Source of the DNA: Methanothrix sp. | GTDB lineage: Archaea; Halobacteriota; Methanosarcinia; Methanotrichales; Methanotrichaceae | Assembly (NCBI GenBank): GCA_026394565.1 | Contig: JAPKYA010000082.1 | Location: forward strand, 1 to 39,921 | Direction: 5' to 3' | DNA: 39,921 nt | Shown: piece after piece, positions 1 to 39,921 of the stretch | Position numbering within the stretch: position 1 is the stretch's first letter | How the letters are laid out: each line of letters starts with the position of its first letter | Translations under genes and position numbers: made by a program | The notes under the pieces: generated by a model | Database searches by the model: none | Seen by the model: the letters and a program-made list of their open reading frames with translations, nothing else | What the model was told of the DNA's origin: nothing

Positions 1-1
1 T

Positions 2-445
2 GAGTGGCACGTGATTGATAATCGCTTTGATGTTGCAATTAAACAAAATGCAGTCGCTCAGAGAATGAACAAAATGGGCAAGTATATTTTGTTTTACTCT
101 GGGGATTTCGACTGGATGAAGTGCCTTTCTATGTATCGAGAACGCGATGAAATTGAAAAGAGCTTCAAGGCATTGAAAAATGAAATTGACATCCTTCCAT
201 TGAATACTCATAGCGAAAAGACAACACGAGGGTTCATTTTCATCGCTTTCCTGAGTCTTATTATCAGGTCACGATTAATAAATATGATGAGAGAAGCAAA
301 GATACTAGATAAATATTCTGTAGAACTTCTGCTCTTGCAGTTGGAGAAATTGAGAAAAATTACTTTGGCGGACGGACTGATATCCGTCACAGAAATGACA
401 AAAAAACAGAGAGAAATTATTCAGGCGCTAAAATTGTGCGCCTGA
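2..445 (+). CDS. IS4-type DDE transposase, C-terminal part (cut by window edge)
   Basis: The frame is open to the left edge, so only the last ~148 residues are seen. The IS4-family signature Y-(2)-R-(3)-E-(6)-K is intact: YRERDEIEKSFKALK. It supplies the third acidic catalytic residue of the DDE triad. A hydrophobic stretch (FIFIAFLSLIIRSRL) follows, as usual in the C-terminal part of this family, and the protein ends normally at TGA. The element's right end should lie just after the stop, because an unrelated IstA-like fragment begins at 458 on the other strand. Family call is firm; whether the element is intact cannot be seen. Confidence 0.85.
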   Translation, partial: EWHVIDNRFDVAIKQNAVAQRMNKMGKYILFYSGDFDWMKCLSMYRERDEIEKSFKALKNEIDILPLNTHSEKTTRGFIFIAFLSLIIRSRLINMMREAKILDKYSVELLLLQLEKLRKITLADGLISVTEMTKKQREIIQALKLCA

Positions 446-457
446 ACTTTCGGGAGG

Positions 458-637
458 TTAGGGTTGGATGATCTTCCGGTCCTTCGGCAGGATCTCTTCA
501 ACTGCTCCCTCCTGTACATCATTGACCCGACGCAAGTACTTTTTCGCAGTATTCAGGAATATGCTCAGTTCGCGGGCTACTTTCTTGTAGGAACCATAGA
601 GTTCGTACAAATCGACGATTCTACGTATATCTGCCAT
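458..637 (-). pseudogene. IstA-like (IS21-family) transposase, N-terminal stub
   Basis: About 59 residues from ATG at 637, preceded by GGTG. The start reads MADIRRIVDLYELYGSYKK and is followed by VARELSIFLNTAKKYLRR, an HTH of the kind that opens IS21 IstA proteins. IstA is normally several hundred residues, but this frame stops at 458, within a few bases of the end of the neighbouring IS4-type element. The simplest reading is that insertion or deletion by that element removed the rest. An alternative is another small HTH protein; the length and location argue for a remnant. Confidence 0.55.
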
Positions 638-740
638 CGTTTTCACCTTAGAGCCCACCTCTCAGCATACTTGGTGAGAGGAGGCTTTCCTTCTTAGGGG
701 GATCCGGCCACTGTTCCTCGCATGGGCAATGCTTTGCCCC

Positions 741-1682
741 TTAGCGTCTTCTGTTCATCAAAATGCAGGCCGAGGCAAGAAGACAGGCTAATGCAAATAT
801 TCCCTGAAAGCCGGGCTCCTTTTTCTCAGTTTGGGCGGCAGCAGTTATGTTCGTGGCATTTTTCCACTCTTCGAACGTCTGGATTGGTTTTGGGTACATC
901 AGGTGAACAAGCTGGCAATGAGCCGTCTTGCCCGAATCGCCAGGCGTCGCGCCATGAGACTTGCCGTCGCTATGATATACCAATGCGATCAGCGTCCAGG
1001 TTATGTTAGTACTGATGGGAACCTGCTTAGTGACGTACATGGCTACATAATCTTTCCACGTCACATTAGTGCTGGCCGGCAACGCTTTGAATATCAAATC
1101 AAATGTGCCATTTCCCCTGGCATCTGCCATAAATGCATTCTGTGAGCCGTCGGGAGCGCCGATCGGTGTAAGCACCTCTCTATAATTCGGAGGCATAGTA
1201 ACTCGACTGCACCAGAGGGTGTAGGTCCCATTAGGCACTAAATTATGCAGCGTCAATTTCAATGCAGCGTTTCCATTCTCTTCTACATAAGTTCCCTTGC
1301 CATTCGCTGCTATCCACTGCTCCAAATTGAAACCAAGATCTTCTCCTTTGGGAAAAGGCCCGAGCGGATTTTGCGTTATTTTGTATGTATCACGCAGCGT
1401 TGCGTTGGTTGTAGCATAGGCTTCTTTTTCCAGGTTCATTGCATCTTTTGCCTGTCCAAGCTCTGCACGATATACCATGTCAGGCGTACTATTATTGAGC
1501 TCGAAGAAGACGTCAGGTATGGGTCGTGGTGTCGGCAGATAGATTTGACTCTCAAGTGTCACATTAACCTTCCAGGGATTAGAGGTCGCAGATGGATCAG
1601 AAGGCAAATCAGATGCAACTACTAATGTTGTCAATAAAAAAAAAAGCATTACATAAGAAATCTTCCAATATTTTGCATTCAT
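741..1682 (-). CDS. Exported surface protein with PGF-CTERM sorting signal
   Basis: 313 residues. The N-terminus is a signal peptide (charged start, then hydrophobic MLFFLLTTLVVAS). The body is hydrophilic and has many N-x-S/T sequons (NVT, NNST, NAT, NGT, NIT), as expected for a glycosylated archaeal surface protein. The last ~26 residues form a tripartite tail, EPGF, a hydrophobic segment, then NRRR, which matches the PGF-CTERM signal processed and lipid-anchored by archaeosortase ArtA. ATG at 1682 has GGTGGAG upstream. A run of ten T on the coding strand lies inside the signal-peptide codons. I do not recognise the globular part; the tail strongly supports export and anchoring. Confidence 0.8.
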   Translation of the reverse strand: MNAKYWKISYVMLFFLLTTLVVASDLPSDPSATSNPWKVNVTLESQIYLPTPRPIPDVFFELNNSTPDMVYRAELGQAKDAMNLEKEAYATTNATLRDTYKITQNPLGPFPKGEDLGFNLEQWIAANGKGTYVEENGNAALKLTLHNLVPNGTYTLWCSRVTMPPNYREVLTPIGAPDGSQNAFMADARGNGTFDLIFKALPASTNVTWKDYVAMYVTKQVPISTNITWTLIALVYHSDGKSHGATPGDSGKTAHCQLVHLMYPKPIQTFEEWKNATNITAAAQTEKKEPGFQGIFALACLLASACILMNRRR

Positions 1683-1718
1683 ATGTCTCCACCATTCCTT
1701 AGATATAATAGATAACCG

Positions 1719-1829
1719 TTAACTTCTTATTATAAATAAATGTCCACCAACCTTTTTCTCGAGAAGCTGCAAAATCTCTGCCGCCTCTCGGATGCTGATC
1801 TCACCGCTCCCATAAACCTCGGCAAACAT
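1719..1829 (-). CDS. Small 36-aa protein, unknown
   Basis: The ATG at 1829 lies 3 bases after the stop of the upstream 102-residue gene, so the two may be co-translated. The sequence contains GSGEISIREAAEILQLLEKK, reminiscent of the short helix-turn-helix segment of UPF0175-type antitoxin proteins (typically GxISxxxAAExL). It is far shorter than a full UPF0175 protein, so it may be a truncated remnant. It ends at TAA, 36 bases before the surface-protein gene. No function is assigned. Confidence 0.35.
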   Translation of the reverse strand: MFAEVYGSGEISIREAAEILQLLEKKVGGHLFIIRS

Positions 1830-1832
1830 TTT

Positions 1833-2141
1833 TCATTTGCCGAAGGTCTCCCCGGCCTGCTCTCTTAGCCTTTCCAGAGCGTTACTGGCCTGCCGGACTC
1901 TGTCGCATTGGGAGAGGTCCTTGGGATTGCAGGAGACCAGTAGATCCATGGCCCTATCCGCCAGCTTAGAGAATCCTCCGTCCTCCAACCTCTGCAGCAG
2001 CAGAGCACAACGGCCGCTAAACTCCCTGCATTCTGAGGACTGGCTGATCTTCTCATGCATGATGCAGAGCGCCTCGATCTCCTGCAAGATCTCTCTCGCT
2101 TCTTGCTCGTCCCTGGCCATCACCAGTAAACAGGACATCAA
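1833..2141 (-). CDS. Hypothetical 102-aa helical protein
   Basis: No family recognised. The sequence is strongly helical and charged (ARDEQEAREILQEIEAL; SNALERLREQ) with five Cys residues spread through it (C4, C26, C37, C45 and others). It has no signal peptide and no membrane segment. ATG codons at 2141 and 2138 start the frame; a later ATG at 2120 is an alternative. It is followed within 3 bases by a 36-residue ORF. Codon use and helical periodicity suggest a real gene; the role is unknown. Confidence 0.45.
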   Translation of the reverse strand: MMSCLLVMARDEQEAREILQEIEALCIMHEKISQSSECREFSGRCALLLQRLEDGGFSKLADRAMDLLVSCNPKDLSQCDRVRQASNALERLREQAGETFGK

Positions 2142-2239
2142 AGGATTTCAAGGTAACTTGCCTCCTCAAAATTACCTAAAACCCCAGACAGAGGAGCAAT
2201 CAAAATGCTGATCTATTATAATGAGCATTGAGACATAAG

Positions 2240-2797
2240 ATGACATCAACTGCGAGTGATCAGGATAAGAAAAAGGTTCTCTTTCTCTGCACCCACAACT
2301 CCGCTCGCTCCCAGATGGCCGAGGGCCTCTTGCGGGCCATGTTGGAAATCGGCATCGACATCACCGCTTCGCGCTCCAAAACTTCCGCAGAATTTCAGGA
2401 TACAATATTCGACCTGGCGGTCACGGTCTGCGACCGGGCCAAACAGGCCTGCCCTATCTGCAGTACAGAGCTGGAGCTGCCCAGCAAGTCTCCCAGAGCA
2501 AGAGAGGTCATTCACAGAAGCTTTGCGGATCCTGCCGCTGCTGCGGGTGCGGAGGAGGAGCAGATTGAGGCCTTTCGGCAGGTCAGAGACGAGATAAAAG
2601 ATGGATCTCCCAGACCTTTGGGAGATGATGCCAGGAGGCTGGGTCCAGCTCCATGGTACATTGGAGAAATTTGCATCTTTGGTCTGGCTGGCAACTTTCT
2701 GCTAGGGGCGGCCCAGTGCAGGTACGCCCTTTTTCTCTTGGTTCAGATTCTTAGGGGCGCGATAGACTTTGGTATCACGTCCACGCATAACTTTTAA
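2240..2797 (+). CDS. arsC: LMW-phosphatase-type arsenate reductase, internally deleted and with altered C-terminus
   Basis: The N-terminus carries the P-loop VLFLCTHNSARSQMAEGLL, with the nucleophilic Cys and Arg of C-x5-R, as in thioredoxin-coupled ArsC. The family normally has ~25-30 residues (with a YSAG-type motif) between this helix and the conserved EIGIDI. Here they are missing and LLRA runs straight into MLEIGIDI. The later VCDRAKQACPIC, SFADPAAAAG and FRQVRDEIKD segments fit the family. After them the frame continues with a ~64-residue tail unlike ArsC, which suggests a frameshift. It is probably inactive. ATG at 2240 is preferred over TTG at 2228. It lies upstream of the rhodanese operon on the same strand. 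Confidence 0.75.
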   Translation: MTSTASDQDKKKVLFLCTHNSARSQMAEGLLRAMLEIGIDITASRSKTSAEFQDTIFDLAVTVCDRAKQACPICSTELELPSKSPRAREVIHRSFADPAAAAGAEEEQIEAFRQVRDEIKDGSPRPLGDDARRLGPAPWYIGEICIFGLAGNFLLGAAQCRYALFLLVQILRGAIDFGITSTHNF

Positions 2798-2832
2798 TTA
2801 TAAATCGCGAACCTACCAAAAGATCCTTATAT

Positions 2833-2850
2833 ACGCATACACGCATGTTT
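2833..2850 (+). promoter_or_regulatory. Promoter with putative ArsR operator for the rhodanese operon
   Basis: A TATA-like TTATATA (about 2827-2833) runs into ACGCATACACGCATGTTT, ending 17 bases before the rhodanese ATG. The same arrangement occurs upstream of the ahpD-like operon (9080-9104), where 14 of 18 aligned positions match, and more weakly at arsR (4824-4848). I infer shared control by the ArsR encoded at 4853. Confidence 0.45.
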
Positions 2851-2867
2851 TCCGGTGGGGGATAGAC

Positions 2868-3905
2868 ATGCCAAGAAATAATATACAAAGTTCGATGTTA
2901 TTTTTCATCAGGAACCGTGCCTATGCATTTGGGGCGTTAATGCTGCTAATAGCTGCGATGGTGCCAGGCGTAGATGCAGGATGCGCCTGTGCTGGAGGCT
3001 GCAGCATAGGGAACTGGGAACAGAGCGCGAGCACATTTCTAAACTCAGATGTGCCTGGTTATGACCGCGCAGAGAATAGCACTGCTGCCGTAGCAGAATC
3101 CGGCAATGAGAAAAGCGTATACAAGCCAAGTGACCGATCAGATCTTTTCACCAATGGCAAAATTCTTAAGCCGCTTGGAGCATTAGTCGGCTCTGATGTA
3201 GTCATTGATGCCTCCCAGGGCGATGGGTACAGTCAGTCCCATATATATGGAGCAATCCACGTCCCGTCTAGTAGTCTCATTGATGATAATGGAGATCTCA
3301 AACCTGCGGGAGAACTTGCCGAGATTCTAGGAGAGGCAGGAGTATCCAGAGAGGATTCAATAGTCGTGTATAGCGAGGATCTTAGCTCAGGCGACGCCAC
3401 ATTCCTCTTATGGGCTCTGAAGTATCTGGGACAGGATGGTGTGAAGGTTCTCGATGGCAGCCTCGAAGATTGGAATGCAGCAAATTTGCCGGTAGAATCA
3501 TCTCCGAACAAAAGGCCTGCTGTAAGCTATAATCTCAGTCCGAGATCAGATCTTCTGGCCAGCTACGATTATGTTAAAAACTCTGGTGTCCAGATAGTAG
3601 ATGCGAGGCCCTTTGCAGAGTTCGGCAAAGGCAGTATTCCAGGTGCTTCTTCCCTGGATCCTGCAGTAGTTCTGCAAGACGGCAAAATCAAAGATGGGTC
3701 CCGGTTAAGTGGGATATTCAGCCGCCTGAGCAAGGATAAGCCTGTAGTGGTCTATTCAGGCGATTATAACCAGGCCTCCGTTGTCTGGTATGCCTTGCAG
3801 CTTTTAGGATACAATGCTGATTTGTACACCTGGTCAGACTGGACAGCGCATCAACCGGCATCAGAAAATGGCAAGGATGCAGATCGTTTCAAAAAACTTG
3901 GTTAA
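2868..3905 (+). CDS. Exported two-domain rhodanese-like protein, catalytic Cys absent
   Basis: 345 residues from ATG 2868, chosen because GGTGGGGGAT lies just upstream; the open frame extends further back without homology. The signal segment (AFGALMLLIAAMVPGVDA) is followed by GCACAGGC, a Cys cluster. Two rhodanese domains follow: the first with VVIDAS and VKVLDGSLEDW, the second with VQIVDARPFAEFGKGSIPGA. In the second domain the loop that normally holds the catalytic Cys reads VVVYSGDYNQAS, with Ser in its place. The first-domain loop (VVYSEDLSSGDAT) also lacks Cys. Thiosulfate sulfurtransferase activity is therefore doubtful; a binding or carrier role outside the membrane is inferred. It heads an operon with the next two genes. 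Paralogues lie at 25632 and 27007. Confidence 0.8.
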   Translation: MPRNNIQSSMLFFIRNRAYAFGALMLLIAAMVPGVDAGCACAGGCSIGNWEQSASTFLNSDVPGYDRAENSTAAVAESGNEKSVYKPSDRSDLFTNGKILKPLGALVGSDVVIDASQGDGYSQSHIYGAIHVPSSSLIDDNGDLKPAGELAEILGEAGVSREDSIVVYSEDLSSGDATFLLWALKYLGQDGVKVLDGSLEDWNAANLPVESSPNKRPAVSYNLSPRSDLLASYDYVKNSGVQIVDARPFAEFGKGSIPGASSLDPAVVLQDGKIKDGSRLSGIFSRLSKDKPVVVYSGDYNQASVVWYALQLLGYNADLYTWSDWTAHQPASENGKDADRFKKLG

Positions 3906-3921
3906 ATGGGGGTAATTTATT

Positions 3922-4326
3922 ATGATGTACTCTAAAATTACTCAAGCATCTAGGGTAGTAGTTGCTGGAATATTGATGGTGGCGGTTCTGGGATTTTGCG
4001 CCGGAACTTCTCCAGCCAGCGGCGCGGATGCTTCAAAAGCAGATTACACTGAGACAGAAATAGTTGCTCTCGAAAACGTGCTTGCAAGCCCTGAGAACTT
4101 TACCGGCACGATAGGAGTGACCGGCAAAGTTATAAGCATCGATCAATCTAAGTCAATGTTTTTTATGGGCTGCATTGGAGCAATCTCCTGCGCCTGTGCC
4201 GAGATGCCTGTGAAAATCTTTGGAGAGATGCCTGAGATTGGGAGCGAAGTCGTCGTTTATGGTGAAATAACAACCACTGAGACAGGAAAATACGTCTTCA
4301 AAGGGCAGGAGGTTAAGTCGCAATGA
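3922..4326 (+). CDS. Exported small OB-fold-like protein with Cys cluster
   Basis: 134 residues with a signal peptide (VVVAGILMVAVLGFCAG). The mature part has the beta-strand pattern of single OB-fold proteins: GTIGVTGKVISID, then GSEVVVYGEITTTETGKYVFKG. A Cys-rich loop, CIGAISCACAE, sits between, suggesting metal, metalloid or thiol binding. It starts 16 bases after the rhodanese gene and overlaps the next gene by four bases (ATGA), so it is translated with them. The fold is inferred from pattern only; I do not recognise a named family. Confidence 0.6.
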   Translation: MMYSKITQASRVVVAGILMVAVLGFCAGTSPASGADASKADYTETEIVALENVLASPENFTGTIGVTGKVISIDQSKSMFFMGCIGAISCACAEMPVKIFGEMPEIGSEVVVYGEITTTETGKYVFKGQEVKSQ

Positions 4327-4811
4327 GGACAAATATGCTCTATACAGGGATCGCATTTTTCGCAGTTCTGGCTGTCCACATTGCTTATTTTGCATGGGCA
4401 GCAACGCAGGTACATAGTGCGTGGGTTCAACCTGAGGATGTCGGTTGGCTTACAAACTACATCTCGAATCAGGACTACATGGTGGGGATCTCTTACGCTC
4501 TTGCTGGTGCGTTTACCGTTTACGCATTTCTAAAGCTCTCTGAGAGACGTGAAAGAGGCATTGTGGGAATGCTGGGTGGCCTCACTTTGACGGGATTTCT
4601 TTATTTTGGAGTATGCTTTTTCACAGGCTGCTGTGGTTCGCCCATGCTTGCCGTCTATCTAAGTGTCTTGGGGCCGTCGTTTCTGGGTTTCACAAAGCCC
4701 ATTATTTTGTTGATTACGATCATATCGATCGCAGCCAGTTATTTTTGGATGGAGAGAAAAGCCGGAAAACCATGTGCCTGCTCTGCAGGGGGAGGATGCA
4801 ATAGCAAGTAA
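4323..4811 (+). CDS. Four-helix membrane protein with Cys-rich cytoplasmic-type tail
   Basis: 162 residues with about four hydrophobic segments: near residues 6-27, 55-70, 83-103 and 120-140. The third contains GVCFFTGCCGSPM and the C-terminus ends CACSAGGGCNSK, both plausible metal or metalloid ligands. The start codon overlaps the preceding stop. No family is recognised; it is not MerT or ArsB by sequence. Its place between an exported rhodanese/OB pair and arsR suggests a membrane partner in metalloid or sulfur handling. Confidence 0.6.
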   Translation: MRTNMLYTGIAFFAVLAVHIAYFAWAATQVHSAWVQPEDVGWLTNYISNQDYMVGISYALAGAFTVYAFLKLSERRERGIVGMLGGLTLTGFLYFGVCFFTGCCGSPMLAVYLSVLGPSFLGFTKPIILLITIISIAASYFWMERKAGKPCACSAGGGCNSK

Positions 4812-4823
4812 CGCCAAAAACTT

Positions 4824-4848
4824 CATATATGCACATATTAACATATGG
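4824..4848 (+). promoter_or_regulatory. TATA/operator region of arsR
   Basis: CATATATGCACAT is followed by a perfect inverted repeat CATAT-TAAC-ATATG (4834-4847), ending six bases before the arsR ATG. The left part is shared with the site at 9080-9104 (CATATATGCGCAT). A repressor bound here would cover the promoter, fitting ArsR autoregulation. Confidence 0.5.
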
Positions 4849-4852
4849 ATGA

Positions 4853-5185
4853 ATGAACCAAATGGAACAATATGTTGAGCTATTTAAGGCGCTCTCCGAC
4901 GAAACACGTCTGAGGCTCGTAGTCTTGCTTCACAAGAGGGAGCTTTGCGTCTGTCAAATCGAGGCCGCTCTTGGCATCTCTCAGACAAAAGCTTCCCGTC
5001 ACCTGGCAATCCTACGTCGTGTCGGCCTATTAAAGTCCAGGCGGAATGGCTTATGGGTTTATTATACTCTGGCAGAACCAGGAAATAATGTGGAAGCGAA
5101 TCTATTTCAAAACCTTAGCGATTCCTTGTGCACCGACCTGTCTTCCATGGAAGATCTGGCTAAAAAGAAAACTTGTGATACATAA
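4853..5185 (+). CDS. arsR: ArsR/SmtB-family repressor
   Basis: 110-residue winged-helix regulator. The N-terminal helix has ALSDETRLRLVVLL, the family's dimer and DNA-reading frame. ELCVCQIEAALGISQTKASRHLAIL contains the alpha3-type metalloid site C-V-C and the recognition helix, and SRRNGLWVYYTL is the beta wing. More Cys residues occur near the C-terminus (SLCTDL, KKTCDT) and could contribute ligands. It is convergent with arsA, the two stops being only 7 bases apart, and lies at the end of the rhodanese gene set but has its own operator-like promoter. The likely inducer is trivalent As/Sb or another soft metal; the specificity is inferred. Confidence 0.9.
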   Translation: MNQMEQYVELFKALSDETRLRLVVLLHKRELCVCQIEAALGISQTKASRHLAILRRVGLLKSRRNGLWVYYTLAEPGNNVEANLFQNLSDSLCTDLSSMEDLAKKKTCDT

Positions 5186-5192
5186 TTAAGTT

Positions 5193-6986
5193 CTACATTG
5201 CAGGCAATGATGTATTCGATCTTGCTGAGCACTTCTGCTGTTCCACATCTTTGATTCCGCCCGGCTGCCATGGTAAAATGACCACATTGTTAGCCAGCTT
5301 TGAAGCTACTTCATCAATGTATTTTAATTCATTAGCACCCCTAGTTGCAAGAAGCGTGTCGACAGTTCCGGATAAGGCGAAGCTCTGGTTGATGATCCAG
5401 GCGAAGGGCTCAATTTGCGCCCGTCGCAGATCATCTTGCAAGCGCGCCGCCTCGTGGACCGGTGTCGCCTCCGGCAGAGTCACCAGAAGAATCTTGGTAA
5501 ATTCCGGATCACGTAAGCGCGGCAGGAGTTCTTTCACCTCTTCGGCAACACCGTCTAAATTCTTTTCCACTTCGCGGTGATAGGATTTTGTGGCATCCAG
5601 CAGGAGCAGAGTGTGGCCGGTCGGAGCGGTATCCAGCACTATGAAATGATCTCGTCCCAGGGCAACTGCATGGGCAAATGCTCGAAAAACAGCGATCTCT
5701 TCGATACAAGGAGAGCGAAGTTCTTCCTCCAGCAGAGCCATGTCTTCGTCCGACAGCGTTCCTTTCTTCTCTTCAAGAATGTTCTCGACATACTTGCGAT
5801 TTTCTTCTTTGGGATCAATTCGACTGACCTGAAGATTGGGGGACGCCTGGCCTAGCATATCCTGAATGTGGGCGGCGGGATCGGTGGTGGACAGATGAAC
5901 CGGATGCCCGCGACTGGCCAGTTCCGTAGCTATGGCCACAGCCACAGAGGTCTTCCCGACGCCGCCTTTGCCCATGGTCATAATGAGGCCCCTTCCGTTT
6001 TTTGCCAGGCTGTCCAACAGTTTTTCCCATCGTTCCGTCTGGCCCAGGAGACGAATGCTGCCGGTTCGCAGTTGTTCCACAATATCCGGGGCGCAGATGA
6101 CAGGCTTGCCGCGAACGGTTTCCCGAATGGCTTTGAGACCGGTCAAACCTTGTGGATTAAAGCCGACCACGGTACGCGGCAGCCGTGCCAGCCTTTCCGG
6201 CATGGAGGCTAAGGCCGCTTCCGCTTTGCGGGAAAAGGCTTTGGCGACGGGGTCCGATGATGTGGTTTGAAAAAGACCGTTGATAATCAGGTGCTGATTC
6301 TTCATTCCTATTGCATGCAGCTCCGCACTAGCGCGGGCGGCCTCTTTGAGCGTGATCTCTTCGGCTCGGGCAACTAGGATAAGAAGCGTCTTTTGAGAAT
6401 TGGTGAGCGACTTCACCGCTGCCTCATAAACAAGACGTTGATCCTTGAGGCCGGAAAGAGGACCGATGCAGGAGCTGCCGCTGGTGTTTGCGATTATGAA
6501 ATCGTTCCATGCTGCAGGCAGGCTGAGCAATCTTAAGGTGTGGCCCGTCGGCGCTGTATCGAGGACAACATGGTCGTAGTCCCTGGCGGCGCTGTCATCG
6601 CCTATGAACCGCGTAAATTCATTGAAGGCCGCGATCTCAACCGTGCAGGCTCCGGATAGTTGTTCTTCGATGGATTGCACTGCTTCGTCCGGCAATACTC
6701 CCCGATAAGGTCCGACGATCCTTTCCCGATATTCTGCGGCAGCTTGGACCGGATCAATATTCATAGCCCACAGGCCTGGCTGGCCAGTGATCTGCGTAGG
6801 CCGACCGGTAAGGGGTGTTTCCAGCACCTCATGCAGGTTTGATGCCGGGTCGGTGCTGATCAAGAGAACCTGTTTCCCTTGATCGGCCAGCGCGAAGGCA
6901 ACAACACAGGACATGGATGTTTTCCCGACACCACCCTTTCCGGTGAAAAATAGAAAACGGGGGACGCTTGCGATTAGCTTCTTCAT
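5193..6986 (-). CDS. arsA: ArsA arsenite-stimulated ATPase (tandem two-domain form)
   Basis: 597 residues from ATG 6986, which overlaps the arsD stop (AATGA); the frame extends a little upstream but that part lies inside arsD. Two ATPase halves each have a deviant Walker A (FFTGKGGVGKTS at ~14-24 and TMGKGGVGKTS in the second half) and the ArsA signature DTAPTGHT. All three metalloid-binding cysteines of the classical bacterial enzyme are in context: GACTVEIAAF, SSCIGPLSG and SPCIEEIAVF. Such ArsA energises efflux through an ArsB-type or other carrier and receives As(III)/Sb(III) from ArsD. No arsB or acr3 is seen in the window, so its membrane partner is unknown. It is the last gene of the ahpD-trx-ccdA-arsD-arsA operon. 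Confidence 0.95.
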   Translation of the reverse strand: MKKLIASVPRFLFFTGKGGVGKTSMSCVVAFALADQGKQVLLISTDPASNLHEVLETPLTGRPTQITGQPGLWAMNIDPVQAAAEYRERIVGPYRGVLPDEAVQSIEEQLSGACTVEIAAFNEFTRFIGDDSAARDYDHVVLDTAPTGHTLRLLSLPAAWNDFIIANTSGSSCIGPLSGLKDQRLVYEAAVKSLTNSQKTLLILVARAEEITLKEAARASAELHAIGMKNQHLIINGLFQTTSSDPVAKAFSRKAEAALASMPERLARLPRTVVGFNPQGLTGLKAIRETVRGKPVICAPDIVEQLRTGSIRLLGQTERWEKLLDSLAKNGRGLIMTMGKGGVGKTSVAVAIATELASRGHPVHLSTTDPAAHIQDMLGQASPNLQVSRIDPKEENRKYVENILEEKKGTLSDEDMALLEEELRSPCIEEIAVFRAFAHAVALGRDHFIVLDTAPTGHTLLLLDATKSYHREVEKNLDGVAEEVKELLPRLRDPEFTKILLVTLPEATPVHEAARLQDDLRRAQIEPFAWIINQSFALSGTVDTLLATRGANELKYIDEVASKLANNVVILPWQPGGIKDVEQQKCSARSNTSLPAM

Positions 6987-7486
6987 TTGCAGCATCCTTC
7001 GGCACAGCAAACGTCGGGTCTCGCAGTCTTATCATCAATTCCCAACAAAGCAAAGAGCTCTTCTGCCTTGGGATAACGTCCTGCTATCTTTGGTTCATCG
7101 TTGACGAAGATAAAGGGCAGTCCATCCTTGCCGAGTTTGGTCAAAAGCTCCTTCACCTGCGAATTTTCCGCAAATGCCTGCGGTTGCTGGGCAAGGTTCC
7201 AGCGTTCAACTGCAATCCCATGCGTTGCGAGCGATTTCAATGCACCAGCAAATTCCACCAGCGTGCTGTTCACATTCGATCCGCAGACGCCGCTGGAGCA
7301 GCACATCGGCGGATCATAAATTTTTAAGATATTTTTCTTGCCTCCATATTCGGTTTCACTGATTTTGTTTTTCGGACCGCAACAGATAACTCCTGGGGCG
7401 CAACAACTGCCGGCTCCGGTCATGGTTTTCCAGATAGATCCAAGCAATCCCTCTTTCTTTTTAGCTTCATCCGTTTTCATGCTCAT
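6983..7486 (-). CDS. arsD: ArsD metallochaperone with N-terminal Cys-rich extension
   Basis: ArsD delivers As(III)/Sb(III) to ArsA. The canonical part starts at ILKIYDPPMCCSSGVCGSNV, with the vicinal Cys pair and third Cys of the high-affinity site, and continues to GLPFIFVNDEPKIAGRYP. The C-terminus, VCCAEGCCK, gives the two further vicinal pairs. Before the canonical start there are ~50 extra residues containing GSCCAPGVICCGPKN, i.e. two more CC pairs, which ordinary ~120-residue ArsD lacks. ATG 7486 is preferred because GGGAAG precedes it; GTG 7492 is possible. The stop overlaps the arsA start. Confidence 0.92.
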   Translation of the reverse strand: MSMKTDEAKKKEGLLGSIWKTMTGAGSCCAPGVICCGPKNKISETEYGGKKNILKIYDPPMCCSSGVCGSNVNSTLVEFAGALKSLATHGIAVERWNLAQQPQAFAENSQVKELLTKLGKDGLPFIFVNDEPKIAGRYPKAEELFALLGIDDKTARPDVCCAEGCCK

Positions 7487-7499
7487 CTTCACTTCCCTA

Positions 7500-8216
7500 T
7501 CAAAACGTGCTGAGGAAATAGAAGCCCACGCCGATCAAAACGACTCCTGCTACAAGTCGGATTGCAGCGTCTGCTTTCTTCAATCCGATAGCGGATTTGC
7601 CTAGAGTTACACCTAACATGAGTGCGGCTAAAGGCAGGCTGAAGCCGACGGCATAGGCACCCAGGATTCCAAACATCCAGAGCGTATATCCCTGCAATAC
7701 CGCTACTCCCAGGATGATGAATATCCCGGGGTTGCAGCCCAGAGAGCACACGCTTACCGCTCCGCCCACAATGAGTCCGACTGCCGCTGCCTCTAATAGC
7801 CCTCGTCTTCGAGTTTCTACTGACCTCTTCTGTCTCCCTGGAATTTTGAAGGGAAGGAGATTCAGGGCACCAAGGCCAACGATGATAGCGATAACTCCCG
7901 CGAAGACCTTCCAGTAATTTCCAAGGACGCTTTGGGCGACCTGCCCGATCAGTCCGGCAACGCTTCCAAGAATGAGCAGAGCAATGATCGAGCCGACCAT
8001 GAAGAAAAACGCTCCAAGCAGATTGGAACGCCGATCGTTTGTATCTTGCATTCCGGCGTATCCAACGATGGCGCCAAACACCGGCAATGTGCAACAGGTG
8101 CTTGCCACTGCGCTGGCCAGGCCCAGAAGAAAAGCCATGGGCAGCGCCATTGGGCTCATTCCGGCCTGTTCAAGCGCCGTCTTGGCCCATTCAGCAGGGT
8201 ATAAAAGCCAGTCCAA
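7500..8216 (-). CDS. CcdA/DsbD-type transmembrane thiol carrier
   Basis: 238 residues with about six membrane helices. The two redox Cys positions of the CcdA/DsbD-beta family appear as STCCTLPVFG in the first helix and SLGCNPGIF in a later one. Such proteins carry electrons from cytoplasmic thioredoxin across the membrane to extracytoplasmic thiols. The start is TTG at 8216, supported by GGAGAGGTC just upstream. It lies 8 bases from the arsD start and 18 bases after the Trx-like gene, in the operon with arsDA. This links arsenic resistance to transmembrane thiol reduction. It is a distant paralogue of the protein at 28464. Confidence 0.85.
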   Translation of the reverse strand: MDWLLYPAEWAKTALEQAGMSPMALPMAFLLGLASAVASTCCTLPVFGAIVGYAGMQDTNDRRSNLLGAFFFMVGSIIALLILGSVAGLIGQVAQSVLGNYWKVFAGVIAIIVGLGALNLLPFKIPGRQKRSVETRRRGLLEAAAVGLIVGGAVSVCSLGCNPGIFIILGVAVLQGYTLWMFGILGAYAVGFSLPLAALMLGVTLGKSAIGLKKADAAIRLVAGVVLIGVGFYFLSTF

Positions 8217-8234
8217 TCCGACCTCTCCTTTTTA

Positions 8235-8744
8235 TTAGCAAGGCAGTGCACAGCTCCCTGGACTGCAGCCTGAAGGTCGCGATGCCGTTACTAGGGATTG
8301 CAGCAGATTCGCTTCCGTTATATTAGTAGTAGCAATACTATTGCCGGTATTGTTGACCAGTGCCAATACACATGGGGTAGGCACTTGACTGGTCACTTGG
8401 GCATAATCCACAGAGCCTTCATCCATTACGAAGAAGGCCATCTTTGTCCCTTGTGATTGCGCCTTTCCTGCTGCCGCTTCGATTTCCTTCTTGACGCTCT
8501 CATCAGGGCTTTGGCCCTTAGCGGGCAGATAAAGGAAGACCGCGTCTTTCTGGTCGGCCACTTCATTAAGAGAGGCAAGAGATTCAAGCGGCTTGTCCCA
8601 GAGCAGAGAATTTGCCGGATCCGTCTCACTCCCATTTTCGGCTGTATTTGGGGAAGATGCCTTCTCAGCCCCCTGCCATTGTCCATGGCGTTGTCTCCTT
8701 CTTGCATTTAGCGGCAGCCATTTCCCGCACCATTGTCGCAACAT
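8235..8744 (-). CDS. Thioredoxin-fold-like protein with Cys-rich C-terminus; N-terminus uncertain
   Basis: The recognisable part runs from LWDKPLESLASLNEVADQ to the end and has a thioredoxin-like alternation: DAVFLYLPAKG, KMAFFVMDEG, then TPCVLALVNN (a cis-Pro-like TP). No CxxC is present at the usual N-terminal place. The protein ends CSPGSCALPC. The first ~12 residues overlap the ahpD-like gene out of frame, and the N-terminal ~45 residues look unlike a natural start. An ATG with GGAG upstream exists only in the neighbouring frame (ATG at 8686, MDNGRG), which suggests a frameshift or a later non-ATG start. Function is inferred from the operon only. Confidence 0.55.
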   Translation of the reverse strand: MLRQWCGKWLPLNARRRQRHGQWQGAEKASSPNTAENGSETDPANSLLWDKPLESLASLNEVADQKDAVFLYLPAKGQSPDESVKKEIEAAAGKAQSQGTKMAFFVMDEGSVDYAQVTSQVPTPCVLALVNNTGNSIATTNITEANLLQSLVTASRPSGCSPGSCALPC

Positions 8745-8983
8745 GGGGAAGGTTTGTTTTCAGAATCTACAATGATTCCTTCGGCAAACCTGTCCATGGC
8801 CGACATGGCCCCTTTCTGGACCATTCGTCCTACGGCGATGGCTTCCTTGATCTCATCTTCTCCGATTCCATGTTTTCTAGCCTTTTCGACATGAAAGGTT
8901 AAACAGGGCTGACAATGAGCGGCTAAAGACGCCCCAATGGCAATGAGTTCTTTTGTATTTTCGTTCATTTTCATTTGCTCCAT
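8708..8983 (-). CDS. Carboxymuconolactone decarboxylase / AhpD-like protein
   Basis: 91 residues. The AhpD-type core ELIAIGASLAAHCQPCLTFHVEKA has the CxxC (C24, C27) and the His three positions later that form the redox site in alkylhydroperoxidase-like small proteins. IKEAIAVGRMVQKGA completes the domain. The C-terminus SPCCDNGAGNGCR adds a CC pair. It is the first gene of the arsDA operon. ATGs at 8983, 8974 and 8968 are all possible starts; GGAG within the first codons favours a later one. A thiol oxidoreductase role connected to arsenic is inferred. Confidence 0.8.
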   Translation of the reverse strand: MEQMKMNENTKELIAIGASLAAHCQPCLTFHVEKARKHGIGEDEIKEAIAVGRMVQKGAMSAMDRFAEGIIVDSENKPSPCCDNGAGNGCR

Positions 8984-9079
8984 TTTCTCATTTGGTTAGA
9001 GTTGCAGGCAGTGTTTCGGCAACGGCACGAATCCTATCAAGCATCCGGCGATTGCAGTTGAGCTTTTCGTCTCCTTCTC

Positions 9080-9104
9080 AAACATGTGAGAATGCGCATA
9101 TATG
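9080..9104 (-). promoter_or_regulatory. Promoter/operator of the ahpD-trx-ccdA-arsD-arsA operon
   Basis: Read on the minus strand, CATATATGCGCAT is followed by TCTCACATGTTT. It closely resembles the arsR site (4824-4848) and the rhodanese-operon site (2833-2850). It lies ~97 bases before the first ATG, so a leader of roughly 70-95 bases is expected. That leader contains a possible 18-codon ORF (8988-9044). Confidence 0.5.
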
Positions 9105-9179
9105 AATGTTGTGGCAAGATGTATGTTATGATTTTGGCCCGAAGCATCATTGGGCAGAAATATCTCCGCATTTCTTATC

Positions 9180-10079
9180 CTAAGCCACCAATAGATTGGC
9201 CAGATATCCCGCAGCCACTGCTATTGCAAAGATGGTGAGCACAAAGGCTGCCAGCAGCTTCTTTTCAAATATGGCTGAGAGAAGCGTTAGCTCCGGGATG
9301 CTCGCCCCAGCTCCGCCGATAACCAGCGCCAGGACGGCCCCCACGCTCATGCCTTTCTCGATAAGTGCCAGGCCGATGGGGATCATGGTCTCCGCCCGAA
9401 TGTAGATGGGAACACCGATGATGGCGGCCACAGGAACGGCCAGGGGATTGTCCGGCCCTGCGAAGCGAGAGATGATCTCCGTAGGAACGAATCCGTGAAT
9501 GAATGCGCCGATGCCTGCGCCTAGCAGGAGATAGGGCACAAGCTGACGGAATAGGCCGAATGCGAATGCTGCAGAGCGCTGTATTCTCGATCTCGCGTCT
9601 GTTGCCTGCTTGCAGTCACAGCAGCTTCGTACTGCGGCCATGGATTTCATCTGGTCGGCGAAGCCGAGAGCGTCGAGCAAAAGGCCGATGGCAATTGCGC
9701 CCACGAAGGTGACGGCAAAATAGAGTGCAGCTACCTTCCAGCCCATCAGAATGACGAACAAGGATATTATCACCGGGTTTAGCAGGGGTGACGCGAACAA
9801 GAATGCCATCGCTGAGGCGAAGGGCACGCCGGCATTGAGCATTCCCAGCAGAAGAGGTATGGTCGAGCAGGAGCAAAATGGCGTGAGTGCGCCAAAACCA
9901 GCGCCAAGAATGCTTCCCAGGACTTTGTGCCTTCCACCCAGGGCCTTTTTTATGGTCTCATCCGGCACGTACTCCTGGATCAGCCCCACGAGAAAGGTTA
10001 TGCCTATGAATAAAACGATCAACTCTACAGCGATTTCCACGAAGAAATTCGCCGCTACCGCTAAGTTGTTCCAGAACAT
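9180..10079 (-). CDS. arsP: ArsP / UPF0718 (DUF318) family permease
   Basis: About 299 residues with roughly eight membrane helices. The conserved family motif GALTPFCSCSTIPLLLGML lies in the first half, and PVAAIIGVPIYIRAETMIPIG in the second. Members efflux organoarsenicals (e.g. trivalent methylarsenite) or related compounds. The central loop holds RSCCDCKQ, a further thiol cluster. ATG 10079 with GAAGGAAATTG upstream is preferred to TTG 10094. It directly follows arsR (10099-10506), 19 bases downstream. The substrate cannot be read from sequence. A second permease of the superfamily is at 29418. Confidence 0.87.
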   Translation of the reverse strand: MFWNNLAVAANFFVEIAVELIVLFIGITFLVGLIQEYVPDETIKKALGGRHKVLGSILGAGFGALTPFCSCSTIPLLLGMLNAGVPFASAMAFLFASPLLNPVIISLFVILMGWKVAALYFAVTFVGAIAIGLLLDALGFADQMKSMAAVRSCCDCKQATDARSRIQRSAAFAFGLFRQLVPYLLLGAGIGAFIHGFVPTEIISRFAGPDNPLAVPVAAIIGVPIYIRAETMIPIGLALIEKGMSVGAVLALVIGGAGASIPELTLLSAIFEKKLLAAFVLTIFAIAVAAGYLANLLVA

Positions 10080-10098
10080 TTCAATTTCCTTCAAAATT

Positions 10099-10506
10099 TT
10101 ATTGTTTTTTCTTCAGCGCTCTGGCCTGTTTGACCATTTCCACGACAGCTCCATCCGCAAGTCGGTAATAGGACCATTTGCCGTCTCTGCGCTCTTTGAC
10201 AAGTCCCGCTTCTCTCAAGATGGACAGGTGATGGGAGGTGGAGGATTGCGGCTTTTTAAGGGCAGTCATGATCTCGCAGACACAGAGCTCTCCTTCTTTG
10301 AGCAGCTTCAGAATCCTGAGTCGGCAGGGGTCGGCTGCAGCCTTGAAGATCTCGACCTCTCCTTCAGGGCCTTCCATCTCGATATTTTTCATCAAAGAAG
10401 AGAGCTTCCTGGTCCGGGCCCTGGCTTTGTCAACGTCTCCAATGAGCCTGGCCAGGCTGCATATTGCTTCCTCATCGATCACATTGGTCGGTGATATTGG
10501 CATCAT
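10099..10506 (-). CDS. arsR: ArsR-family repressor (second)
   Basis: 135 residues. An N-terminal helical extension (about 45 residues, EEAICSLARLIGDVDKARAR) precedes the winged-helix domain AADPCRLRILKLLKEGELCVCEIMTAL. The C-V-C metalloid motif is in the same helix as in the 4853 protein, plus a Cys in DPCRLR. SSTSHHLSILREAGLV is the recognition helix. Start ATG 10506 follows AGGAAAAGGGG. It sits between the 96-residue Cys protein and arsP, and probably controls the promoter at 10881-10903. Conserved order small protein-arsR-permease implies a three-gene unit. Confidence 0.9.
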   Translation of the reverse strand: MMPISPTNVIDEEAICSLARLIGDVDKARARTRKLSSLMKNIEMEGPEGEVEIFKAAADPCRLRILKLLKEGELCVCEIMTALKKPQSSTSHHLSILREAGLVKERRDGKWSYYRLADGAVVEMVKQARALKKKQ

Positions 10507-10573
10507 CCCCTTTTCCTACTACTACTCATTTGTCGGTCCATGATTGCAGGGAAGCTTTCGTATCCGAGGATAT

Positions 10574-10864
10574 TCATTTCTTCCTGGCTTCGTAATACCT
10601 CTGATACTCTATCAAGAAGGCCTTCTTGTACATCTCTTCGGCTCCTTCTGCGATGAAATTAAGCTTCTTCAGGTCCTCGACCAGCTCATTCCCGGTAGAA
10701 TCAACAGGTGTCTTTCCCATTTTGAAGTATTCCTGGAATGTCTCGTCCAATCCTTGTATTCCTATACTGCGTCCTCCCACATTGACCTGCCGCAGGCCGA
10801 CGATGCGCGTGCCGCAGCATCCGCAGCCGTTGCTCTTGTTTCCGAAGATTTTATCTTTCAACAT
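10574..10864 (-). CDS. Small 96-aa Cys-motif protein, first in arsR-arsP operon
   Basis: The N-terminus has NGCGCCGTRIVGLRQVNVGGR, a C-x-CC cluster likely to bind a metal or metalloid. The rest (IGIQGLDETFQEYFKMGKTP, then ELVEDLKKLNFIAEGAEEMYKKAF) is helical. No signal peptide or membrane helix. ATG 10864 is ~30 bases from a TATA box. I do not recognise the family by name. Position suggests a cytosolic sensor accessory, chaperone or reductase serving the ArsP permease. Confidence 0.7.
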   Translation of the reverse strand: MLKDKIFGNKSNGCGCCGTRIVGLRQVNVGGRSIGIQGLDETFQEYFKMGKTPVDSTGNELVEDLKKLNFIAEGAEEMYKKAFLIEYQRYYEARKK

Positions 10865-10880
10865 GGCTATCGAAGAACAT

Positions 10881-10903
10881 ATCGATATAAGTTGATATAT
10901 AAG
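10881..10903 (-). promoter_or_regulatory. TATA box and putative ArsR operator of the 96-aa/arsR/arsP operon
   Basis: On the minus strand CTTATATATC (10903-10894) is a good archaeal TATA box about 25 bases before the expected start of transcription. It merges with an imperfect inverted repeat ATCAACTTATATCGAT (10896-10881). A regulator bound there would overlap the transcription start. This site differs from the one shared at 2833, 4824 and 9080, matching a different ArsR. Confidence 0.5.
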
Positions 10904-11131
10904 GATTGCGGATACGCTTGGATTACTTCTTGATGATTGAAATTGGTATTTTTATGAGAAATTTTGCTAAGAAATGAGATAATTCCAGTCAACTTTTGGA
11001 TGATACAATGAAACAGTTCTATCGAGAACGAAATATCTTAAAAAAATACGTATCAATAAAGGCTGATTTAATCTTAAGATCCGTGATCAAAGGGATGAAT
11101 GACGATAATTAGATGCCACACATCAGTTGAC
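10904..11131. other. Intergenic, AT-rich, no gene seen
   Basis: About 230 bases between the 96-residue-protein promoter and the terminator of the exported protein gene. No ORF with homology and no tRNA-like folding pattern was seen. Confidence 0.4.
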
Positions 11132-11138
11132 AAAAAAA
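11132..11138 (-). terminator. U-run terminator after the exported-protein gene
   Basis: Seven T on the minus strand, about 25 bases beyond the stop of the gene ending at 11161. Archaeal termination commonly uses such U tracts without a stem. Confidence 0.4.
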
Positions 11139-11160
11139 GGAGATGGGTATTGGCTTACGC

Positions 11161-11910
11161 TTACACGCAAGGCAGCCAATCAACACTGATTGCGCCGCAT
11201 GTGGAGTTACCCCAGAGCTGGATGAACTTCTCGATGGAGAAGACGCCAGTCAGGTCCTCGACAGATCTGCCGTATTCAGCGTGGCGGCCTTTGAGCTGGT
11301 TGTCAGCAGTTGGGTCGCGGGAGATCCAGCCGATGTGTGCAACGCCGATGACGTTGCTGTTCAGATTAGCCTCAAGAACACCTGTGCAGCAAGCGGGGGA
11401 GCCTCCTTGAACGCCTACACCAACATTGCCGTATCCCCTGGTCTTGACCTCGGTGGTCTTCTGCAAGTGCTCGGCATGGGTGTACATCTCAGTCAGCACG
11501 GCGCCGATCTTGTAGTTCTGCACGCACAGCTTCTCTACCCACTTCTGATCGTAGGTGCCGGTCTGGTAAGAAACGGGCATGTACTCGAACTCAGCTTCCT
11601 TGGTGAAGTTGATATAGTCCATTGGGGCTGTAGTGCCGGTTGGCCACGCGCAGGCACCAATTGGGTTACCGAGCCTGTCCAGCTGCCTCTCAGCCTCAAC
11701 CTCAGTCCTCTCGGTGATGACGTTACCGGATCCGGACTCCTTCTCTACCAGCTTCTGGCCGCTAAAGCCAGTCTGAGTGGAAATGATCATCTCCACGTTC
11801 TTATACCCGACACCCTTGACAGATGCCTTTTCGTACATGTAGTTGGCTGCACCGGCCATGCCTACTACGGCCATGGCTACTATAACCAAAACTGCAATTA
11901 GTTTTTTCAT
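11161..11910 (-). CDS. Exported protein of unknown function
   Basis: 249 residues with a clear signal peptide, MKKLIAVLVIVAMAVVGMAGAA. The mature part has no membrane helix, so it is released or held by other means. Repeated beta-like segments (VEMIISTQTGFSGQKLVEK; NVGVGVQGGSPACCTGVL) and a few Cys (CAWP, LCVQN, ACC, TCG) suggest a folded secreted domain, possibly disulfide-linked. Codon use is strong and regular, suggesting good expression. I do not recognise the family; a cell-envelope or sheath-associated role is only a guess. It sits alone with its own terminator. Confidence 0.8.
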   Translation of the reverse strand: MKKLIAVLVIVAMAVVGMAGAANYMYEKASVKGVGYKNVEMIISTQTGFSGQKLVEKESGSGNVITERTEVEAERQLDRLGNPIGACAWPTGTTAPMDYINFTKEAEFEYMPVSYQTGTYDQKWVEKLCVQNYKIGAVLTEMYTHAEHLQKTTEVKTRGYGNVGVGVQGGSPACCTGVLEANLNSNVIGVAHIGWISRDPTADNQLKGRHAEYGRSVEDLTGVFSIEKFIQLWGNSTCGAISVDWLPCV

Positions 11911-12181
11911 TTCTTTCCCACTACTCCTTCACAGGAGGATCGAAGGCTTCCGCTATTAGACTGCAGCGAATGATCCTTCGGCGCATCACTCCGATAGGAC
12001 TGCAAATCCCGAATTATATTGCAGGACCGTTCCACCAGAAAAGATGAAACCGCTCGCCTCGACATTGTTGCACTTACGAAGGCGTTAAATGCTGCCCTGT
12101 CCGGCGTGAGTTGCCTGGTCCTGTAAATCCAATTGAACCCTTTGCGTGTGTTCTCCACACACGCATCTTGAATTCGGTTAA
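11911..12181. other. Intergenic leader region upstream of the exported protein
   Basis: About 270 bases. One open frame (11907-12185, minus) spans it from a GTG overlapping the DUF169 stop. Its translation has no recognisable motif or family pattern, so it is not accepted as a gene. A long untranslated leader for the 249-residue gene is possible. Confidence 0.35.
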
Positions 12182-12640
12182 TCACATATAAGCTTGTCGA
12201 GCATGAAAGGGAAGCTGAGACTCGAAATTATTTTGCAGCAATCCTCGCGTATGGTTTTTGAATTCATGAAATTTATGAATTTGCTCAATGGCCTCCATCT
12301 TCAGGTGCGGCATCTTCTCGAACATCTCCTCTGCTACCTTCTCCTCGGATACAATTCCAAATCCCACTAAGCCTTTTCCCGTGCGCAGCGGCTCGGGCAG
12401 CGGCCGAAATCCAAAGGCTCGGGCGGCAGCGGGACAGGAGATGCCTTCCGCATCCAGCACCACATTCTGGCCGTGGCGGGCGCGCATGAGCGCCTGGCAG
12501 TAGCGGTGCTTATCAAGTGCTAGTGCTCCTTTAATCTCTTCTTTACGGGTCAGAAATCGAATTCCTACGGGAAAGCTGGATAAACCCAATATAGCACTCA
12601 TCCGTGCTCCCATAATCCTCATATTGTCTATTGCAGTCAT
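12182..12640 (-). CDS. DUF169-family protein, C-terminally truncated
   Basis: The first ~105 residues fit DUF169: LGLSSFPVGIRFL, HRYCQALMRARHGQNVVLD, ISCPAAARAFGF, GKGLVGFGIVS and EEMFEKMPHLKMEAIEQI. Family proteins are usually 220-260 residues and carry a second half with conserved Cys (a CYGCR-type motif). Here the frame changes after EQIHKF to a ~35-residue tail without family features and stops at 152. It is likely a truncated, non-functional copy or the result of a deletion. DUF169 proteins are uncharacterised; many occur beside ferredoxins, as here. Confidence 0.65.
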   Translation of the reverse strand: MTAIDNMRIMGARMSAILGLSSFPVGIRFLTRKEEIKGALALDKHRYCQALMRARHGQNVVLDAEGISCPAAARAFGFRPLPEPLRTGKGLVGFGIVSEEKVAEEMFEKMPHLKMEAIEQIHKFHEFKNHTRGLLQNNFESQLPFHARQAYM

Positions 12641-12734
12641 TGCGGTCTCTTTTTGTATCCTTGTTTGTTCTTTCCGGGAACTATCATTGCCTGAATGGAT
12701 TTAGCGAAACGCATATGAAAAGGCAGTCATAGAG

Positions 12735-12757
12735 AAAAAAAATGCGGATCAGGCCGC
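12735..12757 (-). terminator. Stem plus U-run terminator of the ferredoxin gene
   Basis: On the minus strand GCGG-cctgat-CCGC is followed at once by A and eight T. It starts about ten bases after the ferredoxin stop. A short stem with a U tract is a convincing transcription end. Confidence 0.6.
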
Positions 12758-12762
12758 TCACT

Positions 12763-13086
12763 CTAACAGCATCCCTGCTTTTCTAACTTTATGGTCCCCT
12801 CCTCTTCAAGCTGCCTCTTCACCTTGGACCAGATCTTCTCCTTTTTGTAAACCTCACGCAGCTCCTTGATGTCCGGGAAGCTAATGGCCTCGCCCATGCA
12901 CAGATTGGCACAGGTGGTGCAGCCCACCACGCATTGCAGGGGTCTCGCCACTACCGGTCCTTCCTCGTTCCAATCGTAGACTTTCCTTCCGCAGTTCATG
13001 CACATCCCACACTTTACGCACTTCTCGGGATCTATTGTGGGATGCCAATTTATCTTCTCTCTAGGGTATCCGACTAACCATGCCAT
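12763..13086 (-). CDS. Ferredoxin-like [4Fe-4S] protein
   Basis: 107 residues. Cluster-binding segments are CVKCGMCMNCGRKVY (residues ~22-36) and CVVGCTTCANLCMGEAI (~52-68). The spacing is modified from classic C-x2-C-x2-C-x3-C, the first having a C-x2-C-x2-C-x2-C pattern. The C-terminal helix is basic/acidic (EVYKKEKIWSKVKRQLEEEG) and ends in CC. It is a soluble electron carrier. ATG 13086 has GAGGTGAT upstream. It is the gene immediately before the truncated DUF169 gene on the same strand, with a terminator between. Confidence 0.8.
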   Translation of the reverse strand: MAWLVGYPREKINWHPTIDPEKCVKCGMCMNCGRKVYDWNEEGPVVARPLQCVVGCTTCANLCMGEAISFPDIKELREVYKKEKIWSKVKRQLEEEGTIKLEKQGCC

Positions 13087-13260
13087 TATTCATCACCTCA
13101 AATCTTTCACAATTTCATCAAATATTGCAAGCACATCCTATGATGGGCTCTATGCGCTGTACCGAGTGGTGGTGTCCAGAACTATCTTTAGCAGGAAATC
13201 TTCTTCTAATCATCCGGCAGCTCCATCATCTCTGAATTTAGTTCCCTTTTATTATTTATA

Positions 13261-14472
13261 TTAAATTTTATGTGTCTTTCTCCGCCGAGATTTTGATTTC
13301 ACTACCTGCACCTTTGCATCACGATTCAGCCCTAGAATATCAGCATAAACTTCTTCCGTCTTTTCCGCGATCCTGCCCCAGCTGAACTCCTTCCCGATTC
13401 TGCTCTGCCCTGTTTCAGCCAGCTTCTTCATCTCCTCCGGGCTCTTGAGCAGCCGGTTTATGCACCAGGCCAGAGACTCAGGTTGAATGTAGGCAAGAAG
13501 GCCGTCCTCAAAGTTTCTTATGATGCTTACCGCTTCGGTGGCCACCACGCTCTTGCCCGCATCCCAGGCCTCTAAAACGATTACACCGAAAGGCTCGTTT
13601 CGGCTGGGCACGCACACCAGATCACAGGCATTCATCAGCTCCTGCTTCTCTGCGCTGGAGACATAGCCCAGGAAACGGCAGGCATCAGCTATACCCAGCT
13701 CCCTGGCTCTGCGCTCACAGTAGGAGCTCATATCTCCCTCTCCCACAAAGACGAACCGGACATCCTGGCGCTCCCGCAATACATGGGGCGCGGCCTCAAC
13801 CAGAAGGTCGGGGCCTTTCTGATAGGACATGCGTCCGCAAAATAAGACAATAGGGGCCAGAGGATGTATGCCATATCGCTCTTTCACCTGACCGGGGTCC
13901 AGGGCTTTGCGGACCTTTCCGCTTACTATCCCGTTGGGTATGATACTGATCTTGTTCTCCGGAATGGAATACACTGATTTCAGCTCTTCCTGCATGCACC
14001 TGGTGGTTACTATCAGCCTTGAAGACTCGTAGCCGCCCAGCCACTCCCGGTGAGAGATCTCGGCGTTTCCAGGATTATTTCCATTTCTTCCCCACTCCGT
14101 GCTGTGTATGGTCTGAACATAGGGAATAGCCAGATCCATTTTGATAAGATTTAGGACTTGAACAGGGTGCCAGTCGTGGCCGTGGACGATATCGAACTTG
14201 CCGAAGACTTTCTGAGTTTTGAGAAAGCACCCATACATGGCCACGCTCATCCTATCCATCTGCTCTATGAGGCTCCCTGATTGATCGAAGTCCACCCTCT
14301 GGTAATGAACTTCGTTGATCCTGTCATAGGCATCAAAATTGCCACGCCTGGTGAAGACATGAACCTCATGGCCTCTTTCGGCCAGAGCCTCGGAGAGTTC
14401 GGATACGTGGGGCGCTATACCGCCCACTTTTATGGAATACAGACTCTCCCAGGAGAACATTCCTATTCGCAT
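13261..14472 (-). CDS. Glycosyltransferase family 4 (GT-B), glycogen-synthase-like
   Basis: 403 residues. N-terminal Rossmann half: MRIGMFSWESLYSIKVGG, then HVSELSEALAERGHEVHVFT, FDIVHGHDWHP and QTIHSTEWGRNG. C-terminal half: IVLFCGRMSYQKGPDLLVEA, the nucleotide-sugar site, and the E-x7-E motif EPFGVIVLE. Retaining GT4 enzymes like this make glycogen or surface glycans from ADP/UDP-sugars; the exact acceptor is unknown. A decayed second copy lies at 21566-22140, on the far side of the atp operon and in the same orientation, and the upstream DNA is also shared. Confidence 0.9.
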   Translation of the reverse strand: MRIGMFSWESLYSIKVGGIAPHVSELSEALAERGHEVHVFTRRGNFDAYDRINEVHYQRVDFDQSGSLIEQMDRMSVAMYGCFLKTQKVFGKFDIVHGHDWHPVQVLNLIKMDLAIPYVQTIHSTEWGRNGNNPGNAEISHREWLGGYESSRLIVTTRCMQEELKSVYSIPENKISIIPNGIVSGKVRKALDPGQVKERYGIHPLAPIVLFCGRMSYQKGPDLLVEAAPHVLRERQDVRFVFVGEGDMSSYCERRARELGIADACRFLGYVSSAEKQELMNACDLVCVPSRNEPFGVIVLEAWDAGKSVVATEAVSIIRNFEDGLLAYIQPESLAWCINRLLKSPEEMKKLAETGQSRIGKEFSWGRIAEKTEEVYADILGLNRDAKVQVVKSKSRRRKTHKI

Positions 14473-14943
14473 TGCATATCCTTCCTGACTTAGTTATGCT
14501 GATCTCCTCAAAGAGAAGAATTTCGAGGTTCTTATGTCAAGTCTATATCAAATCAATTGGATATATATGTTTCCTACTGCACAAGAGAATGATAGGCTAA
14601 AGTGCTTAATAATTATGGCTGATGAAGGCAAATCTTAAAACATCCATATCCTTACCGGATTGGATATTTATCTAAATCAACGTGAACGCGGACAGATATA
14701 TACTAAGAAAATATGCTTGTATCTGAAATGGATTCGTAAATCTCATATCGAATTATATTGATACTAGATCAGAAGAGATAGTCTTGCCTCTGATCAAAAG
14801 CATGGCCATTGACGCGAGACCAGGGAGGAATTGTTTATAACTGCAACTTTGATTCTAAAAACTCGCAAAGGATACACAGACGGCATTCTACATTGTTTTG
14901 ATCTCTTTGTACTTGAGTTTGGATGCGTCAGTTCCGATAACCT
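14473..14943. other. Intergenic between atpG and the glycosyltransferase; copy of the 22141-22440 region
   Basis: 470 bases without an accepted gene. The part next to the glycosyltransferase start is duplicated at 22141 onward: e.g. ggttatgctgat, ttggatatata and the tatattgata segments recur in the same order with diverged bases. A TATA-like ggatatata at 14560-14568 may serve the glycosyltransferase. Just after the atpG stop a 20-codon open stretch (14881-14943, minus) could be a remnant. Confidence 0.5.
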
Positions 14944-15837
14944 TTAGACTTTTCTTTCCTTGCCGGCTAATGCTTCAAATCCAGTCACCACATCCAACAA
15001 TTCTGAGGTTATACCTGCCTGGCGCTCTCTGTGAAATTGAACATTAAGCTCACTCAGGTGCTCTTCTATATTTTTCTCTGCCATCTGCATAGATAAGAGC
15101 CGGCTGGCATTCTCGCTGGCCAGGGATTCAATGAAAGCACGATAAAGGGAGAAGAAAAGGTACTGCCGCATCAAAGATGAAAAAAGTTGATCGGCGTCCA
15201 TGGAAAAGGTAGGCAGAGTGTGCGACGGCCACTTTCTTTCAGTCAGGCCGCTTAGCCACTTAGTATCAAGAGGAATGAGGTGCACCATGTGAGGACTAGA
15301 TGCCGCATCCTGCACGGACCTGTTGTAGAAGAGTACTATCTGGTCAATACCCTTTTCCGTTCGCCACTCCTCGATCTTTACCAGCACTTCCAGCATAACC
15401 TGTGTGATGCCCAGATGGTTCCCACAAAAGCAAAAATGCGTCTCAACCGGCTGTCCTGCTTCATCAAGATGGGCAACCACCCGCTCTCCAACGGCAAGAG
15501 CTATCAGATCTTTATGCCTAGACTCATTCATTCTTTCGATGGCATAGGCTGAAATTTGCTCGTTAAAATTACCGCATAGTCCCTGGTCAGAACCGAAGAT
15601 AACAGCGCCTAGGCGCTTTCTTCCCTCAACGGCACCGGCTGTTAAAAGATTTTTCGGTGTATTCTGCAATACGATCTGAAGTCCCAACTCGATGGTATTA
15701 TTGTACTCGGCAAGCGAAGATACTGCCTGTTCATATTCTCGGATGTTGGACGCAGAAATCGTCTTCATTATCTTGACCAGAGACTGCAGCTCGCCGGCAT
15801 TTTTGATCTTCCTCTTCAAACGTTCCAGCTCTTCCAT
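14944..15837 (-). CDS. atpG: N-type F1Fo ATPase gamma subunit
   Basis: 297 residues. The rotor shaft: N-terminal helix LERLKRKIKNAGELQSLVKIMKTISASNIREYE, the Rossmann-like centre with VIFGSDQGLCGNFNEQI (the family's DQGLCG motif), and the C-terminal helix ASENASRLLSMQMAEKNIEEHL. It couples catalysis in the alpha3beta3 head to rotation of the c ring. It is the last gene of the operon, starting 10 bases after atpA, the order seen in alternate (N-type) ATPases. The C-terminus is short (GKERKV), ending at TAA. Confidence 0.93.
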   Translation of the reverse strand: MEELERLKRKIKNAGELQSLVKIMKTISASNIREYEQAVSSLAEYNNTIELGLQIVLQNTPKNLLTAGAVEGRKRLGAVIFGSDQGLCGNFNEQISAYAIERMNESRHKDLIALAVGERVVAHLDEAGQPVETHFCFCGNHLGITQVMLEVLVKIEEWRTEKGIDQIVLFYNRSVQDAASSPHMVHLIPLDTKWLSGLTERKWPSHTLPTFSMDADQLFSSLMRQYLFFSLYRAFIESLASENASRLLSMQMAEKNIEEHLSELNVQFHRERQAGITSELLDVVTGFEALAGKERKV

Positions 15838-15847
15838 ATTGTTCCTC

Positions 15848-17380
15848 TTATTTTTTCAGAGCAATTCTTGATATGTTCAGAATCTTCTCTTTATCATCAG
15901 AGCTGAGCGTTCCGGCAGACAAAATCCGCTGATATAATTCTGGTACCTCTTCTGAAAACGCCTTTCTGATCATCTTTTTTGCGAAGGAAATCTCGTCTAG
16001 TGGAATATCGTCCAAAACACCAGCAGTAATGGCCAGAAGAATGGCAATCTGCTCCGGAGCCGGCATTCGTTCATACCGGGGCTGTTTCAGCACCTCGCGG
16101 ATGTGCCGTCCACGTTCCAGAGTTTTTCGGGTTTCTTCGTCCAGCTTGGTTCCAAATCTTGCAAAAGCTTCCAGCTCCTCGAATTGGGAATAAGAAAGGC
16201 GCAGATTGCCGACGACTTCACGATAAGCCGGAAGCTGGCTCTTTCCTCCCACTCGGGAGACAGATTTACTCACATCAATGGCGGGCAAAACTCCCTCCTC
16301 GTATAGATCGGGGGAAAGATAGATCTGGCCATCGGTAATGGAAATGAGATTGGTGGGAATGTAAGCTGAAATGTCCTGAGCCTCAGTTTCAATGATGGGC
16401 AAAGCTGTAAGGCTGCCGCCGCTCTTCAGATGAGTGGATCTCTCCAGGAGGCGGGAATGAATATAAAATATGTCCCCCGGAAAGGCCTCCCTGCCGGGAG
16501 GACGGCGCAACAACAGAGACAGCTCCCGGTAAGAACGAGCATGGTGGGTCAAATCGTCATACACGATAAGCACATCTAGCCCTTTTTCCATGAAGTACTC
16601 TGCCATAGTGGTAGCAGCATAGGGAGCAATGAAATTTAGACCGGGTGGATCATCGCCCGTAGCCACAACAGCAATACACTTTTTCATGACATCATACTTA
16701 TGTAAATCGGCAATCACTCTAGCGACTGCCGACCTCTGCTGTCCAATAGCGCAGTAAACGCATATCATCCCTTCTTCTTGTTGATTGATTATGGCGTCAA
16801 GGGCAACTGCCGTCTTACCAATCTGACGGTCGCCCAATATCAATTCCCGCTGGCCTCTGCCGACAGGAATCATGGCATCCACCACGAGGATTCCTGTCTG
16901 AAGCGGGACATTCACGGGAGCCCGATCCATAATCGCCGGAGCTTCGCGCTCGATGGGTCGTCTTTCTGAAGAGCGGATCGGTTTGCCTTCATCAAGCGGC
17001 CTTCCCGTCGCATCTACCACCCTTCCCAGAAGCTCTTCTCCCACAGGCACGTCCATGACCCTTCCGGTTCGGCGCACTTCCTGTCCGGCTTTGATCTTTT
17101 CGCTTTTATCGAGCATGATAACTGCAACTTCTTCCGGATCTAGGTTGAAGGCAATCCCCAATTTTTCACCGGTAAATCTGATGAGCTCCTCAGATTTTAC
17201 ATGCGGCAAACCCTTAATGCGAGTGATGCCATTGCCCACATAGGATATTGTCCCTATCTCTTCAAACTTCAGTTGAGGCTGGTAGCTTTCAAGGGTTCGA
17301 CTGAGAGCAGCAAAGGTATTGGTCAGAGCTTCCCGAAGTTCCTTATTTTCGTTCGTTTCCATTTTCCACAGCACCATCAT
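15848..17380 (-). CDS. atpA: N-type F1Fo ATPase alpha subunit
   Basis: 510 residues. Non-catalytic nucleotide-binding subunit with Walker [10 protein letters not shown] (183-191), Walker B region [22 protein letters not shown], and the Arg-finger region [16 protein letters not shown] / [10 protein letters not shown] (the SxSRVG motif). The start ATG 17380 overlaps the atpF stop; ATG 17362 is an alternative with GGTG upstream. The N-terminus is shorter than in E. coli, and there is no separate delta gene in the operon to bind it; the C-terminus of AtpF probably substitutes. Confidence 0.95.
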
Positions 17381-18156
17381 TCTGCGTTTTTTTCGGATGC
17401 TCTTTGCTCAAGCGCTTCCGACAAATCAGCTTCCAGAGTATTCAGATAACTGGCGATGCTCCAGCCAATTCTCGTGTCGTGGGTGCTCATCTCCACCCCA
17501 CAGATCAACTCTGGCACAATCCCAAACTGCATTTTCACGTCCATTCCGGTTTGATTACGAACAATTTCCTTGATCCTTTGGCGCATCTCTTCGGGAATCT
17601 CAAAAGTGCTCCTCACTGTAATCTGCAGCCCAGTCGTTTTATAAAACTCCTTCATTTTCTCATTTTCAAATGCATCCATATTCTGCAGGCGTTTGATGAA
17701 AGTATTGAGTATCTGGCGCTCCAGATTCTCGTCGGCGAGATCCTGGAGGGCGCGGCGGACGATGGCGTATATCTCTTCGCCTGCATGCTGGCCCAGATCT
17801 GCAAGAAGCGACTCTTTTTGGCGCTCAAAATCCTCATACCATTTGGCTCTACTCGCCTCAACACTGTCGCGCGCTTTTTGCATTAAAACGGTCTGCAAAA
17901 CCTGTGCTTCTTCTGCAGTCTTGGTGTTCATTTCCTGGCTTTTTTCTGATAATTCCTGTAATATTTTGCTATAAGATTCGGCCTCTTGCTCTGCCTCTTT
18001 CTTCTTTTGTTCTGCCTCCTTCAATCGAGAGCTTATTTTCTGCTCTCGCTCGTCCATCAATTTGAGGACAGGCCTGTACAGGAAATGCCTGAGCAGGAAG
18101 ACCAGTATTAGAAAGTTGATAATTTGGGCGATTATGGTGAAATAGTCTATCTGCAC
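17377..18156 (-). CDS. atpF: N-type F1Fo ATPase b subunit with delta-like C-terminal region
   Basis: 259 residues, far longer than ordinary b (~155). One membrane helix ([20 protein letters not shown]) is followed by a long coiled coil ([20 protein letters not shown] and on). The last ~95 residues ([19 protein letters not shown], then [17 protein letters not shown] and [16 protein letters not shown]) resemble the C-terminal domain of the delta subunit. This fits the alternate-ATPase b family, which covers the missing delta. It is the peripheral stalk. The stop overlaps atpA's ATG by four bases. Confidence 0.92.
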
Positions 18157-18165
18157 TTTGTCCTC

Positions 18166-18447
18166 CTATTTTGCCACATAGCTCCAGAAGGGATTGGCAA
18201 AGATCAGGATGATAGATATCACAAAGCAGTAAATGGCAATAGATTCCACCATGGCCAGGCCGACGAAGAGAGTTCGAGTTATAGTATTTGCCTCATCAGG
18301 CTGCTGAGCGATAGCGCTCAAGGCCTTGGACAGCGCCCAGCCTTCACCGATTGCCGGCCCGATGGAGCCGATGGCCATGGTCATTCCTGCTACAACAATG
18401 GAAGCCATGCCGATGGTATCAACACTTGCTATATCAACGCCTACCAT
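18166..18447 (-). CDS. atpE: N-type F1Fo ATPase c subunit, Na+-type site
   Basis: 93 residues, two membrane helices with a longer N-terminus (~20 residues) than usual. Helix 1 contains GSIGPAIGEGWALSKALSAIAQQP; helix 2 contains FVGLAMVESIAIYCFVI. Aligned to the Na+-binding c subunit of Ilyobacter tartaricus (Q32, V63, E65, S66, Y70), the equivalents are E35, M66, E68, S69 and Y73. The E-S-x-x-x-Y triad of Na+ rotors is kept and Gln is replaced by Glu, giving a two-carboxylate site. This supports Na+ coupling, by family knowledge. It lies between atpB and atpF. Confidence 0.93.
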   Translation of the reverse strand: MVGVDIASVDTIGMASIVVAGMTMAIGSIGPAIGEGWALSKALSAIAQQPDEANTITRTLFVGLAMVESIAIYCFVISIILIFANPFWSYVAK

Positions 18448-18448
18448 A

Positions 18449-19150
18449 TCAATTTCCTCCTTTAGAACCTTTTACAGTTTTTCCCTCATTCGAGCTTGCT
18501 GAAACAATGTATACGGTGGCCAGAACCGCGAAAATATACGCCTGCACCTGGCCGATAAGCAGCCCCAGCAATTGCAGCAACACAGGCAGGAATAAAGGAG
18601 CGATGGTGAGCAAAATAGCGATCAACATGGTCTCGCTCATCATATTCCCGAACAGCCTTACAGCCATGGCCAGTGTGCGAGAAAACTCTCCAATGATATG
18701 GAAAGGCAGCATCAAGACCGTGGGCTCGGCATAGTGCTTGAGATAGCCGACAATCCCCGATTGTGCAATTCCGTAGATAGGAACGGCAAAGAAGACGCAG
18801 ATGGCCAGCGCTGCCGTTGTGGAAATGGAGCTGGTCGGCGTACGATAACCAGGCACGATGTCCAGCAAATTGGCAACCGAGATGAATAGAAATAAAGTGC
18901 CTGAGAAGGGCAAATAACGATCCGGATTCATCTGGGCGATTTCTCGTATCTGGCTTTGCATGTAGGTGATGATTGTTTCAAACAGGTTCTGCGAGCGCGA
19001 GAGCGGCGGTTCCACGGAAAGACGGCGTGCGGACAGCCAGCCCAAAATGACGAGCAATGCCATTACTACCCAGGTGAAAACTATGGTTTCATTGATGGAA
19101 ACGAATCCCCATCGCCAGAAAACAACCTCATCAGGACTCAACTCAACCAC
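18449..19150 (-). CDS. atpB: N-type F1Fo ATPase a subunit
   Basis: 233 residues with about five to six membrane helices. The essential stator Arg is R165 in AMAVRLFGNMMSE. GQVQAYIFAVLATVYI near the C-terminus is the conserved helix facing the c ring, with the usual Gln. It forms the ion half-channels with the c ring. The start ATG (19150) is one base after the atpR stop and the gene ends one base before atpE, so spacing is extremely tight. Confidence 0.94.
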   Translation of the reverse strand: MVELSPDEVVFWRWGFVSINETIVFTWVVMALLVILGWLSARRLSVEPPLSRSQNLFETIITYMQSQIREIAQMNPDRYLPFSGTLFLFISVANLLDIVPGYRTPTSSISTTAALAICVFFAVPIYGIAQSGIVGYLKHYAEPTVLMLPFHIIGEFSRTLAMAVRLFGNMMSETMLIAILLTIAPLFLPVLLQLLGLLIGQVQAYIFAVLATVYIVSASSNEGKTVKGSKGGN

Positions 19151-19438
19151 TTAGTCCGCCTCCATGTGAGCCTGAAGACCAAAGCGGCGAATCAGCGCAA
19201 GCTTGGATAAAACGAAGCCCGCCAGGCTGAAGACCAGCACTTCTAAACCGTTGCCGGAAATGAGGTAAAAACCAAAGAGGCAAACTGCCGATCGTCCCAG
19301 TAAACTGCTCATAGTCAAGAGAGCCGGCTGCTTTGAATTATGCAGACGCTTCAAAGTCAGCCACAGCCCGCCGAAGTAGAGAAATCCAAGCAGGATACCG
19401 GATATCAAGCTTAGGGTCAGCGTTAGGATTTCATTCAT
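19151..19438 (-). CDS. atpR: AtpR, N-ATPase-specific membrane protein
   Basis: 95 residues from ATG 19438; the longer open frame upstream lies within atpQ. Three hydrophobic segments: LTLSLISGILLGFLYFGGLW, a middle one with LLGRSAVCLFGFYLISG, and VLVFSLAGFVLSKLALI. Its position and length match AtpR, which occurs only in N-type ATPase operons. It is thought to help c-ring assembly, with a buried Arg (here the R of LLGR) pairing with the c-subunit carboxylate. It overlaps atpQ by eight bases. Confidence 0.88.
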   Translation of the reverse strand: MNEILTLTLSLISGILLGFLYFGGLWLTLKRLHNSKQPALLTMSSLLGRSAVCLFGFYLISGNGLEVLVFSLAGFVLSKLALIRRFGLQAHMEAD

Positions 19439-19751
19439 CGCTTTGACTCCCCTCAATTTTTTCCCGCTCTCGCTCAACCCAATACCAGGCATTAACACAA
19501 CCAACAGCCAGGCCAATGGACAAAAATGTAAGAGTCCAGGAGATCTGCCCTGGGTATCTGATATCCATCCAGATTCCAATCGCTACGCCGATCAAAGTGG
19601 GGATGGCCACCGACCAGCCAATCATTCCCATCATTCCCAGACCAAGCCATATGCCCTTGTTTTTATCCCTTCTGGCTTTCATTTTGCGCGCTTCTTTCGT
19701 GCCAATCTTTTCCGGAAACTCCTCACGATTTTCAGCGTTCAATTTAGCCAT
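19431..19751 (-). CDS. atpQ: AtpQ (AtpI/AtpZ-like), N-ATPase accessory membrane protein
   Basis: 106 residues from ATG 19751 (GGGAGTAGGG just upstream); TTG 19754 is possible. A basic N-terminal part (KEARKMKARRDKNKG) precedes two membrane helices with GLGMMGMIGWSVAIPTLIGV, then IGIWMDIRYPGQISWTLTFL and IGLAVGCVNAWYWV. This is the AtpI/AtpZ-like family of small proteins encoded before atpB and linked to c-ring assembly or Mg2+/Ca2+ uptake; the gene is named atpQ in N-ATPase operons. Confidence 0.87.
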   Translation of the reverse strand: MAKLNAENREEFPEKIGTKEARKMKARRDKNKGIWLGLGMMGMIGWSVAIPTLIGVAIGIWMDIRYPGQISWTLTFLSIGLAVGCVNAWYWVEREREKIEGSQSDE

Positions 19752-19756
19752 CAACC

Positions 19757-21513
<1,757 letters not shown>

Positions 21514-21540
21514 CTAAGCCCTTGATTAATCTTCATGCTT

Positions 21541-21549
21541 CTATAAATC
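21541..21549 (-). promoter_or_regulatory. Possible TATA box of the atp operon
   Basis: Minus-strand GATTTATAG lies ~40 bases before the atpD ATG and would place transcription start ~12-15 bases before it. No clear Shine-Dalgarno sequence is seen at atpD. Weak evidence. Confidence 0.3.
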
Positions 21550-21565
21550 TCAATTCAGACCGTAA

Positions 21566-22140
21566 CTTCAGCATAAACCTCTTTCGTCCTCTCTGCAATC
21601 CTGTCCTAGCTGAATTCCTCTCAGATTTTGTTCTGCCCTGCCAAAGCCAGGTCTTCATCTCTTCATGGTTCTTAAGCAGCCGGTTGATGCATCAGGCCAT
21701 GGAAATGATGCTCACCTTGCTCTCCGGTATGGAGTAAGTCGCCTTCAGCTCTTTTTGCATGGTCGTTGGGGTTACTATTATCCGGGGGATTCATAGCCAT
21801 CTAGCCACTCCCGGCGGGAGATCTCCTAAAGAGGCTACGGCCTCATTTGTTCCCGTTCCTGCCCCATTTCGTGCTGTGCAAGTTGAGTACATAGGGAAGG
21901 CCATATTCGGATTTTATGCGGTTTAAAACCCGAACAGATATATCCGGATCAATCGGAGTCCGCTTTCTGATAATGAACTCCATTGATCCTGTCGAAGCTA
22001 TCGAAATCGCCCTGCAGGGTAAAGACGTGCACCTTGTGGCCTCTCTTAGCTATGGCCTCAGATAATTCCGATATGTGTGGGGGCATACCGCCCACTTTTA
22101 TGGAATAAAGACTCTCCCTGGAGAACATTCCTATTCGCAT
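21566..22140 (-). pseudogene. Decayed second copy of the GT4 glycosyltransferase
   Basis: The N-terminal 64 codons (21949-22140) are still open and closely match the intact gene: MRIGMFSRESLYSIKVGG, PHISELSEAIAKRGHKVHVFT, DSFDRINGVHYQKAD. Beyond this the copy is broken by stops, frameshifts and two large deletions. Plus-strand pieces such as ccactcccgg, agcagccggtt and tcagcataaac match the intact gene in the same order (equivalents of ~13330-13480 and 13945-14170). The upstream flank 22141-22345 is also similar to 14473-14690. It is a dead direct repeat on the other side of the atp operon. Confidence 0.85.
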
Positions 22141-22584
22141 TGCCCTATCCTTTCAGACTCGGTTATGCTGATCGCCTCAACAATAGGATTTTCAAGGTTT
22201 TTATTCTGTATCAAACTTATTGGATATATACGTTTCTTATCTAAGACGAAGGAGAGGTTAAGGGCTAAATAGTTTTAGCCTCTAAAGGACAATATCAAAA
22301 TGTAGATCTTCTTTGCCGGAGTGGATATGAAATCGAAATTGAAATGATTGCGAGGTAAATCTCTCACGAGAATTGGCTTCTCTATGAAATTAGTGCAAAA
22401 AACTTATATCTAATTACATTGATATTAGATGTACAAAAAGAAAATTCCTCCGTCCAGTCAGCATGAAGTCATCACAGCTCGCATCTATCGCTGATTGCAT
22501 CTGTAGGCAGAATCCCACCGGGATGGTGAGATATTGTTGGCAACTATGTGATCTATTCTATAAGCTGTGATAGGATGTGATAAA
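22141..22584. other. Intergenic: rest of the glycosyltransferase-region duplication and mrp leader
   Basis: About 440 bases without a gene. The first 200-300 are a diverged copy of 14473-14780. A TATA-like TTCTATAAG near 22554-22564 could serve the Mrp gene, but it leaves only a short leader. Confidence 0.45.
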
Positions 22585-23475
22585 GTGAATGAAAGTTCCG
22601 CTACACCAAAAGAGAAGAACTGCGACAGACGCTGCGACTCCTGCCCGGAACGCAGCTCCTGTTCCGATTCCGGTGCCATAAAGATAGCGAGCCGCATGAG
22701 CAGGATAAAGCACAAGATCCTGGTGGGAAGCGGCAAAGGCGGCACGGGAAAGAGCACTATCGCCGCCAACCTGGCCGTGACTTTGAAGCGCAGAGGCTAC
22801 AGAGTCGGACTTCTGGATGCAGATATCACCGGCCCGGACATACCCAAGCTGCTGGGAATCGAGGACATCCACCTGCATTCCGGGCCGGAGGGTATAGAGC
22901 CGGCAGATGCCGAAGGAGTAAAGGTGGTCTCCATGGCCCTTCTCCTGGAGAGCAAGAACTCTGCCGTGGTCTGGAGGGGTCCGATGAAGGCGGCAGCCAT
23001 AAAGCAGTTCCTGTCCGATGTCAACTGGGGTGACCTTGACTTCTTCATCGTTGATCTGCCGCCAGGAACGAGTGACGAGCCCCTGAGCCTCGTCCAGCTC
23101 ATACCTGATCTTTCCGGAGCCTTGGTGGTGACAACGCCGCAGGGAGTAGCTCTCCTCGACTCCCGCAAGGCGGTGACCATGTTCCAGGATATGGGGGTTC
23201 CAGTGCTGGGGATGATCGAGAATATGAGCTGGTTGTCTTGTCCCAGGTGCGGAGAGAAAATTGAGATCTTCAGGAGAGGTAACGGAGAGGCTGCTGCCAA
23301 GGAGCTGGGAGTGGACTTCTTGGGAGCAATACCTATGGACCCTGAAGTGGGAAGTCTGGCCGAACAGGGCCTGGCTTTTGCCGGACGCGAGACAAAGGCT
23401 CAAGAGGCCTTCGATGCCATTGTCTCCAAAGTCCTGGAAAAGCTCTTGCCTCATTTGCAGGGGACGGAAAATTAA
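22585..23475 (+). CDS. Mrp/NBP35-family Fe-S cluster carrier ATPase (ApbC-like)
   Basis: 296 residues from GTG 22585, chosen for GGATGTGAT 4 bases upstream; GTG 22567 is also in frame. The N-terminus carries CDRRCDSCPERSSC, ending in the C-x2-C-x5-C of NBP35-type proteins. The deviant Walker A is GSGKGGTGKSTIAANLA, with DADITGPDIP and DFFIVDLPPGTSDE following. The C-terminal CPRCG is the conserved CPxC that bridges an Fe-S cluster in the dimer. It assembles and transfers [4Fe-4S] clusters, fitting the Fe-S-rich methanogen proteome. It stands alone here. Confidence 0.93.
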   Translation: MNESSATPKEKNCDRRCDSCPERSSCSDSGAIKIASRMSRIKHKILVGSGKGGTGKSTIAANLAVTLKRRGYRVGLLDADITGPDIPKLLGIEDIHLHSGPEGIEPADAEGVKVVSMALLLESKNSAVVWRGPMKAAAIKQFLSDVNWGDLDFFIVDLPPGTSDEPLSLVQLIPDLSGALVVTTPQGVALLDSRKAVTMFQDMGVPVLGMIENMSWLSCPRCGEKIEIFRRGNGEAAAKELGVDFLGAIPMDPEVGSLAEQGLAFAGRETKAQEAFDAIVSKVLEKLLPHLQGTEN

Positions 23476-23551
23476 GGCCAGGGTTCATGCGGAATTGATC
23501 ATAACCGTTGTATATTGATAATGGAAATAGTATTAAAAGGAGCTGTTTGCA

Positions 23552-23716
23552 ATGGGACGAGTACAAGGTAAAGTGGCCATAGTCACGGGATAGACCTACG
23601 GAATAGGCGAGGCTATAGCCAGGGTACTGGCTAGAGAAGGTGCTGTGTCTATAATCACAGGCAGAAGCCAAGAAGAAGGAAAGAAAGTCGTAGAGGAGAT
23701 CACCAGTGCTGGATGA
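23552..23716 (+). pseudogene. Short-chain dehydrogenase (SDR) N-terminal remnant
   Basis: From ATG 23552 (AAAAGGAG upstream) the frame reads MGRVQGKVAIVTG, a TAG stop at 23591, then TYGIGEAIARVLAREGA and a further 20 residues, ending at TGA. It is the N-terminal NAD(P)-binding beta-alpha-beta of an SDR with the TGxxxGIG motif. The stop falls inside this Gly-rich motif, and everything after ~55 residues is gone, replaced by a CDF fragment. It is certainly non-functional as an SDR. Confidence 0.8.
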
Positions 23717-23783
23717 AATGAAACGAAGGTTAAAGGAGCTTTTAGGGATAGAACATACCACCATCCACCTTGAAGGGAAATAG
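23706..23783 (+). pseudogene. CDF (cation diffusion facilitator) transporter C-terminal remnant
   Basis: In the +1 frame relative to the SDR piece, 25 codons read VLDEMKRRLKELLGIEHTTIHLEGK and stop at TAG. This matches the C-terminal end of CDF metal transporters, whose cytoplasmic domain ends in a helix plus HxTIQ(L/V)E-type strand. It overlaps the end of the SDR remnant by 11 bases, so a deletion appears to have fused two genes. Confidence 0.6.
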
Positions 23784-23838
23784 TGGCAAATGGCCCCTAC
23801 ATCCTTCATGTTATCGATTTCCTTGAATATCATCTTTT

Positions 23839-24600
23839 CTATCCCTTCTTCATCTTAGCCAGATCCTCAATGATTTCGACATACTGCTTGACCAAGGACT
23901 TGCTCATCTCCAGCTCAGAAGCAATATTTTCTGCGGGAATCCCATCGCCATGAAGCTTTAGAACCTTTTTAAAACCCTTGATGTACCTATCGCATGCTTC
24001 TTCACTGTGGGAAGTCCTCCTCGCGATCTCTGGCGTTGGGACGTTACTAACAAACTGCTGGATGATTATCTTCTTGTGAGTTAGTGTCGGACCAATATCG
24101 TGAATAGTCCCGCGATAAGGCAAGACAACGCCTTTTTCTAACTGGAACTCCTTGATGTCCTTGCCGATAGTGCCTGCACTCACTCCGATCAAGAGACTCA
24201 CGTCTGCCTGATTTAGGACGCCACCTTGCCCATAAGCTTCACGAAGTATCCTGGCCACCTTACACTTCCGGATCTCCTTGGCAGAATAACCATCAAGTCT
24301 CAGCTTTAAATCGTCCTGACTGGCAATGGATAAGATAACCGGAACCATCCTGGTGTTCTCGATAGTCTTGTTCCGCCCAGGATATTCATCTTTATGCGCT
24401 GCCCACCATACAACCTGACCGGCATCAAGTTTCCAGCCATCTTTCATATGTCTGTTGAACTCGACGAGCAAGTCCTTGATGAACATCTCCTGGATTTTTT
24501 CGCCTCCGAGGAACTTGTATTCCTGGGTGAGCATCTGCTTGACAGAGTTTTCGAATCCTTTATACTTCCGAAGGCTCCTCTCTGCATTTGAATCATTCAT
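23839..24600 (-). CDS. DUF1670-family HTH protein
   Basis: 253 residues from ATG 24600, which overlaps the stop of the upstream paralogue (TCATGA). DUF1670 hallmarks: GQVVWWAAHKDEYPGRNKT, RMVPVILSI, KVARILREAYGQGGVLNQADVSLLIGVSAGTIGKDIKEF (first HTH), GTIHDIGPTLTHKKIII, and a second HTH, NIASELEMSKSLVKQYVEII. The family occurs in methanogens and some bacteria, often as tandem pairs. Role is unknown but DNA binding is likely. Confidence 0.85.
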   Translation of the reverse strand: MNDSNAERSLRKYKGFENSVKQMLTQEYKFLGGEKIQEMFIKDLLVEFNRHMKDGWKLDAGQVVWWAAHKDEYPGRNKTIENTRMVPVILSIASQDDLKLRLDGYSAKEIRKCKVARILREAYGQGGVLNQADVSLLIGVSAGTIGKDIKEFQLEKGVVLPYRGTIHDIGPTLTHKKIIIQQFVSNVPTPEIARRTSHSEEACDRYIKGFKKVLKLHGDGIPAENIASELEMSKSLVKQYVEIIEDLAKMKKG

Positions 24601-25424
24601 GAGTTCATCACTCCGGGGCTCTCGCTGCATAGCTTCAAACTTTTTTTGGATGGCATAGGTTCGGATAGGATCTGCCGGAATCGCATTTGGGATTCTGGAC
24701 GATCCTTAAAAGTTTCGTAGAGGTCCAGATATTCCTGAATGAGTCTCTCAGACATGTCTGTCAGTTCGCGTATTTCTGGCAAGGAATATTCGCGACTGTA
24801 GAATCGAACTACCTTCGAGAAACCTGAGAGATACCTCTGAACCGAAAAGCCGGAGTGGCCGGTCTTGCGTTCGATGTCGGTGTACTCATAGCCTTCGAGC
24901 CACATCTTTACAACTTTCGATTTATGTGTCACCCCTGGGCCAATATCTTGAAGCGTTCCGCGGGTGGGAACATCGATTCCTTGCTGTTTCAACTCCTTAA
25001 CATCTCGCCTGATTGTTCTTCTGGAGGTGCAGAGAAGTACTGCCAGATCTTCTTGCGTCAGAAGACCGCTTTGATCCAGAGCTTCATTTGCCATCCGAAT
25101 TACTTTGTGCTTTCGCAATGCAGAAGTGCCTTCCTCGGATAGGACATTTAAATCGTTTCTGTCATGAAATGTTAGATGGACTGGGACCGTTTTTATGTCA
25201 GAAATTCTTTTACCAGGAGGCTCTGAGGCGGAGGCTGCATGGAAGACGATCTGGCCTTCATGAATCTTTTCGCCAAAGGTCTCGTTGACGAAATCCCATA
25301 TCAGATTCACCAGCGAGCGACATGTTGCCTTGGGAAAGGCGTAGTCGGTTTCAAGCGTTTGGAATAATCTATGCTGAGCGCTTCTCACCCAAGGACCCTT
25401 GTAAACCAGATCGGGCTCGTCCAT
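24597..25424 (-). CDS. DUF1670-family HTH protein (paralogue of the next gene)
   Basis: 275 residues if started at ATG 25424, where GGTGGG lies upstream; the open frame extends to 25574 but the extra part looks non-coding. Family segments: EGQIVFHAASASEPPGKR, TVPVHLTF, LLTQEDLAVLLCTSRRTIRRDVKEL (HTH), RGTLQDIGPGVTHKSKVVKM, and a C-terminal HTH, EIRELTDMSERLIQEYLDLY. It is co-translated with the downstream paralogue through a four-base overlap. A two-component DUF1670 pair is thus present. Confidence 0.82.
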   Translation of the reverse strand: MDEPDLVYKGPWVRSAQHRLFQTLETDYAFPKATCRSLVNLIWDFVNETFGEKIHEGQIVFHAASASEPPGKRISDIKTVPVHLTFHDRNDLNVLSEEGTSALRKHKVIRMANEALDQSGLLTQEDLAVLLCTSRRTIRRDVKELKQQGIDVPTRGTLQDIGPGVTHKSKVVKMWLEGYEYTDIERKTGHSGFSVQRYLSGFSKVVRFYSREYSLPEIRELTDMSERLIQEYLDLYETFKDRPESQMRFRQILSEPMPSKKSLKLCSESPGVMNS

Positions 25425-25605
25425 TTGTGTCATCCATCCCACCAATGCACGAATTCGTATGCAGAGGTATTTTAATGTAGGGGACATTTGGACGAATAGT
25501 AAAAACTGTGGACAGGGCGTGGTGGTCTGTCCGGGGGAAAAGGGGAAGCTTTGAGGCGATAGGCAGCCCTTCACTCAAAGCCTTTTGGGCGATCAGAACG
25601 CATCT

Positions 25606-25628
25606 AAAAAAAAAAGACCGCTGAGGCT
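25606..25628 (-). terminator. Terminator of the second rhodanese operon
   Basis: Ten T in a row on the minus strand (25615-25606), ~17 bases after the stop at 25632, preceded by the small stem AGGC...GCCT. It ends the operon that starts at arsR (30858). Confidence 0.65.
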
Positions 25629-25631
25629 TTA

Positions 25632-26981
25632 TCAGGCCTTACCGGTTACTACTATCTCCAGAACATCTGCAAAGGTCTTTGCGCTGCCGGATGCAGTGGC
25701 CGCTATGCTCACTTTGTAAACGCCAGGAGCCACATTGGCATTCCAGATCCCTACATATTTGTATCCAGAGGTGCGTAGCAAGCTCGTTCTTGCTACCTCG
25801 GAGCCGTCTGGGCCGTTTACGATGGCGGTGCAGCGCAAAGCGCTATTTGCAGTCTGCACAGCGGTGCTGGACTGCGATGTCTTTCCTGAGGAACCCAGCT
25901 GAACCATCCCCGATTTATTCCCGGTGGCGCCTAAAGCGAACCCCTCAAATCCGCAGGTGGCGCATCCCTTGATTGTGAGTTTTACCTCGCCGTTTGACGA
26001 TGAATTCTCTGCAGCGTTTGTCTGCAACTCCAGGAAAGACGCCGTTAGGGTCGTAGTCGAGCCAAACCTTACGGGGTTGGGCTTGGCCTCGACATCCGTC
26101 AGCTCGAAGTTAAACTTGGGCTGGTTTTCCAGCCAGTCCCGCCAGGTATAAAGCCTGGCATCGAATCCCATGAGCTGCAGCGCGAACCAGACCAGGGAGG
26201 CCTCGACGCCCACGTTGGTGTAGACCACAATAGGCCGATCCTTCTCCAGCCCTGTGAAGACCTTTTGCAGATCTTCTTGCGGCTTAATACTCTCATTAAC
26301 CAGCACATTCTCATAAGGAATGTTTACCGCTCCGGGAATAGAGCCTATGCCGTAGTCCCTGGCGGGCCTGGCATCCACGATCTGGGCCCCGCCGTTAACG
26401 ACGAATTCATTGGTGGCGAGAAGCTCAGGCTTGAGCTGGGGGACATATTCTGTCTTCGGCCTTGTGGCAGACTTATTGCTGGTATTTCGCCCGGCTGCTG
26501 TCCAGTCATCGATGCTGCCGTCCAGAACTCTTACTTTTTCATGCCCCAGGTACTTGAGCAGCCAGTAGGTGAAGACCGCTGGGGATGGCCCGCCGCCGCA
26601 GGGAAGACACTCACCTGTAATTACCAGAGAGTCGTTTTGGGAAATGCCAGCTTCGCCAAGCAACCCGGCTATCTCCGAGGCGGACTTGATCCGACCACCT
26701 TCGTCTAAAAAGCCCTCGTAGTTGATATTGACGGAACCTTCCCTGTATCTGGTAGCATTGGGGCTGATGTCGAGCACGATGTCGTCAGGCGAGACCGCCG
26801 TCGGAGATATAAATGCCTCGGCAAACCTGCCCGTTTCCGTGCCCGCCAGGACTGGCGAGCTCAAGACCAGGCCATGCAGAAGGATGGAAATTATCCCATA
26901 AACGATCATCGTCTTCGCGCTGACCGAGAACCCCTTGCGTTCTGCTCGGCTGAAATCTGAAACAATATGTCGTAATGTCAT
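25632..26981 (-). CDS. Exported two-domain rhodanese-like protein with CxxC insertion and Ig-like C-terminal domain
   Basis: 449 residues from ATG 26981 (TTGGAGAAAAA upstream). The signal/anchor helix is MIVYGIISILLHGLVLSSPVLA. Rhodanese domain 1 has the loop VITGECLPCGGGPSPAVF, a CxxC where ordinary domains have no Cys; VRVLDGSIDDW follows. Domain 2 has QIVDARPARDYGIGSIPGA, but its active loop reads VVYTNVGVEASLVW, so the catalytic Cys is Thr. A ~115-residue C-terminal beta domain contains KGCATCGFEG. It is the last gene of the operon, overlapping no neighbour; its paralogue lies 26 bases upstream. Confidence 0.85.
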   Translation of the reverse strand: MTLRHIVSDFSRAERKGFSVSAKTMIVYGIISILLHGLVLSSPVLAGTETGRFAEAFISPTAVSPDDIVLDISPNATRYREGSVNINYEGFLDEGGRIKSASEIAGLLGEAGISQNDSLVITGECLPCGGGPSPAVFTYWLLKYLGHEKVRVLDGSIDDWTAAGRNTSNKSATRPKTEYVPQLKPELLATNEFVVNGGAQIVDARPARDYGIGSIPGAVNIPYENVLVNESIKPQEDLQKVFTGLEKDRPIVVYTNVGVEASLVWFALQLMGFDARLYTWRDWLENQPKFNFELTDVEAKPNPVRFGSTTTLTASFLELQTNAAENSSSNGEVKLTIKGCATCGFEGFALGATGNKSGMVQLGSSGKTSQSSTAVQTANSALRCTAIVNGPDGSEVARTSLLRTSGYKYVGIWNANVAPGVYKVSIAATASGSAKTFADVLEIVVTGKA

Positions 26982-27006
26982 TTTTTCTCCAAATAGTTTC
27001 CCGCCC

Positions 27007-28107
27007 CTAATCGGCAGCATCGCTCTTTAGCTCTTGATTTGTTGCCCAGTCCCGGTAATTGTAGAGCCTGGCATCATAGCCCATCATCTCCAAGGCGAAC
27101 CAGACCACAGATGCCTTCATGCCCGTATTGGTGAAGACAACTAACGGCTGGTCTTTGTCCAGCATCATGAAAACCTTATTCAACTGCTCCTCGCCCCTGA
27201 TCCTTTTTCCATTCAGCACGCTGGCATAGGGCATGCTGATTGATCCCGGTATGCTGCCGGACCCAAACTCCTGCAGGGTCCTGGCGTCGACAATCTGCGC
27301 CTGTCCGCTTTTGACGAAGTCGTAGGTGGCAGTATAATTTCCCGTCTCGGCCGGAATATAAATCTTGCCGGGGAGTATCTCGGCTTCTGTCGTAGTGGTC
27401 CGTCCCGATGCGGCCCAATCTTCAGCCGTCCCATCCAGGACCCTAACCCTCTCATGGCCCAGCCCCTTCACCATCCAGTAGACGTAAGTCGCCACAGATG
27501 GACCTCCCCCGCAGGGCAGGCATTCCCCGTAGAGCACGACTGAATCCTCACGTGAGATTCCCGCGTCCCCAAGGATTTTTGAGATTTCAGGAACGGGCTT
27601 CAAAACTCCCGCTTGCACATTGAACTCCATGTAAGGTATGACCACTGAGCCTGCAATATGGGTGCTGGAGTTCTCGCTCACGTCCAGCAGAATATCGCTG
27701 TCTGTGATATCTTCCAAAGGCGCAATGATGGCTTTTGCTTCATCGCTGCGTGTAATGTTTGATGGTTCTTCAGCAGGCTTCTTGGACGTGGCATTCCTAG
27801 TGTTGTCTGTCGTCTTATCTCCTGCAGTCTTAACATCGGTCGTTTCCGTTGTCTCAGTGGAAGCGCTCATGTTCCATCTCAACTCTCTTGACTTCGCCGG
27901 CCACTTGGCTGCAGTCTGTTCCTGGCTGCTGATAGGTTTTCCAATCTCATCCAGCTTGGCCATGGGGTCCCAGCCGCTGTCGTCGCAAGCCCCTCCTAGT
28001 GAAGCGCATTCAGCTCCGGCATATGCGCTCTGTGACAGCGCCATGACCGCCAATAAGGCTCCGCAGATTACAGGGATCAGCACGAATTTAGATTTTAGTA
28101 AATCCAT
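27007..28107 (-). CDS. Exported two-domain rhodanese-like protein with CxxC insertion
   Basis: 366 residues. The signal peptide is FVLIPVICGALLAVMALSQSAYA, followed by AECASLGGACDD, a Cys pair near the mature start. A ~65-residue Thr/Ser-rich linker precedes domain 1, whose loop is VVLYGECLPCGGGPSVAT (CxxC). Domain 2 keeps QIVDARTLQEFGSGSIPGS and the RDWATNQ end, but the active loop VVFTNTGMKASVVW has no Cys. It is more similar to the 25632 protein than to the 2868 protein. In the operon it lies between the CxxC thioredoxin and its paralogue. Confidence 0.86.
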   Translation of the reverse strand: MDLLKSKFVLIPVICGALLAVMALSQSAYAGAECASLGGACDDSGWDPMAKLDEIGKPISSQEQTAAKWPAKSRELRWNMSASTETTETTDVKTAGDKTTDNTRNATSKKPAEEPSNITRSDEAKAIIAPLEDITDSDILLDVSENSSTHIAGSVVIPYMEFNVQAGVLKPVPEISKILGDAGISREDSVVLYGECLPCGGGPSVATYVYWMVKGLGHERVRVLDGTAEDWAASGRTTTTEAEILPGKIYIPAETGNYTATYDFVKSGQAQIVDARTLQEFGSGSIPGSISMPYASVLNGKRIRGEEQLNKVFMMLDKDQPLVVFTNTGMKASVVWFALEMMGYDARLYNYRDWATNQELKSDAAD

Positions 28108-28169
28108 TTCATTCCACCAGATTTTTAGGCAGCTAGCTCTTCTTTTACCTTCTCTAATGAATTGCCTTC

Positions 28170-28406
28170 TTATTTATTGAGCATTCTTTTGATCTCTTCC
28201 ACGGTAGCCGTCTTGCCCATCATCATGGACTTACCGTCCACGTAGAGCGCCGGAGTCATCATCACCCCGCGGTCCATGATTTCCTGGATGCTGTCTACCT
28301 TTACAATCTCGGCCTCGATGCCCAGCTCCTGGACTGCCTTTTCTACGTTCTTTGTCAAGCTCTTGCACTTGGCACAACCCGTTCCTAAGACTTCTATCTT
28401 CACCAT
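28170..28406 (-). CDS. Small thioredoxin-fold CxxC protein (MTH895/TM0996 type)
   Basis: 78 residues from ATG 28406, five bases after GGTGA; 28415 is also possible. It reads KIEVLGTGCAKCKSLTKNVEKAV, with the redox GCxxC early in the fold, and PALYVDGKSMMMGKTATVEEI, with the cis-Pro. This is the archaeal glutaredoxin-like family of ~80 residues, often encoded beside ArsR and UPF0718 permeases. It probably reduces or shuttles thiols in the cytosol, feeding the CcdA-like protein encoded 58 bases upstream. Confidence 0.88.
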   Translation of the reverse strand: MVKIEVLGTGCAKCKSLTKNVEKAVQELGIEAEIVKVDSIQEIMDRGVMMTPALYVDGKSMMMGKTATVEEIKRMLNK

Positions 28407-28463
28407 TTCATTCACCTTTAGAGTTTGATTTTTATCGAATAAACTTGAGCCCTTTCCTTTAGC

Positions 28464-29324
28464 CTAAATCAGTTGCCAGTAGATGAGCGGGGCCAGAGCT
28501 AATAGCGTGATTCCCGTTATCAACCGGATGGCAACTCTGTGTTTGTTCCGGAAATTATCCACTTGCTTCGGACTCATACCTAATGCGATTATTCCTCCCA
28601 GGAGCAGCACTGGAAGTGCTATGCCCAGGTTATAAACCATCAGATAAATTAGCCCTGATGAGGCAAATCCATAGCTGGAGATTATACCGATGATAGCTAT
28701 GTAGACCCCTCCCACACAGGGGGCCCTTACCAGCGAGAAGAGCGCTCCTAAAAGGAAATAGGAGCTGACACTTCGGCTGGCAATGACACTATGGACATAT
28801 TTCTTAGTCCAATCCGTGCGGAAGAGGGACGTGCCTCCACTTTGCAGCCTCCTCGCGTCCTCCATCTGCATTACTCCCAAAAACAATAGGACAGCTGCCA
28901 GGACAAGGCGAAACATAGCGGCAGTGGACTTTTCCTGTAGAACACTAAATAGGCCTACTCCAAAAATAATGTAGACCACGAATGTACCCAAGGAAAAGAA
29001 GGCCACCATAGTCAAGATATCTCTTCTGCGGCCCGTACTTGCCAGCATTGAGCTTGCCAGAAAGGCTAGCATGGCCAGAAGACAGGGGTTGAAGCCTGCT
29101 AAAAGGCCGGCTGCAAAGACGGTAGCTATGGACGATATGGTAAGATCTTTGAGAGCATTTTCAGAAGCGCATGCCGGAGAGGCAATTACGGTGATCTGTG
29201 AGTTATCACTGGCTGTGGCAGGCGATAAAACCATGACTAAGGCTACTGTCAGCAGAATTGCTGTGATGCAATATCGTACAGCCTTCATTCTAGTCTTCCC
29301 GGATTGATGCACCATAGTAATCAA
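28464..29324 (-). CDS. CcdA/DsbD-type membrane thiol carrier with N-terminal leader
   Basis: 286 residues (start uncertain; ATG 29288, MKAVRY, is a good alternative). A signal-like helix (ITAILLTVALVMVLSPATAS) precedes the core. Core helices contain GLLAGFNPCLLAMLAFL and ALFSLVRAPCVGGVYIAI; each Cys follows the typical N-P-C or A-P-C context of DsbD/CcdA proteins. Six or more membrane segments are seen. It transfers electrons outward, here plausibly to the exported CxxC rhodaneses encoded two genes downstream. Distant from the 7500-8216 protein. Confidence 0.87.
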   Translation of the reverse strand: MITMVHQSGKTRMKAVRYCITAILLTVALVMVLSPATASDNSQITVIASPACASENALKDLTISSIATVFAAGLLAGFNPCLLAMLAFLASSMLASTGRRRDILTMVAFFSLGTFVVYIIFGVGLFSVLQEKSTAAMFRLVLAAVLLFLGVMQMEDARRLQSGGTSLFRTDWTKKYVHSVIASRSVSSYFLLGALFSLVRAPCVGGVYIAIIGIISSYGFASSGLIYLMVYNLGIALPVLLLGGIIALGMSPKQVDNFRNKHRVAIRLITGITLLALAPLIYWQLI

Positions 29325-29341
29325 AGCTGCAAATAGGAGGT

Positions 29342-29366
29342 TGCCGGAGGGAGGTTTTCTCCGGCA
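29342..29366. repeat. Inverted repeat between permease and CcdA-like genes
   Basis: TGCCGGAG (29342-29349) pairs perfectly with CTCCGGCA (29359-29366) around a nine-base loop, in the only long gap (93 bases) of this operon. On the plus strand it is followed by a T run, on the minus strand not, so it is not a simple terminator of the operon. It could set an RNA processing site or attenuate downstream genes. Confidence 0.5.
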
Positions 29367-29417
29367 GATTTTTCTGCTATGCTTGCCGATCTAGTCCGAT
29401 CGATCATCAGGATGTAA

Positions 29418-30491
29418 TCAGGAGACAATCGCTCCGTAGAGCATACCCACTAGAGTGGAGACTATCACTACCAGGCCGATATAAACACCCCCCTTCTTTA
29501 TGCCTATGATTCTTGTGATCACTATAATGCTTGGTAGGCTCAGCGATGGCCCGGCCAGGAGCAGAGAAAGCGCCGGACCTGCAGCCGTTATTCCTGTGCT
29601 GTAACCAAACAGAGTCCCTACTATTGGTACCTCCAGCAGGGTCGGCATATAGAGCAAAGCCCCGATAATAGAGGCTGTAAGGCACGCTAGGAAGCTGTTC
29701 GAGCCTAATGCGGTCCTGAGCAGCTCTGTGGGCATAAAGTAACCAATAATGCCCGTTATGAAGGTTCCAATCACCAGTAGGGGAAAGATCTTCTTGGTCA
29801 GAGACCAGGTCTCGTTGAAGAAGGCACTCTTTTCTTCAGAGGAGAAATATCTTGTCAGGACAAAAGCAGCAGCTACTATGAATGCAGCTACTATCGTCCA
29901 TTTCAGCGAAAATTCTAATTTTGAGGTGGCGGATAGCAACACTCCAATTAGGAGCGCAATGAATAGAACCGAAATGCGCTCAGTCCGACCACTTTCTTGT
30001 GGCTCGGTCGCCGCTTGGGTAGCTTGAGCTGGTGTATTGTTTGGTGGAATCTCGCACTTCTTAGGGCTTCTCTCGAATATGGCAGCCATGATCAGGCCGA
30101 TGATAACTGCCATAGATACTGCTGCAACTGCCCTGGCAATTCCCAGATCCAACCCAAGAACTCTTGCAGTGAGAACTATGGCCAGGAGATTTATGGCAGG
30201 GCCAGAGAAAAGGAAAGCAGTTGCAGGACCTATTCCTGCACCCTTCTTTTCTATTCCGGCGAACATGGGCAGTATAGTACAGCTACAGACTGCCAGTATT
30301 GTTCCGGATGTAGCTGCTACGCTATAGCATAGCCACTTGGGAGCATCTGCTCCAAAGTACTTAAGCACCATTTCCGTCTTGAGGAGTGCGGCGATGGCCC
30401 CGGCAATAAAAAATGCGGGTATCAGACAGGTTAAAACGTGCGCCGATAAATATTCCAGCAATGTTTGCAGTCCTGCTTGCAAGGCCGCCAT
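29418..30491 (-). CDS. UPF0718/ArsP-superfamily permease
   Basis: 357 residues with ~10 membrane helices. First half: HVLTCLIPAFFIAGAIAALL and TSGTILAVCSCTILPMFAGI, the family C-x-C motif, then FLFSGPAINLLAIVL. Second half: ALLYMPTLLEVPIVGTLFGY. A central hydrophilic loop of ~40 residues separates the halves. Family members export metalloid compounds; this branch differs from the ArsP-like one at 9180. It starts 22 bases after the arsR stop and leads the rest of the operon. Confidence 0.85.
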   Translation of the reverse strand: MAALQAGLQTLLEYLSAHVLTCLIPAFFIAGAIAALLKTEMVLKYFGADAPKWLCYSVAATSGTILAVCSCTILPMFAGIEKKGAGIGPATAFLFSGPAINLLAIVLTARVLGLDLGIARAVAAVSMAVIIGLIMAAIFERSPKKCEIPPNNTPAQATQAATEPQESGRTERISVLFIALLIGVLLSATSKLEFSLKWTIVAAFIVAAAFVLTRYFSSEEKSAFFNETWSLTKKIFPLLVIGTFITGIIGYFMPTELLRTALGSNSFLACLTASIIGALLYMPTLLEVPIVGTLFGYSTGITAAGPALSLLLAGPSLSLPSIIVITRIIGIKKGGVYIGLVVIVSTLVGMLYGAIVS

Positions 30492-30513
30492 GATGGTGTA
30501 TGTAACCGTAAAA

Positions 30514-30858
30514 TCAGCTCCCGTTGTTCAATGATTTCTCCAAAATTCTTCCTGCCTCAGCAAGTTGTGATATCTGCGTTAGGGCCAGGGAATCTACCAT
30601 GCGAATTATTTCGAATACCTGAGGATCTTTTATGCAGTAGACCGTCCTTTTGCCGTCTACCTTGCGCTCCAATATATCTGCTTCGTGAAGGATGTTAAGA
30701 TGCTTGGATATGGTGGATTGGGATCTCTGGAAAGCGGGGAGAATCTCGCAGACGCATTTCTCGCCTCCGGATAAATATTCCAGCAGACAAAGCCGGGTGG
30801 GATCGGATAAGGCGCTGAGGATCTTAACGCGCAAGTCCGAGACGGATTTCTGTGTCAT
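30514..30858 (-). CDS. arsR: ArsR-family repressor (third)
   Basis: 114 residues. Winged-helix core: LSDPTRLCLLEYLSGGEKCVCEILPAF, with the C-V-C alpha3 site and an additional Cys in helix 1 (RLCLLE); SQSTISKHLNILHEADIL is the recognition helix and KVDGKRTVYCIKD the wing. It is the first gene of the operon running to 25632. The palindrome at 30879-30890 is likely its operator. Confidence 0.92.
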   Translation of the reverse strand: MTQKSVSDLRVKILSALSDPTRLCLLEYLSGGEKCVCEILPAFQRSQSTISKHLNILHEADILERKVDGKRTVYCIKDPQVFEIIRMVDSLALTQISQLAEAGRILEKSLNNGS

Positions 30859-30878
30859 TATGAAAACAGGTTAAACTC

Positions 30879-30890
30879 ATATTCGAATAT
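30879..30890 (-). promoter_or_regulatory. Perfect 12-base palindrome, putative ArsR operator
   Basis: ATATTCGAATAT is fully self-complementary and lies 20 bases before the arsR ATG. Its core matches the AT-rich TGA/TCA-type dyads bound by ArsR/SmtB proteins. It would regulate the arsR-permease-ccdA-trx-rhodanese operon. Confidence 0.6.
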
Positions 30891-30922
30891 AAACTTATCG
30901 CCATAAGACGATGAATAGATAA

Positions 30923-31519
30923 TTAAATTGAATCCAATGCCACTCTCAAAAACGCTTTTGCACTTCTTACCTTTGCAGGATCGTCAGCATCGGACATCTT
31001 TGCATCTGCTCTAGCCGCCTCTATTGCCTCTTTCAGGATCTTCATGGTCTCGACCGATCCTGGGCAGGATTCGTTTACCTTAATTTGATCCTCAGATCCA
31101 TAAATTCCCAGGAAGGGAAAGATGCGGCAGGACCACGGCCGGATGTCATAGATCTTGCAGCCCTTCGCTGATAGGTCGTAAAATTTGCAGGGCAGGATAT
31201 GCTTGAAGTCCAGTACTCCCGCCTTTTTTGGATCGGTAATTGTATACTTCTTAAGAGCCTTGTTGAGAGGGATCTTGAGGCCCTTAGCGATTGCAGCCAC
31301 ATCCTCCGGACGCAGCCTGATCGGGTCGCCCGTAGTGCAACAGTTTCCGCACCTTTGGCATGCAAAGATCATGTGGCAGGCCATGCGATAGTAATCGACA
31401 GTGGTGTAGCGGGGAGCGTCCAGCTCCGTGAAGATCTGCCCGTCCGGCAAGGACGCAGCAGATAGGAGCTGCAAAGCGATTTTTCTCGGATCTCTCTCCA
31501 ATTCCGGCATTTCTGTCAT
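30923..31519 (-). CDS. YkgJ-type CxxCxxCC metal-binding protein
   Basis: 198 residues. The zinc/iron-chelating domain signature is ACQRCGNCCTTGDPIRL, followed by PCKFYDLSAKGCKIYDIRP and WSCRIFPFLG, the remaining Cys ligands of this family. No membrane helix. It starts 38 bases from the divergent engB, so the two share a promoter region. Function in archaea is unknown; iron or zinc binding is expected. Confidence 0.85.
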   Translation of the reverse strand: MTEMPELERDPRKIALQLLSAASLPDGQIFTELDAPRYTTVDYYRMACHMIFACQRCGNCCTTGDPIRLRPEDVAAIAKGLKIPLNKALKKYTITDPKKAGVLDFKHILPCKFYDLSAKGCKIYDIRPWSCRIFPFLGIYGSEDQIKVNESCPGSVETMKILKEAIEAARADAKMSDADDPAKVRSAKAFLRVALDSI

Positions 31520-31557
31520 TTATTGCATAGACATCCTTTTCAATCTTGCCCTTCCTT

Positions 31558-32139
31558 ATGATAATCATGTCCAGGGAGATCGTCCTCATCGGCAGGTCCA
31601 ACGTCGGAAAATCCACCCTCTTTTGGGAGCTTACAGGAACTAAGGTTAGAGTGGGAAAACGTCCCGGAATCACTAAGTACCCCTTCAAGGCAAAAGTGGG
31701 GGACATATTTTATGTGGATATGCCTGGATACGGCTTCATGCTCAAAGCTTCCCGAGCCGACCAGGAGAAGACCAAGGACTTAATTGTGCAGTACTTTGAG
31801 CAGAATGCGCAGGAGATCATCCTGGCCATACAGGTGATCGACGCCGCCTCTTTCCTGGATATCGCCGATCGCTGGGAGGGGCGGGGTGAGGTGCCTTTTG
31901 AGATTGAGCTGTGGGAATTTTTAAACGATATGGGGATGGATGTGGTTTTAGCCGCCAACAAGATGGATCGCATCGGCAAGGAGGATGTGGATGGGGCACT
32001 GGATCTTATCTGCGAGCGGCTGGGCATGATGCCTCCCTGGACGCAGTGGACGGATAAGGTCGCACCCATCAGCGCCAAGCGCGGCCAGGTCCAGCCGATT
32101 CGAAGCATTATCGGGAAAAAACTGTCTGGAAAAAAGTAG
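31558..32139 (+). CDS. engB: EngB/YihA-type GTPase
   Basis: 194 residues from ATG 31558 (31567 is also possible; TTG 31546 less so). G1 is LIGRSNVGKSTLFWELTG, G2 the Thr in GKRPGITKYP, G3 VDMPGYGFM, G4 AANKMDRIG and G5 ISAKRGQ. The protein is a small TRAFAC-class GTPase linked to ribosome assembly in bacteria; archaeal copies are typical in methanogens. It lies just before the fwd operon but 116 bases away from its start. Confidence 0.9.
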   Translation: MIIMSREIVLIGRSNVGKSTLFWELTGTKVRVGKRPGITKYPFKAKVGDIFYVDMPGYGFMLKASRADQEKTKDLIVQYFEQNAQEIILAIQVIDAASFLDIADRWEGRGEVPFEIELWEFLNDMGMDVVLAANKMDRIGKEDVDGALDLICERLGMMPPWTQWTDKVAPISAKRGQVQPIRSIIGKKLSGKK

Positions 32140-32178
32140 AAGTGAGATGAAGAGGGGGATGTCATAAGTGCTAACTAA

Positions 32179-32188
32179 GATATAATCC
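32179..32188 (+). promoter_or_regulatory. Possible TATA box of the fwd operon
   Basis: AGATATAATC lies ~70 bases before the preferred polyferredoxin ATG (32256), giving a leader of ~45 bases. It is the best TATA match between engB and the operon. Confidence 0.35.
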
Positions 32189-32255
32189 GTAAGTGTTCAT
32201 GCAAAACCTCTTTATCTCATCCGCTACAAAACCTCGCCCTCAGGCAGGGTGTCGG

Positions 32256-33284
32256 ATGAGAGATGTATTGCTGGAATCCCGAGATGATAAGCAGCATGTC
32301 TATCTGCCGGAGAAGTGCATCGGCTGTGGATCATGCGTCCAGATTTGCCCCAAAGGGGAGCTGGTTATCGGCTCCGTGGGCGCTGTGGCCCGCGGTCTGA
32401 TTGATAAAGATTTCATTGAGAAGAAAAGGAGCGGGGCATGCGTCCTGTGTGCTCTGTGCGCCCGCGTCTGCCCCACGGGTGCCTTGGAGCTCAGAACGGC
32501 AGGCAAGGCCGAGAAGGACGAGTCCTACCTCAGCGCGGCTCTGCAAGCCACGACAGTAAACGAAAGATGCGTGCACTGCGGCCTGTGTGTCGATGTTTGC
32601 CCGCAGTCCTGCATTGAGATTAAAGATCGGCACCTGGCGGAAGACGGCAGCTTGAGGCTGGAAGGCAAGACGATAATCGACTTGAACCGGTGCGTGCATT
32701 GCGGCTGGTGTGCAAAGCTCTGTCCTGCCGGAGCCATAACTTTCCAAAAGCCCTTTGCCGGACAGTTTTCCCGAAACGATAGCGTCTGCCAGGCCTGCCG
32801 GACATGTGTCAACACTTGCCCAGCCAACGCTCTCTTCAACAAAGAATGGAAGGCCGGAGAGATCGTGGAGAAGGTGACCCATAGAATTGATGCCTGCATC
32901 TACTGCGGGGCATGCGAAAATGCCTGTCCGGTGCGAGCAATCACCGTTTTGAAGACTGCCATCATACCGGAGATGAAGGGAAAGAAGGCTCTGGAGAAGA
33001 AACTGAGTGCCCCTGCGGCCAGGCCCACATTGACATCAATTCTCAAGACCGATGAGGATGCCTGTCTTGGCTGCGGAAACTGCGTCATAGCCTGTCCGGT
33101 CAATGCTCTCTCCGATCCCTACCTGGCTGCCGGCCATCTCAATGAAATGGATGAAAAACCGCTGCTGGAGGTATGCAACGGCACCGTCAAAGTCGTGAAC
33201 CAGGAGGTCTGCGGCTCCTGTGCCACCTGTAGCATGATCTGTCCGGTGCAGGCCATATGTCTGGTGCATAGGGAGGTGGCCTAA
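32256..33284 (+). CDS. fwdF: Polyferredoxin subunit of formylmethanofuran dehydrogenase, eight [4Fe-4S] motifs
   Basis: 342 residues from ATG 32256 (AGGGTGT upstream). The frame also has GTG 32193 and ATG 32199. Eight C-x2-C-x2-C-x3-C(P) motifs are seen: CIGCGSCVQICP, CVLCALCARVCP, CVHCGLCVDVCP, CVHCGWCAKLCP, CQACRTCVNTCP, CIYCGACENACP, CLGCGNCVIACP and CGSCATCSMICP. It passes electrons between ferredoxin and the catalytic FwdB/D unit. The stop is one base before the fwdA ATG, in the fwdF-A-C-D-B order of Methanosarcinales. Confidence 0.92.
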   Translation: MRDVLLESRDDKQHVYLPEKCIGCGSCVQICPKGELVIGSVGAVARGLIDKDFIEKKRSGACVLCALCARVCPTGALELRTAGKAEKDESYLSAALQATTVNERCVHCGLCVDVCPQSCIEIKDRHLAEDGSLRLEGKTIIDLNRCVHCGWCAKLCPAGAITFQKPFAGQFSRNDSVCQACRTCVNTCPANALFNKEWKAGEIVEKVTHRIDACIYCGACENACPVRAITVLKTAIIPEMKGKKALEKKLSAPAARPTLTSILKTDEDACLGCGNCVIACPVNALSDPYLAAGHLNEMDEKPLLEVCNGTVKVVNQEVCGSCATCSMICPVQAICLVHREVA

Positions 33285-33285
33285 A

Positions 33286-35061
33286 ATGAGTGCGACTATT
33301 ATCAGAAACGGCTGCGTATTCGATCCCCTTAATGGAATAAACGGAGATGTCCTGGATATTTTCATAAGGGACGGAAAGGTGGTCTCCAGCCTCACCGGAG
33401 CGGAGCAGAGGGATGCCACGATCATAGATGCCGGCGGAAAGACGGTCATGCCCGGAGGCGTGGACTCCCATTCCCACGTGGCCGGAGCCAAGGTCAATGC
33501 CGGACGGCTCATGCGCCCTGAGGATCACTATAAATCGGTGCGGACGAAGACCGGGATCACCCACGGTGGCAGCGGTTACACCGTCCCTTCCGTTTACAAG
33601 CAGGGCTACGACTATGCCGCCATGGGCTACACCACCGTCTTTGAGGCAGCTATGCCTCCTCTGGAGGCCCGCCACACCCATGAAGAGATGCGCTCCACTC
33701 CTATTCTGGATATGGGCGCTTACATGGTCTTCGGCAACAACTGGTTTGTCATGCGTTATCTGAAAGAGGGAGACATCGAGAAGGCAGCCGCCTATGTGGC
33801 CTGGATGATGAGGACCCATAAGGCCTACGGCATTAAATGCGTCAATCCGGCAGGCGTGGAGAACTGGGGCTGGGCCAAAAATGTGCGCGGACTGGACGAG
33901 CCCAACATTCACTTCGAGGTCACACCCCGAGAACTCATCCGGGGGCTGGCGAAGGTCAATGAGATGCTGGGCCTGCCCATGTCTTTGCATCTGCATGCCA
34001 ATAACCTGGGCCATCCCGGCAACTGGGAGATTGCCAGGGATTCGCTAATGATTACCTCAGGGATCGTTCCCAAGAATAAGTCGGAGCTGGAGTGGGCAGA
34101 AACCAAAGAGAGCGCCCGAAGAAGACAGAGCGTCTACCTGGCCCACGCCCAGTTCAGCGCCTATGGCGGCACATCCTGGAGGGACTTCTGCTCAGGCGCG
34201 CCGGAATTGGCCGGGTATATAAACCAGGTTGACGACGTGGTGATCGACAGCGGCTGTGTTCCCTTCGGTCCGGCCACAACTATGACCGGCGACGGCCCGG
34301 CCCAGCATGATCTCTACATGCTCACCGGCCAGAAATGGTCCAATACCGATGTGGAACTGGAATGCGGCTCAGGCGTCCTCTCGCTGACTTACCTGAAGAG
34401 CAGTCCGGTGCACAGTGTACAGTGGGCCATTGGACTGGAAGTAATGCTGCTCATCGACGATCCCTGGAAGACCATTATGACCACCGATCACCCCAACGGC
34501 GGCATCTTCACACAGTACCCGCAACTGATCACCTGGCTCATGTCCAAGAAGGCCAGGGACGACACAGCCAGAGAATGCCATAAGTGGGCCTACGACAAAT
34601 CGAGCCTTGGCGGCGTGGACCGGGAGATGAGCCTCTATGAGATGGCCATTGTCACTCGCGCCAACCCTGCCCGCACCATAGGCATGGCCTACCGCAAGGG
34701 GCACCTGGGGATTGGAGCCGACGGAGATGTGACCGTCTATGACATCGACCCGGGAAAGCTGAACCTGAACGATACGACGGCCTTGACGGCCCGGTTGGCT
34801 CGTCCGGATTACACTGTGAAGGATGGCAGGATCGTGGCCCGGCAGGGTGAGATCGTGGCCGTGCCTGAGGGCAGGAGGTATTACTGCCGGCCTTATGTTG
34901 GCGATGCTTTAGAAAAAGAGATGCTCTCAGATGTCAAGGACTGGTTCAAGTACTACACAGTAGGCTTTGCCAACTATCCTGTGCCGGATAAGTATTTGAA
35001 AAATCCTGTAGCCATACCGGTCAATAAGCCCCTGGAAGCAGAGGCCATGGTGAGGAGGTGA
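33286..35061 (+). CDS. fwdA: Formylmethanofuran dehydrogenase subunit A (amidohydrolase)
   Basis: 591 residues. Releases or forms formyl-methanofuran from formate that reaches it through a tunnel from the FwdB site. Binuclear-metal motifs: VDSHSHVAGAK (H62, H64), IKCVNPAG (K184, the likely carboxylated Lys), SLHLHANNLGH and MTTDHPNGG. The C-terminal part has the substrate-binding region TRANPARTIGM. It begins first-step CO2 reduction in methanogenesis, or works in the reverse direction for methyl oxidation. Stop is five bases before fwdC. Confidence 0.96.
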   Translation: MSATIIRNGCVFDPLNGINGDVLDIFIRDGKVVSSLTGAEQRDATIIDAGGKTVMPGGVDSHSHVAGAKVNAGRLMRPEDHYKSVRTKTGITHGGSGYTVPSVYKQGYDYAAMGYTTVFEAAMPPLEARHTHEEMRSTPILDMGAYMVFGNNWFVMRYLKEGDIEKAAAYVAWMMRTHKAYGIKCVNPAGVENWGWAKNVRGLDEPNIHFEVTPRELIRGLAKVNEMLGLPMSLHLHANNLGHPGNWEIARDSLMITSGIVPKNKSELEWAETKESARRRQSVYLAHAQFSAYGGTSWRDFCSGAPELAGYINQVDDVVIDSGCVPFGPATTMTGDGPAQHDLYMLTGQKWSNTDVELECGSGVLSLTYLKSSPVHSVQWAIGLEVMLLIDDPWKTIMTTDHPNGGIFTQYPQLITWLMSKKARDDTARECHKWAYDKSSLGGVDREMSLYEMAIVTRANPARTIGMAYRKGHLGIGADGDVTVYDIDPGKLNLNDTTALTARLARPDYTVKDGRIVARQGEIVAVPEGRRYYCRPYVGDALEKEMLSDVKDWFKYYTVGFANYPVPDKYLKNPVAIPVNKPLEAEAMVRR

Positions 35062-35065
35062 AGAA

Positions 35066-35878
35066 ATGGCAGAGATTCTACTCAGGCCCAAGGGCAGCAT
35101 AGGAATCATGGTCGAGGCAGAGGTTATCAGTCCCAATATATTTGCCGGAAAGAATAAGGCGGAGATTGAGGGGCTGCTCGTCTGGCAGGGACCGGTGCAG
35201 CTTCCTCTGGGCGAGTTTTTCGATGTGGATGTGAGAAGCGCAGCAGGATTGCCTGAGAGAGCGAGGCCGGAGGAGACGAGCATTCTCATTGAGGGGGATA
35301 TCTCCCGTGTCAAGCGCATCGGCCAGGGCATGAAGGCGGGCTGGATAGAGATCCACGGCTGTGCAGGCATGCACCTTGGTGCGGAGATGGCGGGAGGCAG
35401 CATTTTAGTGCAAGGCAATGCCGGGTCCTGGGCGGGTATGGGGATGCTGGGCGGACTGCTGCACATTGCCGGCAGCGCTGGAGATCACATCGGCTCTGCC
35501 TACAGAGGAAGCTGGCGGGGCATGACCGGCGGCACGATTCAAATCGACGGCAATGCGAGAAGCCAGCTAGGAGGAGGGCTGGTGGGAGGGAAGATTGTAG
35601 TCGCCGGCAACGTGGAGAACTTCTGCGGCATTCGGCAGAGCGGAGGTCTCATCCTGGTGAAGGGCTCGGCCGTGCGCGGCACCGGGGCGGAGATGAATGG
35701 AGGCACTATTGCCGTCTGCGGTGCGATCAAGCAGTTTACCCCCGGTTTTGTAGAGACTGGCCGGGAGGAAAATCCAAAGCTGGGAGACGTGCAGCTAGAG
35801 GGATGGTATGCCAAGTTTACGGGAGACTATGCACTCGGCAAGAATCCCAAAGGCTCTCTCTACTGCAGGGAGGGCTAG
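35066..35878 (+). CDS. fwdC: Formylmethanofuran dehydrogenase subunit C
   Basis: 270 residues built from repeated short beta turns rich in Gly: GCAGMHLGAEMAGGSILVQG, GAGxxG-like repeats such as GMGMLGGLLHIAGSAGDHIG and GGTIQIDGNARSQLGGGLVG. This is the right-handed beta-helix shared with the glutamate synthase alpha C-terminal domain. It holds FwdA and FwdB/D together. Start is preceded by GAGGAGGTGAAG. Confidence 0.94.
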   Translation: MAEILLRPKGSIGIMVEAEVISPNIFAGKNKAEIEGLLVWQGPVQLPLGEFFDVDVRSAAGLPERARPEETSILIEGDISRVKRIGQGMKAGWIEIHGCAGMHLGAEMAGGSILVQGNAGSWAGMGMLGGLLHIAGSAGDHIGSAYRGSWRGMTGGTIQIDGNARSQLGGGLVGGKIVVAGNVENFCGIRQSGGLILVKGSAVRGTGAEMNGGTIAVCGAIKQFTPGFVETGREENPKLGDVQLEGWYAKFTGDYALGKNPKGSLYCREG

Positions 35879-35881
35879 AAT

Positions 35882-36271
35882 ATGCAGGCAATGCTCAATA
35901 CCGGAAGCACCATTGAGGAGGGCAGGCTGGCCAAAGGGGGAAGCAAGCTCACCGAGGAGTACACCCAGGAATGCGCTGTTTGCGAGATGAATCCCGTGGA
36001 TTTTCAGGCAATGGGGTCACCGCAAAGGGTATTGATATCCGCCATGGACGGCCGGCACTCCGTATCGGTTTATGCCTATGCTGCGGACTCTGTCGAAAGG
36101 GGTCAGATCTTCATGCCCCGGGCAATTTGGGCCAATGTAGTGGTGGACCCGGAGACATTCTCCACCGGCTCGCCCCTCTACAAAGGCTCTCCTGTGCGGG
36201 TAGAGGCCACGTTTGAAGATGTATTGAATGCCGGAGATCTGGTTTTAAAGCTCTACGCGAGGGGAAGATGA
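35882..36271 (+). CDS. fwdD: Formylmethanofuran dehydrogenase subunit D (molybdopterin-dinucleotide binding)
   Basis: 129 residues. Corresponds to the C-terminal domain of molybdopterin oxidoreductases, a separate chain here: EYTQECAVCEMNPVDFQAMG, GQIFMPRAIWANVVVDPETF and GSPLYKGSPVRVEA. It completes the W/Mo-bis-MGD site with FwdB. The stop overlaps the fwdB start (ATGATG). Confidence 0.93.
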   Translation: MQAMLNTGSTIEEGRLAKGGSKLTEEYTQECAVCEMNPVDFQAMGSPQRVLISAMDGRHSVSVYAYAADSVERGQIFMPRAIWANVVVDPETFSTGSPLYKGSPVRVEATFEDVLNAGDLVLKLYARGR

Positions 36272-37575
36272 TGGCCTCTAAGAACATCGTCTGTCCGGTC
36301 TGCGGGGCCTCCTGCGACGACATCCAGGTGGAGCTTTCCGGCGATAAAATCAATGTAAAGAATGCTTGCAAGATGGGCAATGCCAAGTTCCAGGAGATCG
36401 TAAGCAGCCACAGAATCAGCCAGCCGCTCCTCCGGGAGAAGGGAATAGTCCGGCCCTGTCCCTGGGAGGAGGCCATAGAGAGGACGGCAGAGATCCTGGC
36501 AGATGCCTCGCGCCCTCTGATCTTCATGGGCAGCGAGACCTCCTGCGAGGCCATGGAGGTGGGCTTGCATCTGGCGGAATTTTTGGGCGCAGCCGTTGAT
36601 TCCAACTCCACAGTTTGCCACGGGCCCACAGCCATGGGCATCCAGGAAGCGGGGCGCGTCGGCGCTACGGCCGGCCAGAGTAAATCGCGAGGCGATCTGG
36701 CTGTCTATTGGGGCTCCAATCCCCTGGAATCCATGCCCAGACATATGTCCCGTTATGCCGTCTACCCGCGAGGCTATTGGACGCAGCGGGGTCGGTTCGA
36801 TCGCACCATCATCACAGTCGATCCGAGAAAGAGCATCACCGCGGAAAATTCCGATCTGCATATCCAGCTTCGTCCCAACACCGATTACGAGCTCCTGTCT
36901 GCTCTGCTTGTGCTCTTGCACGGCAAGAGGCCACATCCCTCCGTGGAAAAAGTAACCGGCGTCTCCATCTCCCAGATGGAGGAGATGCTTGAACTGATGA
37001 AGAGCTGCAACTTCGGGTCTATCTACGTGGGCTTGGGGATTGCCTCCTCCTACGGCAAGCACCGAAACGCAGAAGCGGCATTCAATCTGGTCAAAGAGCT
37101 GAACGCCCGCACCAAATTCGTGATCGGGGCCCTGCGGGGCCACTGCAATGTGGCCGGCTTCAACCAGATCGCCTCATATCTCTACGGTTTTCCCTTCGGC
37201 CTGGATTTCTCGCGAGGATACCCCCGCTATAATCCGGGCGAGTACACGGCAGTGGACCTGCTGAGAGAGAGAGACGTGGACTGCGCATTGATAGTATCTG
37301 CTGATCTCGTTTCTCACTTTCCAGCGGCCTGTGCTGAGTATTTAGCCGAGATCCCGGTGGCCTGTATCGATATCGCACCCTGTCCTACTACGATGATCTC
37401 AGATGTGGTTCTGCCGGGAGTGATCGATGCTATGGAGTGCGATGGGACCTTCTACCGCCTGGACGATGTTCCCATCTATTTCCAGCCCTTCACAAAATCG
37501 CCCTTCAGCAACACAAAGAGCAATGCGGATACTATGAAACAGATATTTGAAAAGGTCAAAGCCCTAAAGAGATGA
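36268..37575 (+). CDS. fwdB: Formylmethanofuran dehydrogenase subunit B (W/Mo-pterin catalytic)
   Basis: 435 residues. Catalyses CO2 to formate reduction at W or Mo. N-terminal [4Fe-4S] ligands are C9, C12, C16 and C34 (VCPVCGASCDD; NACKMG). The metal-ligating residue is C117 in NSTVCHGPT; other methanogens may have selenocysteine, but here TGC encodes Cys. VYWGSNPLESMP and IITVDPRKS are pterin-binding elements. Last gene of the operon; no fmdE gene is present nearby. Confidence 0.95.
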   Translation: MMASKNIVCPVCGASCDDIQVELSGDKINVKNACKMGNAKFQEIVSSHRISQPLLREKGIVRPCPWEEAIERTAEILADASRPLIFMGSETSCEAMEVGLHLAEFLGAAVDSNSTVCHGPTAMGIQEAGRVGATAGQSKSRGDLAVYWGSNPLESMPRHMSRYAVYPRGYWTQRGRFDRTIITVDPRKSITAENSDLHIQLRPNTDYELLSALLVLLHGKRPHPSVEKVTGVSISQMEEMLELMKSCNFGSIYVGLGIASSYGKHRNAEAAFNLVKELNARTKFVIGALRGHCNVAGFNQIASYLYGFPFGLDFSRGYPRYNPGEYTAVDLLRERDVDCALIVSADLVSHFPAACAEYLAEIPVACIDIAPCPTTMISDVVLPGVIDAMECDGTFYRLDDVPIYFQPFTKSPFSNTKSNADTMKQIFEKVKALKR

Positions 37576-37736
37576 GTGCGATTCAATCAAATACCCCCGC
37601 CTGACCGTTTTCCACCGAGCGTGCTGGGAATCGAAGACACCTTCTTGACCACGGCAGTGTCAAATCCTTCGCCCTGCGCCCGCAACTCTAAAACGGCCTG
37701 GTTGAGTGGGGCAGGGGATTCATCTGATCTTCGGAT
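37576..37736. other. Gap between fwdB and DarT stub; junction of a deletion
   Basis: Around 160 bases hold only a minus-strand 61-codon frame (37587-37772) with no recognised family. The absence of the DarT N-terminal half here suggests that a deletion or insertion replaced it. Confidence 0.3.
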
Positions 37737-38006
37737 GTGACACAAAAACCTATTTGCATCCGCCGAGGACAATATTTAAGAGTTCGAGTCTTTGCCAAAT
37801 ACTGGAATCAACCAGATCCCATTGAAAAATACGAGCATGTCTCTATCAAGTGCGCAGAGGTGCTGGTTTTGGATAAAGTAGATCCTAAATATATAAATAA
37901 AGCGTATGTGTCCTGCCAAGAGAGCAAGACATTGCTGGATAAAAAGCTCAGCGACGCAGGACTAAGTATAAATGTAGTAGTAGATACATATCTCTTCTTC
38001 AAGTAG
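37737..38006 (+). pseudogene. darT: DarT-like (DUF4433) ADP-ribosyltransferase toxin, C-terminal stub
   Basis: 89 codons are open but only the part from about residue 17 looks like DarT: VFAKYWNQPDPIEKYEHVSI, KCAEVLVLDKVDPKYINKAYVS, and the C-terminal VVVDTYLFFK. The AEVLV(P/L)-D-x-(V/I)-P/D-x-(Y)I element is a DarT C-terminal mark, and the gene lies 12 bases before darG, as in the darTG operon. The N-terminal catalytic half (NAD-binding fold) is missing. It is a dead toxin. An alternative, a different 89-residue protein, is less likely given the linked antitoxin. Confidence 0.7.
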
Positions 38007-38018
38007 GACGTTTCAGCT

Positions 38019-39164
38019 ATGCGGAATCGAGTAGAGGTCATAAAAGGAGATATATTTCAGTCCAGGGCCCAGACGCTGGTCAACACAGTGAATTGTGTCG
38101 GCGTTATGGGCAAGGGCCTGGCTCTGGAGTTTAAAAACCGGTTCCCAGGCATGTATAAGGATTACGTCCGGCGGTGCAAAAAAGGACAGGTCCGACTGGG
38201 TGAGCCCTACCTATTTCCACAATTAGAGCCGCATAATATCCTCAACTTCCCTACAAAAGGCCACTGGCGGTCCGTATCTCGCCTTGATGATATAATCCGG
38301 GGACTTCGTTATCTTGAGATGCATTATAAGGATTGGGGGATCACATCAATCGCCGTGCCGTCTCTCGGATGCCAGCTGGGACAGTTGGACTGGAGAGTTG
38401 TGCTGCCTGTACTCTATGAACATTTGGGCCGCCTTGAGATTCCCGCAGAGCTTTACATTCCGTCCGGTGCGACCATTGACCAGGCCCTCTCGGTAATGGG
38501 TCTGGCTGATGCACCCGTGAGCATTAACGGTCCCGTGCCTCCGGAAAAGCTAAGCTCCGCCTGGGTGGCATTGGTTGCCATTCTGGAGATGATCGAGCGT
38601 GAGCAATACCATTACCCGGTAGGCAGAACCCGGTTCCAGAAGATCGCCTACTTTGCCACAGCACAGGGCATACCAACAGGCTTGACCTATCGCCGCTCCA
38701 GCTTCGGGCCGTTTGCAGAGGAGCTGAAAGGCAATGTTCTTACCAGGCTCATAAATAGCGATCTGATTCGGGAAGAGCAGGTGGGCAGGATGTTCGTCCT
38801 CCGAACCGGGGCCTCATACAGAGATATCTTGCCAAAGGTGCAAGAAGATCTGAAAAAATGGATGCCGGCCATGGAAAAGGTTGCAGACCTTTTGCTGCGA
38901 ACTTCCACCATTCAATCGGAGATTGCGGCAACGGTTCACTTCGCAGCCGGGGATGTAAAGGAGCTTAAGGACGCCACGCCAACGGAGCGAGAAGTTCTGG
39001 ATGCGGTTATGAAATGGAAGCAGAGGCGAAAGCCACCGCTGGATGAGCTGGATGCGGCAGTTGCCATTCGCAATCTTGCCGCATTAGGGTGGATCGATGT
39101 TCTCCCCAGCTGTGATCTGCCGCTTCAAAGCGATCCGGTGTATGAAGCAATGATATGTGAATGA
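38019..39164 (+). CDS. darG: DarG antitoxin (macrodomain DNA ADP-ribosyl glycohydrolase)
   Basis: 381 residues. The N-terminal macrodomain (residues 5-~155) reads VEVIKGDIFQSRAQTLVNTVNCVGVMGKGLALEFKN; the catalytic loop has NFPTKGHWR with Lys80, the residue position shown to be essential in the Thermus DarG. SLGCQLGQLDW is typical of this class. The C-terminal ~220 residues include a winged-helix-like region (GRTRFQKIAYFATAQGIPTG; FGPFAEELKGNV) that in full-length DarG blocks DarT directly. It removes ADP-ribose from DNA. It is complete while its toxin is truncated. Confidence 0.9.
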   Translation: MRNRVEVIKGDIFQSRAQTLVNTVNCVGVMGKGLALEFKNRFPGMYKDYVRRCKKGQVRLGEPYLFPQLEPHNILNFPTKGHWRSVSRLDDIIRGLRYLEMHYKDWGITSIAVPSLGCQLGQLDWRVVLPVLYEHLGRLEIPAELYIPSGATIDQALSVMGLADAPVSINGPVPPEKLSSAWVALVAILEMIEREQYHYPVGRTRFQKIAYFATAQGIPTGLTYRRSSFGPFAEELKGNVLTRLINSDLIREEQVGRMFVLRTGASYRDILPKVQEDLKKWMPAMEKVADLLLRTSTIQSEIAATVHFAAGDVKELKDATPTEREVLDAVMKWKQRRKPPLDELDAAVAIRNLAALGWIDVLPSCDLPLQSDPVYEAMICE

Positions 39165-39473
39165 GGCTAATGCAAATCTTCTTGATTTGCCCTAAGACGG
39201 CAGCATCAATTCTCTGCCCTAGCTTTGCAGTTCCCGGACAGTCTTCTTGAATTCCTCCTTTGTGGGAATGGAAATCTCGCGGCAAAAGAGGGTGGTCGAT
39301 GGCCTGATTCTCGGGGCAAAAGCCAATCCACCTAGAATGCACCAAAACCTATTTCTTCCACATATGCATGACAAGCGCGATCATAGAAAGAACTCTCAAA
39401 TCACTAACCTTAAATAGTAGGTATGGGCAAACCAACATTAAGAATATATCGAAGATGCAAATTTGAGGTATCT
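39165..39473. other. Intergenic with possible gene scraps
   Basis: About 310 bases. On the minus strand one frame reads APRIRPSTTLFCREISIPTK and then EEFKKTVREL before a stop (39224-39340), which looks like a protein end without a start; no family is recognised. Plus-strand TTAAATAGT near 39410 could be a TATA box for the next gene. Confidence 0.35.
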
Positions 39474-39797
39474 ATGGCAAAGTACAAAAAGAATTTTTTG
39501 AGCTCGGTTATAATAAAGATTGAATTTTATGATAATTTGCCTATTAATGAAGAATTACCTCAAGGCTTAATTGATATCGCCACAAAAAATTTTCCTTTAT
39601 TTGAACCTAAACCATTTATTCGCAAAAAATATGATTTTTCGAATAAGGGTATGAAAGAGGCAGAAACTTTTGAAGGAACTAATTGGATATTCCATGGAAA
39701 AAATAGAGAGAAATCCTTGACACTGGAACAAGCTGCTGTAAGTATAAAATATTCCAAATATTCCTCTTTTGATGATTTAAAGGAACATGCTCAATAG
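39474..39797 (+). pseudogene. TIGR04255-family-like protein, truncated after N-terminal part
   Basis: 107 codons from ATG 39474 (GAGGT upstream); an ATG at 39423 is also in frame. The start MAKYKKNFLSSVIIKIEF followed by FPLFEPKPFIRKKYDF fits the N-terminal portion of the sporadic TIGR04255 proteins, normally ~250 residues. The frame stops at TAG, 39797, where minus-strand transposase-like sequence begins, so the gene seems cut by a mobile element. The DNA is distinctly AT-rich compared with its neighbours, suggesting recent acquisition. Confidence 0.5.
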
Positions 39798-39919
39798 GCT
39801 GTGGAGGACTTGCTCCGCATAAGGCGTTGGGACAACCTTGGCATCGAGTAGCTCCCAGATATAATATCCAGAATATACTCGAAATAGCTAACCCCTTGCT
39901 TTCTGCATGTGTCAAGGAT
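39791..39919 (-). pseudogene. Transposase C-terminal end (cut by window edge)
   Basis: Read on the minus strand from the right edge, the frame gives DTCRKQGVSYFEYILDII, then SGSYSMPRLSQRL, ending at TGA 39791. The Cys-Arg-Lys-Gln-Gly helix and (F)FEYIL pattern are typical of transposase C-termini of the IS66-like type. Only the last ~42 residues are in the window. It abuts the truncated TIGR04255-like gene. Type is tentative; the rest is outside. Confidence 0.4.
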
Positions 39920-39921
39920 AG

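Follow-up and report, generated by a model that had tools for sequence, protein, structure and literature searches.

We describe in the archaeon Methanothrix sp. a six-gene operon that we interpret, with a probability of roughly 45%, as an arsenical-stress operon, in which the efflux of (organo)arsenicals would be combined with an extracytoplasmic dithiol relay whose chemistry we infer. The window, i.e. the whole stretch of DNA analysed, spans 39,921 nucleotides. The operon lies on its minus strand (30858-25632) in the order ArsR1, ArsP1, CcdA1, Trx1, RhoA and RhoB, with spacings of -14 to +93 bp in the ORF list:

30888-30912, minus strand: predicted operator and TATA box; palindrome ATCGTCTTATGGCGAT (30897-30912), then AAGTTTATA; no mismatches to the pattern
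30514-30858, minus strand: ArsR1, repressor of the ArsR/SmtB type with CVC (C35, C37); HTH_5, 6e-16
29418-30491, minus strand: ArsP1, permease of the ArsP/UPF0718 family; PF03773, 5e-68
28464-29324, minus strand: CcdA1, membrane electron carrier of the CcdA/DsbD-TM type; PF02683, 4.5e-12
28170-28415, minus strand: Trx1, small CAKC thioredoxin of the MTH895/ArsE family; TIGR00412
27007-28107, minus strand: RhoA, probably exported tandem rhodanese-fold protein with CLPC in domain 1
25632-27020, minus strand: RhoB, probably exported tandem rhodanese-fold protein with an extra C-terminal beta domain

This gene content had been proposed in an earlier, sequence-only reading, and the ORFs and the Pfam/NCBIfam matches bear it out. 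A scan for sigma-70 promoters and terminators yielded a single element in this archaeal stretch, a stem-loop between ArsP1 and CcdA1.

ArsR1 matches HTH_5 and HTH_metalloreg and passes the cut-off of NF033788 (Pfam/NCBIfam). Its CVC, which we take to be the metalloid-binding cysteine motif, is present in all 43 aligned ArsR1 rows, where C35 and C37 are the only conserved cysteines. The ArsR1 reading frame is intact in L060. The predicted operator with its TATA box is placed about 30 bp upstream of the ArsR1 start codon, its single occurrence in the window. Across the 50 genomes of the family, which are also the sample of the whole order since the latter contains this family alone, we found 39 sites in 32 genomes; 38 of them precede ArsR1-ArsP1, and the reversed pattern, used as a control, has no site in these genomes. 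This palindromic operator before the archaeal TATA box is new. The operon is predicted to be transcribed as one unit from an almost leaderless start.

The permease ArsP1 scored 229.9 bits against PF03773 (ArsP_1, cut-off 32.3), and matches at E <= 1e-60 occur in 45 of the 50 family genomes. ArsP exports methylarsenite in bacteria, and a review, in the part available to us, distinguishes two ArsP gene groups that probably differ in function (PMC6205960). ArsP1 falls below the NCBIfam cut-offs of both transporter subfamilies that it matched (106 of 300 and 91 of 325 bits). Regarding the putative substrate of ArsP1, these missed cut-offs and the two gene groups count against our interpretation.

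CcdA1 scored 46.2 bits against PF02683 (DsbD_TM, cut-off 27.1) and retains both membrane Pro-Cys motifs, NPC and APC. An exported CxxC domain is kept in 17 of the 21 CcdA from loci bearing ArsP1. The CcdA1 of the window lacks this exported thioredoxin domain and has the remnant SPACASENALKDL; the link expected between CcdA and Rho is thus lost in the window's own clade, which also counts against our interpretation. Trx1 matches Thioredoxin_3 (9e-26) and the ArsE family thioredoxin model TIGR00412 (105.9 bits, cut-off 62), and hydropathy revealed no start resembling a signal peptide.

RhoA and RhoB each match Pfam Rhodanese (PF00581, 1e-17 and 1e-18) over two stretches. As claimed in the sequence-only reading, both carry a CxxC in the first domain and are probably exported, the signal peptide being judged by eye from an N-terminal hydrophobic stretch in the hydropathy profile. 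The motif is CLPC in both, at residues 196-199 of RhoA (codons inside 27500-27525) and 138-141 of RhoB (codons inside 26587-26612), and RhoB has a second cysteine pair, CATC, at residues 353-356. In the structure model of RhoB the CxxC at 138-141 sits between a strand (132-135) and a helix (146-157), and the nearest solved folds are the thiosulfate/3-mercaptopyruvate sulfurtransferases 1uar, 1urh and 3aax (Foldseek, best E 2e-16, TM 0.72 by target). These enzymes share the tandem rhodanese fold with RhoA and RhoB but differ in two respects: the catalytic cysteine of domain 2 has given way to threonine, as in RhoA, and a CxxC is inserted in the domain-1 loop. Among the fetched RhoA/RhoB rows, a CxxC fills the active loop of domain 1 in 105 of 106, and the catalytic cysteine of domain 2 is found in none of the 106; two ordinary TST-like paralogues included as controls both keep it. 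Rhodanese ORFs of 230 residues or fewer were left out of this alignment and of later counts. The domain-1 loops of some RhoB from a second kind of locus (type II, see below) show CATC, CEPC, CESC or CPTC. Acr2/Cdc25-type arsenate reductases, which use the rhodanese fold, have the motif HCX5R; it is absent from the aligned loop sequences and we rejected this candidate. The exported CxxC-rhodanese pair is new and, as far as we found, nearly confined to this family of archaea, with no instance of the motif in the 496 other genomes of the phylum that were searched.

The sequence-only reading had made conservation in other Methanothrix genomes its test, and it passed when we ran this search, since the operon is conserved beyond the genome of the window. 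In 20 of the 50 family genomes, a total of 21 loci have ArsP1 and Rho together on the same strand, and all six genes follow the window's order, often with intervening genes, in seven cases. Of two two-contig genomes that carry the set, G016 has all six genes and G011 has RhoB but no RhoA. This gene order recurs across two genera, suggesting that the operon reflects more than chance. Some of these operons do not encode the full relay: 12 of the 21 loci have both Trx1 and CcdA, six have Trx1 without CcdA and three have neither. We counted the nine loci without CcdA against our interpretation. Considering all 51 ArsP1 loci, Trx1 adjoins ArsP1 in 32 and CcdA in 23, and 12 have further ars genes within 8 kb. 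When loci were classed by their Rho genes, further ars genes within 10 kb were present at 12 of the 28 ars-type loci versus none of the 35 type II loci (Fisher exact test, p = 1e-5, uncorrected for shared descent). The other 16 ars-type loci, the window among them, have no further ars gene within this distance, which again counts against us. The type II loci, from 35 genomes, encode Rho with a subtilase, accompanied by a NosD-like protein (34 of 35), a CBM96 protein (27 of 35) and TrxCcdA (20 of 35). Since these 35 loci have no ars genes nearby, the core job of the Rho fold need not be arsenic. The neighbourhood counts cover the fetched stretches of genomes that are in many cases fragmented, and they exclude ArsM and ArsC labels below 150 and 100 bits, respectively; one ArsM scored above the NCBI arsenite methyltransferase cut-off. 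L219 was placed among the ars-type loci solely through a nearby DGC gene, and L094 and L079, which overlap L053 and L081, were dropped from the locus counts and from the Rho tree; the tree also omits a row whose domain stretch was short.

The window contains further arsenic-related genes, which had been listed as one parallel set (2868-9104) and assigned to the same system:

2228-5185, plus strand: unit with an ArsC-like protein, Rho3, a 134-aa protein, a Cys-tailed membrane protein and ArsR2
2769-3905, plus strand: Rho3, related double-rhodanese without CxxC in domain 1, in a unit separate from RhoA and RhoB
10506-5193, minus strand: separate ars operon with ArsR3, ArsP2, AhpD, Trx2, CcdA2, ArsD and ArsA

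The listed genes are present, but they form two convergent units, and ArsP2, ArsR3 and the ArsC-like gene had been omitted. CcdA2 has no Pfam match and scored 38.3 bits with the ArsG model (cut-off 200), Trx2 matches no Pfam/NCBIfam family, and neither the ORF at 3922-4326, labelled OB-like, nor the Cys-tailed protein reaches a cut-off in these databases. In the sister genome L041, the ArsR3-ArsP2-AhpD-Trx2-CcdA2-ArsD-ArsA operon adjoins the RhoA/RhoB operon with two unlabelled ORFs between them. In the window, the operator with TATA box precedes ArsR1 and no gene of the other set, and Rho3 lacks the CxxC. Hence, we do not take the two sets to be parts of a single system, and we rejected this part of the sequence-only reading; its ArsR-controlled operon, membrane electron carrier, exported CxxC rhodanese-fold proteins and link to arsenic genes stand. 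The bare palindrome, with one mismatch allowed, occurs five times in the window, where 0.9 matches would be expected. Of the four extra matches, one lies 375 bp upstream of the ArsR3 start, and this may be a remote or degenerate operator site.

In the mechanism that we propose, ArsR1 would sit on its operator at the place where general archaeal factors should bind, and would come off once its CVC cysteines are occupied by As(III)/Sb(III) or by an organoarsenical in the trivalent state. ArsP1 would then export the trivalent arsenical, most likely methylarsenite. Trx1 would deliver cytoplasmic electrons to CcdA1, which would pass them outward; most relatives would do so via their own exported thioredoxin domain, missing in the window's clade. 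RhoA and RhoB would be the outer partners, a sulfurtransferase fold turned CxxC oxidoreductase. Their dithiol may hold the exported arsenical and hand it off, or the two proteins may restore envelope thiols blocked by arsenicals.

We weighed this mechanism against four others. One that we regard as unlikely holds that TrxCcdA, RhoA and RhoB maintain disulfides of the envelope or sheath in a DsbC/DsbD-like manner, the ars-linked copy being a stress-inducible paralogue without contact with arsenic. It fits the type II loci, and the RhoA sequences form one clade spanning both contexts (34 rows, support 100/97); the nine ars-type loci without CcdA could share the type II carrier. Moreover, a CxxC rhodanese in L080 follows two ORFs fitting sheath genes of Methanothrix thermoacetophila. 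However, the ars-linked RhoB copies make up, with four unassigned copies, a clade of their own (27 rows, 99/91), and they come after ArsR1-ArsP1, with the operator found just once elsewhere in the 50 genomes. The sheath neighbour is seen in one genome, and the ORF taken as MspA, which has three cysteines, matches only two of the 50, which led us to reject sheath maturation as the main interpretation. It is improbable, in our view, that the proteins handle sulfane sulfur or thioarsenates, their CxxC taking up or releasing persulfide. The rhodanese fold itself speaks for such sulfur transfer, as does the operon of a Rho3 relative in L050 (ArsR3-Rho3-SBF family permease-HTH/FeS-DsrE-DsrE-DsrH-glutaredoxin-FTR), matched in ORF lengths alone by a run in L092, and L059 has DsrE- and DsrH-like genes downstream of ArsM/ArsC. 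There is also a regulatory precedent, in that sox genes are under an ArsR-type regulator, SoxR, and CcdA has an orthologue in SoxV (PMC10451225, in the part available). Yet the domain-2 catalytic cysteine is missing from all 106 RhoA and RhoB rows, ArsR1 scored 32.8 bits with the BigR model NF040642 (cut-off 155), and its C35 and C37 are unlike the widely spaced Cys50 and Cys116 of SoxR (PMC10451225).

A defence against selenite, tellurite or mercury instead of arsenic, as in the ext, tso or sao loci, seems very unlikely. ExtH of Geobacter sulfurreducens is a rhodanese-like lipoprotein, from a locus of selenite/tellurite reduction, but this locus is described in the accessible text as an outer-membrane cytochrome conduit (PMC5877670, PMC6148476). 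The three selenoprotein operon (Tso) resembles ours in its ArsR-type regulator and in coupling a redox rhodanese domain to a DsbD-type membrane domain; its TsoB is described as a rhodanese/DsbD fusion with selenocysteine, whereas here we find separate genes with cysteine, in an archaeon, plus a permease (PMC13188914). The NCBIfam matches that favour this idea are far under the cut-offs: 25.7 (RhoB) and 16.2 (RhoA) of 200 bits for the ExtH model NF040901, 15.2 of 805 for TsoB, 38.1 of 115 for TsoR and 91 of 325 for SaoE. Where neighbouring genes are known, they belong to arsenic metabolism. The reading frames are uninterrupted and use Cys codons, so there is no selenocysteine and we discarded a selenoprotein interpretation. 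Overall, selenium, tellurium or sulfane sulfur as the substrate has less support than arsenic. Finally, CcdA and the CxxC proteins might hold haem-binding cysteines reduced for cytochrome c maturation, the role of bacterial CcdA and CcmG; we give this hardly any credence, given that, under laboratory conditions, Methanosarcina acetivorans could do without ccmG and ccdA in this process (PMC9084895, in the part available) and that such a role leaves ArsR and ArsP unexplained.

Many parts of the arsenical-stress operon are already known from arsenic operons. The claim that the combination is undescribed thus applies to the exported rhodaneses only: searching titles and abstract openings of the open-licence literature, we found no ars operon described as encoding exported rhodaneses with a CxxC. 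The operon is akin to ArsEFG, an organoarsenical detoxification system, in its ArsE-family thioredoxin and DsbD-TM type membrane protein (cited in PMC9144182). It differs from it in CcdA1, which scored 43.6 bits with the ArsG model NF040495 (cut-off 200), a further point against our interpretation. We know of no exported rhodanese in ArsEFG. Ars operons reported in 2010 likewise contain CcdA, thioredoxin and redox-active disulfide protein 2, the name of the model to which Trx1 belongs, with eight instances in seven organisms (PMC2963123). The accessible part of that report names no exported partner of CcdA; here there are two probably exported CxxC candidates.

We consider it possible, if rather doubtful, that the Methanothrix lineage invented a new class of rhodanese-fold extracytoplasmic thiol oxidoreductase as the outer terminal of a CcdA relay, losing the sulfurtransferase site and gaining a CxxC in the loop of the other domain, and that one pair came under an arsenic switch, spending cytoplasmic electrons outside the membrane against exported trivalent (methyl)arsenicals. 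The 2010 report found the use of the CcdA-type carrier in some ars operons unclear; since ArsC works in the cytoplasm, its authors gave electron transfer across the membrane a lower likelihood (PMC2963123, in the sections available). By supplying candidate outer targets and an operator, the operon makes this question testable. It has been argued that anaerobes use methylarsenite as a weapon against one another and that arsP is a resistance gene (PMC11653729, in the part available). The change of a rhodanese fold into a CxxC redox protein would, if true, nicely illustrate how an enzyme can be put to a new use.

The six genes lie where the sequence-only reading had placed them, and an ORF check put them all on the minus strand (30858-25632), -14 to +93 bp apart. 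Family searches recovered an ArsR/SmtB regulator, an ArsP_1 permease, a DsbD_TM carrier and two rhodanese stretches in each of RhoA and RhoB, and Trx1 scored above the TIGR00412 cut-off (MTH895/ArsE family). RhoA and RhoB both begin with a hydrophobic stretch, absent from Trx1, and are therefore likely exported. Directly downstream of RhoB, positions 23839-25574 (minus strand) encode a tandem pair of DUF1670 proteins.

The domain-1 loop of both rhodanese-fold proteins reads GECLPCGGGPS. Alignment to a solved sulfurtransferase places ECLPC as an insertion exactly in this loop, and the domain-2 catalytic C-R-I-G-E-R-S of that enzyme has become T-N-T-G-V-K-A in the RhoA/RhoB family. G-E-C-x-P-C-G was invariant in 20 aligned relatives. 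Among homologues longer than 230 residues within the stretches fetched, the domain-1 CxxC occurred in 105 of 106 RhoA/RhoB rows (all but one diverged middle copy at locus L053) and a domain-2 loop Cys in 0 of 106; the domain-1 CxxC was missing from all 10 rows of Rho3, the rhodanese of the other gene set in the window, and both ordinary TST-like paralogues retained the domain-2 Cys. Many RhoA/RhoB rows carry an additional Cys pair close to the mature N-terminus, and many RhoB a third CxxC, mostly CATC, within the C-terminal beta domain. In the predicted model of the window RhoB (mean pLDDT 78.7, pTM 0.68), CxxC 138-141 sits in the loop joining strand 132-135 to helix 146-157, and CATC falls in a low-confidence stretch; the best solved Foldseek matches are thiosulfate and mercaptopyruvate sulfurtransferases.

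A RhoA homologue (E <= 1e-10) is present in all 50 genomes of the family, and an order-level search returned the same 50. The DNA motif for GECxPCGGGP was found in 33 of them, a lower bound because spellings such as GECRPCGGSG escape the exact pattern; in this spelling it had no match in 187 other genomes of the class or in 377 others of a phylum sample (overlapping sets, together 496 different genomes). A search for relatives over 84,980 named species gave at least 79 loci. Among the matches listed, 11 came from Methanothrix/Methanosaeta/Methanocrinis, 67 were sulfurtransferase-like (25-30% identity, none with the motif), and one was a Methanothrix-type CxxC rhodanese on a 4.2-kb contig of a Methanosuratincola MAG (L118, JACIVP010000034.1), perhaps reflecting misbinning or transfer.

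The ars-type (type I) context has the order ArsR1-ArsP1-(CBM96 protein)-(CcdA)-Trx1-(AhpD)-(DGC protein)-RhoA-RhoB, with the bracketed genes often absent. ArsP1 occurs in 45 of the 50 genomes, at 51 loci if one locus with two ArsP1 genes is counted twice; ArsR1 is near 43 of these, Trx1 near 32, the DGC gene near 24 and CcdA near 23, and RhoA/B lies no more than 8 kb away at 22, spread over 20 genomes. ArsP1 and Rho share a single-strand run at 21 loci (20 genomes, two genera), with Trx1 and CcdA in 12, Trx1 alone in 6 and neither in 3. The six-gene order, intervening genes allowed, was found in genomes G000, G016 (counted after its ArsR1 frame was read), G019, G024, G031, G037 and G039. Since ArsP1-Trx1 runs free of rhodanese occur in several genera, the pair was probably added later to an older operon, the alternative being its repeated loss. 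The window operon is a slimmed type I member: neither the CBM96 nor the DGC gene is present, and CcdA no longer has the exported thioredoxin domain, which 17 of the 21 CcdA of ArsP1-bearing loci retain. The 93-bp ArsP1-CcdA gap of the window operon holds a 12-pair stem-loop (29341-29367), which may be an attenuator or the scar of a deletion; several relatives have a CBM96-type gene at this position.

The type II context, Rho with a subtilase, accounts for 35 loci in 35 genomes, accompanied by NosD-like (34), CBM96 (27), Fae-Hps (23) and TrxCcdA (20) genes. One example, L037 937-12407, encodes APase, Fae-Hps, TrxCcdA, a CBM96 protein, NosD-like, RhoA, RhoB, subtilase and aldolase, an arrangement conserved across much of the family. 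Seven more Rho loci belong to neither type. At one of these (L080 5522-10632) a CxxC rhodanese directly follows two ORFs of 575 and 506 aa; the L080 ORFs fit, by order, the Methanothrix thermoacetophila sheath genes mspA, Mthe_1070 and Mthe_1071, as named in PMC10470525. In the tree, ars-linked RhoB and four unassigned copies form one clade (27 rows, support 99/91), and RhoA from both contexts a single clade (34 rows, support 100/97).

Most ArsR1 upstream sequences share the palindrome ATCGYCWTATGRCGAT, with an archaeal TATA box immediately after it; some ORFs in this comparison had starts called too far upstream to fit the stretch used. In the window the element lies at:

30888-30912, minus strand: candidate operator and TATA box, ~30 bp before the ArsR1 start codon

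Given this short distance, the transcript should be nearly leaderless. A 3-mismatch scan of the window gave no match apart from this site and the reverse match that overlaps it. When one mismatch at most was allowed, 39 sites were found in 32 of the 50 family genomes, against none for a reversed control pattern in the same 50. All except one (G029:C67) lie just before ArsR1-ArsP1 (38/39, from coordinates against ArsP1 matches, with L241 read), and at this stringency the predicted regulon is the ArsR1-ArsP1 operon alone. The other set of the window, which has its own ArsR proteins, showed no operator site with TATA. The bare palindrome with one mismatch matches the window five times (0.9 expected); copies without TATA lie at 8824-8839, inside AhpD, and at 10881-10896, 375 bp before ArsR3.

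Several observations link type I loci to arsenic. CVC is present in 43 of 43 ArsR1. Other ars genes lie within 10 kb of 12 of 28 type I loci and of none of the 35 type II or 7 other loci (Fisher p 1e-5 for type I versus type II, uncorrected for shared descent). In G031 a complete ArsR3-ArsP2-AhpD-Trx2-CcdA2-ArsD-ArsA operon adjoins the RhoA/RhoB operon, from which two unlabelled ORFs separate it, and L059 has as neighbours an arsenite methyltransferase passing the NCBI cut-off and an ArsC-like protein failing the ArsC cut-offs. Against the link, 16 of the 28 type I loci, among them the window, showed no other ars gene in the 10-kb range, though many are on short contigs. Methylarsenite is a first guess for the ArsP1 substrate and nothing firmer, because the bacterial ArsP tested transported trivalent organoarsenicals but not inorganic arsenite, and a functional difference between the two arsP groups is probable (PMC6205960). 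In the window, 2228-2797 (plus strand) encodes an ArsC-like LMW-phosphatase, perhaps decayed, that has a gap inside and diverges at its C-terminus; it gave partial matches only, under the arsenate reductase cut-offs. The membrane protein encoded at 4323-4811 (plus strand), whose C-terminal tail reads CACSAGGGC, had no match in family searches.

We tentatively favour, at a probability of about 0.45, ArsR1-controlled arsenical export by ArsP1 combined with an outward electron relay to RhoA/RhoB. Judging from its motif and the operator, ArsR1 would derepress the operon, ArsP1 would export a trivalent arsenical, and electrons would pass outward from Trx1 through CcdA to RhoA/RhoB, whose CxxC, by analogy, might hold the arsenical or repair envelope thiols. 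CcdA is absent from 9 of the 21 ArsP1-Rho loci, which would have to rely on a carrier encoded at another place, for example that of the type II context. The strongest competing reading is general maintenance of envelope thiols, with the ars-linked copy acting as a paralogue for stress; it is given a lower probability. Sulfur or thioarsenic chemistry is less probable still; it is favoured by the DsrE/DsrH, glutaredoxin, FTR and SBF-family permease genes adjoining a Rho3 relative. The annotated run there (L050 13586-18936) is ArsR3-Rho3-SBF family permease-HTH/FeS-DsrE-DsrE-DsrH-glutaredoxin-FTR; in our own reading the permease is ACR3-type, and the run would place arsenic-type export beside sulfur-relay-like genes. 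Partly similar runs, L050 alone being annotated, occur at L092, L191 (no Rho3) and L201 (Rho3 elsewhere, run without permease).

The nearest analogue is TsoB, a selenoprotein resembling a rhodanese/DsbD fusion, which NCBIfam names along with the ArsR-type TsoR; Tso is described in PMC13188914 as a three-selenoprotein operon. TsoB suggests, as an analogy, that a DsbD-type carrier can be coupled to a rhodanese domain bearing redox residues. Judged by score, the window operon is not a Tso member (TsoB 15 of 805 bits, TsoR 38 of 115 bits). The sequence-only observation is confirmed, and its interpretation as a new system, a thiol relay with CxxC rhodaneses, is partly supported; as far as the searched open-licence literature can tell, the claim to novelty extends to the exported rhodaneses with their CxxC and to the operator but no further, much of the operon having already been described. 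RhoA and RhoB would represent a clade-specific fold conversion, and this conversion, a strict operator and the question of CcdA in ars operons meet here in testable form.
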